Shown piece after piece: positions 1-64,000 of a stretch of 64,000 nt of DNA. How positions within the stretch are numbered: the stretch's first letter is position 1; each line of letters begins with the position of its first letter. Where the stretch lies: positions 558,001 to 622,000 of the forward strand of contig CP069394.1 in assembly GCA_016887485.1 (NCBI GenBank). Direction: 5' to 3'. Source of the DNA: Chloroflexota bacterium (GTDB taxonomy: Bacteria > Chloroflexota > Anaerolineae > Anaerolineales > Anaerolineaceae). The notes under the pieces are model-generated. The model saw only the letters and a program-made list of their open reading frames with translations. It made no database searches and had not been told where the DNA came from. The position numbers were made by a program, and so were the translations under genes.

Positions 1-139
1 TGGTTTTGCCAGCGCCGGGGGAGGCCATCAGGTTGATGGCATAAACGCCAGCGTCATCAAACTTCTGGCGGTTTGCTTTGGCCAAACGATCATTGGCATT
101 GAGTATCTTTTCTACGATTTTTATTCTGTTTTCGCTCAT
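1..139 (-). CDS. hypB: Hydrogenase nickel incorporation GTPase HypB (N-terminal fragment)
   Basis: Only the first 46 or so codons are inside the window; the gene runs off the left edge. The translation begins MSENRIKIVEKIL and reaches the P-loop (NLMASPGAGKT), the HypB version of Walker A. HypB is the GTPase that, with HypA, delivers nickel to the active site of [NiFe] hydrogenases in the cytoplasm. No histidine-rich nickel-storage stretch is present at the N-terminus. The start ATG lies two bases after the stop of hypA, so the two genes are almost certainly translated from one message. The link to hydrogenase is supported by the HoxYH and protease genes a few hundred bases away. Identification is firm although the protein is partial. 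Confidence 0.9.
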   Translation of the reverse strand, partial: MSENRIKIVEKILNANDRLAKANRQKFDDAGVYAINLMASPGAGKT

Positions 140-141
140 TT

Positions 142-486
142 TTATCTCTGCACTTCTATGCTCTCTAAGTTAAATTCATCACCAGAGATCACACGGATTC
201 TGGCGCTGCCACACCGGGGGCAAGGCGATAGCTCATCATCGAGCGTATATTTGTGATCACAATCCAAACAAATCAATTCTGCCGGGATCCTTTTGAAATG
301 TAGGGTGGCTCCTTCGCATAGGGTACCCTTGCTGATGAAATCCCAATAGAACTGGACTGAATCGTCTACTATGCTGGATAGTTTACCAATCACCAGAAAA
401 ATATCGGTGACTTTTTTGGCCCGTGCCTTTTCACCGTGCTTGCAGGCAATCTCCAGCACACTTTCGGTTACAGATAGTTCGTGCAT
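142..486 (-). CDS. hypA: Hydrogenase nickel insertion protein HypA
   Basis: This 114-aa protein has the usual HypA length. It starts MHELS, in which His2 and the N-terminal amine are the known nickel ligands. The zinc site is two CxxC pairs (CLDC near residue 73 and CPRCGS near 89). HypA passes nickel to the large subunit precursor of [NiFe] hydrogenase together with HypB, whose gene starts just after the hypA stop. The gene is oriented like the hydrogenase operon but is separated from it by the cyclic-nucleotide-binding protein gene, so it may have its own promoter in the 487-551 gap; I see no convincing promoter there. Confidence 0.95.
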   Translation of the reverse strand: MHELSVTESVLEIACKHGEKARAKKVTDIFLVIGKLSSIVDDSVQFYWDFISKGTLCEGATLHFKRIPAELICLDCDHKYTLDDELSPCPRCGSARIRVISGDEFNLESIEVQR

Positions 487-551
487 TAGTCTATTATAAT
501 ACTTTTATGATAAAAATAGTGGTTTTAGGAATGTTGCCCAGGAGCAGGCGG

Positions 552-1028
552 TCATTTGCCCTGATCCGAGATTAGTTCCAGAAGATGCAGCTTATGATTC
601 AGATAGCGTGATGCCACAATATTGGCTAACCGGCGCATGAAAATGAAGCCAAGCTCACAATCTGATTCGCAAAGTTCCATCAGAGATTCTGCGGTGAAAC
701 TGAGGGCAGCTGTGTATTCCAAGACCCGGGCAGTGCTGGTTTTTTGGCGGACCATTGGAGTCAGGCTGGACCATCCAATGACATCCAGTGATTCAGCCAC
801 AAAAATGGGTAGGATTCCATGCCCTGGCACGAAACTTTCGAGCAGGACTTTCCCTTCCAGCAAGATATAAAAGATTGGATGTTGTTCACCTTCGGAGAAG
901 ATGATATCCCCAGCATTAAATGAGCATAAGTTAGCGATTCCCGAGAGCCTGGTTATGCTTTCAGGATCAAGCTCAAGAAACCAGGGGATTGATTTTATTG
1001 TTGATGTAATATCTGCCTGATTGAGCAT
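552..1028 (-). CDS. Cyclic-nucleotide-binding domain protein without a DNA-binding domain
   Basis: This 158-aa protein is a single Crp-type effector domain (residues about 10-140): the start resembles SIPWFLELDPESITRL, followed by a GDIIFSEGE turn and a beta-roll. No C-terminal helix-turn-helix follows; the protein ends after the long C-helix region. It is therefore not a complete Crp/Fnr regulator and more probably senses a small molecule and acts through a partner. Its place between hypA and the hydrogenase maturation protease suggests a role in hydrogenase expression or activity, which is inference. An AAAGG sequence four bases before the ATG supports the start. A perfect palindrome lies upstream at 1105-1122. 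Confidence 0.75.
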   Translation of the reverse strand: MLNQADITSTIKSIPWFLELDPESITRLSGIANLCSFNAGDIIFSEGEQHPIFYILLEGKVLLESFVPGHGILPIFVAESLDVIGWSSLTPMVRQKTSTARVLEYTAALSFTAESLMELCESDCELGFIFMRRLANIVASRYLNHKLHLLELISDQGK

Positions 1029-1104
1029 TTGGACCTTTATTGATATATCATTGAGATTTCCAGCCGCTAGCTATCCATTAACAATACTTCTGACGGGCTA
1101 ATTT

Positions 1105-1122
1105 TGACATTGTATTATGTCA
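1105..1122. promoter_or_regulatory. Palindromic candidate operator upstream of the cNMP-binding protein gene
   Basis: TGACAT and ATGTCA face each other around a six-base spacer. A second inverted repeat (GTGAC-AACA-GTCAC) lies at 1133-1146. Both are in the 124-bp gap between the protease gene and the cNMP-binding protein gene, where a regulator could bind. No known factor is assigned; the symmetry is what I see, the function is a guess. Confidence 0.3.
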
Positions 1123-1152
1123 TTTTGCCCAAGTGACAACAGTCACGCGCAT

Positions 1153-1641
1153 TTATTTATGATTTATCCAGTCCCAAAGGCGGTCAATTGCCTGAGAGGC
1201 CAGGGCTTCAGTCTGTGGACTGAGCGCTCGTTCGAACTGGAAGTGATAACCGCGCACGGAAACCAGGATGGTTTCCGGCATGTGATCATAGATGGACGCG
1301 CCGATGGAGAGCACCGTGCTGGGGGACATATGGTGGGTGAGTGGAGATTTCTCGAATTCAGGCTGCAGAACTGTCCATGAAATTTCGTCCGCAACATCAG
1401 CTGTGTGAGCATCCACAAAGCACAATCGTTTGTAATGAGATATCGTCTCTGCCAGTTCCGGGTAGATCTGCAGGATGAACATTAGATCAACCTGGTCGGT
1501 TTCGACTTCCACGATCTCGCCTGGGTCTTCAGGGACGGTCTTGCCCAGCTTTTCAGCGAGGTTCTTGAGGATATGCCAACCCACGCCGTCGTCCTGGCGG
1601 TCAGCATTTCCTATGCCTATGATGAGTGTATCTGCCTGCAT
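1153..1641 (-). CDS. [NiFe] hydrogenase maturation endopeptidase (HycI/HoxW family)
   Basis: The 162-aa product has the family opening IIGIGNADRQDDGVGWHI, in which the Asp after GN(x)4 is a nickel-sensing ligand. FVDAHT and a THHMSP stretch supply the other ligand positions. The enzyme removes the C-terminal peptide of the large hydrogenase subunit after nickel insertion; HoxH next door ends with exactly such a peptide (25 residues after DPCxxCxxH). The ATG at 1641 is preferred over a TTG at 1689 because it has an AGGA eight bases upstream and because the longer form would start inside a terminator hairpin. The gene follows hoxH after that terminator (1668-1712). Confidence 0.85.
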   Translation of the reverse strand: MQADTLIIGIGNADRQDDGVGWHILKNLAEKLGKTVPEDPGEIVEVETDQVDLMFILQIYPELAETISHYKRLCFVDAHTADVADEISWTVLQPEFEKSPLTHHMSPSTVLSIGASIYDHMPETILVSVRGYHFQFERALSPQTEALASQAIDRLWDWINHK

Positions 1642-1667
1642 AATGTTAATCCTGCTTTTTGCGTTAG

Positions 1668-1712
1668 AAAAAACGATCCCCTTCTTCAATTCAATCCAAT
1701 AAGAAGGGGATC
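1668..1712 (-). terminator. Intrinsic terminator between hoxH and the maturation protease
   Basis: A perfect 12-bp stem (GATCCCCTTCTT with AAGAAGGGGATC, loop of 14) is followed on the minus strand by G then six T. It sits just after the hoxH stop and 27 bases before the protease ATG, so it should end most hydrogenase transcripts and let only read-through reach the protease. Confidence 0.85.
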
Positions 1713-1736
1713 AATGAATAGTCTTGCTCGTTCAGC

Positions 1737-3164
1737 CTAGTCGCGTTGCAATGTCTGTGTGACCTTGCCTTTGGCATCGAAAACGTCAACGGTGATCGGC
1801 ATCTGACCAATCGCATGGGTGGAGCAGGAGAGGCAGGGGTCATAGGCCCGAATAGCAGCCTCAACCCGGTTCAGCATGCCTTCCTGGACTTCAGGACCCT
1901 TGACATAGGTCTTTGCCACGGAATCAACGGCTTCGCTCATCGCCCAGTTGTTGTGCCCGGTGGAAACGATCAGGTTGACCTTTTCTAACTGGCCATTGGG
2001 GTTGACCCAATATTGGTGGAACAGGGTGCCACGGGGAGCTTCAATCACACCCACGGCCATTTCTTTCGGGTCGTGATGGGTGTTGAGGATGTCGTTGCCG
2101 AGGATATCGGGATCATCGAGGAGTTCCCTGGCCCGTTCAATGGCAAACAGGGTTTCTATCAGACGGGCATAATGGTAATAAAGTGTCTGGTAAACCGGTT
2201 TGCCATTATTGAGCTGCTTATAAAGCTCGAATTCAGCCTGTGCCAGCGGGGTATCAATATGGTCAACAGCGTTCAGGCGGCCCAAAGGACCCACCCGGTA
2301 GACACCATCCGGATAACCCATCTTCTTGTAATAGGGGAACTTCAAGTAGGACCAATTTTCGACGTGTTCAGCAATGACGTCCAGATAATCCTGGGCATCA
2401 AAGCACTCCAACTGATCGCCGACACGGTCCACAAGGCGGACATCGCCATCATAGAGTTCCAGGCCGTTTTCAGGCGTCACCAGGCCCATATAGCCGGTGT
2501 GGAAGACTGCGAATTTCTCAATGTCTTCGATATTTGCTGAAGCCCAATCTTTGATGAGCTTGATACCGATTTGAGTTGTTTCAATCGCCTGATCCAGGCC
2601 TTCGCGCATGTGATCGCGTTTTTCTTCAGTCAGGGCACGGTTGACGCCACCGGGAACAGCAAAGTTCGGGTGGATGCGGCGGCCGCCGACAGTGTAGATT
2701 ATGTCCTGGCCAAATTTACGCAGTTCGACTGCACGGACAGTCAGGGCGGGGTCAGCACCAATCAGACCAACCACATTGCGGATGGCGGGATCGGCGTCGA
2801 AGCCCAGGATCAGATCCGGGCCGGCCAGTTCAAAGAAATGCATGCCGTGGCTCTGGATCATCTGGCCCATGTGCATCAATTCCCGCAGGAGTGTTGCTGT
2901 GCGGGGCGGCTTGGCGCCCATCAGGATGTCGCCGGCTTTAGCGCTGGCGAGGTGATGGCTCACGGGGCAAATCCCGCAGATTCGAGGTGTGATCTGGGGC
3001 ATTTCGAAGTACATACGACCTTCGCAGAATTTCTCAAAACCGCGGAATTCGTTAACGTGGAAATAGGCATGGTCAACGCTGCCAGCATCATTCATGTGAA
3101 TGGTGACCTTGGCGTGACCTTCAATTCTGGTTACGGGTTCAATCGTGATTTTTTCAGCTACCAT
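1737..3164 (-). CDS. hoxH: [NiFe] hydrogenase large (catalytic) subunit, HoxH type
   Basis: The 475-aa protein carries the two paired-cysteine motifs that bind the Ni-Fe centre: RICGIC at 61-66 and DPCLSC at 442-447. It ends with His450 plus a 25-residue tail that the maturation protease should cut off. With the short HoxY and the NuoF, NuoE and NuoG-like partners, it fits a cytoplasmic NAD(P)-linked bidirectional hydrogenase (group 3d-like). The group is assigned from gene context, not from a tree. It catalyses reversible H2 oxidation. An AGGAGG eight bases before the ATG supports the start. It is the last gene before a strong terminator. Confidence 0.93.
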
Positions 3165-3176
3165 TATTCGTTCCTC

Positions 3177-3719
3177 CTAGTGCCAATGCAGCTTATCGTT
3201 CTTGATTTCCGGGATCCGACCCTGAGCCAGTTCAACGAGGGCATAGAAGATCGTGTCCGCATCAGGTGGGCAACCGGGGATAAATACATCAACCGGGACG
3301 ACCTCACTCACGGCACGCACCCGGGTCATTTCTGCCAATTCAGGATCGGCGGGAATCAGACCTTCGGCATCGACGCTTTCCGCATCGATATAGGCTCTTT
3401 GCAGGGCGGATTCAACACCGACGAAGTTCCGCATGGCAGGGACGCCGCCGAAGACAGCGCAGTCACCCAGGGCGACCAGGATCTTACAGCGTTCCCGCAT
3501 TCGTTTGGCAACTTCTTCATTGTATGTGTTGTTGATGCCGCCTTCGAGGATACCAACAGTGACACCTTTTTCATCCGGTTCTTTTAAGTCGGTGATCGGG
3601 GTTGCGCGCAGGTCTACCAAATCTACGACCTGGAGAATGCGCTCGTCTATATCCAAAAGTGACATGTGGCATCCAGCGCATCCGCAAAGCCAATCAGAGG
3701 CTACAGTGGGTTTTGTCAT
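3177..3719 (-). CDS. hoxY: [NiFe] hydrogenase small subunit, HoxY type
   Basis: This 180-aa protein is short, like HoxY, without the C-terminal domain that holds medial and distal clusters in membrane hydrogenases. WLCGCAGCHMS near residue 11, an internal Cys in the GDCAVFGG region and the PGCPPDAD motif near 150 supply ligands for the single proximal [4Fe-4S] cluster. There is no twin-arginine signal, so the enzyme is cytoplasmic. Electrons pass from the Ni-Fe site through this subunit to the NuoG-like protein encoded upstream. It lies 12 bases before hoxH in the same operon. Confidence 0.92.
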   Translation of the reverse strand: MTKPTVASDWLCGCAGCHMSLLDIDERILQVVDLVDLRATPITDLKEPDEKGVTVGILEGGINNTYNEEVAKRMRERCKILVALGDCAVFGGVPAMRNFVGVESALQRAYIDAESVDAEGLIPADPELAEMTRVRAVSEVVPVDVFIPGCPPDADTIFYALVELAQGRIPEIKNDKLHWH

Positions 3720-3763
3720 AAGAATTTTCCTTTCGACTTATTACCAGTATTTTATCTCAGGAT

Positions 3764-5659
3764 TTAGGCTTCCTGGATTTGGATGGTGGGTATGCGAGCC
3801 ATCAGACTGGTTTTCCAGTCCTGATCGGGCTGGACTTTCACTGCACCAGCGATTTTTTCCAGGGTTTCAAGCGTGGTCAGGACGCCTTCGGGAGCTTCGA
3901 GGGATTTGATCGCCTTCTGGAGGCGGCCATCCATGCTCAGGTAGGTGCCGGATTCTTCAGCCCACATGGCAACTGGCAGGACGACATCGGCCGCACCGGT
4001 CAGTTGGGATTCGTAGGCGCTGAGCGCTACGACAAAGGGCACTTTTTCCAGGTCTTTGGTCAGTTTCGCGGTTGGGGCTTCATCGCCGAGGACAACCACA
4101 GCGGCTGAGGCACCTTCAGTTTTGAAGGGTGCTTCCAGACCGAGTTGGGCAGCAGCCATGCTGTTTGCGTTACCTTTGACACCCACAAGGGCGGCACCGG
4201 TCAAGTCAGCAAGTTTCAGCAGCGCATCCAGGGCAATTTCATCCGCATTGGCGGCAAAGGTCTTGCCGTATACAATCACGGGTTTCTCAGCAGCTTTTAG
4301 AGCGTCAACAACAGCTGCCAGGTCGGCGTCATCAGTGCCATTTTCAACAGCATCCACCAATTTCACCAACAGAACAGCTTCGCTGCCGGGGTTGAGGGGG
4401 AGGGTGACTTTGGCATTAGCAGCCAGGGCACAATCATCACAACCTGCCACGAACAGTTTGGTACCATCCTGAAGCTGGCGTTTGACGAAGAAACCAGCAA
4501 CTTGATGATCCTTCACCAGGTCCAGTTCGAGTGACAGGACTGCTTCGGTGTCTTTGAGGACATCCAATGAGGATTCAAAGGATTTACCGAGTTTTTCAGC
4601 CAGTTTGGAGAGCGAAGCGGTGGCTGCGCCTTCTTCCAGGGTGGTGACGGTGTCCGCAGAGAGTTTATCGGCGAAGAGGGATTTGAAATAGGCCAGTGCT
4701 TCAGCGGGCAGCTTGGTTGAGGCGAGGGCAGCCAGGCCCTTGCCGGCACCTAGGCCGGAAGCAATAGTGTCCAGGGCTTCATCCCAGGTGGCGGCTTTCA
4801 GGCTGCCATCCTTGCGGACAAGCGGGGTCACAACACGAGGGCGATCCTCTTCCAAGGGGATGAAACGGCCATTTTCGCAAAGCAAACCGTTGGAGGGTTC
4901 AGTATCCCAATCACCTTCGATCCGCACCAGGCGGTTATCCCGGGTGAGAACGTCGCGGACACAACCAATGGAGCATTCGGTGCAGACGCTGATGTGGTGA
5001 TCCACTTCTGTTTCCTTGCCCTGATAAGCGCTCTGGCGGTCGATCAATGCACCGGTGGGGCAGATCTGAACACAGGTACCGCAGGAGACACAGGTGCTTT
5101 CGCCGAGGGGCACATCATAGTCGGCTACCAGGAAGCTCTTGGCACCGCGCTCTTCAAAACCTAGGGTGTAATTGCCAACCAGTTCACCACAGGCCCGGAC
5201 GCAACGGCGGCAAAGGATGCAGCGGTTATTGTCGAGGACGATGAAGGGATGGGAAGCATCCACATCGTAGGGTGTCCAGTTTGGCTGAAGATCCCAGTGG
5301 GTCATGTCTTCATCGTAGGCCCGGTTCTGCAGTTCGCAGTCGCCACCACTGACCTGGCAGTACATGCAGAAGTGATTCCGCTCACTGAAGATCAGGGTGA
5401 GGACGAATTTGCGGGCGTCCAGAACCTTTTGGGATTTAGTATTGACCACCATACCATCGCTGGCGGGCATGGTGCAGGAGGGTTGAAGGGTTCGAGCGCC
5501 TTCAACATCGACCATGCACAAGCGGCAACCGCCATAGGGCGTCAGCTGGGGGTGGTGGCAGAGGGTGGGAACGTAGATGCCGGCTTGTTCTGCGGCTTCG
5601 AGGACGGTCGTCCCTTCCTTTACCTCAACTGTTTTTCCGTCAATTGTCAGTTTGATCAT
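3764..5659 (-). CDS. NuoG/HoxU-like iron-sulfur subunit with degenerate molybdopterin domain
   Basis: The 631-aa protein begins with a plant-type [2Fe-2S] domain (Cys34, 45, 48, 62). A His-Cys3 cluster segment follows (His96, Cys98, 101, 108), then two ferredoxin [4Fe-4S] motifs (Cys147/150/153/157 and Cys190/193/196/200). A further four-Cys cluster (Cys226, 229, 233, 261) opens a molybdopterin-oxidoreductase-like domain. The remaining 350 residues resemble the complex I NuoG C-terminus, which binds no cofactor. None of the H-cluster motifs of [FeFe] hydrogenase (TSCCPxW, FMxCPGGC) is present, so this is an electron wire and not HydA. It connects the diaphorase to HoxYH. A GGAG lies ten bases before the ATG. 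Confidence 0.88.
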   Translation of the reverse strand: MIKLTIDGKTVEVKEGTTVLEAAEQAGIYVPTLCHHPQLTPYGGCRLCMVDVEGARTLQPSCTMPASDGMVVNTKSQKVLDARKFVLTLIFSERNHFCMYCQVSGGDCELQNRAYDEDMTHWDLQPNWTPYDVDASHPFIVLDNNRCILCRRCVRACGELVGNYTLGFEERGAKSFLVADYDVPLGESTCVSCGTCVQICPTGALIDRQSAYQGKETEVDHHISVCTECSIGCVRDVLTRDNRLVRIEGDWDTEPSNGLLCENGRFIPLEEDRPRVVTPLVRKDGSLKAATWDEALDTIASGLGAGKGLAALASTKLPAEALAYFKSLFADKLSADTVTTLEEGAATASLSKLAEKLGKSFESSLDVLKDTEAVLSLELDLVKDHQVAGFFVKRQLQDGTKLFVAGCDDCALAANAKVTLPLNPGSEAVLLVKLVDAVENGTDDADLAAVVDALKAAEKPVIVYGKTFAANADEIALDALLKLADLTGAALVGVKGNANSMAAAQLGLEAPFKTEGASAAVVVLGDEAPTAKLTKDLEKVPFVVALSAYESQLTGAADVVLPVAMWAEESGTYLSMDGRLQKAIKSLEAPEGVLTTLETLEKIAGAVKVQPDQDWKTSLMARIPTIQIQEA

Positions 5660-5686
5660 AATAATGACTCTCCATTACATCTGTTT

Positions 5687-7333
5687 TCAGTCGATCTGGT
5701 AGACCCGGTGGCCGCTCATGGGGCAGACACCAGCGGGACAGACTTTAAGTTTGATATGGGCTTCTACTTCCGCCCGGAAATGCGCCAGGATATCACGCAA
5801 TGGTGAACCGGCAGTTTGACCGAGACCGCAGTTGGAAAGCTGGTAAAGCTGGTCAGCCATCATTTGCAGGTCTTTAAGGTCTTGTTCTGTGCCGACACCT
5901 TCTGCAATATTGCAGAGGACTTCATAAGATCGGCGATTCCCGATCCGGCAGGGATTACACTTCCCGCAGGATTCGAACCGGAAGAAGTTCAACAGGACTT
6001 TGGCCAGGTCTACAACACAGACATCTTCATTGCAGATCAACAAAGCGCCTGAACCCAGGGAAACGCCTGCCTTAGAGAAGGAGTCGAAATCCATGGGGGT
6101 GTCCTGCAGGCTGGCTGGGATGATGGAACCACTGGAACCACCGGTTTGAGCCAGTTTGAAATTGGCGCCGTCTTTCATGCCCTTGGCATAGATGGAAACG
6201 ACCTCACGGAGTGTGATCCCCATGGGAACTTCGATCAGGCCGGTCACGTTGACATTGCCCAGGATGGTGTAGACTTTTGTGCCGGGGCTTGAGGTTGTAC
6301 CGATGGCTTTATACCATGCCGCTCCGTTACGGATAATGGCTGTGATATTTGCCAGGGTTTCCACATTGTTGACCAGGGTTGGCTTTTGCCATAGCCCGGC
6401 AGTGGTCGGATAGGGTGGGCGGGGACGAGGCTCGCCGCGATTACCTTCGATCGATTCGATCAGGGCGGTCTCTTCACCACAGATATAAGCGCCTGCGCCG
6501 GCATGGATATGCAGTTTGAACGAGAAATCCGTGCCGAAGATATTATCCCCAAGCAGCCCGTAGGCCTCAGCCTGTTCGATAGCTTTTTGCATCCGGTGGA
6601 TTGCTAAACGATACTCGCCCCGGATATAGACAAAACCTTCATTTGCGCCAACGGCATAAGCACCAATCATCATCGCTTCGATGATGGAATGGGGGTCGCC
6701 TTCCAGGACCAAACGGTCTTTGAAGGTGCCGGGTTCACTTTCGTCGGCGTTGCAGATCACATATTTCTTTTCGCCCTTTGCGCCTGCCACGAACTGCCAT
6801 TTGAGCCCGGTGGGGAAGCCGGCGCCGCCACGGCCACGGAGGCCAGAGGCTTTGATCTCGTTGATGGTATCTTCGGGGGTCATTTCCCGGAGGACCTTAG
6901 CGAGGGCTTCATATCCATCATGGAGGATGTAATCGTCGATATTTTCAGGATCGATCAATCCCACATTTTTCAGGACGATCCGGTGTTCAGCCGGCAGGGT
7001 GCCTTTACGAGCGGAAAGCCAGGCAATCCGGCCCGTCAGGTCGTAGGGTGAAATTTGTTTTTCAGCGACAACACGACCCTTGTAAAGGTGCTCCTCAACG
7101 AGGTGGGGGACATCTTCAGGGGTCACTGAGCCGTAAATGACGGCATCAGGATAAACCAAAACCAGGGGATCAAGACCGGGTTTATTCACGTCATTGACCA
7201 TGGAGACGGTAATTTCTTCTTCTAAGCCAAAGGCTGCTAATTGCTGTTGCAGGGCATTGAAGACTTCCAAAGCGCCATGATTCAGGCTGACTTGATCGCC
7301 TGAGACCAATACCATTGAACGAATTGCTTTCAT
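5687..7333 (-). CDS. NuoF/HoxF-type NADH-binding diaphorase subunit, short form
   Basis: The 548-aa flavoprotein has the FMN/NAD signature GLRGRGGAGFPTGLKW (about 165-180), the CNADESEPGTFKDR stretch, and the C-terminal cluster motif SCGKCNPCR with a fourth Cys in SNCGLG. It oxidises or reduces NAD(P)(H) with FMN. The N-terminal thioredoxin-like domain has none of the four [2Fe-2S] cysteines of its family. Unlike the second NuoF homologue (7857-9641) it lacks the two C-terminal ferredoxin motifs. Two different NuoF proteins in one operon suggest two NAD- or ferredoxin-interacting flavin sites, as in bifurcating hydrogenases; that is inference. The start has AGGAGAAAA upstream. Confidence 0.9.
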   Translation of the reverse strand: MKAIRSMVLVSGDQVSLNHGALEVFNALQQQLAAFGLEEEITVSMVNDVNKPGLDPLVLVYPDAVIYGSVTPEDVPHLVEEHLYKGRVVAEKQISPYDLTGRIAWLSARKGTLPAEHRIVLKNVGLIDPENIDDYILHDGYEALAKVLREMTPEDTINEIKASGLRGRGGAGFPTGLKWQFVAGAKGEKKYVICNADESEPGTFKDRLVLEGDPHSIIEAMMIGAYAVGANEGFVYIRGEYRLAIHRMQKAIEQAEAYGLLGDNIFGTDFSFKLHIHAGAGAYICGEETALIESIEGNRGEPRPRPPYPTTAGLWQKPTLVNNVETLANITAIIRNGAAWYKAIGTTSSPGTKVYTILGNVNVTGLIEVPMGITLREVVSIYAKGMKDGANFKLAQTGGSSGSIIPASLQDTPMDFDSFSKAGVSLGSGALLICNEDVCVVDLAKVLLNFFRFESCGKCNPCRIGNRRSYEVLCNIAEGVGTEQDLKDLQMMADQLYQLSNCGLGQTAGSPLRDILAHFRAEVEAHIKLKVCPAGVCPMSGHRVYQID

Positions 7334-7343
7334 GAGTTTTCTC

Positions 7344-7823
7344 CTAATCGTAATTCTTCAACAGGTTTGGCACTTGCTCGGGGGTCACATTGCCATAAAT
7401 ATCATGGTCAATGATGATCACCGGCCCGATCCCACAGACGCCGAGGCAGCTGGTGGTGATCAGGGTCCATTTTTCATCCGCACTGGTTTCGCCTTTTTCC
7501 AGCCCAAGCTCTTTTTGCAAGCTCTGCCAGACCTGGCGGCCACCTGCTACATGGCAGGGTGCGCTCTCACAGAATTGGATAACATGACGCCCCCGTGGCT
7601 CTGTTGAGAGCATGCGGTAGAAAGTGGCAACGGAGAAGATGTGACTGGTAGGAATGTGCATCCGGTCACTCAACTCCTGGATAGCCTCATCCGAAATATA
7701 TCCCAGTTCATGATTGATCTCATGCAGGATAGGGATCAGTTCAGCTTTCTCGCTTCCTTGCTCTTCGACAAGCGTTCGTACGAAGCTTCGAACATCTTGT
7801 CCTCCTTTGACTTCGACAGGCAT
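7344..7823 (-). CDS. NuoE/HoxE-type [2Fe-2S] thioredoxin-like subunit
   Basis: This 159-aa protein keeps all four cluster cysteines (FCESAPC near residue 84-89 and SCLGVC near 125-130) of the 24-kDa complex I subunit family. It pairs with a NuoF subunit to carry electrons from FMN. A strong GAGGAGG precedes the ATG. It lies between the two nuoF genes; the gap to each is 10 to 35 bases, so it is part of the same transcript. Family assignment is firm; which NuoF it docks with is unknown. Confidence 0.92.
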   Translation of the reverse strand: MPVEVKGGQDVRSFVRTLVEEQGSEKAELIPILHEINHELGYISDEAIQELSDRMHIPTSHIFSVATFYRMLSTEPRGRHVIQFCESAPCHVAGGRQVWQSLQKELGLEKGETSADEKWTLITTSCLGVCGIGPVIIIDHDIYGNVTPEQVPNLLKNYD

Positions 7824-7856
7824 TACCTTCCTCCTCTGGTGGGGATCCGAAATGGT

Positions 7857-9641
7857 TTAGATGATCTCGATGGCATCGTATGGACAAAGTTGTTCACAGA
7901 TGCCGCATTTGATGCAAGCGTCGGGGTCAATCACATGTGTCTGGCGTCGTTCACCGGAGATGGCATTGGCGGGGCAGTTCCGGGCACAGAGTGTACAACC
8001 GGTGCATGTACCGTCAATGATCTCAAACCGGATCAGGGATTTGCAGACCTTCGCTGGGCAACGTTTTTCATAGATGTGGGCTTCGTATTCGTCCAGGAAG
8101 TGTTCCAAAGTACTCTTAACAGGGTTGGGGGCTCCTTTTCCCAAACCGCAGAGACTGTTTTCGTTAATTTCTTCGCATAGATATCGCAGGGTGTCAATGT
8201 CGTCTGGGCGGCCTTTACCTTCGCAGATCCGGGTGAGGATCTCGAGGATACGGCGTGTGCCGACACGACAGGGGGTGCATTTACCGCAGGATTCATCCTG
8301 GGTGAACTCCATGAAGAACCGGGCGATATCGACCATACAGGTATCTTCATCCATGACGACCAGGCCACCGGAACCGAGGATGGAGCCGGCTTTACCCAGG
8401 GATTCGTAATCCATGGGCAGATCAAGGTACTTCACAGGCAGACAACCACCCATTGGGCCACCTGTCTGAACAGCCTTGAAGGCCTTGTCGTTTTTAATGC
8501 CGCCGCCGACATCATAAATGATCTCGCGAAGGGTGATGCCGAAGGGGACTTCGATCAGACCGGTGTTTTTGACATCGCCGGCCATTGAGAAGGTCTTGGT
8601 TCCTTTGCTCTTTTCGTAGCCCATGCTGGCAAACCATTCCGCACCGTTGAGAATGATCTTCGGAATGTTGGAATAGGTTTCAACATTATTAATGTTGGAG
8701 GGTTTTTGCCAAAGGCCTTTTTGGGCAGGGAAGGGGGGACGTGGGCGGGGTTCGCCTCGTTTACCCTCGATGGAAGCCATTAAAGCGGTTTCCTCACCGC
8801 AGACGAACGCACCAGCGCCCATGCGGACTTCGAGGTCAAACGAAAAATCGGTGCCGAGGATATTTTCACCCAGCAGGCCCAGATTACGGGACTGATCGAT
8901 GGCGATCTTTAGGGTTTGAACAGCAATTGGGTATTCCGCCCGGCAATAGATATAACCCTGGGACGAACCGGCGGCATAAGCGCCAATGATCATGCCTTCG
9001 ATCACGGAGTGTGGATCGCCTTCGAGAACGCGCCGGTTGGCAAATGCACCCGGGTCGCCTTCATCGGCGTTGCAGATCATGTATTTTGGTTCGCCTTCAG
9101 CGGCACGGATGAAGCGCCACTTTAAACCGGTGGGGAAACCTGCGCCGCCGCGCCCGCGAAGACCGGAATCCAGAACGACCTGGATGGTTTCTTCAGGTGT
9201 CATTTCGGTGAGGACCTTACCCAGGGCCATATAGCCATCCAGGGCGATATAGTCTTCAATATTGAGGGGGTCGATCACGCCGATATTCTTGAGGACGACA
9301 CGGACTTCTTTGGATCGGGGTGCGGAGAATTCTTCATCCAGGTTTTCTTCTGCTTCATGGACGAAAGCTTCTGCAACCCGGCCCTTTAGGAATTGTTCCT
9401 CAACCAGGAAGGGGATATCTTTGACAGTCAGGTTGGTGTAGTGCACGCCTTCAGGATAAACCATCAGGTCCGGGCCTTCCTTATCGGGATTGCCGATCCG
9501 GGAGGTCTCCAGAACTTCAACTTCGTCAATCAAACCCTGTTTGACGAGTTCATCTTGAAGTACGTGGATCAGGTCATAAGCGCCTTTTTGGACGCAGACC
9601 GGATCAATTGAGACGAGGACATGTGAACGGAAATAAGCCAT
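7857..9641 (-). CDS. NuoF/HydB-type flavoprotein with two C-terminal ferredoxin motifs
   Basis: The 594-aa protein has a thioredoxin-like N-terminus, the FMN/NAD core (GLRGRGGAGFPTGLKW, CNADEGDPGAFANR) and the NuoF cluster motif SCGKCTPCR with LCGLG. Two ferredoxin motifs follow at the C-terminus (CTGCTLCARNCP and CIKCGICEQLCP). This layout matches HydB of electron-bifurcating hydrogenases, where NADH, ferredoxin and H2 are coupled. The N-terminal [2Fe-2S] domain has only one Cys (Cys16), so that cluster is probably missing. It is separated from the cysteine-free ferredoxin-like gene by 33 bases. Confidence 0.92.
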   Translation of the reverse strand: MAYFRSHVLVSIDPVCVQKGAYDLIHVLQDELVKQGLIDEVEVLETSRIGNPDKEGPDLMVYPEGVHYTNLTVKDIPFLVEEQFLKGRVAEAFVHEAEENLDEEFSAPRSKEVRVVLKNIGVIDPLNIEDYIALDGYMALGKVLTEMTPEETIQVVLDSGLRGRGGAGFPTGLKWRFIRAAEGEPKYMICNADEGDPGAFANRRVLEGDPHSVIEGMIIGAYAAGSSQGYIYCRAEYPIAVQTLKIAIDQSRNLGLLGENILGTDFSFDLEVRMGAGAFVCGEETALMASIEGKRGEPRPRPPFPAQKGLWQKPSNINNVETYSNIPKIILNGAEWFASMGYEKSKGTKTFSMAGDVKNTGLIEVPFGITLREIIYDVGGGIKNDKAFKAVQTGGPMGGCLPVKYLDLPMDYESLGKAGSILGSGGLVVMDEDTCMVDIARFFMEFTQDESCGKCTPCRVGTRRILEILTRICEGKGRPDDIDTLRYLCEEINENSLCGLGKGAPNPVKSTLEHFLDEYEAHIYEKRCPAKVCKSLIRFEIIDGTCTGCTLCARNCPANAISGERRQTHVIDPDACIKCGICEQLCPYDAIEII

Positions 9642-9674
9642 AAATTTACCTTCCAGAATGGATTAGATTCTGCT

Positions 9675-10043
9675 TCATCCTTCTATTTTATATTCCTTGA
9701 CAATCTCACCGCCAACCACATGCTTAGTAATGATCTTGCGAGCCATTTCGCCATTAACTTTGCCATAGGTGACTTTTTCCTGTCCTGGGAGGATCACCTG
9801 GACAATCGGTTCAAAAGAATCGAGGCCGATGTTACCAGTCTGGCGGACGATGATATCTTCAAGGTTGTCTTCTTCAATGATGTCAAGGATCGCTTTAAGC
9901 GTTTCACGTGCGCCGGCAGCGATACCGACCGTGCCCATACCAACGATCACTTCTTTCTTACCAGATGTTTCTTTCATCTGTTGCTTTTTGAGGGCTTCTT
10001 CCCGAATTTTCTTCAAATCATCCAATGATTTCACTGTGGGCAT
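9675..10043 (-). CDS. Cysteine-free thioredoxin-like ferredoxin homologue
   Basis: The 122-aa protein has the fold signature of the small (2Fe-2S) thioredoxin-like ferredoxins that accompany HydB genes (VGMGTVGIAAGARETL and QTGNIGLDSFEPIVQV). However, it has no cysteine at all; the four ligand positions hold Val, Asn, Asp and similar residues. It cannot bind the usual cluster and probably plays a structural role or binds a partner. The second ATG (10043) is chosen because AGGAG is seven bases before it, while the first ATG at 10049 abuts the ribosome site. It lies within the hydrogenase operon. Confidence 0.8.
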   Translation of the reverse strand: MPTVKSLDDLKKIREEALKKQQMKETSGKKEVIVGMGTVGIAAGARETLKAILDIIEEDNLEDIIVRQTGNIGLDSFEPIVQVILPGQEKVTYGKVNGEMARKIITKHVVGGEIVKEYKIEG

Positions 10044-10067
10044 GTTCATTCTCCTGTAGGTTAGGTT

Positions 10068-10634
10068 CTAATTGGTATTAGGGAGATTCGCTTCCTGGCG
10101 AAGTTCGTCAATACCAGTTCGCAAAGCTTCCCGGATATAGCGCATGACACTGGGATCGGACAACGGAACACCGTCCAATATCTTTTTGACGGGTTCATCA
10201 TCGAACCGAAATACTTCATCATTGATCCGATATTCAAAGATCCAATGGACATCCGATGTGCCGATGATTAGTGTTTGTAATGTTCCGGCAAGATCGCCAA
10301 GGGGCATTCTATCGATGTGACTGCGTTTGAATTCCGCTTTAACGGTGGTGCCTTTGCCGGGTCGTGATTGAATTTTAAAGAGCCCTTCGCAAGATTCGGC
10401 CGCTGCTTTGAAAAAAGGAATGCCCAGGCCGACGTTGCGTGTAGTGCGAGAGGTGATGAAGGGGTCGGTGATTCTGGCCAGGGTTTCTGCATCCATCCCT
10501 TTGCCATTATCCTCAATGTCGATCACGAGACGATCTGTTTGTAGGTTCTCTTCAACGCTGATCAATATTCGAGTAGCACCTGCAGAGATGCTATTTTCAG
10601 CGATATCGAGGATATGGAGCGCTAGTTCCCGCAA
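10068..10634 (-). CDS. HATPase-domain protein (histidine-kinase-like ATPase)
   Basis: The 188-aa protein shows the GHKL ATP-binding boxes: ILDIAENSI (N box), IEDNGKGMD (G1) and GLGIPFFKAAAE (G2), all within residues 1-110. No dimerisation, histidine phospho-acceptor or sensor domain is visible. A C-terminal part of about 75 residues has no recognised fold. Such stand-alone ATPases are commonly found inside hydrogenase operons of the HydABC kind and are presumed regulators. The start is a TTG at 10634, three bases after the stop of the NuoE-like gene, with AGGA upstream. Confidence 0.78.
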   Translation of the reverse strand: MRELALHILDIAENSISAGATRILISVEENLQTDRLVIDIEDNGKGMDAETLARITDPFITSRTTRNVGLGIPFFKAAAESCEGLFKIQSRPGKGTTVKAEFKRSHIDRMPLGDLAGTLQTLIIGTSDVHWIFEYRINDEVFRFDDEPVKKILDGVPLSDPSVMRYIREALRTGIDELRQEANLPNTN

Positions 10635-10636
10635 GT

Positions 10637-11152
10637 TTATGCTTCCTGTGACTTGATGTCCTGGATAACTTTGGGGAATTTGTTGGGTTTAACACGCCCA
10701 TGAACCTGGTCATCAACAACGATGACAGGCGCCTGGCTGCATGCACCGACACAACGACAGAGTTCAAGGGTGATTAGGCCATCTTCTGTTGTCTCACCGG
10801 GTTCTATTCCCAAGATTTGTTTGGCTTTTTCGATGATCTGCTCAATACCGCCAACATAACAGGCTGTCCCCACGCAGAATTTGATGGTGTGCTTGCCACG
10901 GGGTGTTGTTGTGAAGAAAGAATAGAAGGACACAACGCCGTGGATCCGGCTAATGGGTTCTTCTAGCTTCTCAGCGACATAGACTTGCATGGCAGGTGAA
11001 ATAAAACCTATTGATTCTTGAAGGCTGTTCAGAACAACCATTGTAGCGCCGACAATATCCTTGTTCTTTTCCAGAATATTGTCAATGACCTTTAGTAGTT
11101 CTGGATCGTTCAGGGGGTCTTCTGCCGGGATTTTTTCCATTGTTTTCAGCAT
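10637..11152 (-). CDS. NuoE/HydC-type [2Fe-2S] subunit, first gene of the hydrogenase operon
   Basis: The 171-aa protein is the second NuoE homologue here. It has the full four-Cys pattern (FCVGTAC near 91-96 and CRCVGAC near 131-137) and the helical N-terminal NuoE domain. It corresponds to HydC of trimeric hydrogenases. It is the promoter-proximal gene: the Rex-like operator and sigma70-type promoter at 11206-11255 lie just upstream. GGAG is found about eleven bases before the ATG. Confidence 0.9.
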   Translation of the reverse strand: MLKTMEKIPAEDPLNDPELLKVIDNILEKNKDIVGATMVVLNSLQESIGFISPAMQVYVAEKLEEPISRIHGVVSFYSFFTTTPRGKHTIKFCVGTACYVGGIEQIIEKAKQILGIEPGETTEDGLITLELCRCVGACSQAPVIVVDDQVHGRVKPNKFPKVIQDIKSQEA

Positions 11153-11205
11153 TAATTGTCAACTCCAAAAATTATGATCAGGTTAATAGGTGCAATGCGG
11201 GTATA

Positions 11206-11223
11206 TTTGTGAAATTAACCACA
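11206..11223 (-). promoter_or_regulatory. Rex-like redox operator of the hydrogenase operon
   Basis: The 18-bp near-palindrome TTGTGAAATTAACCACAA (plus strand) fits the Rex consensus TTGTG-N8-CACAA. It begins four bases downstream of the -10 box, so bound protein would block the start of transcription. Rex releases DNA at a high NADH/NAD ratio, which fits induction of a hydrogenase that disposes of NADH electrons. The rex gene is not in the window. Confidence 0.65.
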
Positions 11224-11226
11224 AGT

Positions 11227-11255
11227 GAGTCTAATAGTGATTGTCGTTTGGGTCA
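11227..11255 (-). promoter_or_regulatory. Sigma70-type promoter of the hydrogenase operon
   Basis: TTGACC (-35, 11250-11255) and TAGACT (-10, 11227-11232) are separated by exactly 17 bases on the minus strand. The expected start of transcription, near 11220, falls inside the Rex-like palindrome and gives a leader of about 70 bases before the NuoE-like ATG. Confidence 0.65.
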
Positions 11256-11272
11256 ATATCCAAATGTAATCT

Positions 11273-12034
11273 TTAAGATAGACCAACGTCCAGTGGTCGC
11301 TGAAGGCGGTGCCACCGGCCGTCATAGCCCTTAAATGATTTGATTATTTCAGCAATTGTTGGTTCTTTAATAAAAAAATGATTAATGCCTAAAAAATCGG
11401 AAAGATAGTGAACATCTCCGCTTTGGATCAGATGGTAATTCGCCAACTGGGGGTAGGTCTGAACGGCATTCTCAGGAGTGATATGTCGGGAGATCTCAAC
11501 GGCCGGTAAATCGAGGTCAATGGGGATGAAACCAAGGCGATAGATCAACCCAAAGGCTTCCCGGTTGACGTGGGCCGGGATGAGCAGGCCGCCGAGATCC
11601 GTGACGATATTGAAAGCCTCCTCAATGCTTATGTTGACGGAGTTGATCAGCAGTTCTTCTTTGCGTCGGATGAAATCACCAGTTTTATCGACGATGAATT
11701 GTTCACCAAAGAACTCGATATTATTCGGAATACCAGGCAGTTTGTGATCCACCACAGTTTGCAGAGATTGTAATTGTTCAACGGTATCAAATAGGCAAAT
11801 GGAGTGGATATCTTCTTCAGTTTGCAGTTCCATCCCTGGCAGTACGATTAGGTCTTCCCCTTTTGCGGCCGCTATGACAGCAGGAACATTTTCGCTGGCG
11901 TTGTGATCTGTAATAGCGATCAGGTTCAGCCCAGACTTAATGGCTTGCTGGACGATCAGGGGCGGGATCATTTCGATTCCCGCGCAGGGAGAAAGGACCG
12001 TATGGATGTGCAGCTCCGCCTGATAGGTTTTCAC
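11273..12034 (-). CDS. PHP-domain metal-dependent phosphoesterase
   Basis: The 253-aa protein opens with the PHP metal motif HIHT (His9, His11) and continues with a LIAITDHNASEN motif (Asp and His ligands). It also has the IPAHVNR and QSGDVHYLSDF stretches typical of stand-alone PHP phosphoesterases. The substrate is unknown. PHP proteins of this size recur beside DRTGG and CBS-ATPase genes in hydrogenase neighbourhoods, so a regulatory role is likely but unproven. The start is a GTG at 12034 with AAGG six bases upstream; the preceding gene stops about 18 bases earlier. Confidence 0.78.
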   Translation of the reverse strand: MKTYQAELHIHTVLSPCAGIEMIPPLIVQQAIKSGLNLIAITDHNASENVPAVIAAAKGEDLIVLPGMELQTEEDIHSICLFDTVEQLQSLQTVVDHKLPGIPNNIEFFGEQFIVDKTGDFIRRKEELLINSVNISIEEAFNIVTDLGGLLIPAHVNREAFGLIYRLGFIPIDLDLPAVEISRHITPENAVQTYPQLANYHLIQSGDVHYLSDFLGINHFFIKEPTIAEIIKSFKGYDGRWHRLQRPLDVGLS

Positions 12035-12052
12035 CTTATGCCTTGCTCTCGT

Positions 12053-12403
12053 TTAGTCTTTCTTGGCTCTCAGCCCCAGTTCCCAAAGCTTGCCAATGAT
12101 ATGGAAATTATCATACGGTGAGGATAGCAGGGTGACCCCTTTTTCAGTCGCGAGCTTGAGGGTGTCTTCTTCGGGTTGGGCATCTTCCGTGATGATCACA
12201 GCGGAGATATCCAGCAGGGCTGCAACGGCGACGATGTTACCATGCGCCATCAGTGTGACCCAAACTGCACCAGCCTCCGCTCCCGTCATTACACAGCTGA
12301 GCAAGTCAGAGCAGTAACCGGTTTCAACATCCACAGTGCTTAATTCAACAGGTGAGGTCAGGACTTTGAGGTCCAGATCTTTGACAATATTATTAAGTTT
12401 CAT
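12053..12403 (-). CDS. DRTGG-like domain protein
   Basis: This 116-aa protein resembles the small DRTGG-type proteins related to the N-terminal region of HPr kinase and phosphotransacetylase. Shared features are the opening VKDLDLKVLT, a central GYCSDLLSCVM turn and an AVIITEDAQPEEDTLKLA strand-helix unit. It carries no catalytic motif. It is paralogous in layout to the 123-aa protein at 13408-13779. The two flank the CBS-HATPase protein, suggesting a regulatory complex that senses energy or nucleotide state; this is inference. Confidence 0.6.
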   Translation of the reverse strand: MKLNNIVKDLDLKVLTSPVELSTVDVETGYCSDLLSCVMTGAEAGAVWVTLMAHGNIVAVAALLDISAVIITEDAQPEEDTLKLATEKGVTLLSSPYDNFHIIGKLWELGLRAKKD

Positions 12404-12426
12404 TACGGCTCACTTTTTTAGGTCAA

Positions 12427-13398
12427 TTAATTAAGAGTTTTTGAGCTATTACCGCCGTCCTCAAGACAGATGATCATATAAAGGTTTGTTCCGCGCTCGG
12501 TTGAAGAGATCAATGTCATCTCATCTACGCAGCGTTTGATATTGACGAGGCCCATGCCTGCACCAAAGCCCATTTCGCGCACTTCATTTGTTGCTGTCGA
12601 ATATCCAGGTTTCATGGCCAGTTGGGTGTCTTCAATGCCGGGGCCGTCGTCATAGGCTTCAATGGTGATTTTGTGGGGTTCGATCTCCGCCCGCAAGATT
12701 CCCCCATTATTGGTGTGGATGATTAGGTTCATCTCGGCTTCATAAACTGCGATCCCACAACGCCGGGCGATCTGAGGTGAGGCGCCCAGTCGGAGTAAGG
12801 CACGCTTGATGTTGCTGGAGGCGTTTCCGCCATGAACGAAATCGCCTTTTTGGATGTCATAGCGCAGGATCAGGCTGGTACGGTCTGAAATGATGTCTTC
12901 GAAAAGGTGGCTTGCCCGATAGCGGATTAATTCCTCTGCATGGTAGTCCCTTTGGAGGGCCGACAAGAGTCCATTGCTGATGTCACCTTTGGTGATGATT
13001 CCGATGACATGATCATTTTTATCTAATACGGGGAGGCGGCCATATTTCTTTTTATTGAATGTTTTTAAGGCCTCAATAACTGGATCATAATCCCGAACGG
13101 AGATCACGTTGGAGGTCATATATTCTCTAACGGGAGAAGCCAACCCGTTTTCTTGCAAGGCTCGCATCAGGTCTTCCATGCTCAGAATACCAATCAGTGT
13201 GTCCCCCTCGGTAACAGGCGCACCCGAGATGCGGTCATTTTGGAAGGTTTCCACGGCTTCCTTCATTGACAGATCGGGTGAAAGGCAAAGGACATTCTTC
13301 GTCATCACCTCGTGAATACGAAGCTCATAGGCGAGTTCTTCTACCTTTGTGATTTTTTCAGCTGCTTGATCTGTAATGATAGGGTTTCGGGTTGCCAT
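12427..13398 (-). CDS. CBS-pair protein with C-terminal RsbW-like ATPase domain
   Basis: The 323-aa protein has two CBS repeats (about 25-80 with PVTEGDTLIGILSMEDLM, and 88-145 with LPVLDKNDHVIGIITKGDI). After a linker comes a GHKL ATPase of the anti-sigma type (about 185-315; EAEMNLIIHTNNGG, YDDGPGIED, GFGAGMGLVNIKR). CBS pairs bind adenine nucleotides, so the protein could couple adenylate state to a serine-kinase or anti-sigma-like output. It sits in the four-gene regulatory group upstream of the hydrogenase operon. No cognate sigma factor or anti-anti-sigma protein is visible here. Confidence 0.8.
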   Translation of the reverse strand: MATRNPIITDQAAEKITKVEELAYELRIHEVMTKNVLCLSPDLSMKEAVETFQNDRISGAPVTEGDTLIGILSMEDLMRALQENGLASPVREYMTSNVISVRDYDPVIEALKTFNKKKYGRLPVLDKNDHVIGIITKGDISNGLLSALQRDYHAEELIRYRASHLFEDIISDRTSLILRYDIQKGDFVHGGNASSNIKRALLRLGASPQIARRCGIAVYEAEMNLIIHTNNGGILRAEIEPHKITIEAYDDGPGIEDTQLAMKPGYSTATNEVREMGFGAGMGLVNIKRCVDEMTLISSTERGTNLYMIICLEDGGNSSKTLN

Positions 13399-13407
13399 AG
13401 GTTCCCT

Positions 13408-13779
13408 TTAGTCTGAGCAGTCTTCTTGGGATTGACTTTCCAGGCTGGGCAGACCCGCATTGTAGAGGATACCGCAGGCTTTAAAAAGACCGATTTTGGT
13501 CGTGACCAATGGGATACCTTCCTCATTGGCAAGGTCGATTGCTTCTTGGGCAGGATTTTTGTCGCGCACAAAAATGATGGCGCGAATATCAGCGATTAGG
13601 GCCGTCCGGACAACCTGAGGATTGCATAGGCCGGTCAGCAGAGCGGCCTCTGGCTGAATGGATGCCAGGACGTCGCTCATCAGATCAGCGCCCATAGCGC
13701 CAGCGATATCCTTTTGTTCGATCTCTGGGTCAGTCAATAATTTTCCGTTTAGGAGCTCAATGATTTTTGACAGTTCCAT
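13408..13779 (-). CDS. DRTGG-domain protein
   Basis: The 123-aa product has the same plan as the 116-aa neighbour: MELSKIIELLNGKLL, a GAMGADLMSDVLASIQPEAALLTG core and an AIIFVRDKNPAQEAIDLANEEGIPLV unit split by short loops. The ATG at 13779 is preferred to an upstream GTG (13785) because AAAGG stands five bases before it. It is the first gene of the leftward regulatory group and diverges from hisS; the 143-bp gap between them must hold both promoters, though I could not pick a convincing one for this side. Confidence 0.65.
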   Translation of the reverse strand: MELSKIIELLNGKLLTDPEIEQKDIAGAMGADLMSDVLASIQPEAALLTGLCNPQVVRTALIADIRAIIFVRDKNPAQEAIDLANEEGIPLVTTKIGLFKACGILYNAGLPSLESQSQEDCSD

Positions 13780-13922
13780 AATCACCTTTACTAAAATGTC
13801 TTTTGCACTGGTCTTATTTTATCGTAAATTTACTCAAAATCAGATTTCATTATCTATAAATGAGGTAATACAGGTAGAATGGTGATGTTATACTAGAAAA
13901 AAAGAGCATGAAAGAGGCTTTA

Positions 13923-15200
13923 ATGGCAGATATTATCCGCAGTGTTAAAGGAACCCGAGATTTTTATCCTGATCAGATGGCTGTCCGCCGCTGGATGTTT
14001 GATATCGTTCGGCGTGTTTCAACACGCTTTGGTTATCAGGAATATGATGGCCCCTGTCTTGAATTTATTGATCTTTATGCCGCCAAATCCGGTGAGGAGC
14101 TGGTCAAGGAGCAATCCTTTGTGTTCACTTCCCGCGGGGGCGAGGACCTGACGCTGCGGCCAGAATTGACGCCCACGCTGGCCCGGATGGTGGCGCAAAA
14201 GCAGTATGAACTGCCGCTGCCCTTGCGTTGGTGGTCGATTGGCCCTATGTGGCGCTATGAGAAACCACAGCGGGGGCGCACCCGTGAGTTTTTCCAGTGG
14301 AACATTGACCTGATCGGCGCTGGGACGGTTGCAGCTGATGCGGAGATTGTGGCCGTGGCGGCGACCTTCCTTAAGGAGGCTGGGCTCAAACCGGATCAGG
14401 TAGCGATTTATGTCAATAACCGCCGGTTAATGGACGCTGCATTTGCCAAACTGGAAATTCCCAAATCATTGGGTAAGCAGGTATTCCGGGTGGTGGATAA
14501 GCTGGATAAGCTCTCTGAAAAAGCCTGGCGGAATTATGCCCTTGAATCCGGCCTGACCGAAAAGCAGGTGGATCAGCTCCAGGCCTTGCTGAATAATAAT
14601 GACCTCTGGCAGGAATCCGAGGAGTTGGTCGCGTTCTTTGGCCTGCTCGAATCTTTCGGTATTAAAGAGTATGTGCAGTATAACCCCAAGGTGATCCGCG
14701 GACTGGACTATTACACCGGCACGGTCTTTGAGGCCTTCGAGTTGGGCGGAAAAGGCCGCGCGATCTTCGGCGGCGGCCGCTATGACAACCTTGTGGCGGA
14801 CGTGGGCGGTAACGCGCTCTCTGGCGTAGGCTTCGCAATGGGTGATGTGGTCATTGAACTGGTGCTGCAGGATGCCGGCGTGATCCCGTCTGACCGGGGT
14901 GAGAAGCCGCAGGTTCTGGTGACCGTATTTGATGAAGCGACCTTGCCCGAATCCCTGAAAGCGGCTGCGACCCTGCGAGAGGCTGGGCTGCGCACGGTGA
15001 TCTTCCCTGAAGCGGAAAAGATGGGCAAACAATTCAAGTTTGCCGATAAGCTGGATATCCCGGTTGCTGTGATCCTCGGACCTGATGAGGTGGCTGCAGG
15101 GCAGGCGGCAGTGAAGAACCTGAAAACTCGTGAGCAGGAAGTGGTGGCGAGGGGAAACCTGGCCGCTGAAGTGGAGAAGTTCTTGTCATCCGCTAAGTGA
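13923..15200 (+). CDS. hisS: Histidine-tRNA ligase
   Basis: The 425-aa protein has all class II motifs: motif 2 around MWRYEKPQRGRTREFFQ, the HisA signatures GLDYYTG and GGGRYD, and motif 3 (GVGFAMGD). An anticodon-binding domain follows. It charges tRNA-His in the cytoplasm. The second of two nearby ATGs is chosen: AAAGAGG lies about five bases before 13923, while 13908 has a weaker site. A TATACT hexamer at 13889-13894 could be the -10 box. The tRNA-His gene follows 24 bases downstream, so enzyme and substrate may be co-transcribed. Confidence 0.95.
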   Translation: MADIIRSVKGTRDFYPDQMAVRRWMFDIVRRVSTRFGYQEYDGPCLEFIDLYAAKSGEELVKEQSFVFTSRGGEDLTLRPELTPTLARMVAQKQYELPLPLRWWSIGPMWRYEKPQRGRTREFFQWNIDLIGAGTVAADAEIVAVAATFLKEAGLKPDQVAIYVNNRRLMDAAFAKLEIPKSLGKQVFRVVDKLDKLSEKAWRNYALESGLTEKQVDQLQALLNNNDLWQESEELVAFFGLLESFGIKEYVQYNPKVIRGLDYYTGTVFEAFELGGKGRAIFGGGRYDNLVADVGGNALSGVGFAMGDVVIELVLQDAGVIPSDRGEKPQVLVTVFDEATLPESLKAAATLREAGLRTVIFPEAEKMGKQFKFADKLDIPVAVILGPDEVAAGQAAVKNLKTREQEVVARGNLAAEVEKFLSSAK

Positions 15201-15224
15201 TGTGATAAAATCAGTTTTCGATAT

Positions 15225-15297
15225 GGTGCCTATAGCTCAACGGCAGAGCGCCGCACTGTGGATGCGGAGGTTGAGGGTTCGAAACCGTCTAGGCACC
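15225..15297 (+). tRNA. tRNA-His (anticodon GTG)
   Basis: A cloverleaf folds with acceptor GTGCCTA/TAGGCAC, a D stem GCTC/GAGC, a perfect anticodon stem CCGCA/TGCGG holding GTG, and a T loop TTCGAAA. The extra G at position -1, the identity mark of tRNA-His, is encoded at 15225 opposite C73. The T stem has one G-G mismatch. CCA is not encoded. Confidence 0.95.
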
Positions 15298-15300
15298 CTG

Positions 15301-15326
15301 AAAAAAACCCCGTATGGGGTTTTTTT
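15301..15326 (+). terminator. Intrinsic terminator after tRNA-His
   Basis: AAAACCCC and GGGGTTTT flank a GTAT loop and run into seven T. It directly follows the tRNA and could work in either direction. Confidence 0.9.
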
Positions 15327-15376
15327 ATAATTTACTGCTACTGATAATTCAACATCAATCACATAGGAGTATAGAC

Positions 15377-15679
15377 ATGCCGGAGTTTGGATCGCCCTTT
15401 TCAGGATTGGCTAACGATAGAAAGCTGACGGAAGAGGAACTTATCAGAGCCATTCGCTTCATGGTCGCCGCTGAATATGAGGCCATTCAGTTATATATGC
15501 AGCTTGCGGAGTCAACCGACAATGATCTCGCGGTTAATGTGCTGAAGGATATCGCTGACGAGGAACGGATCCATGCCGGCGAGTTTTTAAGATTGCTTCA
15601 TGAACTTGATCCAGACGAAGAAAAGTTTTATGCTGAGGGCGCCAAAGAGGTGGAGGGTGAAATCGGAAAGATGAAGTAA
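15377..15679 (+). CDS. Small ferritin-like (rubrerythrin-family) diiron protein
   Basis: The 100-aa product is a two-helix half-ferritin: AAEYEAIQLYMQLAES carries one Glu ligand and IADEERIHAGEFLRLL carries the ExxH ligand pair. It must dimerise to form a diiron site. The sequence starts MPEFGSPFSGL. The family is linked to iron storage or peroxide defence, and similar short ferritins are encapsulin cargo; no encapsulin gene is seen here. The ATG at 15377 has AGGAGT upstream and is chosen over an extended frame that starts in the terminator. It appears to be monocistronic. Confidence 0.8.
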   Translation: MPEFGSPFSGLANDRKLTEEELIRAIRFMVAAEYEAIQLYMQLAESTDNDLAVNVLKDIADEERIHAGEFLRLLHELDPDEEKFYAEGAKEVEGEIGKMK

Positions 15680-16170
15680 GGGGACTAAATTTAGTAGGGC
15701 CTTTGAGACCGGCGGGTTTGGGTCTTATTCAGTGTCCTGTGCGAATCGTTCTGAGATATTTTTATCCCTGACCTTTTAAAACAAGCCAAATTAAAACCTT
15801 AAGTCATGCATGGTGGCAAATCCGCCCGCATGACTTTTTCCATGCCCGGGAGGCGGTAAGCAGGTGGTTGGCCACCCGCCAGCCGGCCCGCAGCCGGTTT
15901 TCGTTGGCATTCCAGAAGAGACGTTTCATATGAGACCTGTCTGAGATAATGAGGGGGGGAAACGGTGATGAAGGGGTGAGAAGATTAAGCATAGTATGGC
16001 TGATTAATGGGAATTAAACATCAGCGGAATGGCCAGGGTTTGGGTAGTACCTGGGGAGGAGATGGAAGAGTGGGAGGTCAGATCTATATTGTGGGATAGT
16101 TGTTACATCATTTTCTTCTCCACATTGGAAACGAGACATACGGAAATCAATTTAAGGGAAAGGATCAATT
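15680..16170. other. Non-coding stretch with degenerate repeat copies
   Basis: No credible gene is seen in these 490 bases. A hairpin with a T-run (15803-15839) shares its left arm with the repeats at 16385-17094. A degenerate copy of the repeat right end lies at 16115-16143 (CACATTGGAAACGAGACATA). The possible reading frames are short and lack ribosome sites. Confidence 0.5.
15803..15839 (+). terminator. Hairpin with T-run after the ferritin-like gene (repeat-derived)
   Basis: GTCATGC and GCATGAC enclose an inner GGTGG/CCGCC-like pairing and are followed by five T. It can serve as terminator for the ferritin-like gene. The left half matches the start of the repeats at 16735 and 17028, so it seems to be a remodelled repeat copy. 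Confidence 0.5.
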
Positions 16171-16341
16171 ATGATTAGTGTTGAGTTATCCGATAAGCAA
16201 ATTGAAGAATTAATTGTTGTGTTGGAAAAGATTGAACATAACACGAAGGTAATCAAGGGTTGGTTACTTTATTTTGGAATATTGTCCATATTTGGATTCT
16301 TGTATTATCTTATGATCTTATTGGTAGGTTATTTTTCATAA
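16171..16341 (+). CDS. Small single-pass membrane protein (paralogue 1)
   Basis: The 56-aa product is too short for most gene finders. It starts MISVELSDKQIEELI, continues with a charged helix ending KIEHNTKVIKGW and finishes with one hydrophobic segment (about residues 32-54). AAAGGA lies eight bases before the ATG. The gene 180 bases downstream encodes a close relative, which argues strongly that both are real. The function is unknown. The plan (an amphipathic helix followed by one membrane helix) is shared by small membrane regulators and toxins, but nothing specific supports either. Confidence 0.6.
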   Translation: MISVELSDKQIEELIVVLEKIEHNTKVIKGWLLYFGILSIFGFLYYLMILLVGYFS

Positions 16342-16384
16342 ATTTTTTCTCTGAATGGGAACTCATATAAATCTGTAAAAAAAG

Positions 16385-16450
16385 AAGGTCATCCATAACA
16401 CCAAAGCTGCCGCCATGGAATATTTTGTCACATTGGAAGAGTGACTTACA
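16385..16450. repeat. Short palindromic repeat, copy A
   Basis: This is a diverged copy of the 67-bp elements at 16735 and 17028. It has the left end AAGGTCATCCAT and the right end GTCAC-ATTGGAAGA-GTGACTTACA. It lies between the two small membrane protein genes. Confidence 0.55.
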
Positions 16451-16523
16451 GGTTGAAAAAATCACCTATTGTAATGGGAAAGCGATCTAATTCGGATTAG
16501 GAATATGGTAAATAGGAGAAATC

Positions 16524-16697
16524 ATGAATGATGTTGAATTACCTATTGAGCAAATTGAAGATTTCCATAATAAGTTAAAGAAGATTGAACATAATACAAA
16601 AGTTATCAAGGGATGGATTGTTTATTTTGGGATATTAACAATATTAGGAATCTTACTAAATTTTATTATCATGACCATTGCTGCAATTTTGTACTAG
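16524..16697 (+). CDS. Small single-pass membrane protein (paralogue 2)
   Basis: The 57-aa product starts MNDVELPIEQIEDF, shares the block KIEHNTKVIKGW with its 56-aa neighbour and ends in a hydrophobic segment (about residues 33-56). AGGAGAAATC stands before the ATG. Conservation of the protein-coding pattern between the two copies, with differing DNA, indicates selection on the peptide. They arose by local duplication. The function is unknown. Confidence 0.6.
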   Translation: MNDVELPIEQIEDFHNKLKKIEHNTKVIKGWIVYFGILTILGILLNFIIMTIAAILY

Positions 16698-16734
16698 TAT
16701 GTCCATTTCTGTGCTAATTTGACATTTAAGGGTT

Positions 16735-16801
16735 GGTAGGTCATGCATTGTGGTGAAACCACCTGTATGACATTTTCGTCACGCTGGAAGCGTGACCTAC
16801 A
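16735..16801. repeat. Short palindromic repeat, copy B
   Basis: A 67-bp unit with terminal inverted ends (GTAGGTCATGC and GCGTGACCTAC) and two internal hairpins, TGGTG-AAA-CCACC-like and GTCACGCTGGAAGCGTGAC. It has the form of a small non-autonomous element or REP-like repeat. No transposase is nearby. Confidence 0.65.
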
Positions 16802-16845
16802 GGCTATGGCAAATTAATTAACTTACTTATTATGGAGCAATCCTA

Positions 16846-16920
16846 ATGAAAAAGAAAAAGTACGTTATTTTATTTTTATTACTATTTTCTGCCTTTGCGA
16901 TTACCTGTGTGATCTTTTAA
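16846..16920 (+). CDS. Possible 24-aa membrane micropeptide
   Basis: An ATG with a TGGAG-type ribosome site opens a 24-residue frame beginning MKKKK followed by a hydrophobic run to the stop. It could be a tiny membrane peptide or the remnant of a lipoprotein signal (the sequence ends AITCVIF). Support is weak and depends only on composition and the ribosome site. Confidence 0.3.
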   Translation: MKKKKYVILFLLLFSAFAITCVIF

Positions 16921-17027
16921 TAGATAGTAGCAGAGACGTGTTAACTAAAAGGGGGAGTAGTAGAATATTTTCTCGAACTTTTGCCCGACACATTTTTCCC
17001 GAAGAGAAGGTTGTTCTATAGCAGATT

Positions 17028-17094
17028 TGTAGGTCATGCATGGTGGTGAAACCACCAGTACAACTATTGTGTCACGCTGGAAGCGTGACCTACA
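17028..17094. repeat. Short palindromic repeat, copy C
   Basis: This is the best-preserved copy. TGTAGGTCA at one end and TGACCTACA at the other are perfect inverted ends, and an inner hairpin (GTCACGCT GGA AGCGTGAC) fills the right half. About 80% of positions match copy B by eye. Immediately after it lies a short run of tandem ACCATTC units (about 17105-17130). Confidence 0.65.
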
Positions 17095-17197
17095 AACCAT
17101 AGTTCGTCATTCACCATTCACCATTCACCATCTCTTTCTCCATCATTGACCCTTCATCGCCATTGTGGCATAATTTAGAGGTCAAAAATTACGACCC

Positions 17198-17476
17198 AAC
17201 GCGATGATGGAAACGAGTACACCCTCCGCTGGCTGGCAGCGATCTCGGGGCAGGTGAGAGCCGGGAAGTCATGAGTGTGGAAAATCCTTCCGGAGCGGCA
17301 AGCTGAACGCCCAACTGGGCCAGTAGGTGCGCCAGAGTCACCCTCTGTTATCAACGTGCGGTTTTGGCCGGCGGTTTTCGCCAGCGTAACCGATTGAGGT
17401 GTCCACATATACGTGGAAACCAGGGTGGTACCGCGGGCTTACAACTCGTCCCTGATTGGGATGAGTTTTGTTTTTT
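17198..17476 (+). promoter_or_regulatory. T-box leader of ileS
   Basis: The invariant T-box AGGGTGGTACCGCGG lies at 17422-17436. It is followed by a terminator (CTCGTCCC, GGGATGAG, T-rich tract to 17476) that competes with the antiterminator. Upstream is a stem I-like region starting GATGATGGAAACGAGTA. Uncharged tRNA-Ile should bind and allow read-through into ileS. I could not place the specifier codon with certainty, so isoleucine specificity rests on the downstream gene. Confidence 0.9.
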
Positions 17477-17498
17477 AATTACCTTTATCGGAGGCTTC

Positions 17499-20400
17499 AT
17501 GTTCGAACCTGTCTCATCGAGATTGAATATCAATTTACTGGAAGAGGAAATTCTGCGCTTCTGGAAGAAAAACGATGTCTTCCACCAGTCCATGACCAGC
17601 CGTGAGGGCGGCCCGGAGTATGTCTTCTTTGAAGGCCCGCCGACTGCCAACGGTAAGCCGGGTGTGCATCATGTTCTGGCGCGGGTGTTCAAAGATATGT
17701 TCCCGCGCTATAAGAGCATGAACGGTTATCATGTTTCACGCCGAGGCGGGTGGGATACCCACGGGCTGCCGGTGGAGATCGAGGTGGAAAAGCGTCTGGG
17801 CTTCACCAACAAACAGCAAATTGAGGATTACGGCATTGCCAAGTTTAACGAGCTCTGCCGTGACTCGGTGTTCACCTACATTCAGGACTGGGAAAAACTC
17901 ACGGACCGGATCGGTTATTGGGTGGACCTGGAGACGGCCTATGTGACCTATAAGAATTCTTACATCGAATCGGTCTGGTGGCTGCTGAAATCCATCTGGG
18001 ATAAGGGCCTGCTCTATCAGGGCTTCAAGGTTGTACCGTATTGCCCGCGTTGTGGGACGCCGCTCTCCGATCATGAAGTTGCGCAGGGCTATGACCAGGC
18101 GGTAGACCCCTCACTCTTCGTGCGGATGCCGCTGGTCGATCAGGAGAACACCTCTTTATTGGTCTGGACGACCACACCCTGGACGCTGCCCGGTAACGTA
18201 GCTGTGGCAGCCCATCCGGATATTGAATATGTGAAGATCAAATACGGTGAAGGCGATGACGAGGAATATCTGGTCCTCGCCAGGCCGCTGCTGGAAAAGG
18301 TGATGGGCGATGCGCCTTATGAGGTTGTGAAGACCTATAAGGGCAAGCAGCTCCGTGGCTGGCACTACCGGCCGCTGTTCACCTTCCTGCCGGTTGAAAA
18401 GGATGCCCATTACATCGTGCTGGCCGATTTCGTCACCACTGAGGACGGCACCGGTTTGGTGCATATCGCCCCGGCCTTTGGCGCGGATGATATGCAGATG
18501 TCGGTGGAGAATGACCTGCCGATCCTGATGACCGTCAACGATGAAGGTCACTTCATCAATGAGATCAGCCCCTGGGCGGGCATGTGGGTCAAGGACGCCG
18601 ATCCGTTGATCGTGGATGATCTCAATCAACGCGGGCTGATGTTCCGTTACGGCACCCATGAACACACCTATCCCTTCTGCTGGCGCTGCAAGACGCCGCT
18701 GCTCTACTATGCCCGGCCCACCTGGTATATCCGCACCAGCGAGAAGAAAGACCGCCTGGTGTCGTTGAATGAGAATATCAACTGGTACCCGGACTACATC
18801 AAGAACGGCCGCTTTGGCAACTGGCTGGAGAACAACATTGACTGGGCTTTGGGGCGTGAACGCTATTGGGGCACGCCGCTGCCCGTTTGGGAGTGCGAGA
18901 GCTGCCACCACCAGGAATGCATCGGTTCGGTGCAGGAACTGAGTGAGCATGCCGGCCGTGACCTGAGCGAGCTGGATTTGCACCGGCCCTATGTGGATAA
19001 CGTCCATTTTGAATGTCCTGAATGCCACGGCAAGATGAACCGCGTGGCGGAACTGATTGATGTCTGGTTCGACTCCGGCTCGATGCCCGTGGCACAGTGG
19101 CATTATCCCTTTGAGAATCAGGAAACCTTCAAGGAACAGTTCCCTGGCGACTTCATTTGTGAAGCTGTGGACCAAACCCGCGGCTGGTTCTATACCCTGC
19201 ATGCGATCAGCACGCTGGTGTTCGACAGCAATGCTTTCAAGAACGTGATCTGCCTCGGGTTGATCCTTGATAAGGACGGTCAGAAGATGTCCAAGTCGAA
19301 GGGTAACGTGGTGGAGCCCTGGGATGTGCTTAAGGCCCATGGCGCTGATGCGCTGCGCTGGTACCTTTACACCGCCAGCCCTCCGGGGCAGGAACGCCGC
19401 TTCTCTGAGGACCTGGTCGGTGAGGTTGTCCGCAATTTCACGTTGACACTCTGGAACACCTATTCCTTCTTTGCGACCTATGCCAATCTGGATAAATGGA
19501 CGCCTGACAGCGAGGTCAAACCGGTCTACAGTGATCTGGATAAGTGGTTGTTGTCGTCGTTGAACACCCTCGTCCGGGATGTGACTGTGGCATTCGAGGA
19601 TTATGACGTGCTGGGTGCGACCCGGCCGATTGAAAAGTTCGTCGATCAGCTTTCCAACTGGTATTTGCGGCGATCTCGCCGGCGCTATTGGAAGACAGAG
19701 TCCGATTCGGACAAAGCTGCGGCATACGCCACACTTTATGAAGCGCTGCGGACCCTTTCCTTCCTGCTGGCCCCGACCATGCCCTTTATCGCTGATCATA
19801 TGTATCAGAACCTGGTCCGCAAGATGGATCCAGATGCGCCGATTTCCGTGCATTTGGCAGAGTGGCCTACCTATGATCCGGAAATGATTGATGAGAAGCT
19901 GAACCGGGATATGACCACTGTGATGAAGCTGGCTTCCCTTGGACATGCCGCTCGCAATTCACAGAACCTTAAGGTTCGCCAGCCGTTGGCTTTGGCGGAA
20001 TTCGTGGTCGGGAACCTGGATGAACAAAGCGTCGTCAAGGATTATGCTGACCTTTTGGAAGACGAATTGAACGTCAAAGGCGTCAGCCTGTTGGGTTCTG
20101 CCAGTGAGGCGGTGAGCTTCAGCCTGAACCCGCTGCCCAAACAGTTGGGTCAGCGTTTCAAGGCGGATTTCCCCAAGGTGCGCAAAGCCCTGATGGGTCT
20201 GCCTGCGGATCAGTCCGCCCGGCAGTTGCTGGAAGGTGAGAACCTGACCGTTGAGGTGGATGGCGAGAGCTATAAGATCTCATCGGATGAGGTTGAAGTT
20301 CGCGCTGAATCCAAAGCCGGTTTCGCCGTGGCTTCTGAGGGCGCATACCTGGCCGCATTGGTGACGGAAATGACGCCGGAATTGGTGAATGAGGGTCTGG

Positions 20401-20648
20401 TACGTGAGTTCGTCCGTCGGGTACAATCCTTGCGGAAGGATGCCGACCTTGATATTGCTGACCGGATTCATTTATACTATACGGCATCCGAACGTTTGGC
20501 AAAGGCTATCCAGGCCTTTGAGGACTATATCAAAGAAGAAACCCTGGCAGCAGACCTGGCCGTAGGTGTTAACCCGGAAGGATTGCCATTTACCCAGGAT
20601 GAATTCGATGGTGAGACGGTCCGCATCAGCCTGGCAAAGAAGTCGTAA
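17499..20648 (+). CDS. ileS: Isoleucine-tRNA ligase
   Basis: The 1049-aa protein has the class I HIGH-type motif (PTANGKPGVHH), the large editing domain, the KMSKS motif (DGQKMSKSKGN) and a C-terminal anticodon-binding region. Its size and missing HIGH spacing fit the longer bacterial/eukaryote-like IleRS form. It charges tRNA-Ile and edits valine. The ATG at 17499 is preceded by GGAGGC; upstream in-frame codons belong to the T-box leader. It is regulated by that T-box. lspA and rluD follow in the same direction with almost no gap. Confidence 0.95.
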   Translation: MFEPVSSRLNINLLEEEILRFWKKNDVFHQSMTSREGGPEYVFFEGPPTANGKPGVHHVLARVFKDMFPRYKSMNGYHVSRRGGWDTHGLPVEIEVEKRLGFTNKQQIEDYGIAKFNELCRDSVFTYIQDWEKLTDRIGYWVDLETAYVTYKNSYIESVWWLLKSIWDKGLLYQGFKVVPYCPRCGTPLSDHEVAQGYDQAVDPSLFVRMPLVDQENTSLLVWTTTPWTLPGNVAVAAHPDIEYVKIKYGEGDDEEYLVLARPLLEKVMGDAPYEVVKTYKGKQLRGWHYRPLFTFLPVEKDAHYIVLADFVTTEDGTGLVHIAPAFGADDMQMSVENDLPILMTVNDEGHFINEISPWAGMWVKDADPLIVDDLNQRGLMFRYGTHEHTYPFCWRCKTPLLYYARPTWYIRTSEKKDRLVSLNENINWYPDYIKNGRFGNWLENNIDWALGRERYWGTPLPVWECESCHHQECIGSVQELSEHAGRDLSELDLHRPYVDNVHFECPECHGKMNRVAELIDVWFDSGSMPVAQWHYPFENQETFKEQFPGDFICEAVDQTRGWFYTLHAISTLVFDSNAFKNVICLGLILDKDGQKMSKSKGNVVEPWDVLKAHGADALRWYLYTASPPGQERRFSEDLVGEVVRNFTLTLWNTYSFFATYANLDKWTPDSEVKPVYSDLDKWLLSSLNTLVRDVTVAFEDYDVLGATRPIEKFVDQLSNWYLRRSRRRYWKTESDSDKAAAYATLYEALRTLSFLLAPTMPFIADHMYQNLVRKMDPDAPISVHLAEWPTYDPEMIDEKLNRDMTTVMKLASLGHAARNSQNLKVRQPLALAEFVVGNLDEQSVVKDYADLLEDELNVKGVSLLGSASEAVSFSLNPLPKQLGQRFKADFPKVRKALMGLPADQSARQLLEGENLTVEVDGESYKISSDEVEVRAESKAGFAVASEGAYLAALVTEMTPELVNEGLVREFVRRVQSLRKDADLDIADRIHLYYTASERLAKAIQAFEDYIKEETLAADLAVGVNPEGLPFTQDEFDGETVRISLAKKS

Positions 20649-20659
20649 GGGAGTTCCGT

Positions 20660-21190
20660 TTGAAGAAAACGTTAAAACAATATTGGATTTTATTGGTCAC
20701 TGTTCCAGCTATTTTGATTCTGGATCAGGTGACCAAAGCTATCGTGCGGGCGAACATTCCTTTTGGGTCCGTCTGGATGCCCTGGGAATGGCTGAAGCCC
20801 GTTTTGAAATTTGTCTATTGGCACAACACCGGTGCGGCTTTTGGCTTGTTCCAGGATGGCGGTACTATTTTTGCGATCATGGCGGTGGCGGTTTCAATTT
20901 TCATTGTCATCTATTACAAGCATGTGCCTCAGCACGAAACGCTGACCCGGGTGGCCTTGTCCATGCAAATGGCCGGCGCTTTGGGTAATCTGATTGACCG
21001 GATCGCATTTGGCCCAGTGACCGATTTCATCTCTGTTGGCACCTTTGCGGTTTTCAATATCGCCGATTCGAGCATCACGGTTGGGACGGCCTTGCTGATC
21101 CTTTCCATGTGGCTTGAAGAACGCAAGGCGAAGATAGAAGCGGGTTCGGAAACCATCCAGGAACCCGAGTCACAAGACAAGCCGGCATGA
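20660..21190 (+). CDS. lspA: Lipoprotein signal peptidase (signal peptidase II)
   Basis: The 176-aa integral membrane aspartic protease has four hydrophobic segments and the family motifs: Asp22, Asn56-Thr-Gly, the NLIDR motif with catalytic Asp113, and FNIADS with catalytic Asp136. It cuts the signal peptide of lipidated prolipoproteins; several lipoproteins of this window (47904-49982) are possible substrates, and lgt is at 26881. It starts with TTG at 20660, preceded by AAGGGAG. A Glu/Gln-rich tail follows the last membrane helix. Confidence 0.95.
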   Translation: MKKTLKQYWILLVTVPAILILDQVTKAIVRANIPFGSVWMPWEWLKPVLKFVYWHNTGAAFGLFQDGGTIFAIMAVAVSIFIVIYYKHVPQHETLTRVALSMQMAGALGNLIDRIAFGPVTDFISVGTFAVFNIADSSITVGTALLILSMWLEERKAKIEAGSETIQEPESQDKPA

Positions 21191-22125
21191 AAGTCCAAGA
21201 GTACGAATTTACCATTCCCGATGGGGAAGACCTCCGTGTGGATAAATTCCTGGCAGAACAGCTGCCAGACGTTTCGCGTTCCCAGATCAAGAACCTGATC
21301 GAATTGGGCAATGTGACCCTGGATGAAATTGTTGTGGACAAAGCCGGCGCCAAGGCAAGACCTGGCAGCATTGTTCGTATCGATGTTCCTGTGGATGATT
21401 CGGATGGCCTGGTGCCTGAAAACATCCCCTTAGATATTCTCTATGAAGACGATCAGGTGATTGTCATCAACAAACCTTCGGGAATGGTGGTTCATCCTGG
21501 GGCCGGGAACCAATCCGGCACGGCGGTGAACGCCCTCCTGGCATATTATCCGCCGATCCGTTCGGTGGGGGAGACCGACCGGCCGGGTGTGGTGCACCGT
21601 TTGGATAAGGAAACCTCCGGTGTGCTGATCTTTGCCAAGACCCAAAAGGCTTATAAATGGCTGGTGAAAGAATTTAAAACCCGCGATATGGAAAAAGCCT
21701 ATCTAGCCCTGGTGGATGGGAAACCGCCCACACCAACCGGCCGGATTGAAGCACCGATCATCCGTGATCCGAATATTCGCACCCGGATGGCAGTCGGCCT
21801 GCGGGGGGCTGGAAAAGCCGCTATAACGGAATACTTCACCATTGAAAACTTTGAAAAGCATACTTATCTGGAAGCGCACCCGATCACCGGACGCACACAT
21901 CAAATCAGAGTTCATCTCAGTTATTTAGGGACACCTGTTGTGGGCGATTCCCTCTATGGGCACCGTAAACCCAGTGTAGAACTGGACAGGTTTTTCCTGC
22001 ATGCCCGAATGCTCTCCATTCGGCTGCCGGGAAATCGGAGCCCGCAAACCTTTGAAGCGCCGCTCCCGTCGGAGTTGCAGGTGGTTCTGGATTCCTTACT
22101 TAGTGATGAGAGGAAGCCGTTATGA
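21187..22125 (+). CDS. rluD: Large-subunit pseudouridine synthase, RluD family
   Basis: The 312-aa protein has an N-terminal S4 RNA-binding domain (about 15-75) and the RluA/RluD catalytic core with the signature HRLDKETSG carrying the catalytic Asp. A second family motif is THQIRVHL. It converts uridines of 23S rRNA (helix 69 in RluD) to pseudouridine; exact target sites cannot be read from the sequence. The ATG overlaps the lspA stop (ATGA), which shows translational coupling; its own stop overlaps the next gene in the same way. Confidence 0.88.
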
Positions 22126-23165
22126 AATGGATTGACCTCCGTTCGGATACGGTGACGCAGCCCACTGAAAAAATGCGACAGGCGATGGCCAACGCTGAAG
22201 TGGGAGATGATGTATATGGCGAGGACCCAACCGTCAATCGTTTGCAGGCTATGGCCGCAGAACGATTGGGCAAGGAAGCCGGATTATTTGTTGCCTCCGG
22301 CACGATGGGTAACCTGATTGCAGTGCTGACTCACTGCGGCCGGGGCGATGAAGCGATTATGGGTGACTGTGCTCACACCTTCGTTTATGAAGGTGGTGGT
22401 ACGGCAGCTCTCGGTGGGGTGCATCCCCATACGATTCCCAATCAACCTGATGGAACACTATTAATAGAAGATATTCAACATGCAATCCGCGGAGATGACC
22501 CGCATTTCCCGCGCTCAAGGCTGTTGATCCTTGAAAATACCCAGAACAAGTGCGGCGGTTTGTCCATTTCTCGGGACTATATGCTCGAAGCGGCTGCCGT
22601 CGCCCGTGAGAATAACCTGGCCGTCCATTTGGATGGCGCTCGGATTTTCAATGCCGCTGTTGACCAGGGCGTCCCGGCTGTGGATCTGGTCGATATGTTT
22701 GATACGGTCACTTTCTGCCTGAGTAAAGGACTTTGTGCTCCGGTGGGATCGGTGCTCTGCGGCTCGAAGGATTTCGTAGCCGAAGCGACCAGAATCCGCA
22801 AGCAGTTGGGCGGCGGGATGCGCCAGGCTGGCATCTTGGCTGCGGCTGGGATCGTTGCACTGGAAGAAATGGTAGACCGGCTGGCAGAGGATCATGCTCA
22901 TGCCAAAGAACTGGCGGAGAGGCTGGCCCAAATTGAAGGCGTCCGATTGGATAAAGGTTCGCCGAACACCAATATGGTTTATATCGAATTGGCTCCTGAG
23001 AAGGGGATCTCAGCAGTGGACTGCGCCCAGGCCTTGAAGGAATTGGGTATTTTGGTGGGCGTCACCGGGCCGAGGCATTTCCGCCTGGTGTGCCATTACT
23101 GGATCAAAGATGAAGATATCCCTGAGATAGTCAAAGGTTTTGAAAAGGTAATGAATTCAGACTGA
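22122..23165 (+). CDS. ltaE: Low-specificity threonine aldolase
   Basis: The 347-aa PLP enzyme of fold type I has RSDTVTQPT at its start, HLDGARI (Asp171 stacks on PLP nitrogen) and the lysine of [11 protein letters not shown] (Lys202) that forms the Schiff base. It cleaves threonine or allo-threonine to glycine and acetaldehyde. Acetaldehyde is a possible substrate for the aldehyde oxidoreductase encoded at 39492, which is speculation. The start overlaps the rluD stop (ATGA). Confidence 0.92.
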
Positions 23166-23190
23166 GAATTACTTGAAGAGCATGGTATGG

Positions 23191-23210
23191 TCAGGCTTTT
23201 ACCTGATTTT
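23191..23210 (+). terminator. Weak hairpin after the threonine aldolase gene
   Basis: TCAGG and CCTGA around a six-base loop are followed by four T. The short stem makes it a doubtful terminator, but it lies in the right place, between the aldolase operon and the metallophosphatase gene. Confidence 0.35.
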
Positions 23211-23283
23211 CCGGTGATCTTAACCTGCATGTTATTGCGCGCATGGGATAATTGGAGTGGTAACCCAATTTACAGGAGAAAAA

Positions 23284-24645
23284 ATGTTAGTTGTTTTATC
23301 CGATCTACACTTTTCAGAAGCTCAATCCACTCGGATTGGCAATTTAACGTTTAATAAGAACCTGGACCCCGAAATCTATCGTGCCTATCTGCGCGAAATC
23401 AACCAGATTGCCCTTTCTAACCAAATCCGCCAGGTGGATCTGGTGTTGGCTGGCGATATTTTTGAGATCACCCGGTCCGCAATTTGGTTTGATGGGCCAT
23501 ACCGGCCCTATGTGGATAACCGCGATGTGGAACCCGGTTCTCCACTAGAGGCGAAAATCCTTCAAATTCTGGATGCCATTGCCGTTGAGGATAAGGTAAA
23601 AGAGACCTTGCTTCTCTTCCGAACCCTTGAAGAACGCTTCGATGTGGATGTCAGGTTGCATTATGTCGTGGGGAATCATGACCGCCTGTTAAACGCCACC
23701 CCCGAGCTGCGGCGGAAGGCCAGAGCGCTTTTAGGCGTGGGCGGTGGTGATCTGCCATTGATTCATCAATTCATCTATCAGGATGAGGAGGAAAAATCCT
23801 TCTGCCTGGTGCGCCACGGCCATGAATATGACCCGATGAATTTTTCGGTCGATACGCATGCCCTGGAAGTGATTCCGACAGAGTTTTCCGAGGATATATA
23901 TGGCAATGCCCCCTTGGGGGATATCATCACGATTGAGTTTGGTGCGGCCTTGCCAAATTATTTTGTTGAGCATTATGGAGAGGAACGAATCATCAGTAAT
24001 CCCATTCTGATGGCGCTTTATCAACGCTTGATGGACTTTGACGACGTTCGGCCAACCTCCGCTTTGCTCTCGTATCTTTTCGCAACACCCGGAGTTCCCA
24101 AGAAACAGACGTGGGAATTCATGCTTCCTTGTTTCACGCGGACGATCAATGCCCTATCAGAGATAGATCTGGTCTTCAAGGAAATTGAAGAGAACACTTC
24201 GATTAACAAGAGCCAACGTCTTTTGTTGGAAGGTGTATTAAATTCGGATTTACTGAAAAATGGTTTGCCGTATTGGACGGTCAAGCAATTGATGAAGCAG
24301 GTTTCCAAGAAGATCAAGCTGAACTCGCAGGCCAGGTGGGCCAAACGGGAGGCTTTGATCCAGGACCCCGAAACCGGCTGCCAATGCGTCATTGGTGGAC
24401 ATACGCATATCCCTGAAGTATCATTGTTATCTGCCAGGCAGGGTGATGAACAGTACTACATCAACACCGGCACCTGGCGGAATGTAGTCCCTGCCACCAA
24501 GGATTTCAAAGCGTTTGGGAAACTGAACGCAACGACCAAGGTTATGGTGTTTCATCCCAATGAGATCCCGGCAGAAGAGGGATCTTCTCCCTGGTCTTTC
24601 CAATATCTCAGTGGTTTTGGATTAAGCAATCATCGACATCTATAG
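23284..24645 (+). CDS. Calcineurin-like metallophosphatase
   Basis: The 453-aa protein has the dimetal phosphoesterase motifs in order: SDLHFSE at the start (D-x-H), AGDIFE, VVGNHDR (about 145) and GGHTHIPE near the C-terminus (about 385). A helical insert of about 150 residues between GNHD and GHTH is unusual for the family. The substrate is unknown. The ATG at 23284 with CAGGAGA upstream is preferred to the GTG at 23257. The next two genes encode a sulfotransferase and a sulfatase-like enzyme, so the three may act on one cell-envelope or extracellular polymer, which is a guess. Confidence 0.8.
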   Translation: MLVVLSDLHFSEAQSTRIGNLTFNKNLDPEIYRAYLREINQIALSNQIRQVDLVLAGDIFEITRSAIWFDGPYRPYVDNRDVEPGSPLEAKILQILDAIAVEDKVKETLLLFRTLEERFDVDVRLHYVVGNHDRLLNATPELRRKARALLGVGGGDLPLIHQFIYQDEEEKSFCLVRHGHEYDPMNFSVDTHALEVIPTEFSEDIYGNAPLGDIITIEFGAALPNYFVEHYGEERIISNPILMALYQRLMDFDDVRPTSALLSYLFATPGVPKKQTWEFMLPCFTRTINALSEIDLVFKEIEENTSINKSQRLLLEGVLNSDLLKNGLPYWTVKQLMKQVSKKIKLNSQARWAKREALIQDPETGCQCVIGGHTHIPEVSLLSARQGDEQYYINTGTWRNVVPATKDFKAFGKLNATTKVMVFHPNEIPAEEGSSPWSFQYLSGFGLSNHRHL

Positions 24646-24657
24646 AATTCAGGCTCA

Positions 24658-25275
24658 ATGACATCACTCCGATCTCAACTGAAGAAACTGTTTTCGAAAA
24701 ACGAATTTATCACAATCGTGTCCGGCTTGCCCCGTTCAGGGACATCCATGATGATGTCCGCTCTAAGGGCAGGGGGGATGCCTTTGGTGGTGGATGAAAT
24801 CCGGCAGGCGGACGCGAATAATCCCAAAGGGTATTATGAATTTGAAAGGGTCAAGAAATTGCCCAGGGGTGATACAGCCTGGCTGGCAAAGGCTCCGGGT
24901 AAGGCGGTTAAGATCATTTCAGCCCTGTTGGAATACCTGCCACAAGATTATTCTTACCGTGTTGTATTCATGGAGCGAGACCTGGGGGAAATCCTGGCTT
25001 CTCAACAGCGGATGATGATTCGCAATGGGAAAGAACTTGGATATACCGACGAGGAAAACCAGCTCTATCAATCCTTTGTTGACCACCTTTCCACTGTTAA
25101 CCAATGGTTGGCGGGTATAAAAGGTGTCCAAACGCTCTATGTCAGTTATAATGATATTTTATCGGATCCGATGACCCAATTTCAAAAGGTTGCAGAATTT
25201 CTGGAAGGCAAAGTGAATTCAGCCGCTATGGCCAAAGTCGTGGACCCAACGCTTTATCGCGAGAAATCCAACTAG
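24658..25275 (+). CDS. Sulfotransferase-family protein
   Basis: The 205-aa protein has the 5'-phosphosulfate loop VSGLPRSGTSMMMSAL (about 20-35) and the 3'-phosphate-type stretch VFMERDLGEILASQ. These are the PAPS-binding elements of the sulfotransferase family. At about 205 residues it is shorter than most, so it may act on a small or unusual acceptor or serve another function. It lies 12 bases after the metallophosphatase gene and 21 bases before the sulfatase-like gene, probably in one operon. Confidence 0.7.
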   Translation: MTSLRSQLKKLFSKNEFITIVSGLPRSGTSMMMSALRAGGMPLVVDEIRQADANNPKGYYEFERVKKLPRGDTAWLAKAPGKAVKIISALLEYLPQDYSYRVVFMERDLGEILASQQRMMIRNGKELGYTDEENQLYQSFVDHLSTVNQWLAGIKGVQTLYVSYNDILSDPMTQFQKVAEFLEGKVNSAAMAKVVDPTLYREKSN

Positions 25276-25296
25276 CGCTTTGGCTTGAAAGGTTAT

Positions 25297-26862
25297 ATGT
25301 CACAACAAATCAAAAAGAATGTCGTTTTAGTGGTATTGGACACCCACCGGTTTGACCGGATTGGGGTTTATGGGTATGGACGTCCTACGACACCCAATCT
25401 GGATGCGCTGGCTGGGGAAAGCCTGTTCTTCAAACGGGCCGTTGCCCCCGGACAGTGGACGATACCCTCGCATGCATCACTTTTCAGCGGTGAAGCACCC
25501 GCCGTTCACGGCACAGTGCAGGCGGATGATGCCCTGCCGAAGGAATTTCAGACCCTTGCCAGCCGGTTAGCGGATCAGGGCGTCCAAACCACCGGCTTCT
25601 GCAATAATCCTTTAGTAGGCGTTTTGCAAAATGGCTTCACCCGTGGTTTTGATAAATTTTATAACTACTGCGGCATGGTGCCTTCCACACCTCAGAGAGA
25701 AATTGACGACTTGTGGAAGCCTTTCCGCAATCTTTGGAGCACATATACACAGTTACTACGCAAACTCTCCTATCCCATTCAGAATGCCTTTGCTCAACCC
25801 AATGAGTTCTTCCTCGCAGCGTTACGACCGCTTTTTGTGCCCCTTTGGACTAGGGCAGGCAATTTCAAGGGGATGACGGCTCGCTCCATTCGGGAGAGCA
25901 CATCTTTTGTGAAAGAAATTGGTGAGGAGCGCAAGGGCGGTAATTTTGTCTTCCTAAACCTGATGGAAACGCACTTACCATATGCGCCGCCGGATGAGTA
26001 TGTGCGGAAATTTGTCCCCTATTTCCATGAAACCCCCGAAGCGCAACAGTTTATGGGTAATTTCAACCGGAAGGCCTGGCAATGGCTGATCCCGTTGGTT
26101 GAGCCCTTCTCTGACCTCGAATCGCAGACTTTATCGGATATGTATGACGCCGAAGTGGCTTATCAGGACCATCTGTTAGGTCAGTTAATGGAGACACTGA
26201 ACACCGATTATCATCGCGAGAATACCATGGTGGTCTTCATGGCGGATCACGGCGAAATGCTGGGTGAACATGGCTATATGGGTCATGGTTTTGGTGTCCA
26301 TGAAGAATTGGTCCATGTGCCGTTATTCATGCGGGTGCCTGGTATGGATGATGCCCGCCAGATAGAAACACGGATTTCCACCACACGGGTTTTTTATTCC
26401 GTTTTGGACTACTTCGGTTTTGAGACCCTGGCAATGCCCTATGCGGAAGAGGTGGATGTGGCCAGCCAAAGCCTTTTAGGGATGGTGGATAAGAAGGATA
26501 TGGATCAGGCTTGTGCGATTGCAGAAGCCTATGCTCCTGAAAATGCTGTTCAGATCGTCAAGAAGCACCATCCTGAGCTGACCGAACAATTCCACCCTGG
26601 TGTGGATCAGCGGGCAGTCTATCAGGGCGATGAAAAGATGATCGCGGTAGAAGAGATTTCAAAGGTCTTCTATAACCTGGCCGGTGACCCAACAGAGCAG
26701 GAACCCTATCGCGATCCTGCTCGGATTGAGGATTTGTCAAAGGTTTTGGAAAGCTATCTGGATTTGGCAATGACCCGCAGCGAGGGATCATCTCATCGCA
26801 AGATTTCATTGAAAGATGAATTGGTCCAACAGCGTTTACGTGATTTAGGTTATTTGGAATAA
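25297..26862 (+). CDS. Sulfatase-like hydrolase with Thr at the nucleophile position
   Basis: The 521-aa protein belongs to the alkaline phosphatase superfamily. VVLDTHRFD carries the first metal Asp, and the nucleophile loop reads WTIPSHASLFSG. A second metal site is formed by the MADHGEMLGEHG stretch. Classical sulfatases need Cys or Ser (CxPxR) for conversion to formylglycine. Here Thr55 takes that place and His59 replaces Arg, as in phospho- or phosphoethanolamine transferases and some phosphodiesterases. It may therefore not be a sulfatase. No signal peptide or membrane segment is seen. The ATG at 25297 has AAAGG upstream and is chosen over a TTG at 25285. Confidence 0.75.
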   Translation: MSQQIKKNVVLVVLDTHRFDRIGVYGYGRPTTPNLDALAGESLFFKRAVAPGQWTIPSHASLFSGEAPAVHGTVQADDALPKEFQTLASRLADQGVQTTGFCNNPLVGVLQNGFTRGFDKFYNYCGMVPSTPQREIDDLWKPFRNLWSTYTQLLRKLSYPIQNAFAQPNEFFLAALRPLFVPLWTRAGNFKGMTARSIRESTSFVKEIGEERKGGNFVFLNLMETHLPYAPPDEYVRKFVPYFHETPEAQQFMGNFNRKAWQWLIPLVEPFSDLESQTLSDMYDAEVAYQDHLLGQLMETLNTDYHRENTMVVFMADHGEMLGEHGYMGHGFGVHEELVHVPLFMRVPGMDDARQIETRISTTRVFYSVLDYFGFETLAMPYAEEVDVASQSLLGMVDKKDMDQACAIAEAYAPENAVQIVKKHHPELTEQFHPGVDQRAVYQGDEKMIAVEEISKVFYNLAGDPTEQEPYRDPARIEDLSKVLESYLDLAMTRSEGSSHRKISLKDELVQQRLRDLGYLE

Positions 26863-26880
26863 AAGCAGAAGGAGATCGGA

Positions 26881-27849
26881 ATGATCGATCCTATCATTTT
26901 TACCATCGAATTAGGTAATTACTCATTTTCGCTGTATTGGTACGGCGTTTTGGTGATGCTGGGTGTGGCGGTTGCCACCTGGCTGACCGCGAAGGAATTT
27001 AAACGCCGCGGCGGTGATCCTGAATATGTCTGGGACAGCCTGCTGTGGATGATTCCGGCTGGGGTGATTGGCTCACGGTTGTGGTATGTCTTCAATACCA
27101 CCTTGGGCGGTGACATGCGCTATATCAATAACCCAATTGAGATTTTGAATATCAAAGAAGGCGGTCTGCATTTCTTTGGAGCGCTGTTGTTTGGTGTGAT
27201 CGCTTTCCTCCTCTATGCCCGGAAAAACAAGGTGGATGTCTGGTTGATGCTGGATTCCGTTGCACCGGGGCTCTTACTTGGACAGGCGATTGCTCGACCG
27301 GCTAACTTTATCAACCAGGAACTCTATGGTCAGCCGACCACGCTTCCCTGGGGGATCAAGATTGCAGCGCAAAACCGGATTTATCCCTATAACAACCTAA
27401 CAATGTTCCCAGAGGGTACAACCCGTTTCCATCCAACCTTTGCCTATGAAATGGTTTGGAATATCCTTGCCACCGGCTTACTGCTTTGGCTGGTGCGAAA
27501 ATATAAAGACAAAATCAAACCAGGTGTGGCCTTTGGGATTTGGCTGATCCTGGCTGGCGTTGGCCGAAATGTAATCGAGTTCTTCCGACCTGATCAGCCC
27601 ACTTTCCCTGGGACAGCCTTCAGCTATTCCCGCTTCTTCGCCATTCTGATGGCATTGGCTGGTGTGATCCTGGTGCTGATCAAGATGGAAATCTGGAAGG
27701 TCAAATTCATCTCCGCTGGTGAGAGCGAATATATGATCGCTCCGCCTCTGGAAGAGGTCATGGAATCCCGAAAAGCAGCGAAGAAATCTGCTGAGGAAGG
27801 GTATGAAGAAGAGGCTGAGGTAGATACCCCGCCTGATCCGGATAAGTAA
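26881..27849 (+). CDS. lgt: Prolipoprotein diacylglyceryl transferase
   Basis: The 322-aa protein has seven or so membrane helices and the Lgt signature region around GQAIARPANFINQELYG, plus the FHPTFAYE motif. It attaches diacylglycerol to the lipobox cysteine of prolipoproteins before LspA cleavage. A charged, Glu-rich tail of about 50 residues follows the last helix and is likely cytoplasmic. AGAAGGAGATC precedes the ATG. A strong terminator follows at once. Confidence 0.95.
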   Translation: MIDPIIFTIELGNYSFSLYWYGVLVMLGVAVATWLTAKEFKRRGGDPEYVWDSLLWMIPAGVIGSRLWYVFNTTLGGDMRYINNPIEILNIKEGGLHFFGALLFGVIAFLLYARKNKVDVWLMLDSVAPGLLLGQAIARPANFINQELYGQPTTLPWGIKIAAQNRIYPYNNLTMFPEGTTRFHPTFAYEMVWNILATGLLLWLVRKYKDKIKPGVAFGIWLILAGVGRNVIEFFRPDQPTFPGTAFSYSRFFAILMALAGVILVLIKMEIWKVKFISAGESEYMIAPPLEEVMESRKAAKKSAEEGYEEEAEVDTPPDPDK

Positions 27850-27864
27850 TCTATGATGAATAAG

Positions 27865-27892
27865 AAACCGCCTGTGATAAGGCGGTTTTTTT
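27865..27892 (+). terminator. Intrinsic terminator after lgt
   Basis: AAACCGCC and GGCGGTTT form an 8-bp stem with an 8-base loop, ending in seven T. It closes the plus-strand gene run that starts at the metallophosphatase. Confidence 0.92.
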
Positions 27893-28087
27893 ATCCGTAG
27901 TGGAGCTGGAAATCTGGGGTATTATTTAGGCTACAGCTTATATTGAGGTTGAAATCAGGAGAATATTGGTTACTCGCAAGCTAATCCTGACCCAAAAAGA
28001 TGGGAAAATAATCCTCAGTGGGGGCTTATTTTGTGAAATCTGATATTATTTGATTAGCAGAAACCAACGAACATCCAGGAGAAAAGA

Positions 28088-30559
28088 ATGCTCGATGAAG
28101 TTGGCTCAATCCTTATCGGTTTATCGCTCTTTGCATCATTGATTGCAGCTGTTGCTTTTATTATTGGGCTTAGGAAGAAAGATTTCCGGTGGCAGAAAGG
28201 TGCGCGGAATGCACTTTATGGCAGTACGGGACTGTTACTGGTTGCCCTGGTCCTTCTGTTGATTGCCTTTATCACAGATCAATTCCAATTAACTTATGTT
28301 TTCACACATTCAAGCATAGCGCTGCCAATGAGCTTGAAGTTGTCAGCCGTCTGGGCGGGGCAGGAAGGGTCTTTGTTGTTGTGGGCTTTTCTGCAGGTCT
28401 TGTTCTCTGCAATGGTTGCCAGAAAGCTGACCAAAGAGAGCGCGCTTGAGACCTGGGCCAGCTTTATCATGAGCCTCATTGCTATCTTTTTTATTGGGAT
28501 GACCCTCGTCTTTTCCAACCCTTTCATTGCATCAACAACAATCCCCCAGGATGGCCTGGGAATGAATCCTTTGCTACGTCATCCGGGGATGATTTTCCAT
28601 CCGCCATTCCTTTACCTGGGCTACGTCGCCCTGGCTATTCCCTTTGCATACGCTCTGGCCTCGCTGATCGTTGGTGATGTGGGGCTCTGGCCTCAAAAAG
28701 CCCGTAATTGGTCATTGATGGCCTGGTTATTCCTCGGCGTTGGTCTTTTATTGGGAATGCGCTGGGCCTATGATGTCCTGGGATGGGGCGGTTATTGGGG
28801 CTGGGACCCGGTTGAAAACGCCGGTTTGATGCCCTGGTTAACCGCAACGGCCTTGCTGCATGGGCTGGATATGCAATCTCGGCGCAAGGGTTTCAAGGTT
28901 TGGAACGTCGTTTCAGCGGTGCTCTCTTTTACGTTAGTCGTTTTCGGGACCTTTACGACCCGCAGCGGTTTGATCCAATCGGTGCATGCTTTCAGTGAGT
29001 CCGTGGTTGGGCCCTATTTCCTGGCAGCTTTGTTGATCGTGCTGTTGGGATCAATTGTTCTGATGGTTGTGAAGCACAAAGCCTTTGGCCAGTTGATTTA
29101 CCCTGAGAAGATCTTCTCCACGGAAGGTGCATATTTCTTCGCCTTACTCTCCCTGATGCTCATTACAATGTCCATCATGGTTGGGACGCTGCTGCCAACC
29201 CTTACTGGCGGCACTTTTACGGCACCGGCGGCCTGGTTCAATCGGGTGGTGGGACCTCAAATGGGTGTCTTGGTATTTTTAATGGGGGTTGGCCCGCTGA
29301 TTGGGAAATTGGTACGAGGGACCAAAGACACGCTCTGGCGGTTACTGCCGCCTGCCATAAGCGCTCTGGCTGGTTTTGCGATAGCCTGGTGGGGCGGCTT
29401 TAGGCTTACCGGCTCATTGATTGGTCTTACGATTGCCGGTTTCTCTGGCGGCGCAGCCTTAGGTGAAATTGGCTTCAATATTGGCGGACGCATCAAGCAA
29501 TCCGGTTGGAAAGCTGGACTGCAGCATCTGCCATTCCTGGGCAGACATGGTTATGGGGCACACTTAATCCACCTGGGCGTGGTTTTGATGGCGGTGGGTG
29601 TTATTGGGACACAGCTGTATGAAACTGAACATCAAGTAACGATGATCCCTGGTGAGTCGGTTAATGTCGGCGGCTATACCCTGCTTTATGAAAACCTGGC
29701 TGAAGAAATAGCCGATGATCACCTGGATATCTGGGCTGTTATTTCAACATATGAAGGCTCGGAGTATTTAACAACCTTAAAGCCCCAGATTAATTATTAC
29801 CCCTTTTATAACCAGACCATGACCGCACCCGCGATACATTCTTCCTGGCGAGAGGACCTTTATTTGGTTATGTTTAGTGTGGGTGGGGCTGGACAGGTCA
29901 GCCTGAGTGTTATGATTAATCCCCTTAGCGCTTTCCTATGGATTGGCGGCATGGTGGTTTTGTTGGGCGGGGTGATGGCCTGGTGGCCACGGCTGAGTGA
30001 GAGCGACCGGCAAGCAGGAAAACGGCATGGTTTTGGCGTTCAAATTGGGGTGATCCTGGGATTGATCGTCGTTGGGGCGGTAGTGGTTGCCTTGTGGGGC
30101 AACTCGATCAATCGCACAAAGAGTACGGGCCGCCCGCTGCCTGGTGAACAAGCTCCCGCTTTTGCAGCCAAGGATATTGATGGAAACGAATTCCGTTTGG
30201 GGGATTATCGCGGCGAGATTGTGGTGATCAATTTCTGGGCGACCTGGTGTGAACAATGTGAAGATGAGATTCCTGAATTTGAAGCGATCTGGCGGGAGTT
30301 GGGAGGCGAGGGCGTTCAGTTTGTTGGGGTGGCGATGGATGACACCCTTGCTGCTGTTTCTGCTGTGGCAGAAACTCAGGACGTGACCTTCCCGTTGATT
30401 GTCGAAGATGAGAGCAGGATTTCTTCTGCCTTTGGGATTACAGGTGTGCCGGAGACTTTTGTCATTGATCCTGATGGGTATGTGGCTTATATCCATATCG
30501 GCGCGGTGGATGCTGAGACGCTGAGGAACGAACTGGCTGATTTGATGAAAATGGATTGA
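28088..30559 (+). CDS. CcmF/CcsA-type cytochrome c assembly protein fused to a thioredoxin domain
   Basis: The 823-aa protein is a fusion. Residues 1 to about 660 are a CcmF-like multi-helix membrane protein with the haem-handling WWD-type motif (WGGYWGWDPVENAG, about 235-250) and His-rich loops. Residues about 680-823 form a TlpA/ResA thiol-disulfide domain with the active site WCEQC (Cys721, Cys724) and the GVPETFVID cis-Pro loop. It should ligate haem to apocytochrome c and reduce the CxxC thiols outside the membrane. The only CxxCH protein here is at 49986. No ccmABCEH genes are seen, so this may be a minimal assembly factor. AGGAG precedes the ATG. Confidence 0.88.
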   Translation: MLDEVGSILIGLSLFASLIAAVAFIIGLRKKDFRWQKGARNALYGSTGLLLVALVLLLIAFITDQFQLTYVFTHSSIALPMSLKLSAVWAGQEGSLLLWAFLQVLFSAMVARKLTKESALETWASFIMSLIAIFFIGMTLVFSNPFIASTTIPQDGLGMNPLLRHPGMIFHPPFLYLGYVALAIPFAYALASLIVGDVGLWPQKARNWSLMAWLFLGVGLLLGMRWAYDVLGWGGYWGWDPVENAGLMPWLTATALLHGLDMQSRRKGFKVWNVVSAVLSFTLVVFGTFTTRSGLIQSVHAFSESVVGPYFLAALLIVLLGSIVLMVVKHKAFGQLIYPEKIFSTEGAYFFALLSLMLITMSIMVGTLLPTLTGGTFTAPAAWFNRVVGPQMGVLVFLMGVGPLIGKLVRGTKDTLWRLLPPAISALAGFAIAWWGGFRLTGSLIGLTIAGFSGGAALGEIGFNIGGRIKQSGWKAGLQHLPFLGRHGYGAHLIHLGVVLMAVGVIGTQLYETEHQVTMIPGESVNVGGYTLLYENLAEEIADDHLDIWAVISTYEGSEYLTTLKPQINYYPFYNQTMTAPAIHSSWREDLYLVMFSVGGAGQVSLSVMINPLSAFLWIGGMVVLLGGVMAWWPRLSESDRQAGKRHGFGVQIGVILGLIVVGAVVVALWGNSINRTKSTGRPLPGEQAPAFAAKDIDGNEFRLGDYRGEIVVINFWATWCEQCEDEIPEFEAIWRELGGEGVQFVGVAMDDTLAAVSAVAETQDVTFPLIVEDESRISSAFGITGVPETFVIDPDGYVAYIHIGAVDAETLRNELADLMKMD

Positions 30560-30650
30560 TATCTTACATGATTGGGTCAATTATGACAGCCAACATCAGT
30601 AGGGTGTTTGTGGGGAATTCATTAAGACTGAAGAAAAATTGATGGGGGAG

Positions 30651-31505
30651 CTAACCGCCAAGGCGCTGCAGACGATCGCGTACGTCTTTTGCCAGGTTTT
30701 GGATGGCCGTATCCACAAAACCTTCAATGGAGAGTTTGGGATCCGTAATCAGGGGCGTCAGGTCCATTGCGTAGACCATTAATTCCGCCTGGTCGGTGTG
30801 ATGGGATTGATAATAAGTTGCATTGGCGCGTTTACGCCCCATCGCGGCCAGGTCATAACGCTTGCCGCCGGCAATTTGTGAAGTAAAAGCTTGGAGCAAG
30901 GCAGCCTGCCACTCGGGATGGCTGGAGACATCCAGACCAACTTTCTGATCATCCAGCAACCAGTCCAGCCCGCGCCAGAGTTCACTACCATAAACAGTGA
31001 TCCCCTGGGAGCCTTCTCCCATCCGGCGCAAGGCTTCAATCACGCTGAGACCCACTGCAACGTGAGTGTCATGTTTGTCTGCCAGGTTGTGGGTGTAGAT
31101 GATCTGAGGCTGACAGGCCTGAATGATGGTCATCAGGTCTGTGATGACTGCTTCCCGCTGGGGTGATTTAACTTGCGCGCTGCTGTAATTCAACTGGAAC
31201 TGAGCATGGTAATGACCGATATTCGCTGCATGACGCTGTTCTTCCAGCCGCACATGCCACATTTCCTCATCGGAGAGATCGGCATAATCGCCGGAGCGGG
31301 GTGCCCCGCGGCCATCCGTCACTGTGACCCCGGTGAAGGCCTGATCCGAATGCTCGTAGCCCGCCAGAATACCGGGGATAGCAAGCATCTCTAGGTCATC
31401 CTGATGCGCTCCAATCCCTAGGTGGGTTGTTTGGTGTAAACGGCTATCATTTTTATTCCCTGAGGGATAATAGCATTCTGCGAGGGGGTTATTCAATTGG
31501 ATCAT
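30651..31505 (-). CDS. PIG-L (LmbE-like) zinc deacetylase
   Basis: The 284-aa protein has the family motif GAHQDDLEM (the AHxDDxE zinc and catalytic signature) and the second ligand region HDTHVAVG. Members deacetylate N-acetylglucosamine conjugates such as glycolipids or mycothiol-type precursors; the substrate here is unknown. The start is the ATG at 31505, which has a full GGAGGTG seven bases upstream; an ATG at 31520 overlaps that ribosome site. The gene follows the terminator of the AOR-Hdr operon and is probably transcribed alone. Confidence 0.8.
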   Translation of the reverse strand: MIQLNNPLAECYYPSGNKNDSRLHQTTHLGIGAHQDDLEMLAIPGILAGYEHSDQAFTGVTVTDGRGAPRSGDYADLSDEEMWHVRLEEQRHAANIGHYHAQFQLNYSSAQVKSPQREAVITDLMTIIQACQPQIIYTHNLADKHDTHVAVGLSVIEALRRMGEGSQGITVYGSELWRGLDWLLDDQKVGLDVSSHPEWQAALLQAFTSQIAGGKRYDLAAMGRKRANATYYQSHHTDQAELMVYAMDLTPLITDPKLSIEGFVDTAIQNLAKDVRDRLQRLGG

Positions 31506-31541
31506 CGGCTGCACCTCCACATAGATTTTACTCTTTTAAAT

Positions 31542-31576
31542 CAAAAACCGGTCGCTTCGTGTTGAAAACGACCGGT
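31542..31576 (-). terminator. Intrinsic terminator of the AOR-Hdr operon
   Basis: ACCGGTCG and CGACCGGT make a perfect 8-bp stem; on the minus strand it is followed by five T. It sits 18 bases after the polyferredoxin stop. Confidence 0.9.
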
Positions 31577-31593
31577 CATTTTATTTGGGAATG

Positions 31594-32571
31594 TTAATCC
31601 ATGTCCCTGGTGTGTTCAGGCAGGATATGTCCGCGTAAGGCCACAATCAGGTCACGGCGCTTAAGAGCCCGTTTGCGGTCAATTTCGACGGCACTGGCTT
31701 TATCATCCGCCAGTTTACGCAGGGCTTCGATCCAGGCAGCGCTCTGAACCGGCGTGTGATTGACCCGCCAGCGTTCCACTTTGATTGCCAGCTGATCTTC
31801 GTTGATCAGCTTCTTGTGGGAGCGGGTCAGCGTGAGCCCCTGAGATTCAAAGGTGAATTCTTCTTCCTCGAATTCGGGTTGGATGGGGCAGGCATGCATA
31901 CAGGAACCGCATTTAATGCAGTAGTAATCGGCCAGGACCAGCTCGCCCTCATCATTGAGGTGTAAAGCCCGGGTGGGGCAGACATCGGCGCAGGCCACGC
32001 AGCCTTCCACGCAGCGATCCCGATGGAGCTCCACCTTGCCTTGCCAGGCTTGTTGTACATGGAACGCGCCGTCGCTGGCAACTTCGCATTGGCGGCAGCG
32101 GATGCAATCCTCATATTGGATTGCCATGGTGTCGTTCTCGGCGTCATAGCTGATGATGTTGGTGGGACAGTTATCAATGACAAAATCTTTAAGTTTAAAA
32201 TCAAAGGCGTCTTTATTGAATGAGGTGTGGCCGCGAACTTCAGGAAAAGCGCCATATTCCAACACGGGGTTTTCCGGTTCGCCGTTGATGGTCATGGTGA
32301 TGGCATGCACGGGACAAATTTCTACACACATCCCACACATCACGCAGGCTTCAGGATCCACTTCCACCGAGGGCCTGGCCACCATCCGGCCGTCGATTAT
32401 CTCGCCATCCAGGTGGGTAAGGGCATCTTTGGGGCAGACTGTTGGCCCCATTTGGCATCCAACGCAGCGGTCCAGATCCCAGGTCATCAGATAGTGTCTG
32501 GTGATCATGGGGCGTTCCAGCGTCATTTGGTTTTCTGTTCGAGTTTTAATCGTTTTTCCGCGATGACTCAT
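31594..32571 (-). CDS. Polyferredoxin, last gene of the AOR-Hdr operon
   Basis: The 325-aa protein holds about five iron-sulfur motifs: CVGCQMGPTVCP (third Cys missing), CVMCGMCVEICP, CIRCRQC (no closing CysPro), CVEGCVACADVCP and CIKCGSCMHACP. Two of the five are irregular and may carry modified or no clusters. The C-terminal 90 residues are charged and helical without cysteine. It probably carries electrons between the Hdr/Flx modules and ferredoxin. GGAGAG lies just before the ATG, 12 bases after the flavoprotein gene. Confidence 0.8.
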   Translation of the reverse strand: MSHRGKTIKTRTENQMTLERPMITRHYLMTWDLDRCVGCQMGPTVCPKDALTHLDGEIIDGRMVARPSVEVDPEACVMCGMCVEICPVHAITMTINGEPENPVLEYGAFPEVRGHTSFNKDAFDFKLKDFVIDNCPTNIISYDAENDTMAIQYEDCIRCRQCEVASDGAFHVQQAWQGKVELHRDRCVEGCVACADVCPTRALHLNDEGELVLADYYCIKCGSCMHACPIQPEFEEEEFTFESQGLTLTRSHKKLINEDQLAIKVERWRVNHTPVQSAAWIEALRKLADDKASAVEIDRKRALKRRDLIVALRGHILPEHTRDMD

Positions 32572-32582
32572 AATCTCTCCAA

Positions 32583-33449
32583 TTAGATATCGTCAGGAAG
32601 CTCATGCAGTTCAGCCAGGCTGAATACAGGGCCATCCTTGCAGATATATTTTGAGCCGATATTGCAGCGTCCACATTTACCGATCCCACATTTCATCCGC
32701 TTTTCCAGCGAGGTGAAGATCGTTTCGGGGGCGAAACCCAGCTCCACGAGGACAGGCAGGGTGTACTTGGTCATAATGGGCGGCCCGCAGACAATCGCCA
32801 CAGCGTTATCCGGTGAGGGGGCAACCTCTTTGACCACATCTGGGACGTAGCCGACATGGTGCAGCCAGCCCTCTTCGGGGACGTCAATGGCCTGGTGGAT
32901 CTCGAAATCCTCATTCTGATACCAGCTTTGGATGTCGTGTTTATACATGCAGAGGCCGGAGGATCGGGCGCCGTAGATCACAACCAGTTGATCGTAATCT
33001 GGCCGGTTTTTGGGGTGCTGGACGTGTTTAGTCAGGGCATAGAGGGTGGAAAAAGCACAGCCACCGCCGATGATGACCAGTTTCTTGCCCTTCCAGTCCT
33101 CCAAAGGGAAGCCATTCCCGAGCGGCCCACGCATCCCAATCGCGTCACCGGCTTTGAGGGTGTGGATGTATTCGGTAAATGAGCCGACCTTTTGAACGGT
33201 GAAGCGTACAAATTCACCTTCCCAGGCAGCAGAGGCGATCCCAAAGGGGGCTTCACCTTTACCGAAGATGGAAAGTTGGCAGAATTGACCGGGGTTGTAG
33301 GCCTTGAAGAAGGCTTCGCAGTCCTCTTGCTTATCGAAACTCAGTTCAAAGGTCTTAAGTGAGCGGTCTGTGGATTCGTAATAGGCCCGCAGAATATGCA
33401 TCGGGATCGGATCATAGGGATTATCGTGATGATGGTGGTGTTCAGGCAT
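32583..33449 (-). CDS. FAD/NAD-binding oxidoreductase with [2Fe-2S] C-terminus (FlxA/AsrB-like)
   Basis: The 288-aa protein is a ferredoxin-NADP reductase-type flavoprotein: an FAD barrel with the GPLGNGFPL loop, an NAD-binding fold (VIIGGGCAFSTLY), then a C-terminal Cys cluster (MKCGIGKCGRCNIG and a later YIC) that binds [2Fe-2S] as in PyrK and AsrB. It is the likely NAD(P)H entry or exit point of the complex. The N-terminus has a run of five His. The ATG at 33449 is chosen because GGAG lies upstream and the reading frame overlaps the previous stop by 8 bases; a longer frame to 33563 would lie inside that gene. Confidence 0.85.
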   Translation of the reverse strand: MPEHHHHHDNPYDPIPMHILRAYYESTDRSLKTFELSFDKQEDCEAFFKAYNPGQFCQLSIFGKGEAPFGIASAAWEGEFVRFTVQKVGSFTEYIHTLKAGDAIGMRGPLGNGFPLEDWKGKKLVIIGGGCAFSTLYALTKHVQHPKNRPDYDQLVVIYGARSSGLCMYKHDIQSWYQNEDFEIHQAIDVPEEGWLHHVGYVPDVVKEVAPSPDNAVAIVCGPPIMTKYTLPVLVELGFAPETIFTSLEKRMKCGIGKCGRCNIGSKYICKDGPVFSLAELHELPDDI

Positions 33450-34461
33450 TTGCCGGCTCCATTTCCAGGGCATTTGCAGCCCGCAGCATTGCGCGGATAT
33501 CCAGGCCAACGGGGCAGTAACGTACACAGCGCCCACAACCCGTACAACCGATTTCTCCGACATGATCCAGCCAGTAGCTGTATTTGTGGCTCAGGCGTTG
33601 GCGGGTGCGTTCCTTGCGTGAAGGACGGGGGTTATGCCCCGAAGCTTCCAGCGAATAGATCCTGAACATGCAGGTATCCCAGTTACGAACCCGTTCACTG
33701 CGCTGAACCTCGTCAACGATGTCAAAACAGAAGCAGGTGGGGCAGAGGAAGGTGCAAACACCACAGCCCAGGCAGGATTCGGAGATCTCAGCCCAGAAGT
33801 CGCTGTCGAAATTCGCATCCAGCTTCTCTTTGAGCCCATCTGTCTCAAAGGCTGGTGCCATCTTTGCCACTGCGTCTTTCTGTAGGTCCTTGATCTGTTT
33901 TTGCTGCTCTTTCGAAGCTTTTGGCAGGTCAGCGAAGAGCTTTACAGCTTCATCGGAGAAAACTTCCACGAAATAGGCGTCATCCATCTTCGTCATCAAG
34001 GCATCCAGGCCTTTGGTGTTGAAGGGGCCGCCGCCTACTGTTGTGCAGAAGCAGGTTTGAGGCGGTTCGTCACAGCCCAAACCGATCAGCAAGGTTTCCT
34101 TACGGCGATTGCTCCAATAGGGATCGCTATTTTCTTCAGTTGAGAAAACGGTATCCAAGAGAGTTGCCGCTGAGGCATCACAGGGGTGAATACCAAAGAG
34201 GATCCGAGGTTTGATCTCAAGTTCGACATCTTCCAACCGGTTCAGCCGTCCATTGTACCGGAGCATGACTTCAGTTTGAGGAAGGAAGAGGGACTTGGGT
34301 GGGTAGCGGGTGTTGTGCGGCTCATCCAATACGAGTTCGCTTGAACCCAGGGGCAGAAAAGCTGAAAATTGCTTTGCTTTCTGAGGGGCATAGACTTCAT
34401 AATCCGCAGACCACTGCTCCAGGACTTTTTCAAGTTGCTTATTATCCAGAATATATGTCAT
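33442..34461 (-). CDS. AsrA/FlxB-like iron-sulfur protein (HydB-type)
   Basis: The 339-aa protein ends with two [4Fe-4S] motifs (CLGCGVCTFLCPTC, about 215, and CTGCGRCVRYCPVG, about 300) and has the conserved IHPCDASAATLLD stretch seen in sulfhydrogenase beta and anaerobic sulfite reductase A subunits. It normally forms a pair with the FAD/NAD protein encoded next, passing electrons onward from NAD(P)H. The ATG at 34461 has GAGGG upstream and is favoured over a TTG at 34476. Coding overlap with the next gene shows translational coupling. Confidence 0.85.
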   Translation of the reverse strand: MTYILDNKQLEKVLEQWSADYEVYAPQKAKQFSAFLPLGSSELVLDEPHNTRYPPKSLFLPQTEVMLRYNGRLNRLEDVELEIKPRILFGIHPCDASAATLLDTVFSTEENSDPYWSNRRKETLLIGLGCDEPPQTCFCTTVGGGPFNTKGLDALMTKMDDAYFVEVFSDEAVKLFADLPKASKEQQKQIKDLQKDAVAKMAPAFETDGLKEKLDANFDSDFWAEISESCLGCGVCTFLCPTCFCFDIVDEVQRSERVRNWDTCMFRIYSLEASGHNPRPSRKERTRQRLSHKYSYWLDHVGEIGCTGCGRCVRYCPVGLDIRAMLRAANALEMEPANA

Positions 34462-34472
34462 TTGTTCATCCC

Positions 34473-35426
34473 TCAAACTACAAAGCGTTTCTTGTCGTCC
34501 AGGTTGAACGAAGCAAAAGGCGGTTGGGTTTCACTGTCCATACCGGGGACAAATTCGTAGTTGTCATAGACATCCTTGTTCAATTTGTCCGTCAGATAGG
34601 TCATCTTGATATCCATCGGGCAGGCCCGTTCACAGGCGCCGCAGCTCGTGCAGCGGCCGGTCTGGTGGAAAGCTCGGATGATATGCCAGGCCTGCGTGCC
34701 GGCAGGGGAGATGTCACTCTCGGTCCAGCGCGGTGTGGCATGATCCACGAAACATTCCGTGCAGTAACACATCGGGCAGGCTTCCCGGCAGGCATAGCAG
34801 CGAATACAGCGTTCTGATTCTTCCTTGAACCAGGCGTAACGTTCTTCCTTGCTCAGCCCTTCAAACTCCTCGATGGGCTTCCGGACGAGTGCCGGATCGC
34901 CTTCGGGGAGGGGCTCACCAACCAGTACATCAGCGCTGACAGGGTTGGGATGAACGCAGCGCAGGCAGGAGTCGTGCAGCAAGTCCTGGCGCTTGAATGT
35001 GTGGGTTTTGCCCTTGGCCACCACTGTGACCTTATCGCCACCTTCGTTGAAATCAGAGATTTCTTCGCCGACTTCCGCGATGATCTTCTTGATGTCAATG
35101 ATTCCCTGGCAGGGCACGCCGATCAGGAATAGGTTTTCTCTGGGGTGTTGATGTTCGACCACAAGGGCGTTCACAGAGCGGTTCTCACAGCCCCGGACTA
35201 CAATCCCGATCCGGGTGTCATGAGGATAGCGGGTCAGATAATTAGCGAGGTTGTTTTGGCAAAGGCTGTTATATTCTAGGTTTGCCAGTTCATCCGTGTT
35301 TCGGAAGAACGCCGGCTGAGGTCGCAAGGGGGATTCTTCTTGTTTGAAACCGATCACCACATCAACGACGTTCTCGTCCAGCAGCCTCTTGATTTCTGAA
35401 GTGAGTTTATCTTTGATCTCAGGCAT
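34473..35426 (-). CDS. FrhB/FdhB-like iron-sulfur subunit (FlxC position)
   Basis: The 317-aa protein has an F420-hydrogenase-beta-like segment (VRGCENRSVNAL and GVPCQGIIDIKK), then CLRCVHPNP and two ferredoxin motifs (CIRCYACREACPMCYC and CTSCGACERACPMD). Its flavin site, if any, cannot be judged by eye. Its place between MvhD and the AsrA-like protein fits the FlxC slot of Flx-Hdr clusters. The ATG at 35426 has GAGGTG upstream and overlaps the MvhD stop by 8 bases. Confidence 0.75.
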   Translation of the reverse strand: MPEIKDKLTSEIKRLLDENVVDVVIGFKQEESPLRPQPAFFRNTDELANLEYNSLCQNNLANYLTRYPHDTRIGIVVRGCENRSVNALVVEHQHPRENLFLIGVPCQGIIDIKKIIAEVGEEISDFNEGGDKVTVVAKGKTHTFKRQDLLHDSCLRCVHPNPVSADVLVGEPLPEGDPALVRKPIEEFEGLSKEERYAWFKEESERCIRCYACREACPMCYCTECFVDHATPRWTESDISPAGTQAWHIIRAFHQTGRCTSCGACERACPMDIKMTYLTDKLNKDVYDNYEFVPGMDSETQPPFASFNLDDKKRFVV

Positions 35427-35859
35427 GATCACCTCGGAGAGCTTCTGTTGAACGGGTGGCAAGATTCTGGGTGGGGCCCAGTTCGGCAATATCCGTCTCA
35501 AATGCAGCCAGTTCTTTTTGGATGCGGCCTAAGTCCTGCAGATCGAGCCAAACGAAACGAATCCGTTCTTTCTCATAGCCGATGTAATCCAGCAGATTAG
35601 CGAATTCATCCTGCTGGCGCATAGCGCTCAGATTACCTTCTTTGAAATGGCATTTCTCCGGCAGACAGCCGCTGATCATCACACCATCGGCGCCGCCCTG
35701 AATGGCATTCAGAACGTGAAGGGTGTTGATCCTTCCGGTGCAGGGCACTTTGACCAGGTGCATTGAACTGGGGAGGTTATTTTCTACCCACTGTTGGTCC
35801 GGTTCGGAATAGAGGCACCATTGGCATTGGAACAATACAATTTTGGGTTTGGTTTCCAT
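35419..35859 (-). CDS. MvhD/FlxD-like iron-sulfur protein
   Basis: The 146-aa protein has the MvhD pattern: FQCQWCLYS at the start, VPCTGRI, and GCLPEKCHFKEGN. It binds a [2Fe-2S] cluster and links an electron donor to HdrA. The cysteines are all encoded as Cys, with no in-frame TGA here. A second MvhD domain is fused to the C-terminus of HdrA, so the operon has two. The ATG at 35859 shares a base with the stop of the preceding hdrC-like gene. Confidence 0.88.
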   Translation of the reverse strand: METKPKIVLFQCQWCLYSEPDQQWVENNLPSSMHLVKVPCTGRINTLHVLNAIQGGADGVMISGCLPEKCHFKEGNLSAMRQQDEFANLLDYIGYEKERIRFVWLDLQDLGRIQKELAAFETDIAELGPTQNLATRSTEALRGDHA

Positions 35860-36452
35860 CAGTTCCTCGCCTCCTGGCGCTGCACCCAGCTCCACAGATC
35901 ATCAAGGATTTCCTTGTCCGTGTTCTCTTGAGGCACACCGATGGAGGTGGAGCGGCAGATGGCAGAACATAGGCCGCAGCCCATGCAAAGGCCTGGGTCC
36001 ACTTCGGCGACCTGGATCACCCCTCGGAAGGGAACTTTCTTTTCGACCAGTGAAATGGCGTGGTAGGGACAGCCTTCGGTGCAAAGTCCGCAACCAACGC
36101 AGGTCTGTTGGTCAACCCTTGCAGTCTTGATGGGCGTGACTCGGCCCTCTTCAACAGCAATCTTCTTGACCGCTGTGATGACACCGGAAATGTGGATCTC
36201 CTGGGGGCAGGCGGCATAACAGAGGTCGCATGCCGAACAGAGCCAGGTTGTTGGATTATCAAAGGCTTCCTGCTTCATTTCCATCATGGCCAGACGCAGC
36301 AAACGGCGGGGATTGTATTTCGGTTCGCCTTTTTGCTGAACCATACATTTGCTCACGCAGGTGCCGCAGGAATAGCAGAGTTCCAAGAACTCTCCACCCG
36401 GCAAGGCCTTCACCTGTTCGGCAAATGTTTGGACACCGGTGTCATGGTTCAT
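35859..36452 (-). CDS. hdrC: HdrC-like protein fused to a two-cluster ferredoxin domain
   Basis: The first 100 residues have the HdrC layout with CYSCGTCVSKCM and CSACDLCYAACP, two [4Fe-4S] motifs. Residues about 115-165 add a ferredoxin with CVGCGLCTEGCP and CMGCGLCSAICR. The full length is 197 aa. HdrC normally hands electrons from HdrA to HdrB, but no HdrB (CCG-domain) gene exists in the operon, so electrons may go elsewhere, for example to the AOR side. The start overlaps the hdrA stop (ATGA). Confidence 0.82.
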   Translation of the reverse strand: MNHDTGVQTFAEQVKALPGGEFLELCYSCGTCVSKCMVQQKGEPKYNPRRLLRLAMMEMKQEAFDNPTTWLCSACDLCYAACPQEIHISGVITAVKKIAVEEGRVTPIKTARVDQQTCVGCGLCTEGCPYHAISLVEKKVPFRGVIQVAEVDPGLCMGCGLCSAICRSTSIGVPQENTDKEILDDLWSWVQRQEARN

Positions 36453-38971
36453 TTGGCCTCCAATTGGCTGGTGATGGCTTTGACGAGTGTGTCGGAATAG
36501 ACCATGGCTTCCTCAACGCCCGGAACGCCGGGGAATTTCTTAAGGCGTTTGGACATTTCAGGTTTGAGCCGTTCGATCTCTTCGTGAAGTTCTTCAGGTG
36601 CGATATTATCGAGAACATCCTGCATTTCATTCAGCACCCGGGCGTATTTGTCACCTTCGGCAGCACTGATCCACTCGATGCGGAAGCGGCCTTCAGTCAT
36701 ATCCATTCTCTCGAACATCTTCTTGAGCCGGGAGGCACGCTTAGCACCGACGATCTGACCGGTGATGTAGTGGCAGTCCTGAGGATGGCAGCCGGAATAA
36801 AGCACGCCGCCGGCACCCAGCCGGAATGCTTCATAGATGAAGTCGCTATCCATCCGGGCGGAGCACATGACCTTCATACCGCGTTCATTCGCCGTATAGT
36901 CAAAGTGACTGGTTCCGGCGAGGTCCGCGCCACCATAGGAGCACCAATGGCAGCGGAAAGCGAGGATTTTCTCTTCCGGCTTGTCGGCCAGAAGGGCTCG
37001 CATCTGCGCCAGGATTTGGGCATCCGTGTAGTGCAATTGGGTGATGGCGTCCTCGGGGCATTCGGCCACACAACCACCGCAACCGTGGCATTTGGCGGTG
37101 ATGATCTCAGCGGCTTTATCGCCTTCAATCTTCACAGCACCATAGGGGCAGGCTTTGACGCATAAGCCGCAAGCCCGGCCTTTGGTTTCCGCTGAACAGC
37201 GATCCGGCCAGACAACCGCAACGGTCGGTTCGATCTCCCATTCTTCCGAATGGAGAATACGGCTGGCACGGGCTGCTGCCGCAGAACCCTGGGCAACGCT
37301 GTTGGGGATGTCTTTCGGACCCTGGCAGGCACCGGCAAAGAAGATACCGTCGGTGGGGCTGTCCATTGGGCGCAGCTTGGGATGGTATTCCATGAACCAG
37401 CCGCCGGGGCTCTGGGCCACATTCAACACGGAGCTCATATGGTTCTGATCCGGTTGGGGAATGGCAGCCTGGTTCAACATGACCATGTCATATTCTTTTT
37501 CGGTCACCAAACCTAAACCCATGTCTTCTGCATGGACGATGAGGTTATGGGTTTCGGGATCTTCGGTGATCAGGCTTGGGCGGCCTTGACTGAAATGGAT
37601 CCCCATTTCGCGGGCACGGTCATAGAATTCCTCATAACCTTTGGAAGGTGTGCGGATATCGATGTAGTAGATGGTGATATCCACTTCAGGGTGCATCTGC
37701 TTGAGCAGTACGGCATTCTTGATGGAATACATACAGCAGAAGTTGGAGCAGGAGGAATTGTAGCGTTTATCCCGTGAGCCGACACAGTTGATGAAGGCCA
37801 ATGTCTTGGGGGACTTATGGTCACTGGGGCGGATAAGGTCACCGGCCGTTGGGCCGGCAGAGTTGTTGAGCCGCTCCATCTCCATGGCGGTGATCACGTT
37901 GGGATAGCGGGAATAGCCATATTCGTCCATCACACTCGGATCGAAATGACCGAAGCCCGTGGCCACGATGATGGCGCCGATATCTTCTTCCACCAGTTTG
38001 TCTTCCTGGCTGAAGTCAATCGCTTCCAATGCGCCGCAGGCATCCACGCATTTATAGCAGTGAATGCAGTTCTCCATATCAATGGAGTAGATTAACGGGA
38101 CAGACTGGCTCATCGGCACATAGGCCGCCTTACGGGGAGCCAGGTTCATATCAAAATAGTTGGGAACTTCTACAGGGCAAGCTAGCGTGCAGGCACCGCA
38201 ACCGTTACAGCGGTCCGCACGGACATACTTGGCTTTTTCCCGAAGGGTTACTTTGAAATTTCCGACAAATCCTTCAACCTTTTCAACTTCGGTGAAGGCT
38301 CTCACATCAACTAGGGGCTGACGCGCCGCGTCAACCATTTTAGGTGCGAGTATTCATATACTACAGTCCATGGTGGGGAAGGTCTTGTTGAGCTGAGCCA
38401 TGACCCCACCGATTGTCGGTTCCTTTTCTACGAGAATGGTATGAATGCCCTGTTCAGCCAGGTCCAGGGAAGCGCTGATGCCAGCCACGCCGCCGCCAAT
38501 GACCATTGCTTTTTGGGTCACAGGGACGTTGATCATGTCGAGTTCAGTCAGGAAGCGGACCTTGGCAACTGCTGAGGCTGTCAGGTCTTTAGCTTTGGCC
38601 AGTGCGCCTTCTCGGTCATGACCATGGGCCCAGGTGCATTGCTCCCGGATGTTGGCCATTTCCATCAGGAAGGGGTTCAATCCCGCTTCGGCAACCGCAG
38701 CCCTGAAGGTGGGTTCGTGCATCCTGACAGAGCAGGCTGAGACCACAACCCGGTTGAGATTGTATTTCTTGATGTCTTCTTTGATCAGCCGCTGGCCTGA
38801 ATCAGCACAGGCATACAATGTGTCGGTCGCCCGGACGACATCCGGCAGACCTTCAGCGAATTCGACCACTTCTTTGGGCGGGATGACACCGGCGATATTA
38901 CTGCCGCAGTGGCAGACATAAACCCCAATTCGGAGTTCTTCTTCAGGCACTTCGTTGGGTTTTTCGCTCAT
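36449..38971 (-). CDS. hdrA: Selenocysteine-containing HdrA with C-terminal MvhD domain
   Basis: I read this as one 840-aa flavoprotein with an in-frame TGA at 38354-38356 decoded as Sec206. Upstream codons give an HdrA N-terminus (CHCG near 20, the FAD-binding VIGGGVAGISASLDL, then KTFPTMDCSI). Downstream codons continue HdrA without a frame change (APKM, VEGFVGNFKV, ferredoxin motifs CNGCGACTLACP and CIHCYKCVDACG). In HdrA homologues the residue at the TGA is Cys (SICIL.PKM), which gives Cys203-x-x-Sec206 here. Two more ferredoxin motifs and an MvhD domain (CHWCSYGG, SGCHPQDC; about 690-840) follow. HdrA bifurcates electrons by FAD. A SECIS-like hairpin follows the TGA. Its start overlaps the previous gene by ATGA. 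Confidence 0.87.
38299..38350 (-). promoter_or_regulatory. Candidate bacterial SECIS element in hdrA
   Basis: Seventeen bases after the TGA a 9-bp stem forms, GGTTGACGC with GCGTCAGCC (one G-T pair), and the apical loop is GGC (38325-38327), 27-29 bases after the TGA. A lower helix CTCGCAC/GTGAGAG with one mismatch extends it. Position and loop guanines fit bacterial SECIS elements that bind SelB. Confidence 0.75.
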
Positions 38972-39480
38972 CGAGGATCCTTGGCTTTGGATGGGAAGTT
39001 CAAAGATTCTTTAACCAGTTTATGCCGGGTGCGTTGTGACCTCTGATCGGGAGTGGTGTATTCCAGAGCGTCCTTCGGACAGATCTTGACACATTGCGGG
39101 CCGTCTTCGATGTCCTCGCACTGATTGCAAAATTCCGCCAGTTTCGTAGCGTGGTTGATCGAGATCGCACCGAAATCGCAGGCTTCAATGCACCAGGCAC
39201 AACCGTCACATTTCTGCGGGTCAATCCGGATGATACCAGATTCGGTATCCTGAGTCAGGGCGTCACGGGTGCAGGCGCTCACGCAGGGTGCATTTTCACA
39301 GGTGCGGCAGGCCACAGCCGTGATCAGGACTTCATCCACACGGACAGTCCGGATGCGGCTGCGATAGGAGTTGAACTCACCAGTCTTTGTATAGGAGCAA
39401 ATGTACTCACAAAGTTGACAGCCAATGCATAATTCTGGATCACAAACGATGTATTTATATTTGGATGTAGAAGCAACCAT
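38968..39480 (-). CDS. HycB/AorB-type four-cluster ferredoxin
   Basis: The 170-aa protein has four [4Fe-4S] motifs in the HycB style: CIGCQLCEYIC, the CRTCENAPCVSAC block, CDGCAWCIEACD and the CNQCED...CVKICP pair. It is the direct electron partner of tungsten aldehyde oxidoreductases of the AorB/BamC kind and lies 11 bases after the AOR gene. It should carry electrons from the AOR cluster to HdrA. AAGGAGA precedes the ATG; the end overlaps hdrA by ATGA. Confidence 0.9.
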   Translation of the reverse strand: MVASTSKYKYIVCDPELCIGCQLCEYICSYTKTGEFNSYRSRIRTVRVDEVLITAVACRTCENAPCVSACTRDALTQDTESGIIRIDPQKCDGCAWCIEACDFGAISINHATKLAEFCNQCEDIEDGPQCVKICPKDALEYTTPDQRSQRTRHKLVKESLNFPSKAKDPR

Positions 39481-39491
39481 TATTCTTCTCC

Positions 39492-41378
39492 TTAAACGCC
39501 GATCTCTTCAGCGACATCTGCCATTCCCAAATCAACGAGGAGTTGTTTGGGAATCAGGCCTTCTTCAGTCCAGCCTTTGGCTTTGAAATATAGCTGTTTC
39601 ATATAATCTAATTCTTCATCTGTGACAACATGACCAGCTCCAGGACCCTTAGTCATTGGGTCGTGCTTCCACCGGTAGGGGATGTCGTCATCTTTTTCTG
39701 TCCACCCCTCTCGAATGTTAAAAGCTTTTTTGATTGTGTGAGCCCTAATTCCAATTAAGTCAACATCATCATAATCAAAATTCCAACCTGTTGTGGCATT
39801 GATTAGTTTAGCGATTGCCGGCCAGGCGCCTGCACGATCAGCTTTTCCTGTGAAGCAGCGTCGAATGAATTTGCACATCGGCAGCGAGTCATAAACAGCG
39901 GCATATTCTTCTGAACGAGACGCAACAACACCTCTGGTTTCATCAACGGTATAACGATTTGTTTCTCCTTTGATATCTGGATCATATGCAGCAGATCGAT
40001 TATGGCAACCCCCTCGTGTGCCAACGGCAAGACCCATCGCAAACGTTTTTAATGATCTTGCATCATAACCTGGGCATTCCAGTCCCTTAATATTCATTGC
40101 CCATTTCCAGGATTCGGAATTTCGTTCATTGTCGATTTTCTTCGACGCTATCCTGGTACCCTCTGCTAAAAGTTCGCCAATTCCTTCCTTGTCACGAATC
40201 AGTTCAGCTAATGTGACCCCGGCTTCTCCATTACCAAAACATGGCTCAAAACCATCCGGATATTTTTTGCATCGGAAATCATCTTTTTTCAATACACCGC
40301 GTTCAAAACATTCCATTGTATATGATATGGTGACTCCCATGCTCATGGTATCCATACCACTTCTATCAGAAATATCTACCATTCTAATGGCTGCGGTCAT
40401 ATCTCCAATACCACAGTTTGAACTTACTGCTTGCAAGCATTCATATTCAATGCCTGTCATTGAACCTGCAAATGGCCCTTTCTTAACCATCGACATTTGC
40501 TCACAAGCGATCGGACATTGCGCACAAGCGATGACTTTAACTTTATGATGCTCATCCAGGTATTCTCCGCTGACCAACTCTGCAAACTCAAATGTTCCTT
40601 CCTGATAATTTCGAGTTGGAAGGAATCCTTCCTTATTAGCATTGAGTACATTCGTTGAGGTTCCATAAATTCGATATTTCTCGGTGTTCTTACCCTGAGC
40701 TGCTTCAGTAATATCAAAGGACAATTTGAGCAGCGTATCGGGATCTGCAACGGTAACCCCATGAGTGCCGCGGAAGGAGACAGCCTTGAGTTTCTTGCTG
40801 CCCCAGACAGCGCCATGGCCTGTGCGGCCTGCCTGGCGTCCGTCGTTGGTGACATTGCCGAAGCGAACCATATTCTCGCCGGCTGGGCCGATGGTCGCAG
40901 AACGGATCTGATCATCGCCGAATTCTTCACGGATGGCTTCTTCGGTTTCATAAGTACCCAGACCGAGGAGGTTGTCCGCGGGCAGGAATTCCACGCGATC
41001 ATCATCAATGAAGACGTGGACCCATTTATCGCTGGTGTTATGGATGACCACACCATCCCATTGAGCACGTTTCATGGCGATGCACAGCCAGGAACCGGAT
41101 AGACTGTCGCCGATGAAACCTGTCAGGGGGGATTTGGAAGCCAAGCCATATTTCCCACCGACCGGAACCGGGGTGCCTGCGAATATGCCATTCGCGAAGC
41201 AAACCGGATTTCCCGGATCATAGGCATCGCAGCCGACTTCGATGTTCTCCCAACAAAGTCGTGTAGCCATTGCGACGCCGCCAATATAAAGCTTGTACCA
41301 ATCTTCTGGCTTGTCTTCGGCCCAATGTGTTCGTTCTTTTAGGTCGATGTGCAGAATTTTACCGCTGTAACCGTACAT
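39492..41378 (-). CDS. Tungsten-type aldehyde:ferredoxin oxidoreductase (AOR family)
   Basis: The 628-aa protein is full length for the family. The N-terminal domain has the pterin-binding stretches (GGVAMATRL, ASKSPLTG and TGHGAVWGSKKLKA). The cluster motif is Cys285-x2-Cys288-x3-Cys292 plus Cys502. It contains two metal-bound pterins by family rule and oxidises aldehydes to acids or the reverse. AOR-family relatives include the BamB subunit of class II benzoyl-CoA reductase, which also works with Hdr-like partners, so the true substrate is open. AGGAGAG lies eight bases before the ATG. It is the first gene of a nine-gene operon. Confidence 0.9.
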   Translation of the reverse strand: MYGYSGKILHIDLKERTHWAEDKPEDWYKLYIGGVAMATRLCWENIEVGCDAYDPGNPVCFANGIFAGTPVPVGGKYGLASKSPLTGFIGDSLSGSWLCIAMKRAQWDGVVIHNTSDKWVHVFIDDDRVEFLPADNLLGLGTYETEEAIREEFGDDQIRSATIGPAGENMVRFGNVTNDGRQAGRTGHGAVWGSKKLKAVSFRGTHGVTVADPDTLLKLSFDITEAAQGKNTEKYRIYGTSTNVLNANKEGFLPTRNYQEGTFEFAELVSGEYLDEHHKVKVIACAQCPIACEQMSMVKKGPFAGSMTGIEYECLQAVSSNCGIGDMTAAIRMVDISDRSGMDTMSMGVTISYTMECFERGVLKKDDFRCKKYPDGFEPCFGNGEAGVTLAELIRDKEGIGELLAEGTRIASKKIDNERNSESWKWAMNIKGLECPGYDARSLKTFAMGLAVGTRGGCHNRSAAYDPDIKGETNRYTVDETRGVVASRSEEYAAVYDSLPMCKFIRRCFTGKADRAGAWPAIAKLINATTGWNFDYDDVDLIGIRAHTIKKAFNIREGWTEKDDDIPYRWKHDPMTKGPGAGHVVTDEELDYMKQLYFKAKGWTEEGLIPKQLLVDLGMADVAEEIGV

Positions 41379-41402
41379 TCGAGTTCTCTCCTAGTGACGA
41401 AT

Positions 41403-41433
41403 CGTATAACTGAAATGTGGTAGCAAGTGTCAA
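41403..41433 (-). promoter_or_regulatory. Candidate promoter of the AOR-Hdr operon
   Basis: A perfect TTGACA (41428-41433) and a TATACG (41403-41408) are 19 bases apart on the minus strand; the spacing is slightly long. The predicted start would leave a leader of only about 20 bases before the AOR ATG. The remaining 200 bases up to the ECF genes are AT-rich and hold nothing else I recognise. Confidence 0.4.
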
Positions 41434-41633
41434 TTGCCCAGTTGATTTACGAAAATGGTTGATATCTTCACTTAGTCTCTTAACCAATAAAATTTGACCA
41501 TACTATATTTATACATACGGCTAAATAACCAAAATAGTGAGGGATGTAATTATCCTCTCTGTACAATATCAACTTTTAATTTTTTTATTTTTGATTTATT
41601 GAGCCGGAACAATTTTACCACAGGCATTTGAAT

Positions 41634-43232
41634 CTAAGGGATGGAGATGTGGTCAAAGGGTATATCGCTGACACGATACCATCCAATCTCAGGAAAGAGC
41701 TGCGAGGTTTGCGCGCGGTAGTGAGCGTGTTGGGTGAAAAGGGGTTGCGGCTGGCCGAAATAGGTGGTTTGTCCATTATTTAGGACGATCACTGTGTCTG
41801 CCAAGAGGGCGGCGAATTCCACGTCGTGGGTCACGACCAGTATAGCTTTTTTCTGGCGTTTCCAGGATTGGAGCAACTGGACAAGCCTTTGTTTATTGCC
41901 ATAGTCCAGGCCGCGGGTCGGTTCATCCAGCAGGATGACGGGCGGATTGTAGATTGTGATGGCGGCCAGGGCGACCCGCTGCCTTTCACCAACCGAGAGG
42001 TCACGGGGATAGGCGTTTGCCAGGTCGTCCAGGCCTAAATCATGGAGATGATGGAGCATTTCCTCCTGGGGCATCTCCAGGCCGTGATTTGCGAGAGTGA
42101 CATTGAGCTCATCCAGAACGGATTCGGAGAATAGCAGGTCGTTGGGGTTTTGGGGGAGATAGGCGACCTGGCGGATGATCCTATTGAGGGATAGACTTTC
42201 AATGTCTTGTCCCATCACCTCTCGATTGCCCTGTGATGGCACCAAGCCTAACACTGACCTGAGCAGGGTGGTTTTGCCGGCGCCGTTGGGTCCCATCATG
42301 GCCAAGATTTCACCCTGGTTGATGGTGAGAGAGACTTGATCCAGAATTTGCCGGTTGTTGATGCTGACTGAGAGATCAATGACCTGTAAGGCCGGTTGTG
42401 ATCCAGTTGGTTTTGCTAATTTGGGCCGCTTCACGGTTTCGTCAACCAGAACAGTTGGGAAATCCTCCGGTCGTACGGGCAGGGGGGAGAGGTTCAACGC
42501 TTTCCCGATTTGGATGAGTGGCGGAACCAGGTCCATCAGCGGGAGGATATCCTGAGGTTTACCTTCATGGGCTGTGCCATCGCCTGGCAGGTAAATCATG
42601 TGATTGACATAAGGCAAGACTCTCTCCAGCCGATGTTCGGAAAGGAGAATGGTCAGATCCAGACGGGTTTGGAGATCGAGAATGTAATGTAGGATGTCAT
42701 CAGCTCCCTGCGGATCAAGCTGAGATGTCGGTTCGTCCAGGATAAGTAGGCGGGGTTCGGTCACCAAAGCACTGGCAATTGCAACACGCTGTTTTTCGCC
42801 GCCAGAGAGCGTTGCGATTTTTCTTTTTTGCAGCTCACCAATACCAAGAATGTCACAGACCGTATCCACCCTTGATTGCATCTCTGCTCGGTCGAGGCCA
42901 GAGCGTTCCAATGAAAAGGCGATCTCATCTTCCACCCGGTCATAGATGAACTGCGATTCTGGCTCCTGAAAGACAAAACTGACCCATTGGGCCATATTTT
43001 CCGGCCCTAATTGAGTGGGGTTCTGGCTAAAGACTTCCATTGTCCCGCTGATCACGCCACCGGTGAAGTGCGGTACCAACCCGTTCAGGCTGCGCAGGAG
43101 GGTTGACTTTCCACTGCCGGATGAGCCCGCCACGAGGGTCATGCTTCCCGTGGGGATCTGAAAGGAGATATCCTTGAGGATGGCTGCCTCGGACTGAGGA
43201 TATTTGAAAGAGAGGTGGCTAATGGTGATCAT
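41634..43232 (-). CDS. Double ECF transporter ATPase (EcfA-A' fusion), B12-linked
   Basis: The 532-aa protein contains two complete ABC ATPases. The first has GSSGSGKSTLLRSLNGL, LSGGEKQRVA and LILDEPTSQLDP; the second has GPNGAGKTTLLRSVLGL, the signature LSVGERQRVAL and ILLDEPTRGLDYG. It powers vitamin uptake by an energy-coupling-factor transporter together with the EcfT and S subunits encoded upstream. It overlaps ecfT by 14 bases. The operon is preceded by a cobalamin riboswitch, so cobalamin is the likely substrate. Confidence 0.93.
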   Translation of the reverse strand: MITISHLSFKYPQSEAAILKDISFQIPTGSMTLVAGSSGSGKSTLLRSLNGLVPHFTGGVISGTMEVFSQNPTQLGPENMAQWVSFVFQEPESQFIYDRVEDEIAFSLERSGLDRAEMQSRVDTVCDILGIGELQKRKIATLSGGEKQRVAIASALVTEPRLLILDEPTSQLDPQGADDILHYILDLQTRLDLTILLSEHRLERVLPYVNHMIYLPGDGTAHEGKPQDILPLMDLVPPLIQIGKALNLSPLPVRPEDFPTVLVDETVKRPKLAKPTGSQPALQVIDLSVSINNRQILDQVSLTINQGEILAMMGPNGAGKTTLLRSVLGLVPSQGNREVMGQDIESLSLNRIIRQVAYLPQNPNDLLFSESVLDELNVTLANHGLEMPQEEMLHHLHDLGLDDLANAYPRDLSVGERQRVALAAITIYNPPVILLDEPTRGLDYGNKQRLVQLLQSWKRQKKAILVVTHDVEFAALLADTVIVLNNGQTTYFGQPQPLFTQHAHYRAQTSQLFPEIGWYRVSDIPFDHISIP

Positions 43233-44247
43233 GGTTGGGTATCAGAAGTAATGGAATCGCAGGAACCAGGCCAAGCAGCCATGCTGCGAGGGGCAGGGTG
43301 GGGAAGCTTAATGTCGGATAGGGTGTGAAAGATAAGAAGTCCCTATTTTGACTGACGATGAGGGCTGCCATGAAGATGAAGACCAAACCAAAAAGGATGA
43401 TAGCGAAAATATCGCTCTTTTGCCACTGGTCTTTGTGAAGATGGACGATATGGACCTTTTTTGAAAGGGTGAGAAATATGAGGGCGATGATTAAAAAGGC
43501 GATCAGATATAAAGCCCAGCTGACCCAGGTTGGGTAGCTGAAAAGGGAGAGCAGCCAGCCCGAAAAGACCAGGAAAGTGGACAGGATTAGCAAAATGAGT
43601 GCTTTAGGGGAGTTTTGACCTTCATCTTGGACCTGAAATCCCCGGGCTGTCATTGATTCGGCAAGCTGGACGGCATTTTCGAGGCTGGTGACCATCAGTG
43701 GGATCAGAATAGGGAGCCAATCCGAGAGTTTCTTCATCGGATTCCCGCGGATCATCTGAGCCTCTTTAATCTGGGCCGTGCGTTCCTGAATAGAGGGGAA
43801 AAAAGTCAATGAAATCGTTGTGATCAACGTTAGCGGATAGAAAGCAGTGGGGATCAAATGGGTCAGCTGCTCAACCGAGAGGGCCTTGTTGAAGAGGGTG
43901 AAAGTGAGATAGAGAGAGCTGATCACCAGGCCGTTGATGGTGCCATGGAGCAGGCTCTCGAGGGTGAATTTCCCGCCGATCAGGAACCAATTATCAGGAA
44001 GTGAGAATAATGCCGTGTTGCCGGAATGGGTGAAGATGAAGTTGATGAGTGAAGAGAGAAACAGCATGGTGCCAATGAAACTCAGGTTTTGCCTCAGCCA
44101 GCGTTTACGGTTGCCAGGCTCAGTCATTCGAACGCCAAGTGCCAAGAGCAGTATCAGGATGAGGAGAAGCAGGAGCGGATTTCGGGTGGTGAGCAGAATG
44201 ATGATGCCCGCCAACAACCACGCAAGCCAGGAAAAGGCAGTGGTCAT
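43219..44247 (-). CDS. ECF transporter transmembrane protein EcfT, B12-linked
   Basis: The 342-aa membrane protein has the EcfT core with coupling-helix motifs (AQMIRGNPM and AESMTARGF, the A-R-G type contacts to the ATPases). Extra C-terminal helices make it longer than usual. It joins the ATPase to the substrate-binding S component, which is encoded immediately before it with an ATGA overlap. Confidence 0.88.
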   Translation of the reverse strand: MTTAFSWLAWLLAGIIILLTTRNPLLLLLILILLLALGVRMTEPGNRKRWLRQNLSFIGTMLFLSSLINFIFTHSGNTALFSLPDNWFLIGGKFTLESLLHGTINGLVISSLYLTFTLFNKALSVEQLTHLIPTAFYPLTLITTISLTFFPSIQERTAQIKEAQMIRGNPMKKLSDWLPILIPLMVTSLENAVQLAESMTARGFQVQDEGQNSPKALILLILSTFLVFSGWLLSLFSYPTWVSWALYLIAFLIIALIFLTLSKKVHIVHLHKDQWQKSDIFAIILFGLVFIFMAALIVSQNRDFLSFTPYPTLSFPTLPLAAWLLGLVPAIPLLLIPNHDHH

Positions 44248-45053
44248 GGCTGCTTTCCTTCCGGCAGGATTTCAAATGAGAAGCGTTGGTTGAAACGAGT
44301 AAAGATATTCAGGACGGGGCGGGCAAGGAAGGTGACGATCAGGATATTGCCGATTGAACGGGTGACATCCCAGACCACTGAGGTCGCCAGGTAGTAGGTG
44401 CCGTAGCGGCCGATGTTCTCGGCCAAAGTTGCGCCCTGGAACCAGGTCTGACCAGGTGCACCGCCGAGGAAGGGCCAGAACCAGAGGTTCATGATCGCGC
44501 CGTAGAGCATTCCCCAAATAGCGCTGAAGAAGGCCAGAAGAATAATCTCACTAGGTTTCCCTGTGACATGCAGGCGTCTGAACAAGGGCTTCAGTATGCC
44601 GGCGCTTTGACCGACCCAGCCTGCGGTGATCATCTGCCCGGGAAGCCAGGGGCCAACACCGCCGGTGATCAGCCCTGAAATGAGCATGGTCATCGCGCCC
44701 ATCAGGAATCCCACTCGACCGCCAAAGAAGTAACCGGTCAGAATGATCAAAAAGAAGATCGGGCTGAATCCGGCAGGCCCTGGGATAGCCGTCTCAAGGA
44801 ATCGAAGCCCGGCATTGAGGGCAATCAGAACGCCCAGGAATGCGATGAGCTTTGTGTTCAGGATGGTAGATTGTGCTTCGAAGAGGATGATCAGGACACA
44901 GAGAACGATAATCAGACTGACCATCACGGGAAAAGACGAGCTTGAGAAGCTGGCATCCCTGGCTTGCGGCACCACAAAGGGCGCCAGCAAGCTCAGGAAT
45001 CCCAGAAGGAAGACAAAGCTATTTACGAGCAGGCTTTGTATCCTGAATTTCAT
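44244..45053 (-). CDS. ECF transporter S component, probable cobalamin-specific (CbrT-like)
   Basis: The 269-aa protein has six or more membrane helices with the ECF S-component pattern (FFGGRVGFLMGAMTMLISG and GPWLPGQMI). Its size exceeds that of most S components (about 180-200 aa), with an added N-terminal helix pair. Substrate specificity for cobalamin is inferred from the riboswitch and the transcobalamin-like neighbour, not from the S sequence. The start overlaps the stop of that neighbour (TAATG). Confidence 0.82.
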   Translation of the reverse strand: MKFRIQSLLVNSFVFLLGFLSLLAPFVVPQARDASFSSSSFPVMVSLIIVLCVLIILFEAQSTILNTKLIAFLGVLIALNAGLRFLETAIPGPAGFSPIFFLIILTGYFFGGRVGFLMGAMTMLISGLITGGVGPWLPGQMITAGWVGQSAGILKPLFRRLHVTGKPSEIILLAFFSAIWGMLYGAIMNLWFWPFLGGAPGQTWFQGATLAENIGRYGTYYLATSVVWDVTRSIGNILIVTFLARPVLNIFTRFNQRFSFEILPEGKQP

Positions 45054-47539
45054 TATTTATTCTTCTTCGAGAAGCCCAAAACGACGATAACAATGATCAC
45101 CGCCAGAATGCCTAAGATGATGATGGGCAGAATGGAGGGAGATTCGTTATCAATTTCGTCAGGTGCTGCTTCAGTTGGTGCAATCTCTACAGTTTCGGTC
45201 TCAGTAGTCGGCTCATCAGTAGCTTCGATGGCGGGTTCATCGGTGGCATCGAATGGTTCGGCCGGCACAAAGCTGTCGGTGCTGTCGTTGTAGAGGTCGC
45301 TGTAGGCGAGGTTGGGCTCGATGCTGTAGTTTTTGAGGAGCTCGCCGCTCTCACAAATGGTGCTCAACACCGGCAGGGTGTCAGGCGGCAGGGAGGGGAA
45401 GATCTCCCAACTGGTGAAGTGCCAGGCCACAACGGAACCTGGCAGAACGACTGAATCTCCTGCGCCGGTGCTCTCGAATGCCCATTGTTGACCATCCCAG
45501 TACCAATAAGACCAGTAATTGGTCTCACCATCGGCATTGGTAATCCCCAGGATGCTATTGATAAATCCTTCGGCATTGTCATATTCAAAACCGGAAGAAT
45601 CCAGCAGGGTCAGGCCATCCATTGACTCCTCGCTCAACTGAACACAGGCGGATTGGGCCTCGCCATCGCCGGGATCAACGATGATCGCAGCGGTGTTTGT
45701 AGAGGTGGTATCCTCAGGTTGCATGATGAGGTCACCGCCAAAGAGGGCCAAAAGGGCGGATGCTGTTGACATCACGCTGTCATCGGAATATTCCCAGGAA
45801 TAGACGAAGGACCCATTGGCTTTTTGGTAGGACATCAGGCTGGTGAGTGGGCCTCTGGCACTGGCTGTCTGCCAATCTTCAATGGATTCACCCAGAGCAT
45901 TGAGCGCCATGACGACATAGGCAGTCGTGCTTGAATCACCCCAGCCGCCATCGTCTTCCTGGGTGTTATGGAGGTAGGCGACAGCAGCCTGGATAATCGG
46001 ATCTGATGTTAGATAGCCTGCGGCTAACAAGGCCTGAATTGCAAGAGAAGTATCCACTGGAGAGGATGAGACAAAGCCTGCACGGTATCTCCACCCTCCG
46101 TCTTCACGTTGTAAACTTGCCAGGGTTGAGATTGCACCGCTTGGAATTGAACTTCCTGCTGCTGCCAGCCCAAGGATGCTCATTGCTTGTTGCAAAGTAT
46201 CGTGTGGCTCGCCAAACGACTTTGTGGTTTCATTATAATTTTCCAGCAGTCGTTCGGGGAGGTTCACGCCAGCGAAATCTTCTGGGTCCTCGCCCAGGGC
46301 ATTAATGCCGAGAATTGCTACGCCAATGGAACCAGGTCCAGTCTCAAGATAGGTTTCCAGGTTGGCTATAAGATAATTTTGGGTGGAGGTGCCTTCTCTT
46401 TGGAGGGTGGCAGGCTGCCAGCCCGCAGCATCAAGCGCCATAATGACATCAATAGTTGTGCGAGCCGATTCCCATCCGCCAGCGGAATCCTGTGCGGCCA
46501 CAAGGAAATCAAAGGCCTCACTGGCCTGGACGAGGTCGCCAAGTCCATAGAGGGGCTGACCGGAAAGGCCCAGAAGGGCATCGGCTGTTGAATAGGCATT
46601 GCCGTAATCGCCGCCGATCAATCCACTTTCCTGTTGAAGAGCTTGCAGGGCTGAAATGGGATTGCCGCCTTCCAGCTGCCAGTTATTAGTCATGGGAAGG
46701 TCGCCAACTGCGGCAATCGCCTGGAGCATCGCACTGGTGGTGCTGGCGTTGGTTGTGGAATCCCATTCAGTCTGCCAGCCACCAACATCGTTCTGTTGGT
46801 CCTGCATGTAGGTGATGGCAGCTGTGATGGGCTCTGAGGTGTTGTCATAAAAACCGGTCGCTGCCAGAGCTAAGATGGCAACCGGCGTTGTGTCAAGATA
46901 GCTGCCGTAGCCATCATTCCAGCGGCCTTCGTCATCCTGGGCTTCGGCTAACCAGACTGCGGCCTCCGAAGGGATGGAGAAATTATTGGCGACCAGGCCC
47001 AAAATGGCCCAGAGCTGATCGGTGACATTGTCAACCGTTGCAGTGCCATAAATACCGGTGTTGAGATCGTATTGTTCATTGACCAGATAGAGCAGATCCG
47101 TTCCCTGGTCACCAAAATTGTGGGGATCAGCGTTAGCTGCGGCAATGGCTGTGAGCAACTGACCCGCACGGGCGACATTGAAGCCAGGGGTTTCGGTTGC
47201 TTCCTGGTTCACCCATTGGATACCCTCAGATGCGAGATAATCAATGGGGCTCAGGCCCTCAGAGCTGACCAGCCGGTCCTGGGTTGTATTGTTGGCAGCC
47301 ATTGCCAAAACAGCTCGCAAGGTTGCAGCAGCGCTGGAGGATTCATCAAACCACTGGATGCCGCCATCCGGATTGATCTGAGTGGATAAATAGTCGAATG
47401 CTGATTCAATGACTTTCTCCATCGAACTCTGGGCGGCAGCGGATGGAACAGGCGCTGCCATAACCGAAGAGATCGGCCTGGCTAACAAGCCAAGAATCAC
47501 AGCGAGGGTGAAAACAAAAGACGTAATCCGGGATTTCAT
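45053..47539 (-). CDS. Transcobalamin/intrinsic-factor-like surface protein (alpha-alpha barrel plus DUF4430)
   Basis: The 828-aa exported protein has a signal peptide. Residues about 40-615 form many prenyltransferase/squalene-cyclase-like alpha-alpha repeats (repeated DGGW, LQREDGGWRYRAG and GGWGDSSTTAYV type units). A DUF4430-like beta domain follows (about 625-720; LTLLDSSGFEY, NYWSYWYWDGQQW). A Thr/Glu-rich linker and one C-terminal membrane helix (about 800-823) end it. This is the domain plan of animal intrinsic factor and transcobalamin, with tandem barrels and a membrane anchor. It probably captures cobalamin or cobinamide at the cell surface for the ECF transporter encoded next. AAGGAG precedes the ATG. 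It is controlled by a cobalamin riboswitch. Confidence 0.82.
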   Translation of the reverse strand: MKSRITSFVFTLAVILGLLARPISSVMAAPVPSAAAQSSMEKVIESAFDYLSTQINPDGGIQWFDESSSAAATLRAVLAMAANNTTQDRLVSSEGLSPIDYLASEGIQWVNQEATETPGFNVARAGQLLTAIAAANADPHNFGDQGTDLLYLVNEQYDLNTGIYGTATVDNVTDQLWAILGLVANNFSIPSEAAVWLAEAQDDEGRWNDGYGSYLDTTPVAILALAATGFYDNTSEPITAAITYMQDQQNDVGGWQTEWDSTTNASTTSAMLQAIAAVGDLPMTNNWQLEGGNPISALQALQQESGLIGGDYGNAYSTADALLGLSGQPLYGLGDLVQASEAFDFLVAAQDSAGGWESARTTIDVIMALDAAGWQPATLQREGTSTQNYLIANLETYLETGPGSIGVAILGINALGEDPEDFAGVNLPERLLENYNETTKSFGEPHDTLQQAMSILGLAAAGSSIPSGAISTLASLQREDGGWRYRAGFVSSSPVDTSLAIQALLAAGYLTSDPIIQAAVAYLHNTQEDDGGWGDSSTTAYVVMALNALGESIEDWQTASARGPLTSLMSYQKANGSFVYSWEYSDDSVMSTASALLALFGGDLIMQPEDTTSTNTAAIIVDPGDGEAQSACVQLSEESMDGLTLLDSSGFEYDNAEGFINSILGITNADGETNYWSYWYWDGQQWAFESTGAGDSVVLPGSVVAWHFTSWEIFPSLPPDTLPVLSTICESGELLKNYSIEPNLAYSDLYNDSTDSFVPAEPFDATDEPAIEATDEPTTETETVEIAPTEAAPDEIDNESPSILPIIILGILAVIIVIVVLGFSKKNK

Positions 47540-47550
47540 TAACCAACTCC

Positions 47551-47587
47551 TTATTTAATAAAAATGACCTTACGGGAAAAGGTCATT
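47551..47587 (-). terminator. Attenuator hairpin of the cobalamin riboswitch
   Basis: AATGACCTT and AAGGTCATT form a 9-bp stem followed by a T-rich tract, just before the ribosome site of the transcobalamin-like gene. It should stop transcription when the ligand is bound. Confidence 0.75.
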
Positions 47588-47795
47588 AAACCAGTTCCGC
47601 CCAGATGGGCGGAAAGGGAAGTCGGCTGGTGTTGCGATAGCCGATACCCAACTTTCCTTTCCACGAAGTTTTTGGGTCATAAAGGGCGGGTTATCGGACT
47701 TCGCCAAATTGGCGTTACCGTTGCGGGACAGTGCTGGACTTGCACCAGCTTCCCCCCTTACGCACCTTGCATCCGGGCATAGGTGCACCCTTTAT
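47588..47795 (-). promoter_or_regulatory. Cobalamin riboswitch
   Basis: The minus strand has the cobalamin aptamer core: GCTGGTGCAAGTCCAGCAC, TCCCGCAACGGTAA and a B12-box-like AAGTCCGATAACCCGCC at 47685-47701. P1 pairs ATAAAGGG (47788-47795) with CCCTTTAT (47679-47686). Further hairpins lead to the attenuator. It regulates the transcobalamin-like protein and the ECF transporter genes. Confidence 0.92.
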
Positions 47796-47848
47796 GGCTT
47801 TTTCATTTGTAAAATTCATTCTAAATGGCGCAGAGTATTTTGTCAATA

Positions 47849-47882
47849 AGAAAGGCAGCCTGATCGATCAGGCTGCCTTTTG
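47849..47882 (-). terminator. Intrinsic terminator of the second ECF operon
   Basis: AAAGGCAGCCTGAT faces ATCAGGCTGCCTTT across a short CG centre, nearly a perfect palindrome with a T-rich run on both strands. It ends the operon that finishes at 47904 and insulates the riboswitch next to it. Confidence 0.88.
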
Positions 47883-47903
47883 AAGTGCTTTTTAAGTGTT
47901 GTT

Positions 47904-48323
47904 TTACTGAACCGTGATTGAAACCAGGTCCTTGACGTTCAGTTTGCCGGACATGTCGGGCATCACGGTGCGCAGGCTGCCTTCATCAAAACCAACAATA
48001 CAATTGGCGCAGGCCATCAGTTCTTCGACGGTGATGCTGGCTTCGTAACCATCAGCAGCGGTGAAGGTGACCTCTGTGCCGGAAGCAGCGCCAGCGTCTG
48101 AGAGAAGGGCGGAAAGCAGCACACCTTCATAGGTGGTGACAACGCCGTCTTTGCCGGTGTAGTCCACAGAAGTGGTGCCGAGGGCTTCGAGGCCGCTCTG
48201 GGTGTAGGAAGCTTCGTTTACGGTCAGGATGGCGGCTTCTTCGGTGGCCTGGGCTTGAGGGGTGCAGGCGGTGATCAGGGCGATCAAAACGAGCAGGGTT
48301 GTAATTAAGGTTGTCTTCTTCAT
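47904..48323 (-). CDS. Small lipoprotein with sulfite-oxidase-like (SUOX) fold, copy 1
   Basis: The 139-aa product has a lipoprotein signal (LITAC, Cys20) and one module like the oxidoreductase molybdopterin-binding domain: YEGVLLSALLSDAG, then VTFTAADGYEASIT and a C-terminal VKDLVSITVQ strand. The Cys that binds Mo in true sulfite oxidases is not evident. Two other Cys (MACANC) are close together. It is the last gene of the Moco-leader operon. The function is inferred as extracytoplasmic pterin binding; this is not shown. AAAGGA lies upstream of the ATG. Confidence 0.65.
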   Translation of the reverse strand: MKKTTLITTLLVLIALITACTPQAQATEEAAILTVNEASYTQSGLEALGTTSVDYTGKDGVVTTYEGVLLSALLSDAGAASGTEVTFTAADGYEASITVEELMACANCIVGFDEGSLRTVMPDMSGKLNVKDLVSITVQ

Positions 48324-48356
48324 GGTTATTCCTTTAAAAATACTTTGTTTTTTTTA

Positions 48357-48839
48357 TTACGGATTGACGATAATTTCCGTGATCTGGAACACCCAGCGAT
48401 TGGCGGGGGTGGTCGGGAAGACCAGGCGGATTGGGCCGGCATCCGGATCAGCTTCGGTGATCCATGCGCCGCCCTGCTTTATGGCAACAATGCCATTAAC
48501 CGCTTCGTCTTTGGAGATTTCGATGGCATAACCATCAGCAGCAATGGCTGTGAGGGTGCTGTAATCTGCAGGTGCACCGGCTTCTTCGAGTAAGGTTGCC
48601 AGATCAACGCCGCTGAATGAGCGGACTTCATCTTCGCCACGTGATTTTTCCATCAGGACGTCGTCCAGACTCACAAAATCCATAGCCGCCAGGTCTGCAT
48701 AGGAGAGGGTCAGGGGATTGGTGACCTCTCCACTAATTTTCAGGGTCCAATCGACATTAGGCACACTGTTGCACGCGGAGAGCAGCAATGGAATGACGAA
48801 GAGCAGGATCCAGGTAAATTTCTTGGTACTTTTTAACAT
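48357..48839 (-). CDS. Lipoprotein with sulfite-oxidase-like fold, copy 2
   Basis: The 160-aa product has a lipobox (LLSAC) and a better-kept SUOX-type domain: ISGEVTNPLTLSYADLAAM, SFSGVDLATLLEEAGA, LTAIAADGYAIEIS, and an ending with VFQITEIIV. In molybdopterin enzymes this region wraps the cofactor. It has no enzymatic partner here, so it may be a binding protein. AAGGAGGAAG precedes the ATG. It lies between the phosphodiesterase-like lipoprotein and the first SUOX copy. Confidence 0.7.
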   Translation of the reverse strand: MLKSTKKFTWILLFVIPLLLSACNSVPNVDWTLKISGEVTNPLTLSYADLAAMDFVSLDDVLMEKSRGEDEVRSFSGVDLATLLEEAGAPADYSTLTAIAADGYAIEISKDEAVNGIVAIKQGGAWITEADPDAGPIRLVFPTTPANRWVFQITEIIVNP

Positions 48840-48851
48840 TATTCTTCCTCC

Positions 48852-49982
48852 TTATTTTTGGATGAATGTAACAGGTATGAGCATATCAGCGGCTGTAAGC
48901 GTACCGTGGTTACCGCCATCTGCGGTTGTGTGCATGCCGTGATCGGCCAGAATGATGATGAGGGTGTCACTTGGTAACATATCAACAATATCGGCGATGT
49001 ATCCATCGACCCGGATCAGGGCAGTCTCGTATTCGGGTGAATTATCGCCATATTCATGACCCATGTCATCAATTTCATGGAAATGGATATACAGCAGGTG
49101 CGGCAGGTTATTCTGGATCACTTCCATTGCGTTCAGATAAACGTTGTCATCGGACCAGCCGTTATTATCCCGGTCTCCGCTTAGGATCACTTCAGCATTG
49201 CGAAGGTTGAAAGGCAGGCTGGCACCTTCAACCGCTATTGCCATTTTTCCGTTATCCGTGACGATATCAAATAGGGTGGTCAATTCTGTTGAGCGGTAGC
49301 CGTAGCCATAAACACCGTTATTGGCCGCAATGGTGCTGGTGAATAAAGCAGCCGAAGCGGATGTGGTAATTGGGGGGTAGATGCTTATGCCACAATTGAT
49401 CTTGTCCTGGCTGGCGAAGAAGGGCTGCTCTCCGGCAGCGACCATGGATTGGAGTTTGTCGTATTGAGTGCCATCCGTGAGGATGATGACCACCTGTTGG
49501 GCAGAAGTAGTGAGCTGGGGTTGGCCATGCGCTTCTGGCAAGCTGGGGAGACCCAGGGCTGACAAAACGGTTGGGCTGATGTCGAGAATCGAGAGATCAA
49601 CCCCCGACAGTCTCTTTGACGGAGTCACCTCAATCGAGGTGGGCTGATAGGCGACCTCACCGATGGTCAACGTGCCGTTGGGGGAGAGAGTGGTTTCTTC
49701 TGCAATCTCATCCCAGATGAAGGTCAGGGACTCGGTATTTTCCATGGTCAAAGTGATCTGGTCAATCAGGGTAAAGCCATTATCAAAGAAGAACTGACCG
49801 AGGGGGACGGTTTGGATCTCTTCGTCGGAGGTGTCGATGTAGAAGGCTACATTATCGGCCGTAATTGAGCTAACTGCGTCCGAGTTTTCATTGATGGTAA
49901 TCGCCCACGTCGCTTGGCATGCTGTGCCAATGAAAAGGAGCAGGATCAGTATGGGGAGGAGTAATTTCTTTCGTGTAGGCAT
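48852..49982 (-). CDS. Lipoprotein of the nucleotide pyrophosphatase/phosphodiesterase family
   Basis: The 376-aa product has a signal and lipobox-like IGTAC (Cys22). An N-terminal module of about 100 residues resembles the SUOX repeat (VPLGQFFFDNGF, LTFIWDEI). Then follows an alkaline-phosphatase-superfamily domain: ILTDGTQYDKL near 170, HFHEIDDMGHEYG near 300 and ILADHGMHTTADGGNHG near 350 supply metal Asp/His ligands. NPP enzymes cleave pyrophosphate bonds, including those in dinucleotide cofactors. In this operon that activity could release molybdopterin from its nucleotide form; that is inference. Confidence 0.72.
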   Translation of the reverse strand: MPTRKKLLLPILILLLFIGTACQATWAITINENSDAVSSITADNVAFYIDTSDEEIQTVPLGQFFFDNGFTLIDQITLTMENTESLTFIWDEIAEETTLSPNGTLTIGEVAYQPTSIEVTPSKRLSGVDLSILDISPTVLSALGLPSLPEAHGQPQLTTSAQQVVIILTDGTQYDKLQSMVAAGEQPFFASQDKINCGISIYPPITTSASAALFTSTIAANNGVYGYGYRSTELTTLFDIVTDNGKMAIAVEGASLPFNLRNAEVILSGDRDNNGWSDDNVYLNAMEVIQNNLPHLLYIHFHEIDDMGHEYGDNSPEYETALIRVDGYIADIVDMLPSDTLIIILADHGMHTTADGGNHGTLTAADMLIPVTFIQK

Positions 49983-49985
49983 AAA

Positions 49986-50903
49986 TTAATTCGATTCTAT
50001 TGAGGTGATATCCACCAGCCAGGCACTTCTGCCGCGGGCTGGCAGGACGAGGGTGATGGAGTCGTGATCCATGGCGAGGACAGCGCCTTCAATTTCATCA
50101 CCCGAAAGTTCAATGGTCTCACCGTGGCTATCGGTGACCGTGATGGACTCAGGGTTGGCGTTAACCAGCAGGGGAGCCAGCAGCGCACCTTCGATCCAAT
50201 TGGCGGTGGTGGCATGGCTCAGGTTGCCTTCATCATCCGCAAGCATCACATCGGTGCTTTCCACGGGCAGCCGGACGGTTGCACCGATCAAAAGGCGGCC
50301 AATAGAGGTTTTGTTGCTGTCAATGGTGAGTGGTGTATCGACACCCACGACAACAATCCGGGTGATGCCTTTCAGCCAGCTTGAAGCGTGAAGGGTTTCA
50401 GAGGCAAACCGAACACCGTCCACATAGGGCACCAACATGGCGGTTTCATCGATATATTCGGATTCGATTGTGGTTTCGCCGCCGTCATTGGTGATGAAGG
50501 TGACGGATTCATATTCTTCAACGCCGTTCTGGGCGAGTAAATCCTGCACTGTAATATGGGTGCCGGCATTTTCCTGATTGGGCAGGACCTCATTAATCCG
50601 GATGAAGGAAGGATCGGGGACATCGCCGGTCAGATCAATCACTGCATAGAACTGGATACCTGCCATTTCAACAGCGCCGTGATCATCGTGGCATGTCGTG
50701 CAGTCGTGGAATTCAGCGCCATCATGGCATTCTGCGCACTCGTTCATTTTGACGCCTTCTTCCCAGAGGGCGCCAAAGGAAAATTCCTTAATCAGAGCCA
50801 CTGGCATCGGTTTGGTTGTGATCAGGATCAGGACGATCACTGCCAGGGCCAATACAAGGCCGATGGCAAGAAAGAGTATCCAGGGTTTGGGTTTCGTCTC
50901 CAT
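49986..50903 (-). CDS. Membrane-anchored c-type haem protein with SUOX-like repeats
   Basis: The 305-aa protein has an N-terminal membrane helix (about 8-30), then two haem-binding motifs CAECH (56-60) and CTTCH (68-72). Two SUOX-type modules follow (about 80-190 and 200-305; GALLAPLLVNANPES, ITVTDSHGETIELSG). It is the only CxxCH protein in the window and would be matured by the CcmF-thioredoxin fusion at 28088. The role could be redox handling of a pterin cofactor outside the membrane, which is a guess. It is located directly after ecfT. Confidence 0.72.
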   Translation of the reverse strand: METKPKPWILFLAIGLVLALAVIVLILITTKPMPVALIKEFSFGALWEEGVKMNECAECHDGAEFHDCTTCHDDHGAVEMAGIQFYAVIDLTGDVPDPSFIRINEVLPNQENAGTHITVQDLLAQNGVEEYESVTFITNDGGETTIESEYIDETAMLVPYVDGVRFASETLHASSWLKGITRIVVVGVDTPLTIDSNKTSIGRLLIGATVRLPVESTDVMLADDEGNLSHATTANWIEGALLAPLLVNANPESITVTDSHGETIELSGDEIEGAVLAMDHDSITLVLPARGRSAWLVDITSIESN

Positions 50904-50908
50904 AGGGT

Positions 50909-51685
50909 TTATAGCCTTCCTCCATAGTTGACAACGAGAATGAATGTGGAAAGGGCTACCAATAAAAGATTGAAAATCAAGTCCCGATAACTCGGGATGA
51001 CTCGATTGCGAAATGTGCGGGTACGATATTGACCGAACCCACGGCCTTCCATACTGAAAACCAGCTTATCCGCCCTCCGAAGAGCGCTGATCAGCAATGG
51101 TGTCATGAATTGTCGCACAAGCAAGGGGATGCGTTTCAGGCTGCCCTGGTCATAACGTACACCTCGGACCAATTGGGCCTGATAGATCGTCTGGCCTTCA
51201 TCTTCGAGGATGGGTGCCAGGCGTAAGGCTGTGATCAGCATAAAACCGAAGCGATAGGGGAGACCGGCTTTCATCAGGGCGTAAGCCAGGTCCGAAGGGT
51301 TGGTGGTGATGATGAATAAATAACTCATTAGCACAATGGCGAGGAAGCGGCTGCTGAAAAGAAGGCCGGAATCGATGCCACTTTGTGTGATTTTGAAGTG
51401 TTTGATCCCAGGATCCCACAGCACAACTCCGGTCTTTTCAAATAAGAGGTAGACGACGAAGAGGAATATCCCAGTGAAAAAGACCAGCCTGAAACCGCGC
51501 ACTTTCCAAATTTGAGGACAGAGCCAGATCAGTGATATCAAGGCAAGAAGTGCTAGGAGAAAAGTCAGCAAGCCTTTGGTGACGATTAGCACCAAGGCGG
51601 AGAGTAATAAGAGCCAGATAAGTTTATCCAGAGGATAGAGCTGGTGGAAGAAGCTGTTGCCGGGTTGGAAGGTCAGTTTACGCAA
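50909..51685 (-). CDS. ECF transporter transmembrane protein EcfT, second system
   Basis: The 258-aa membrane protein has the EcfT coupling motifs (QLVRGVRYDQG and FSMEGRGFGQ). The start is a TTG at 51685, preceded by AGGAGG and overlapping the ATPase stop by 8 bases; the longer reading frame to 51739 lies within that gene. It belongs with the double ATPase and the S-component fusion encoded upstream. Confidence 0.87.
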   Translation of the reverse strand: MRKLTFQPGNSFFHQLYPLDKLIWLLLLSALVLIVTKGLLTFLLALLALISLIWLCPQIWKVRGFRLVFFTGIFLFVVYLLFEKTGVVLWDPGIKHFKITQSGIDSGLLFSSRFLAIVLMSYLFIITTNPSDLAYALMKAGLPYRFGFMLITALRLAPILEDEGQTIYQAQLVRGVRYDQGSLKRIPLLVRQFMTPLLISALRRADKLVFSMEGRGFGQYRTRTFRNRVIPSYRDLIFNLLLVALSTFILVVNYGGRL

Positions 51686-53183
51686 TTTGACCTCCTGCAA
51701 TGGTGTTGGGAATAAAGGCACCGTATCCCTGGGTGGCAATTACTTCGAAAGCTTTTGCGGTAGGTGCATTGACTTGAATCTCGCCCTGATTCATGAAAAT
51801 CACCCGGTCACAATAACGGTTGGTCAGTCCGGGGTGGTGATTGACCAGCAGGACGGTGTTGCCCTGTTCACAATAGGCTTTCAGGCGCTGCATCCATAAC
51901 CTGGCGTTCTCCAGGTCCTGCCCAATCAACATTTCATCAATAAGCAGGATTTTTGGGTCATGCAGGATGAGGCTGACCAAATTCAGACGCCGTTTTTCAC
52001 CGTAGCTCAGGCTTTGGGGGTGACGGTCCAACTCGCCTGCCAATCCCATTTTTACCAGCCATGACATTGCCTCGGCCTCTTTTTTCGGCGTTGAGAACCT
52101 GAGGTTTTCCAATGTGAAAAGGGCTTCTTCCCAGATGGAAGCAGTAAAAAGCTGGTGGTCGGGATTTTGGAAGATAAAACCTATCTTGCGCACCAGGTCG
52201 GATGTTTTAAGTTTGGAAAGGTCCTGTCCGAAGCCGAATTTTGATCCTCCCGTTGGCTGGATGAGTCCCATGATCGTCAGGAGCAGGCTGGTTTTGCCAC
52301 TGCCGTTCGGCCCCATCAGGCCGATGAACTCACCGGGATATAGGTCAAGATTGATGACGTTGAGAATAGTCTTGTCGTGAATGGACAGAGTGATATCTGA
52401 AAGTGAAAGCAGTGGCTCTTGAGTAGCCCCTGATTTGGGTGATAAGCTTTCCTGTTGTTGGGGTTCCAACTCAGTGGTCATCCTTTTCATGAAGGCGAGA
52501 ATGGATTCTTCTTCCTCAATTTTGCCCTGTTCCATGACAATCACCTGGGGATCCAGATCAACGATCTGCAGGAGTTTGTGTTCAATGATGATGATGGTGA
52601 GACCGTGTTGTTCGGCCAGCAGATGCAAAGTCTCAAATATCTGTCGGGTGGCATCCGGATCCAGGTTTGAAGTCGGTTCATCCAGAATGAGCACATCCGG
52701 AGAGAGGGCCAGCATGGAGGCAATCGCCACTTTTTGTTTTTCGCCACCGGAAAGTGTTGCCAGATCACGCTCCAAAAGGTCTATTCCGTGGACAACGGTT
52801 AGAGCCGATTGGATCGCTGTTTCGATATCCGCTGGGGTTACCTGGCGGTTTTCCAGGCCAAAGGCGATTTCATCCTTGACCGTCAGAGTGCAGAACTGAT
52901 CCTCGGGATTTTGTTGCACATATGCGACCCGTTCACTGGCGGCATATAGCGGCACCTGGGTCATATCGGTCTTATTGACCCAGATTTCGCCAGAGAAGTT
53001 GACTAAGTCATCCTGGAAGAGAAAGCCCGCAAGAGCTTTCGCCAGGGTGGACTTGCCGCATCCGGATTTTCCCGTGATGACCAGAAACTGACCCCGGTCA
53101 ACTTGCAGGTTAACACCTTCCAGGGCAGGTTGTTGCCTGCCCGGATAGGTGTAGGAAAAATCGCGGATTTCGATAAAAGCCAT
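51678..53183 (-). CDS. Double ECF transporter ATPase (EcfA-A' fusion), second system
   Basis: The 501-aa protein has two ABC domains: GKSGCGKSTLAKALAGF with LSGGEKQKVAIA and ILDEPTSNLDP, then GPNGSGKTSLLLTIMGL with LSYGEKRRLNL and a LIDEMLIGQD Walker B in which Met follows Glu. It is a diverged paralogue of the 41634-43232 ATPase. It starts three bases after the S-component stop and is coupled to EcfT by overlap. Confidence 0.92.
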   Translation of the reverse strand: MAFIEIRDFSYTYPGRQQPALEGVNLQVDRGQFLVITGKSGCGKSTLAKALAGFLFQDDLVNFSGEIWVNKTDMTQVPLYAASERVAYVQQNPEDQFCTLTVKDEIAFGLENRQVTPADIETAIQSALTVVHGIDLLERDLATLSGGEKQKVAIASMLALSPDVLILDEPTSNLDPDATRQIFETLHLLAEQHGLTIIIIEHKLLQIVDLDPQVIVMEQGKIEEEESILAFMKRMTTELEPQQQESLSPKSGATQEPLLSLSDITLSIHDKTILNVINLDLYPGEFIGLMGPNGSGKTSLLLTIMGLIQPTGGSKFGFGQDLSKLKTSDLVRKIGFIFQNPDHQLFTASIWEEALFTLENLRFSTPKKEAEAMSWLVKMGLAGELDRHPQSLSYGEKRRLNLVSLILHDPKILLIDEMLIGQDLENARLWMQRLKAYCEQGNTVLLVNHHPGLTNRYCDRVIFMNQGEIQVNAPTAKAFEVIATQGYGAFIPNTIAGGQIA

Positions 53184-53186
53184 AGC

Positions 53187-54563
53187 TTATTGAATGTCGA
53201 TTTGAGTGACAGGGAATAAGACGACATCACCGGACATCTTCGCCAGCGCATAAGAAATGCTGTCTTCACCGATAACAGTGAAGAGGCGGAAGTCATCGTT
53301 TTGGTCCAGTTCATCCCAACTGAAAGTGATCTCTTCATCGCTGTTGTTGAATTGGAGCTCAATGGGGGTTTGCCCGGGGAAGGCTGCAGTGACGATCTTC
53401 CAGACAGCAACGCCCTGGAGCTTCTCAGAACCGTCAGGGAGTGCGATCTGGGTGCTGTCCATTTCGAACAACCAATCATCTGAGACAAAGATATATTCGC
53501 TGCCATCAATACAATGGAAAACTAATTGATCGGAGGTAATCACCGTCAGCCGGGCCACACCGCGAATCCAGGCTTTGCTGCTTTCCGGGCCAACCACATC
53601 AAAGGTCGAGTTCTTGCCGGAACCGCTTTGGACGATCAAGATGTTGTCGTTGGTGTTAAGTTCATCAAAACTGAGCAGGAAAGCATAACCATCGGTTGCT
53701 TCGATCAATAAAGTGTCCGCGTCCGGATCCGGGTCAGCTGCGGCAATGATGGCTTTGAGGGGATAACCGGTGTATTCGGAGAGGACGCCCTTATATTCCA
53801 TCTGGAGGGTGGCTTTCTCAATTGTTACGTCCCTATCTGGGAACCCATAGGCTGCGGTCACCGTCCCATTGACGGAGATCTGTTCCGGCCCCTGAAGCTG
53901 AATTTTCAGGAAGACAGTCATCAGGATGGCAATAACAAAAACGCCAGACAGGACAGACCAGCCAATCCTGCGATTCTTCTGGGTGGGCTGTTCTGCCCGA
54001 ACCACACCGGCCTTTGTTAGGGATTTGATCAGAAGTGAGGGGATTACACCGGCAAAAACACAACCGGAGGCAAAGGCGACCACGAAGAGCAGCCCAATGG
54101 CAGAGGCAGCGAGTATATTGGAAGGCAGGGTTGCGAAGATCTGGAATACCAGAATGTTGGAGCCTGAGGCCAGTCCGCCTGCAACCAGATAGGGTAGGAG
54201 ATTGCGTTTGTTGCGGAAGATCAGGAAGCCGAAATCCACCAGCAAGCCTGCGACCAGATCAATCAAAAGGATGATGATCCCGTGGCTGTTACCGCTCATC
54301 AGCTCAACCGCACCTTTGAGGATGCCGGTCAGGGTGCCGGTTCCCGGTTTGCCGGTGATGGCAAAAGCAAGCACGATCCAGATCACATGTAAGCCTGCAG
54401 CCCATTGAGAGGCACCAGCAAAGCCCAGGATAGCCTGAACGGTATCACTGAGGGCATTGATATAGGTGCTGGCCACGCCGCCCAAGGCAGCCAGAACAGC
54501 CATGATGAGCAGGTCTCGGGTGGAGAAATAGAATTTATTCTTATTGGGACTTTGGGATTCCAA
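53187..54563 (-). CDS. ECF S component (YkoE-like) fused to extracytoplasmic SUOX-like repeats
   Basis: The 458-aa protein has a YkoE-like S component (about 10-205; STRDLLIMAVLAALGG and ITGKPGTGTLTGIL). A further membrane helix (about 215-235) leads to an outside region with two SUOX-type modules (GYPLKAIIAAADP, EATDGYAFLLSFDEL; then VAVWKIVTAAFPG). The transporter thus carries its own putative binding domain. The start is the TTG at 54563 with AAGGAG eight bases upstream; the reading frame further upstream is leader RNA. It is the first gene of the operon controlled by the structured leader. The substrate is unknown; a molybdopterin-type compound is proposed. Confidence 0.78.
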   Translation of the reverse strand: MESQSPNKNKFYFSTRDLLIMAVLAALGGVASTYINALSDTVQAILGFAGASQWAAGLHVIWIVLAFAITGKPGTGTLTGILKGAVELMSGNSHGIIILLIDLVAGLLVDFGFLIFRNKRNLLPYLVAGGLASGSNILVFQIFATLPSNILAASAIGLLFVVAFASGCVFAGVIPSLLIKSLTKAGVVRAEQPTQKNRRIGWSVLSGVFVIAILMTVFLKIQLQGPEQISVNGTVTAAYGFPDRDVTIEKATLQMEYKGVLSEYTGYPLKAIIAAADPDPDADTLLIEATDGYAFLLSFDELNTNDNILIVQSGSGKNSTFDVVGPESSKAWIRGVARLTVITSDQLVFHCIDGSEYIFVSDDWLFEMDSTQIALPDGSEKLQGVAVWKIVTAAFPGQTPIELQFNNSDEEITFSWDELDQNDDFRLFTVIGEDSISYALAKMSGDVVLFPVTQIDIQ

Positions 54564-54569
54564 CTCAAA

Positions 54570-54597
54570 CGCTCCTTCGCATTTCTGGAAAGGAGCG
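54570..54597 (-). promoter_or_regulatory. Ribosome-site-sequestering hairpin before the S component
   Basis: CGCTCCTT and AAGGAGCG form an 8-bp stem that buries the AAGGAG ribosome site of the TTG start at 54563. It lies just after the aptamer-like region, so ligand binding could switch translation. Confidence 0.7.
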
Positions 54598-54599
54598 GC

Positions 54600-54740
54600 T
54601 TTACATGACGCGCAAAATGGGATGGCGCGAGATGTTGACCATCTTCTTTCCAAACACGGGAGGCAAGGACGTTTCCATCCTTACCCTAACGGCCGGGATA
54701 CCATAGCATGGCTTTAGGTAGCGTGGCTCGAAGATGTGAT
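54600..54740 (-). promoter_or_regulatory. Structured leader, candidate Moco/Tuco riboswitch
   Basis: The minus strand contains GAGCCACGCTACC, a hairpin GCCAT-GCT-ATGGT, TCCCGGCCG, a stem-loop AAGGATG-GAAA-CGTCCTT with a GAAA tetraloop, then GCCTCCCGTGTTTGGAAAG. From memory this matches the layout and end sequence of the molybdenum/tungsten cofactor RNA motif; I could not run a covariance search. A TAGAAT (54758-54763) may be the -10 box. The genes downstream encode SUOX-fold proteins, which fits. Confidence 0.6.
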
Positions 54741-54808
54741 ATTTTTCTCTCGGGCTTATTCTAACATAAGGTTGAAAATGGATGTAGAGCAAGGGCTGGA
54801 TTAAACTG

Positions 54809-54838
54809 AATGCCCTCAAAAGGAGATTTGAGGGCATT
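54809..54838 (-). terminator. Inverted repeat after the C25 peptidase gene
   Basis: AATGCCCTCAAA and TTTGAGGGCATT form a perfect 12-bp stem, loop of six. The following T-run is short, so termination may be partial. It separates the peptidase gene from the leader of the second ECF operon. Confidence 0.55.
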
Positions 54839-54902
54839 TGAGGAGACTAGTGGCTTAGAGAGAGGACTACTCAGGAGGATAGGCAAAAAGCCACAATAGG
54901 AG

Positions 54903-57542
54903 TTATCTTGATGTTGAGAATTTCACCAACTTTCCACGTTTATCAAAGGTCATCCGGGCGAAATGATGATGGGTTGTGTCCTGGTTTTCCTGGATGGACT
55001 TCTGGAGGGTGACGAAGTAGCGATCATCTTTGGTGGACTTGCTCTTTCCCTCAAATTGGCCCGCCTTGGAGGTGACAACCTTCATCTGGGCATTTTGCAG
55101 GCCAGGCAGGTATTTCTCGATCACTTCCTTGACGCCGGCTGAGACTTTCTTGGGCATCTCACCATTGGCGGATGTCGGAACGAGGTCGGAGTCGCTGATG
55201 GCTTTGACGGCTGGCTGCGATTTCACCCTGACCAGTTTGGTGGACTTGCTGTCACCTTCATAAGCTGCCAGTGGATCACCATAGAGGACGAAGGAGAGCA
55301 GGGTCTTCTGATCTTCACCATCCAGAAAGCCTTGTTTCTTGGTCATTTCCTGGGCAAAGGTCAGTTTGGCCCGCATAAGGGCGTAACCGACTGCATCACC
55401 TTCCAACACCTGTTTCCAATAAAGTTGTGCCAGGTAATCTGCGGCGATCAGCGGCATGGTGACGGAGCCATAGGCGATGCAGGTGGAGCCAATGAATGCC
55501 TTGGTGCCCATATCGAGGAATTTCAATGACATGGCCTCATCGTGCGCTTTTTCAGCGATGTTCGCCCCGTAGCAGGCTTCGGAGAACACGTATTTCGGTG
55601 AAGGTACATTCTCACTGAAAAGTTCCGGGCTGAGGGCGATGGGATAATCCGGCCCAGAGGAGTCGTTGGAGAAATCCTTCTGTCCGTACCAATTGGGGCC
55701 ATCCTGAGTGCCGTGGAGGTTGAAGTAACCCAGATCGGGACCGGTTTTCTTGGCTAATTGAATGTTCGCGGTGTTGGTGGGCGGTGAAAGCAGCAGGTTT
55801 CTGGCTTTACCGATGGTGTTGTAGACACCAGCGGATGCTTCCTGCCAGACCTCTGCTGAGAGCCCTAGTGTGGAATCGGTGCTGTTGGCGAGTCCAAAGA
55901 GTGCGAGCAGATTTTGGAGCCAACCGAACAGAGCGCTGAAGGACAGGTCAATGTTCAGACCCTTTTTGCTGCCTTTTTCGTAGCGATAGATCAATTGGCG
56001 GATTTGATAAAGCAACAGGCCGGCATCATTTCCAGCCTCACCGGGCAGGCGGCCAACTGGCCACTGCGGGATGAAGTAGTTATCATCGATGGTGCCATAA
56101 GGATTATCTGAGGCAACTTCCAGGTCATCATCCAGGGTTGGATTAGGCAGTTGGTGGAAGGGGATGATCTCAGGTCCGCCGACGATTAGCAGGGAGCCGA
56201 TCATTTCACCCTGGATTGCCAGGGCTTGATCAAGGTCAGCCAGGCTCAGCTTTACCTTCCAGGCATCCGTAGCAACGGTAGGTTTGATGCCCAGTTGAGA
56301 CAGGCTCGCAGGATCATCCGGATAGAAGACCCGGGCGTTCCAATCAGGCATGTTGCCGATCAGGCCGGCCAGTTCCTGCAGGAGGCCATCAATGACCTCA
56401 GCGGTGTTGGGACCATATTGGCTTTCCAATTGGGTTTTGGAACTCATGATGACATAGATTGGGAAGCGATTATCCGCCCGTTCCAGTTCCTTGTTCTTCA
56501 GCCGTTTTGCCAGACGATTGAAGACCTTTTGCACGTCCTCAAAATCTTCATCGGCGGCGGTGGGGGTCTTCGCGAACATTGGGTTGATCTCTTCCAAAGT
56601 CTTTTTAGCGATATCTTCCTCAGCCTCATCTACTTCGGTGATCACTGGTTTGGTCTTGTCCTGTTCTTCAATGCTCTCTACTGCAACCTGTTTGGCTTCA
56701 ACCGGGATCTCTTCCAGTTCAGGTTCGATTTCACCGCCCGAAGCCAGCTGATTCCAGCCTAAGGCATTGGCGACCGTTGCAGGGACAGCCAGATCAAAGT
56801 AGATTTCCATCTCATCCGGCCAGAGGTCCGCGAAGCGGTGGTTTTGACCCAGCAAGCGCTGAATCACCTGACCGGTGCTGTCATGCGCTGCCACCCAGTG
56901 CAAACGTTCGACGCCTTCTGATTCTTTGTCCTGGTTCATATCTGCCAGGGACTTGATAATGCTCACCTGGAGGCAGTTCGGCCATTGCTGGTAATAAATC
57001 TCAGAGAGATTAATGAGCAGCTCAGCGTTTTGTGATTTATAAGCTGCTTTGAGGTGCAAAATGGATGGCAGTGGGGAATCGGGTGATTTCAGGAGAGACT
57101 GATGCACCATTTGATTGGTCGTATCAAAGTCACCGGAAGAATAAGCCTTGCGGGCTTCCCATAGGGGGATCAACCACTCAAGGAATGCACCCTCGGGCTG
57201 GTTTTCTACGGTGAGGTAGCTGAGAATGGCCGCCCATTCCGCCTTCGCGTCTGTATTTGAGGAAATCTGGTTCAATGCCTGATAAGCTTCGATGAACTGA
57301 GGGTCCAATTCGACTAATGAGTTGAGGATCGAAACGGCCTGATCGATCATGCCCAGGTTGGCATAGTTCAGGGCCTGTTGGAATTGAACGTAGAGGTCTC
57401 CGGGGTAATTGACCAGCCAGAGCAAACAAGCCTGTTTGATGAATTGGTGTTCCTCGGCTTCTTTGGCGGCGTTCAGGATCGTCAGGAATTTATAGCGATC
57501 CAGGGCATTCAAATAATCCAGGGGTGATGTGGATTTTTGCAT
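54903..57542 (-). CDS. TPR protein with caspase-like (C25/gingipain-type) peptidase domain
   Basis: The 879-aa protein has TPR-like helices in residues 1-300. An acidic linker follows (about 265-320), then a peptidase C25-type domain (about 360-790). The catalytic pair is visible as YFNLHG (His610) and FSEACYGA (Cys657), each at the end of a beta strand. No signal peptide is present, so it would act in the cytoplasm, unlike gingipains. Bacterial caspase-like proteins with TPRs often belong to stress or conflict systems. It lies two bases after the 1797-aa TPR gene stop and is likely co-expressed. The target is unknown. Confidence 0.75.
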   Translation of the reverse strand: MQKSTSPLDYLNALDRYKFLTILNAAKEAEEHQFIKQACLLWLVNYPGDLYVQFQQALNYANLGMIDQAVSILNSLVELDPQFIEAYQALNQISSNTDAKAEWAAILSYLTVENQPEGAFLEWLIPLWEARKAYSSGDFDTTNQMVHQSLLKSPDSPLPSILHLKAAYKSQNAELLINLSEIYYQQWPNCLQVSIIKSLADMNQDKESEGVERLHWVAAHDSTGQVIQRLLGQNHRFADLWPDEMEIYFDLAVPATVANALGWNQLASGGEIEPELEEIPVEAKQVAVESIEEQDKTKPVITEVDEAEEDIAKKTLEEINPMFAKTPTAADEDFEDVQKVFNRLAKRLKNKELERADNRFPIYVIMSSKTQLESQYGPNTAEVIDGLLQELAGLIGNMPDWNARVFYPDDPASLSQLGIKPTVATDAWKVKLSLADLDQALAIQGEMIGSLLIVGGPEIIPFHQLPNPTLDDDLEVASDNPYGTIDDNYFIPQWPVGRLPGEAGNDAGLLLYQIRQLIYRYEKGSKKGLNIDLSFSALFGWLQNLLALFGLANSTDSTLGLSAEVWQEASAGVYNTIGKARNLLLSPPTNTANIQLAKKTGPDLGYFNLHGTQDGPNWYGQKDFSNDSSGPDYPIALSPELFSENVPSPKYVFSEACYGANIAEKAHDEAMSLKFLDMGTKAFIGSTCIAYGSVTMPLIAADYLAQLYWKQVLEGDAVGYALMRAKLTFAQEMTKKQGFLDGEDQKTLLSFVLYGDPLAAYEGDSKSTKLVRVKSQPAVKAISDSDLVPTSANGEMPKKVSAGVKEVIEKYLPGLQNAQMKVVTSKAGQFEGKSKSTKDDRYFVTLQKSIQENQDTTHHHFARMTFDKRGKLVKFSTSR

Positions 57543-57544
57543 GG

Positions 57545-60500
57545 TTATCTCGTCTCTCTAAGATTATTAATTAAGTTCATGGCGGTGATGACACCTAACT
57601 GACGGATGATCTCGGAATCATCGGGGGCCAGGGATTTGGCTTGTTTCAGCATGGCTTCGGCACCGGAGTAGTCTTTGCATTCCTTGAGCGCCATTGCGGA
57701 GTGATAGAAGGGCTTGGGATCATTGGGGTCAATTTCCGTCGCCTGGTGGAAGATCTTGATGGCTTCTTCCAGATTACGGCGATCCTGATAGGTCTTGCCC
57801 AGTTCAATATATGCTTCGACCAGAGCGGGATCGTGAACGATAGCATCTGAAAGATGGGCGATAGCCTGGTCCAGTTGACCGGTCTTGCGCTGCAGCCGGC
57901 CCAGCATCAAGTGCACACTGGCCTGTTCAGGGATGATCCGCAGGATGGTCTTGGCGGTCTTTTCCGCTTTTTCAAGCCGGTTGGTTTGGATCAGCCAGTC
58001 GGTCAGTTCTGTCAGGACTTCGGGATCTTCCGAATGAACCTCAGCGAGTTTGACGAGTTCCGGCAGGATCGCTTCGGTGCCTTCATAGGCTTTTTTGACC
58101 TTCAGGGCTTCTAGCTGCATCCGGGTGTTCTCGGGGTTCTTATCAAGGTATTGGTTGAGGACCAGGAGGGCCTGACCGAATTTCCCTTGTTTGGCAAGGG
58201 ACTGAGCCTGGATCACATTGGCGTCTTCATCCAGTGGGTTTTCTTCCAGAATATGGCTGGTTTTTTCCACGGCGCTGTCGTAATCCTTCTTGGTGAACAT
58301 CAACTGAGCCTCTTTGATCGCCAGGGATTTATTGGCGGGGTCCAGCTGTTGTGCGTTCTGAACGTTGCGGATAGCAGCGGTAAAATCACCCATCCGGCGG
58401 TTGACCTCAGCCAGTTTCAGCCAGGTATCGGCGTTCTGCGTTTTGAAGGAAACGCTCTTTTCAAGGTCGGCTTTGGCGTCCACCAGGTCATTGGAGACCA
58501 GACGAATTTCAGCGGATTGGAGCCAGAAATCAGCGTTATTGGGGTCAGCATCCAGAGCCTGCGAGATGTGGGCAGAGGCGTTGTTGGTGTTGCCGGTCTG
58601 CATCTCAAGTTCAGCGGCGTAAGCATACCAGGCTGATTCGGTGGGCCAGATCTGGAGGGCGGTGTCAATTGACTTGAGCGCCATCTCAGGATTGTCCTGA
58701 TTGAGGTAAGCTAACAGCGCATGGTTGCTGGCGTTCAGGGTGTCAAATTCGAGGGCTTTCTCGACCATTGGGATGGCATCCACTTTGTGATATTTCAGGG
58801 CGTTGAGACCATAAGCCTGCAGAACCTGAGGATCATTGGGATAGGTCTCTAGTGCCTGGCGGACGATTTCATCATCATCGCAGGACATCACCATTGCGGC
58901 TGCTGCATTCGGGCTCACCAGACAGGTTTCATAATTCAACATTAACTGCCATTCGCCTTCAAAGGCGGAAGCGCCGCGGGCTTTCAGGCATACCCAGTCA
59001 TTTTGATCGAGCGTATTTTTCACTTTCTCAATCAATATGTTGAACTGAGCCTGATTTGCGCCGCTCACGAATTCACTGCCAGGGGCATGGGCTGTGATGG
59101 AGAGGATTTCGACTTTGCGTTGTTCTTCAGCAGCGAGTGCCAGGCTGTTGGCATAACGCCAATTAGCCAGGGGCTGGTCGGGCAGGATGGCAGCGGCTTG
59201 CTGATAGAGTTTCACGGCGAGGGCCATATCCTTGAGATCCAGAGCGGCTTCAGCCATCCCAATCAAGGTCATCTGACGGCGGCTGATATTTGCCACGTTC
59301 ACCGATGGGGTAGCATTGGTGTTCTGGAAGAAGGCTTTATAAGCTTCATCCAGATAGGTGCGAGCTACTTCCAACTCACCCATCGAGGCGGCAATCCGGC
59401 TTTGCAGGGCCAGCAACCGGGGGTAGGTGACCAGTCCGGTCGTGAATTGCTGGGCCTGATCGAATGAGGGATTGGGAGATGTCAGGAAAGCCATCAACTC
59501 GGATTTCAAACAAGCGATGTCAATGCTGTCCTGGTCTTTTTGTTCGACATTCAGCTCACTCAGGAGGTCCAGCGCTGAATGGAAGGCCATATTTAGCGAC
59601 CGTGTTTCAGCGCAAGCTAAACGGATCTTCAAATTCTTAGGATTACGCTCCAGAGCCGCGTCCAAATGAGCGAGGGCTTTCTCGTTGTTTCCCAATGCAC
59701 GGTAGAGCTGCCCGAGGCGATAATCGTAACCAGCCATCGAGAAATCCACCGGGTAGAGGAGGGGGGATTTCGAATAGGCTTTCAGCCGGTCAACATTACT
59801 GTCCAATTTGGTTTCAGCAATCGATTCGATAAGCTGGAGGCTGGTCAGGGCTGGCTGATACTGGCCGAGATAATCCAGAATGTCCGCTTTGAGCAGCGCC
59901 AGTTCGGGATACTGGAGGATTGTTTCGACATCCAGGTCCAGAGTTGCCAGTGCTTCCCGGCGTTGGTTCTGGGATGTGTAGGCAGCGGCCAGGTCCATGA
60001 CCATCAGGGGGGAGAAGTTGCTGGCATTTTGGATGGCCTTTTCTAAGGCTTTGATTGCCAGATCGAAATTGTTCAACCGGATGCTCTGATAAGCAGCATC
60101 CTGGAGTTCCTCAGGGCTAACATCCGCACTGTTGATGACACTCATCAGTTTGTTTTCGGCGGCGTCCATTTCACCCAGTGCCAGATGAGCACGGGAGAGC
60201 CAGAGCTTCAATGCCGGTAGATTGGGCTGGAGGATCAGGGCTTCTTTGAGGGTTTTGACGGCCTCCTCAGGCTTGCCAGCATCCAACCGGAACTTGGCAT
60301 ACCAGAGAATGTTGTCGAGGTCCTGAGGGGCCAGTTTGAGGGCCAGGATGGCCGTGTCGCTGGCTTTGCCGTCCAATTCGGAAACCTGATAGGCCTTGGC
60401 CAGGGCGTGAAGGATGGTGGTGTTTTCGGGCTGCTGACCGGCAGCTTCCTGCAATGTGGCGACGGCCATTTCAACTTTGCCCATAGCCAGGGCGGTTTTA

Positions 60501-62938
60501 CCCAGGCCATATTGGAGCTGCCAGGTGGCCCGTGATTTTGCAGGATGGATCTGTTTGGAAACATCCAGATAAGTATCAAAAGCGAGTTGGCTTTCACCCA
60601 GCAGACGTTCAACGTCCGCCAGGTTCAGTTTGACCTGCGTATCGGGTCCATTGGCGGCCAGGTAGGTGGAAAGAATGCCCCGCAGTTGGGAGAGTTCGAC
60701 TTGATTGATTTCAGGTGAGGCGGTCTCAGCTTCCGCAATTACAACTTTTGCAGCAGAGAGCACCGTGTCCCGATCATTGGGATAATTTTCGGAGGCAAAG
60801 AGCAGAATTGGCTTGGCTGCCGGTGCTTGTTTCATGGCCAAAAGGACATGACCCAGAAGCTTTGCCACAGCAGGTTTATGCTCATAATCAGCGATATGGG
60901 GTTCAAGCAGTGCCCAGGCCTCATCGTAACGCCCCAGCTTGTAGCTGGCCCGTGCCAAGTAGAACTGGCCTTCGGGATTGTGGCCGTCGAGATCATGGGC
61001 TTTTTTGAGATAAGAGATGGCATCGGCGGGGCTTTGTTTTTCAAGCATCAGCTTACCGAGTTCACGGAGCAGTTCGGGGCTATCCGGAATGGCGACGACG
61101 CCTTTTTGCAGGACTTCCATCGTCTTATCCGTTTGGTCATTCTCCTGCCAGATCTGCGCCAGGGCCAGCCAGGTGGCGGCCTCTTCGGGGATGGTTTCGA
61201 CCACTTCTTCCATGTGCTGAATGGCTTTGACGGTGTCACCTTTTTGCCAGAAGCCTTCACCTAACAGGATCAGCGCATTGGGTTGAGTAGGGTGGTCTTT
61301 GAGTACATTCTGGCAGATGGATATAGCCAGATCAGTCTGCTTGGTATGCAGGGCTGATTCGGCGAACAGCAGCAAATCACTCGTTACAGGATTGACCTCG
61401 GATTTGACAATATCCTGAATAGCAGTAAAAGCCTTGTGCCATTGCTGGGCTTTACCATAGAGGCGAGCTAACACCTTGCGGTGCTCTTGCGCTTCAGGCT
61501 CCACCAACTCCAGATAAGAGGTCAGTTCGATGGCTTTCTCGTATTGCTGCGATTTACTGAACCAATCCCGCATAAGCTTGATCTGTTTCAGATTGGAGAA
61601 ATGGAAAGGCCATTTGGCATTGGCGATTTTGATATCTTCGTTGGCTAATGCGGAGCGCAGGATTTCGTCATCACAGTCCAGAGCAAGATCGTGAACAAAG
61701 AAGTTCGGGCTAGGCGATTTGCGAGCAGGGGCAGACAGGTTTAGCATGACCTGCTGATCCATTCCCTTGGCATGGGTCTGGTTGATTTGAGCGGTGAGAT
61801 AGCTCTTTTGGGGGCTATCGGAAATTTGAGATAATTGCTGTTTGGCTTCTTCAAAATCACATTGCTCGACCAGGAAATGACTGTATTGCAGTCGGGCGAG
61901 TTGTGATTTGGGTTCGGCCTCAATAATTTTCTGCCAGGCAGCTTTGGCTTCTGGGCCGGATTTTCCGGCGATGGCCTGATATTGCGCCTGGGTTTGGATG
62001 AAGGAGAGGATGCCGCTGGCGCTGGCATAAGCCTCAGAAGATTTGATCTCGTTGCCGGCGTAGTGTAGCAGGGCGGCAACCTTGCTCAAATCTTCTGCCA
62101 GATCCATCCGAACGGATTTTTCCAGGGGATCAATCCGATCCGATGGTGTCTGGAAAGCTTCCAGTTCGGAATAAGTGCGGGCCATGAAGTCCGCTGTGGA
62201 GCGGGTCTGCAACAGGCTGGAGGCGAGTAATTGCGCCATTTGACTTTTCTCAGCTTTTTGCAGGTCTTTGAGCGCTTCCAATTGGAGATCAATCCCAGCA
62301 CTGGAAACATGGACATATAGGTGGTCGAGTTTTTCCGTATGAGGGATTGGATTGCTCAGGAGAGCATGGATGAACAAGCCCAGACCGGTCTTTGCGGCTG
62401 CCAGGTTGTTTTCCTGCATAAATTCGGTGATAAAGCCATCGAAATCGGGATTAAGCGCATAAAGGCAAGTCGCAGGGGTTTGCCAGATTTGGATATTCTT
62501 CTCAATACCACGGGTGCCTTGCTTGACCAGGATTTTATTGGCGATTCCCTGCCAGCTGTCATTCGCACTGTATTCCTTGAGCAGGGCGAAGGTCAGCATG
62601 CCTGCGGAGAGAGCATCAGTGGGGGCTAGTCCGGTATTCAGAGTTGATTCGAACACCTTGGTAGCCTCAGCTGTCAATTCGTTGGGGATGACCGTTTCCG
62701 GGTCCGAAAGAGCAGTGAGAGCCAAACCGAATTTCTCTTTGATCAACGCATTGATCACCGCAGCAGGGGCGAAACCGTCCCGGGTGCCATCAGTGGATTC
62801 AAAGATCGGCAGGCTGGTGCCGGTATCCTGAGCCAATTCCCAGATTAGGGGATCCTGCTGGAGGCTCTCCGCAACGATCTTACGGTCAGCGGGAGCAAAA
62901 CGCTTTCTAATTAAATCGAGCAATACCTCTATAGCCAT
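57545..62938 (-). CDS. Giant TPR-repeat protein
   Basis: The 1797-aa protein is almost wholly tetratricopeptide repeats, with clear units such as WLALAQIWQENDQTDKAM-like and YLKKAHDLDGHNPEGQFYLARA split over neighbours. No signal peptide, membrane helix or catalytic domain is evident. It is probably a cytoplasmic scaffold for the peptidase encoded next and the AAA+ protein upstream. The ATG at 62938 is preferred over a TTG at 62950. It is one of the largest genes of the window. Repeats are diverged, so this is not a recent tandem array. Confidence 0.8.
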   Translation of the reverse strand: MAIEVLLDLIRKRFAPADRKIVAESLQQDPLIWELAQDTGTSLPIFESTDGTRDGFAPAAVINALIKEKFGLALTALSDPETVIPNELTAEATKVFESTLNTGLAPTDALSAGMLTFALLKEYSANDSWQGIANKILVKQGTRGIEKNIQIWQTPATCLYALNPDFDGFITEFMQENNLAAAKTGLGLFIHALLSNPIPHTEKLDHLYVHVSSAGIDLQLEALKDLQKAEKSQMAQLLASSLLQTRSTADFMARTYSELEAFQTPSDRIDPLEKSVRMDLAEDLSKVAALLHYAGNEIKSSEAYASASGILSFIQTQAQYQAIAGKSGPEAKAAWQKIIEAEPKSQLARLQYSHFLVEQCDFEEAKQQLSQISDSPQKSYLTAQINQTHAKGMDQQVMLNLSAPARKSPSPNFFVHDLALDCDDEILRSALANEDIKIANAKWPFHFSNLKQIKLMRDWFSKSQQYEKAIELTSYLELVEPEAQEHRKVLARLYGKAQQWHKAFTAIQDIVKSEVNPVTSDLLLFAESALHTKQTDLAISICQNVLKDHPTQPNALILLGEGFWQKGDTVKAIQHMEEVVETIPEEAATWLALAQIWQENDQTDKTMEVLQKGVVAIPDSPELLRELGKLMLEKQSPADAISYLKKAHDLDGHNPEGQFYLARASYKLGRYDEAWALLEPHIADYEHKPAVAKLLGHVLLAMKQAPAAKPILLFASENYPNDRDTVLSAAKVVIAEAETASPEINQVELSQLRGILSTYLAANGPDTQVKLNLADVERLLGESQLAFDTYLDVSKQIHPAKSRATWQLQYGLGKTALAMGKVEMAVATLQEAAGQQPENTTILHALAKAYQVSELDGKASDTAILALKLAPQDLDNILWYAKFRLDAGKPEEAVKTLKEALILQPNLPALKLWLSRAHLALGEMDAAENKLMSVINSADVSPEELQDAAYQSIRLNNFDLAIKALEKAIQNASNFSPLMVMDLAAAYTSQNQRREALATLDLDVETILQYPELALLKADILDYLGQYQPALTSLQLIESIAETKLDSNVDRLKAYSKSPLLYPVDFSMAGYDYRLGQLYRALGNNEKALAHLDAALERNPKNLKIRLACAETRSLNMAFHSALDLLSELNVEQKDQDSIDIACLKSELMAFLTSPNPSFDQAQQFTTGLVTYPRLLALQSRIAASMGELEVARTYLDEAYKAFFQNTNATPSVNVANISRRQMTLIGMAEAALDLKDMALAVKLYQQAAAILPDQPLANWRYANSLALAAEEQRKVEILSITAHAPGSEFVSGANQAQFNILIEKVKNTLDQNDWVCLKARGASAFEGEWQLMLNYETCLVSPNAAAAMVMSCDDDEIVRQALETYPNDPQVLQAYGLNALKYHKVDAIPMVEKALEFDTLNASNHALLAYLNQDNPEMALKSIDTALQIWPTESAWYAYAAELEMQTGNTNNASAHISQALDADPNNADFWLQSAEIRLVSNDLVDAKADLEKSVSFKTQNADTWLKLAEVNRRMGDFTAAIRNVQNAQQLDPANKSLAIKEAQLMFTKKDYDSAVEKTSHILEENPLDEDANVIQAQSLAKQGKFGQALLVLNQYLDKNPENTRMQLEALKVKKAYEGTEAILPELVKLAEVHSEDPEVLTELTDWLIQTNRLEKAEKTAKTILRIIPEQASVHLMLGRLQRKTGQLDQAIAHLSDAIVHDPALVEAYIELGKTYQDRRNLEEAIKIFHQATEIDPNDPKPFYHSAMALKECKDYSGAEAMLKQAKSLAPDDSEIIRQLGVITAMNLINNLRETR

Positions 62939-62973
62939 GATTAAATCCAATTCTCAGGTCAGGGTGGAACAAA

Positions 62974-63303
62974 TTAGATTGTGATTCCGAGGTTCCTTGA
63001 AATGAAATAAGCTGTGGTGAGAAGAGCGATTCCAAGGAAGACCAGGAAAATCCCAATCCCAGTATTGGATTTGGATAGGTCATGGAGGGCATTAATCAAT
63101 GAAGATGCATTGCCAACCAGACCGGCGATGTTGTCCGTAATACCTTTTTCGGCCAACTTAGTCGTCTGGGTAGCAATGGTTTGGATATCCCGGCCAACAG
63201 CCTGACGGGTCAGGATAAAAATACTAAGCGCTATGCAGATCAGCCCAATAAGGAAAAGGACTGTCGCCATAGTGATTTGGAAATCGAATGCTGATGTAAA
63301 CAT
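62974..63303 (-). CDS. Small two-helix membrane protein
   Basis: The 109-aa protein has two hydrophobic segments (about 10-32 and 82-102) around a charged loop with KLAEKGITDNIAGLVGNASSLINAL. I recognise no family. The ATG at 63303 has GGAGGTG seven bases upstream, but that ribosome site pairs with CACCTCC in a hairpin at 63309-63337, which may reduce or control translation. It sits between the AAA+ and TPR genes and may tether the module to the membrane. Confidence 0.65.
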   Translation of the reverse strand: MFTSAFDFQITMATVLFLIGLICIALSIFILTRQAVGRDIQTIATQTTKLAEKGITDNIAGLVGNASSLINALHDLSKSNTGIGIFLVFLGIALLTTAYFISRNLGITI

Positions 63304-63308
63304 CAAAA

Positions 63309-63337
63309 CACCTCCTGAAATGTAGTCTCTGGAGGTG
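63309..63337 (-). promoter_or_regulatory. Hairpin masking the ribosome site of the small membrane protein
   Basis: CACCTCC and GGAGGTG are perfectly complementary and 15 bases apart; the second is the ribosome site of the 63303 start. This could be translational control, or a weak terminator without a T-run. Confidence 0.45.
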
Positions 63338-63368
63338 TAGTAGCAAGATCTGTGCCAGGTTGTTTTTC

Positions 63369-64000
63369 TTAGGAATTTTCTCCTGCGATCTCGGGAGGGA
63401 GATGCTTGAGATCAATTGCTGGTTCGTCACAGAAGACGATGGCGCGTTCGAGTAGGTGGCGGAGCTCACGGATATTGCCAGGCCAATCGTAGGCTTTGAT
63501 GGCTTCCATGGCGCGGGGGGTGACTTCCTGCACGTTGGTTCCCATAGACATATTGGTCTGGCGCATCAGCAAGCCGACCAATTCAGGAATGTCTTCCGGG
63601 CGTTTGCGCAAGGGGGGAATATCCAGATCTACAACCTTCAGGCGATAATACAGGTCCTCCCGGAATTCGCCGGCTTTGATGGCTTCTTTGAGGTTGCGGT
63701 TAGAAGCGGCGATGATCTGCACGTCCACCCTGATCAGGGTGGTGCCGCCGACCCGGCGGAAGGCACGTTCTTCAATGGCCCGGAGTAGTTTGGCCTGCAT
63801 ATCAATCGGCATGGTTGAGATTTCATCCAGGAAGAGTATGCCTGTGTCAGCGACTTCCATCAGACCGAGTTTTCGCTTGTTGGCAGCGCCGGTAAAGGCG
63901 TTGGCTTCATGGCCGAAGAGCTCGGATTCCATCATGGTGTTGGCAATGGCTGCACTATTTACCGCAATGAAGGGTTTCTGTTGGCGCGGGCCTGCCTGGT
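63369..64000 (-). CDS. Sigma54-type AAA+ ATPase domain protein (5' part outside window)
   Basis: The visible C-terminal 210 residues start inside the AAA+ domain (FIAVNSAAIANTMMESELFG) and show Walker B (ILFLDEIST), AASNRNL and the REDLYYRL sensor region, then DWPGNIRELRHLLERA. The sigma54-contacting loop reads NAFTGA in place of GAFTGA. The protein ends about 20 residues after the AAA+ lid, with no Fis-type DNA-binding helix-turn-helix. It is therefore probably not an ordinary sigma54 activator. It is the first visible gene of the TPR/peptidase group. The N-terminal domain, which would hint at its signal, is beyond the window edge. Confidence 0.82.
   Translation of the reverse strand, partial: QAGPRQQKPFIAVNSAAIANTMMESELFGHEANAFTGAANKRKLGLMEVADTGILFLDEISTMPIDMQAKLLRAIEERAFRRVGGTTLIRVDVQIIAASNRNLKEAIKAGEFREDLYYRLKVVDLDIPPLRKRPEDIPELVGLLMRQTNMSMGTNVQEVTPRAMEAIKAYDWPGNIRELRHLLERAIVFCDEPAIDLKHLPPEIAGENS

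Follow-up and report, generated by a model that had tools for sequence, protein, structure and literature searches.

Organization of the locus

The window, i.e., the whole stretch of 64,000 nucleotides that was analysed, holds on its minus strand, in 5' to 3' order, a cobalamin riboswitch, a terminator-like hairpin, the gene of an 828-aa protein and the genes of an ECF S subunit, an ECF T subunit and a fused double ECF ATPase. All coordinates given below for this locus and its encoded domains refer to the minus strand. The 828-aa protein, a candidate capture protein predicted to be secreted and membrane-anchored, is encoded at 45053-47539 and was characterized via its open reading frame, Pfam/NCBIfam matches, a structure model and Foldseek. 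It is followed by the S subunit, i.e., the substrate-binding membrane subunit (44244-45053; 269 aa; PF12822 ECF_trnsprt, 41.3 bits; conserved family A1), the T subunit (43219-44247; 342 aa; PF02361 CbiQ, 47.1 bits) and the ATPase A-A' (41634-43232; 532 aa), which comprises two ABC_tran domains (PF00005, 202.7 bits) and matches TIGR04520 with 334.7 bits. Consecutive genes overlap at their ends by 1 base (828-aa protein/S), 4 bases (S/T) and 14 bases (T/ATPase). That is, the 828-aa gene is indeed the first of an operon with S, T and double A subunits, as the initial annotation had it. Since S, T and two ATPase domains are encoded together and the matches to PF12822, PF02361 and PF00005 all exceed their cut-offs, the three downstream genes encode an ECF transporter.

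The riboswitch aptamer, annotated just upstream of the operon, is found at 47668-47807 (RF00174, E 3.6e-13). Its covariance model score of 62.8 bits is above the gathering score of 31.5 bits, which identifies it as a cobalamin riboswitch, and it is the sole match of this kind found in the 2.9-Mb genome. Between the aptamer and the start codon lies the terminator-like hairpin (47563-47587), which consists of a 9-bp stem with a T-rich tail. The stem scan is near chance by itself (1 found vs. 0.7 expected); the leader RNA has a better fold than its 200 shuffled versions (z -3.24), and 11/13 leaders of relatives show terminator-like stems as well, which agrees with the annotated attenuator and makes the hairpin a candidate for it. 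Upstream of the aptamer, a consensus scan reports a candidate sigma-70-like promoter (47818-47846; TTGACA-17-TAGAAT, 11/12 matches), where the scan is again near chance by itself (1 found vs. 0.7 expected).

Domains and predicted fold of the 828-aa protein

The protein starts with a signal peptide, read from its sequence. Pfam squalene-hopene-cyclase/prenyltransferase repeats (9e-15) follow in two blocks, which we refer to as N-barrel (aa 37-335; 46535-47431) and C-barrel (aa 336-610; 45710-46534). For structure prediction, AlphaFold2 was run on 15 sequences. The resulting model (pLDDT 82.4, pTM 0.77) comprises two alpha/alpha barrels, with helices at 39-326 and 330-599, and a beta domain with strands at 616-710, such that the two tandem barrels proposed earlier are recovered both as HMM domains and in the model. 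The beta domain (about aa 614-712; 45404-45700), which includes a YWSYW strand, aligns to the second domain of the animal B12 carriers. Next to the C-terminus, a disordered acidic linker (aa 752-802) precedes a membrane helix (aa 804-827; 45059-45130), which the sequence shows as a hydrophobic helix ending in a basic tail and which is also present in the model; the protein thus ends in a membrane anchor, as annotated.

The barrel repeats had initially been combined with a DUF4430 beta domain. Here, the barrels and the beta fold hold, the latter by model and Foldseek, while the DUF4430 match is weak: PF14478 reaches 19.8 bits (E 0.0011), which is under the Pfam gathering score of 23.8 bits, and its matches at E up to 0.1 are confined to 3/29 family members. 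We therefore assign the beta domain by its modelled fold and the Foldseek matches, not by Pfam. By sequence, the protein also cannot be placed in the animal B12 carrier family. PF01122 (Cobalamin_bind) does not match it at E up to 1, the sole such match being found in a distant relative (L026; E 0.0027, under the cut-off), and neither fused-protein nor beta-domain profiles reached transcobalamin in sequence searches of the PDB.

The predicted fold was compared with known structures. In a Foldseek search of the PDB, ranks 1-12 are all occupied by transcobalamin/haptocorrin (E 9e-11 to 3e-9), with 13-15% identity across about 420 columns. Respective VIA alignments cover 328-336 residues on model positions 331-712 and score similarly for intrinsic factor (Z 19.8), haptocorrin (Z 19.7) and transcobalamin (Z 19.6). 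When superimposed on the animal carriers, each domain matches singly but the relative placement of the domains differs (rmsd about 22 Å; ligand-free model, domain orientation uncertain). The model of a single-barrel relative (pLDDT 78, pTM 0.58), likewise a ligand-free prediction, yields the same domain-by-domain match and also differs in placement (again about 22 Å). For this model, no B12 carrier is among the 50 VIA matches listed; Foldseek does return the animal B12 carriers. The claimed arrangement of intrinsic factor and transcobalamin is thus reproduced in the domain order and the top Foldseek ranks and not in the relative placement. The superposition on transcobalamin that had been suggested as a check gives the same split, i.e., barrel and beta domain each align while their mutual position does not. 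As ligand-free predictions with uncertain domain orientation, the models do not display a cobalamin-holding cleft between barrel and beta domain but are compatible with one.

Conservation of the locus among relatives

A contig search using the 828-aa protein as query found no relative. Relatives' loci were instead fetched by alignment of the S subunit alone, which provided 80 loci. Within the same genus, 11/15 searched members (window genome excluded) carry the 828-aa protein, and every homologue that has upstream DNA is preceded by a cobalamin riboswitch, order-level relatives included. For the 47 of the 80 S-loci with at least 6 kb of upstream sequence, the riboswitch is present in 44/47 and both barrel and beta-domain genes are present in 38/47; all of the latter (38/38) feature the riboswitch. 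The linkage of S, barrel, beta domain and riboswitch is more than chance. The riboswitches of Dormiibacterota were missed by our in-house model R1 and recovered by Rfam. Two loci (L075, L079) encode S, with barrel, beta-domain gene and riboswitch all undetectable, and two order-level loci (L025, L026) encode barrel, T and double ATPase, with S not detectable. None of the searched plasmid records encodes a relative.

Throughout Chloroflexota and Dormiibacterota, barrel and beta-domain genes usually adjoin S in the S-fetched loci, and they do so in different architectures. Two barrels followed by the beta domain characterize the Brevefilum-group genus, while a single barrel plus beta domain is encoded at L051, L058, L059, L064 and L067. 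Most other Anaerolineae as well as Dormiibacterota carry barrel and beta domain as separate genes. At L063, L069 and L070, the order is beta-barrel-barrel and a second beta domain is fused to S, a gene fusion which argues that the beta domain works together with S. Furthermore, two actinobacterial Tessaracoccus genomes place beta-domain genes upstream of S and a barrel gene downstream.

To relate the two barrels to these architectures, 69 barrels were placed in a tree. In it, the N-barrels of the Brevefilum-group genus and the single fused barrels form sister groups (98/95), and the C-barrels of the genus join the second barrel of the two-barrel protein L073 (98/92). A simple series from split genes via a fused single barrel to the double barrel is ruled out by both groupings. 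Given the latter grouping, the barrel duplication looks older than the genus. The tree suggests that the C-barrel arose early as an additional copy, which the single-barrel form has probably lost. Given an old duplication with subsequent C-barrel loss in the single-barrel lineage, the N-barrel is more likely to be the partner of the beta domain, and the C-barrel may provide a second site or a spacer. The two-barrel proteins of L063/L069/L070 and those of Dormiibacterota look like separate duplications.

Probable B12 requirement of the genome

Neither CbiC (corrin ring) nor CobS (lower-ligand assembly) was found in the window genome, the record of which is about 95% complete, or in the searched genus members. 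The genome does encode a B12-dependent methionine synthase MetH including its activation domain, two corrinoid proteins, one of them adjoining a URO-D-type methyltransferase gene, and a cobalamin adenosyltransferase. Since B12 enzymes are present while CbiC and CobS were not found, complete cobamides must probably be acquired externally. FecCD permeases elsewhere in the genome represent other uptake systems, with no Rfam riboswitch in either of the two FecCD neighbourhoods.

Proposed function and alternative readings

We consider it likely that the operon is the dedicated B12 importer of this Brevefilum-group Anaerolineaceae bacterium, in which the anchored protein captures B12 and passes it to the ECF S-T-AA complex. 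This reading starts from what is directly observed, i.e., the riboswitch, the operon and its subunits, the domain order, the B12 enzymes next to undetected CbiC/CobS, and the kept linkage; from these we infer cobalamin binding by the 828-aa protein, a clamp and the hand-over to S. Points that speak against it are the differing placement of barrel and beta domain, the missing sequence match to the animal carriers, the DUF4430 score under the cut-off, the better fit of a lone barrel to squalene-hopene cyclase, the loci that encode a barrel without detectable S or S without detectable barrel, and the FecCD systems elsewhere in the genome. Cobalamin riboswitches generally repress when ligand-bound. 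At low cytoplasmic cobalamin, the riboswitch would let transcription proceed past the terminator, and the 828-aa protein would be exported and held at the membrane by its C-terminal helix. Extracellular cobalamin could then be caught between alpha/alpha barrel and beta domain, as in intrinsic factor/transcobalamin, and be handed to the S subunit, which together with the T-AA module would deliver it inward, driven by ATP. The importer probably works like the animal carriers.

A different role of the barrel protein within a B12-importing operon has to be weighed first. It might be an adhesin, or it might recognize B12 that is already bound to another protein or cell, with S alone binding the vitamin. 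ECF-CbrT functions with its S subunit alone (PMC5997447), the ligands of such alpha/alpha barrels are diverse, and the unlike placement of barrel and beta domain in the ligand-free models would fit as well. However, barrel and beta domain follow each other as in the animal B12 carriers, and these carriers fill the top Foldseek ranks; both the kept linkage and the fusions of a beta domain to S point to a hand-over of ligand, such that we consider an adhesin or receptor unlikely.

Alternatively, the cargo could be a corrinoid precursor (e.g., cobinamide) or cobalt instead of complete cobalamin, since such transporters are also found under cobalamin riboswitches (PMC3766115). Without detectable CbiC and CobS, the cell could hardly make cobalamin from cobalt or cobinamide, and the S subunit belongs to PF12822 and shows no CbiM match. 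Thus, we regard a precursor or cobalt as a very improbable cargo. That the barrel protein is a terpene-cyclase-type enzyme found in the operon by accident can practically be dismissed: its repeats do match squalene-hopene cyclases by sequence, and squalene-hopene cyclase is the best rigid fit of a lone barrel of the model (VIA, Z 24, better than the carriers), but the DxDD catalytic motif of type II terpene cyclases is absent from the protein, with any DxDD in only 2/58 barrel proteins, and secretion, anchoring, a fused or adjacent beta domain and riboswitch control throughout stand against it.

Relation to known systems

With a dedicated B12 importer as the preferred reading, we compared the locus to systems known to handle the vitamin. 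Intrinsic factor, transcobalamin and haptocorrin share with the 828-aa protein the order of an alpha/alpha barrel and a beta domain, aligned over both in the model. In contrast to these carriers, which have one barrel, the protein features two barrels, a membrane anchor and an ECF importer as partner; moreover, identity is at 13-16%, PF01122 does not match and the domains are placed differently in the models.

We know of no capture protein described for the characterized ECF B12 transporter. This transporter, ECF-CbrT from Lactobacillus delbrueckii (PMC5997447), likewise consists of S, T and two ATPase parts and is assigned to B12, whereas the window system is a dedicated module of its own with a cobalamin riboswitch and a candidate capture protein. 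At E up to 1, the S profile A1 matched none of the PDB chains, that of CbrT among them (sequence profile only). In Lacticaseibacillus rhamnosus, a DUF4430 lipoprotein carries the annotation 'additional lipoprotein component of putative cobalamin ECF transporter' (PMC9963975); an accessory protein has thus been suggested before. There, the role is given by annotation alone and tandem barrels are not reported (PMC9963975). Surface capture ahead of a transporter, as proposed for the 828-aa protein, is known from BtuG of Bacteroides, a surface lipoprotein of a B12 locus from a Bacteroidetes-only family, the partner of which is the outer-membrane BtuB (PMC6143338).

Among NCBIfam families, SCO2321_fam matches the barrel part (109 bits) and SCO2322_fam the beta part (18.5 bits), both far under the respective curated cut-offs of 300 and 85. 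The split relatives match the two families as separate genes, also with scores far under these cut-offs. We take both families to be actinobacterial proteins without stated function. In the mostly open-access literature searched, barrel-plus-beta proteins are not described for bacterial B12 operons. ECF-type B12 import and the accessory-protein idea are already known, while the barrel-plus-beta candidate capture protein in such an importer appears to be new.

Little is known about how bacteria that lack the BtuB route obtain B12 when it is scarce. For Chloroflexota and Dormiibacterota, the family supplies a concrete candidate, and a related arrangement is seen in the two Tessaracoccus genomes. 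Binding and hand-over can be tested directly on its single-barrel, split and S-fused versions. The family also bears on the origin of the animal B12 carriers. Here, we tentatively propose, as a possible rather than a probable scenario, that animal carriers and bacterial barrel-beta proteins share an ancestor: the clamp would have arisen in bacterial ECF operons, as separate proteins first and fused later, and some lineages would have gained a second barrel as a second corrinoid site.

Adjacent ECF operon

The B12 operon is adjoined by a further ECF system at 47904-54745, which is located under a Moco riboswitch and is accompanied by molybdopterin-domain lipoproteins. MoaA, MoaC and MoeA were not found in the window genome. 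In the lone searched genus member that encodes the three together, the ECF S gene of this operon has no match. Compared to the B12 operon, the Moco-riboswitch ECF operon is possibly the more novel one.

A second ECF operon with a Moco/W riboswitch

Adjoining the B12 operon, we find a second ECF operon (47904-54745, minus strand) under a Moco/W riboswitch (54627-54745, minus strand; 77 bits), which is also seen in five loci of the genus. A fusion gene combining an S-like ABC_cobalt domain with Oxidored_molyb-like domains (53187-54653, minus strand) is accompanied by genes for a double ATPase, a T subunit, a 305-aa protein bearing a CXXCH motif, a phosphodiesterase-like protein and two Oxidored_molyb lipoproteins, all on the same strand. 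We searched for MoaA, MoaC and MoeA in the window genome and in eight further members of the genus, and found none of them in the window genome or in seven of the eight. In the eighth, G005, the full set is present, and no match to the operon's S component was found there. We regard the operon as a possible uptake system for the molybdenum or tungsten cofactor; a literature search turned up no importer of this kind.

The genes following the B12 operon (36449-41378, minus strand) encode an aldehyde ferredoxin oxidoreductase (AFOR_N and AFOR_C domains), which likely uses the W/Mo cofactor, along with ferredoxin-like and HdrA-like proteins. Their position is kept in the genus loci examined.

Variation among B12 loci

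In two order-level relatives, riboswitch, barrel, T and AA (double ATPase) genes are present (L025:3321-7010, L026:6264-9950), with no ECF S subunit detectable. Three other loci encode beta domain and S subunit in a single open frame of 735-820 aa (L063:8432-10894, L069:8684-10891, L070:8406-10802). Based on the beta-domain alignment, most relatives carry a GCPxxxCFC cysteine motif preceding the YWSYW strand; it is absent from the window protein (beta domain 45404-45700, minus strand) and its genus.

Upstream genes

Two genes stand upstream (54903-62950, minus strand), one encoding a TPR-like protein of 1801 aa and the other a protein of 879 aa in which a caspase-like HG...C pattern is seen. 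At several loci of the genus, putative relatives of the latter, judged by position, are found next to the operon.

Follow-up and report, generated by a model that had tools for sequence, protein, structure and literature searches.

What does an ECF transporter operon headed by a structured leader of Moco/Tuco type bring into the cell? The operon lies on the minus strand of the window (the whole 64,000-nucleotide stretch of DNA analysed here) and consists of a riboswitch and seven tightly packed genes, which extend from 54745 down to 47904 in the order S-A-T-haem-NPP-lipoB-lipoA (Table 1). With S (PF09819), T (PF02361) and A (two PF00005 stretches) subunits in one operon of conserved order it meets the definition of a group I ECF transporter, and these matches, together with fold models of S, bear out the transporter described in an earlier interpretation of the letters alone (the sequence-only reading), in which an ECF transporter with its S component fused to sulfite-oxidase-like modules was proposed to import a Mo/W-pterin. 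The answer that we favour, at a probability of about 0.72, is that this group I ECF system takes up the pyranopterin cofactor in finished form, with W as the most probable metal, and so replaces the moa, moe and tup genes.

The S gene starts at a TTG (54563) positioned 8 nt past the Shine-Dalgarno sequence AAGGAG, with the longest S reading frame opening at 54653. The listed EcfT frame overlaps the end of the ATPase gene, and the real EcfT start probably lies inside the 51739 frame. A W-dependent AOR had also been claimed nearby, and the AOR gene outside the operon, which has strong matches to both AOR families (Table 1), encodes a tungstopterin enzyme that is a likely consumer of the cofactor. 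Upstream on the minus strand (54903-62950) is a protein of 879 aa whose NLHG and SEACYGA motifs recall caspase-fold peptidases and for which an NCBIfam match was not found, beside a 1801-aa TPR protein.

Table 1. Features of the operon and the AOR gene outside it, with positions in the window.
Feature	Position	Strand	Evidence
Moco/Tuco riboswitch aptamer (RF01055), P3-less variant	54627..54745	-	77 bits vs gathering 36; alignment with P3 deleted
Expression-platform hairpin CGCTCCTT...AAGGAGCG	54570..54597	-	RNA fold -24.4 kcal/mol, z -2.55
ECF S component: YkoE type (6 TM) + seventh TM + two sulfite-oxidase/PruR-fold modules, inferred to be extracellular	53187..54563	-	PF09819 3e-20
Fused double ECF ATPase	51678..53183	-	PF00005, two stretches; TIGR04520 above cut-off
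EcfT/CbiQ-type transmembrane coupling subunit	50909..51739	-	PF02361 4e-35
Membrane-anchored c-type haem protein, two CxxCH, two PruR-like modules	49986..50903	-	motifs; hhalign
NPP: nucleotide pyrophosphatase/phosphodiesterase lipoprotein, N-terminal module-like domain	48852..49982	-	PF01663 1e-18
lipoB: lipoprotein, one sulfite-oxidase/PruR-type module, without Mo-ligating Cys	48357..48839	-	PF00174 4e-12
lipoA: lipoprotein, one short module, invariant CxxC (C105, C108)	47904..48323	-	PF00174 1e-6
Aldehyde:ferredoxin oxidoreductase (AOR), outside operon	39492..41378	-	PF01314 1e-102, PF02730 4e-66

The leader is a genuine Moco/Tuco riboswitch. In a covariance-model search of the 64-kb window it matched RF01055 over its full length (E 7e-17), far above the gathering cut-off, and no other RF01055 site occurs in the 2.9 Mb genome. 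The structured leader recognised by the sequence-only reading therefore passes the Moco model, except that its extent (54600-54740) was drawn too short, the aptamer running to 54745. Stem P3 is absent (the P3 model positions are deleted in the alignment) and the conserved core is kept. P3-less Moco/Tuco RNAs accompany tungsten-cofactor genes (Regulski et al., PMC2408646), and by this rule the leader is of the tungsten-cofactor (Tuco) subtype; ligand specificity has not been shown. Between the aptamer and the S gene, the Shine-Dalgarno sequence of S lies inside a hairpin predicted to be stable. Terminator-like hairpins, to which the window hairpin is similar, occur at the equivalent position in relatives, most of which have a GC-rich hairpin followed by T-rich sequence there. 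From the enclosed Shine-Dalgarno sequence and the GC-rich/T-rich hairpins of the relatives we infer that the riboswitch probably turns the operon off upon cofactor binding. A CCUUUCC in the leader hairpin faces a GGAAAGG of the aptamer in 13 of 22 leaders, a hint, restricted to those 13, of a possible anti-terminator pairing.

The arrangement is conserved across a wide range of Chloroflexota. Scanning of approximately 85,000 species genomes with an S alignment returned 26 loci, all from this phylum, and where contigs are long enough the S-A-T-haem-NPP-lipoB-lipoA order is mostly kept, down to 36% S identity. Of the 23 loci scanned, 20 have RF01055 directly 5' of S; the three loci outside that scan, L171, L173 and L176, duplicate the contigs of G200, G343 and G168, in which RF01055 is present, bringing the total to 23 of 26; no RF01055 match over the cut-off was found before S in L182, L184 and L185. 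At L187 lipoA and lipoB form a separate unit with a second RF01055 riboswitch of its own, and we count the riboswitch before this unit in favour of cofactor import.

The membrane part of S is assigned to the YkoE family on the basis of both its sequence (2.8e-14 against PDB 5edl) and its structure model, which aligns with YkoE (5edl) at a Z-score of 21.9 (rmsd 2.8 over 178 residues). A seventh helix should place both modules outside the cell, although this topology is inferred. The first module of the S model matches the SoxCD sulfite dehydrogenase (2xts, Z 13.8) and PruR with neopterin (Z 13.1), and in Foldseek comparisons the S modules are sulfite-oxidase/PruR domains and not some unrelated fold. 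Profile-profile comparison (hhalign) links lipoB, lipoA, S module 1, S module 2 and haem module 2 mutually, each to at least one other, at probabilities of 96-99% (96.6-96.8% for haem module 2), while haem module 1 reaches 62% against lipoB. By these profiles the module is clearly shared by four operon proteins. The sequence-only reading had counted five; the N-terminal domain of NPP, tried as the fifth, reaches only 77% (against S module 2), is not covered by the fold-match list, and was left as merely suggestive.

The modules resemble PruR and lack the cysteine that holds Mo in a molybdoenzyme. PruR (7kos, E 6e-4) is the top match of lipoB by sequence in the whole PDB. The only conserved Cys of lipoB belongs to the lipobox, none was found in the S modules, and the invariant CxxC of lipoA sits elsewhere than the Mo-ligating Cys, so that lipoB and the S modules lack the residue that defines a PF00174 molybdoenzyme. 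What lipoB and the S module do share with the PruR type is a secreted sulfite-oxidase fold devoid of the Mo-ligating Cys; there are no data on pterin binding. The DcpA/DTB regulator gene of PruR systems is absent from the operon. A DGY motif contains a tyrosine that is conserved without exception in lipoB (Y104) and S module 1 (Y293), and almost so in lipoA (Y93). Y104 of lipoB aligns in sequence with a tyrosine of PruR that should be its pterin-contacting Tyr104, the numbering being inferred from that of the chain. PruR is a Cys-less periplasmic pterin-binding protein whose pocket, according to its description, probably cannot accommodate Moco (PMC13259868), hence the modules could bind smaller pterins, which we count as a point against cofactor import. 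YkoE itself is an HMP/thiamine transporter, a second such point. Taken with the binding of monapterin and neopterin by PruR, the YkoE-family membrane part of S would allow the operon to import thiamine/HMP or another small pterin, with a Moco riboswitch present only by coincidence. We consider this highly improbable, given that RF01055 is retained in 23 of the 26 loci over large distances, stands also before the lipoprotein unit of L187, and that the operon tracks the loss of MoaA and MoeA described below.

The remaining two surface proteins carry recognizable functional residues. The NPP model aligns with Xac NPP at a Z-score of 21.1, and residues D170, T206, D305, H309, D347, H348 and H359 of its active site are invariant in 18 sequences. 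We take these to be the metal ligands and Thr nucleophile known from Xac NPP, and with them the protein meets the definition of the NPP/alkaline phosphatase superfamily; cleavage of dinucleotides is inferred from the family. Of 22 haem protein sequences, 19 have two CxxCH motifs and three, from L187, L193 and L194, a single one; the operons of these three contain an inserted iron-sulfur/cytochrome-b-like membrane protein. From this insert we infer that electron flow to the haem protein seems to matter.

If the operon is a scavenging system, genomes that carry it should manage without cofactor synthesis. The operon S gene is present in 10 of 16 genomes of the window's genus, and profile models for MoaA, MoeA and TupA found none of the three in any of these ten, whereas nine of them have an AOR (the tenth is 71% complete). 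The operon-free relatives G420 and G423 of the same genus have MoaA, MoeA, TupA and AOR, with a moeA-moeA-moaC-moaA-MOSC-mogA-tupABC cluster in G420 (names read from the sequence, except for the model-matched MoaA and MoeA). Paired archaeal-type MoeA in B. fermentans (Brevefilum) is in line with G420 (PMC11733289, PMC5481317). Genus g248 shows the same pattern, with G496 set against G494 and G497. In genus g255, G506 and G510 have the operon only, and G507-G509 have both the operon and MoaA/MoeA, a coexistence that is a further point against cofactor import. Genera g1, g248 and g255 are placed apart in the S tree, which makes at least three separate replacements of synthesis by the operon likely.

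The association extends to the family. Among AOR-bearing Anaerolineaceae, MoaA and MoeA are both missing from 13 of 16 operon genomes versus 9 of 96 operon-free genomes (Fisher P 6e-9, uncorrected for kinship, which inflates the figure), the co-occurrence with missing moa/moe genes that the sequence-only reading had proposed to survey. The nine genomes that have an AOR but neither MoaA, MoeA nor the operon, six of them less than 90% complete, are also counted against cofactor import. Tungsten-type AORs occur in 16 of 17 operon genomes of Anaerolineaceae, so that the operon does reside in genomes with Mo/W enzymes. PF00384 was tried as a further marker of Mo enzymes, and its sole match in operon genomes of the genus is a NuoG-like gene and not a molybdoenzyme (3764-5659, E 3e-26; judged NuoG-like from its size and its NuoF/NuoE-sized neighbours). 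No true DMSO-reductase-family enzyme (PF00384) was found in the operon genomes of the window's genus, leaving the AORs as the only Mo/W enzymes found in them.

Many of these genomes are drafts (66-98% completeness), which raises the concern that MoaA and MoeA only seem absent, through gaps in the assemblies or because homologues are too divergent to be recognised. The concern is sharpened by MoaE (PF02391), which was discarded as a marker of synthesis because it was missing, with few exceptions, from the small family genomes searched, carriers of MoaA and MoeA among them. An artefact is nevertheless very hard to sustain: MoaA, MoeA and TupA are all missing from seven operon genomes of the genus with a completeness of 92% or more, while the same models give E-values of 1e-29 to 1e-187 in sister genomes. 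As a separate observation, MoaE (PF02391) was not detected in G420, G423, G494, G497, G355 and others despite the presence of MoaA and MoeA, and the large subunit of molybdopterin synthase seems to be replaced or very divergent in part of the family.

The set of genes lost bears on the form of the imported molecule. With MoaA missing the pterin part must come from outside, and the modules resemble PruR, a binder of metal-free pterins; the operon could for this reason import metal-free molybdopterin or a precursor (cPMP), to which W would be added inside the cell by an unknown MoeA-independent step. We hold this to be unlikely, though it deserves to be kept in mind, as MoeA and TupA have gone along with MoaA, a joint loss that favours import of the complete cofactor over its rivals, and the P3-less riboswitch is of the tungsten-cofactor type (PMC2408646). 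That the metal is present in the imported molecule remains an inference.

The wider distribution of the riboswitch and the modules bears on whether the metal alone is imported. RF01055 is present in 53 of 400 Chloroflexota genomes, where its other targets include moaA, tup/mod genes, AORs and FmdE genes. RF01055 also precedes ECF operons whose S component is of another kind, at least two in number (L036, 5517-10568; L058, 2194-6129), both with a THEP1-like NTPase; the S component of L058 has no Pfam match and the L036 operon includes FmdE. Their hosts keep MoaA and MoeA, thus these operons may import something else. At L094 (G338:C22), the neighbours of RF01055 sites are very large secreted proteins of 891 and 937 aa in which DGY-type modules are repeated. 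L065, L066 and L095 each combine RF01055 with a downstream lipoprotein that contains one or two PruR-like modules, after which comes an ABC importer of WtpABC-like or FecBCD type; L095 also has a gene for a molybdenum-storage-like kinase in the vicinity (gene names near these importers were assigned by reading the sequences). PruR-like modules thereby appear to act as a general surface component in Mo/W supply.

Mo/W transporters are a frequent target of Moco riboswitches, and module lipoproteins precede WtpABC-like/FecBCD-type transporters under RF01055 in Dehalococcoidia-like genomes. In L180 (7165-11713) the operon continues with a further S component, unrelated to the first, with TupB- and TupC-like genes, and with a fusion of TupA to a lipoA-type module (PF12849 + PF00174). 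We count this extension among the evidence for cofactor import, yet the fusion is also a point against it, since the modules could handle tungstate and not pterin. Such observations would suit import of tungstate/molybdate or a chelate, the modules serving as oxyanion-handling accessories. For the present operon this is improbable: MoaA and MoeA are missing from all ten operon genomes of the genus, and metal alone could not become cofactor there; YkoE-type S components take organic vitamins (PDB 5edl); and the modules have the PruR/SUOX fold, not an oxyanion-binding one. For the other systems, in which the modules stand beside other Mo/W transporters, transport of tungstate remains a live explanation.

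Import of the finished cofactor, as the sequence-only reading had suspected, is supported by the riboswitch identity, the module folds, the presence of AOR and the loss of MoaA and MoeA; ligand binding is inferred, and the lack of any binding or transport data is a point against it. The proteins suggest how uptake might proceed. Cys-less modules on the lipoproteins and the S ectodomain would catch cofactor outside the membrane, released from dead or lysed neighbour cells, and the surface NPP would probably trim dinucleotide forms (MGD/MCD). W-type AORs carry their cofactor without a nucleotide, which fits such trimming. The c-haem protein would probably supply electrons and keep the pterin or its metal reduced, while the YkoE-type S, its own T and the fused A subunits would pump the cofactor into the cell for insertion into AOR-type enzymes. 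An ample cofactor pool, sensed by the riboswitch, may then lead to shut-off of the operon.

Several parts of this system have known counterparts from which they also depart. The S transmembrane fold, the fused ATPase and the T subunit in the operon are as in YkoE-type group I ECF transporters (B. subtilis YkoEDC), whereas the window S carries two predicted extracellular pterin-fold modules, the operon adds a haem protein, NPP and two module lipoproteins, and control is by a Moco/Tuco and not a thiamine riboswitch. lipoB shares with PruR (7kos, 7rkb) a stand-alone secreted sulfite-oxidase fold without Mo-ligating Cys and the aligned DGY tyrosine; PruR, unlike the operon modules, signals to a c-di-GMP enzyme and has no link to a transporter, riboswitch or Mo/W enzyme. 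The aptamer, with its high score and P3-less form, is like the Moco/Tuco RNAs at tungsten-cofactor genes but differs in its target, as an ECF transporter operon under this RNA was not found in the literature searched. TupABC, ModABC and WtpABC likewise supply Mo/W under riboswitches of this class, with a TupA-module fusion in L180, yet they need MoaA and MoeA downstream, which the operon genomes of the genus lack together with TupA.

An architectural parallel is the adjacent locus downstream (41634-47807, minus strand), where a toroid + DUF4430 protein, resembling intrinsic factor/transcobalamin in its build, is followed by ECF S, T and a fused ATPase. Both loci combine a cofactor riboswitch, a surface capture protein and an ECF pump; the neighbour differs in having a cobalamin riboswitch (47668-47807) at its head and the toroid + DUF4430 capture protein. 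In L171, L173, L174, L176 and L191, too, the Moco operon has a cobalamin ECF operon after it.

The Mo/W cofactor is generally held to be too labile to share, each organism making its own. C. elegans can take it up from its diet (PMC9793310), but no ECF or other bacterial importer of a Mo/W pterin cofactor was found in the literature searched. The operon probably imports the W/Mo pterin cofactor intact and would then be the first bacterial system known to do so, one that would let whole lineages live as auxotrophs on the cofactor of other cells by a redox-linked, PruR-like surface capture. A dedicated importer, if confirmed, would imply trade in this cofactor among the members of anaerobic communities, as with B12, account for genomes that have tungsten enzymes but no synthesis genes, and offer a handle on how the Mo/W cofactor is moved across membranes.
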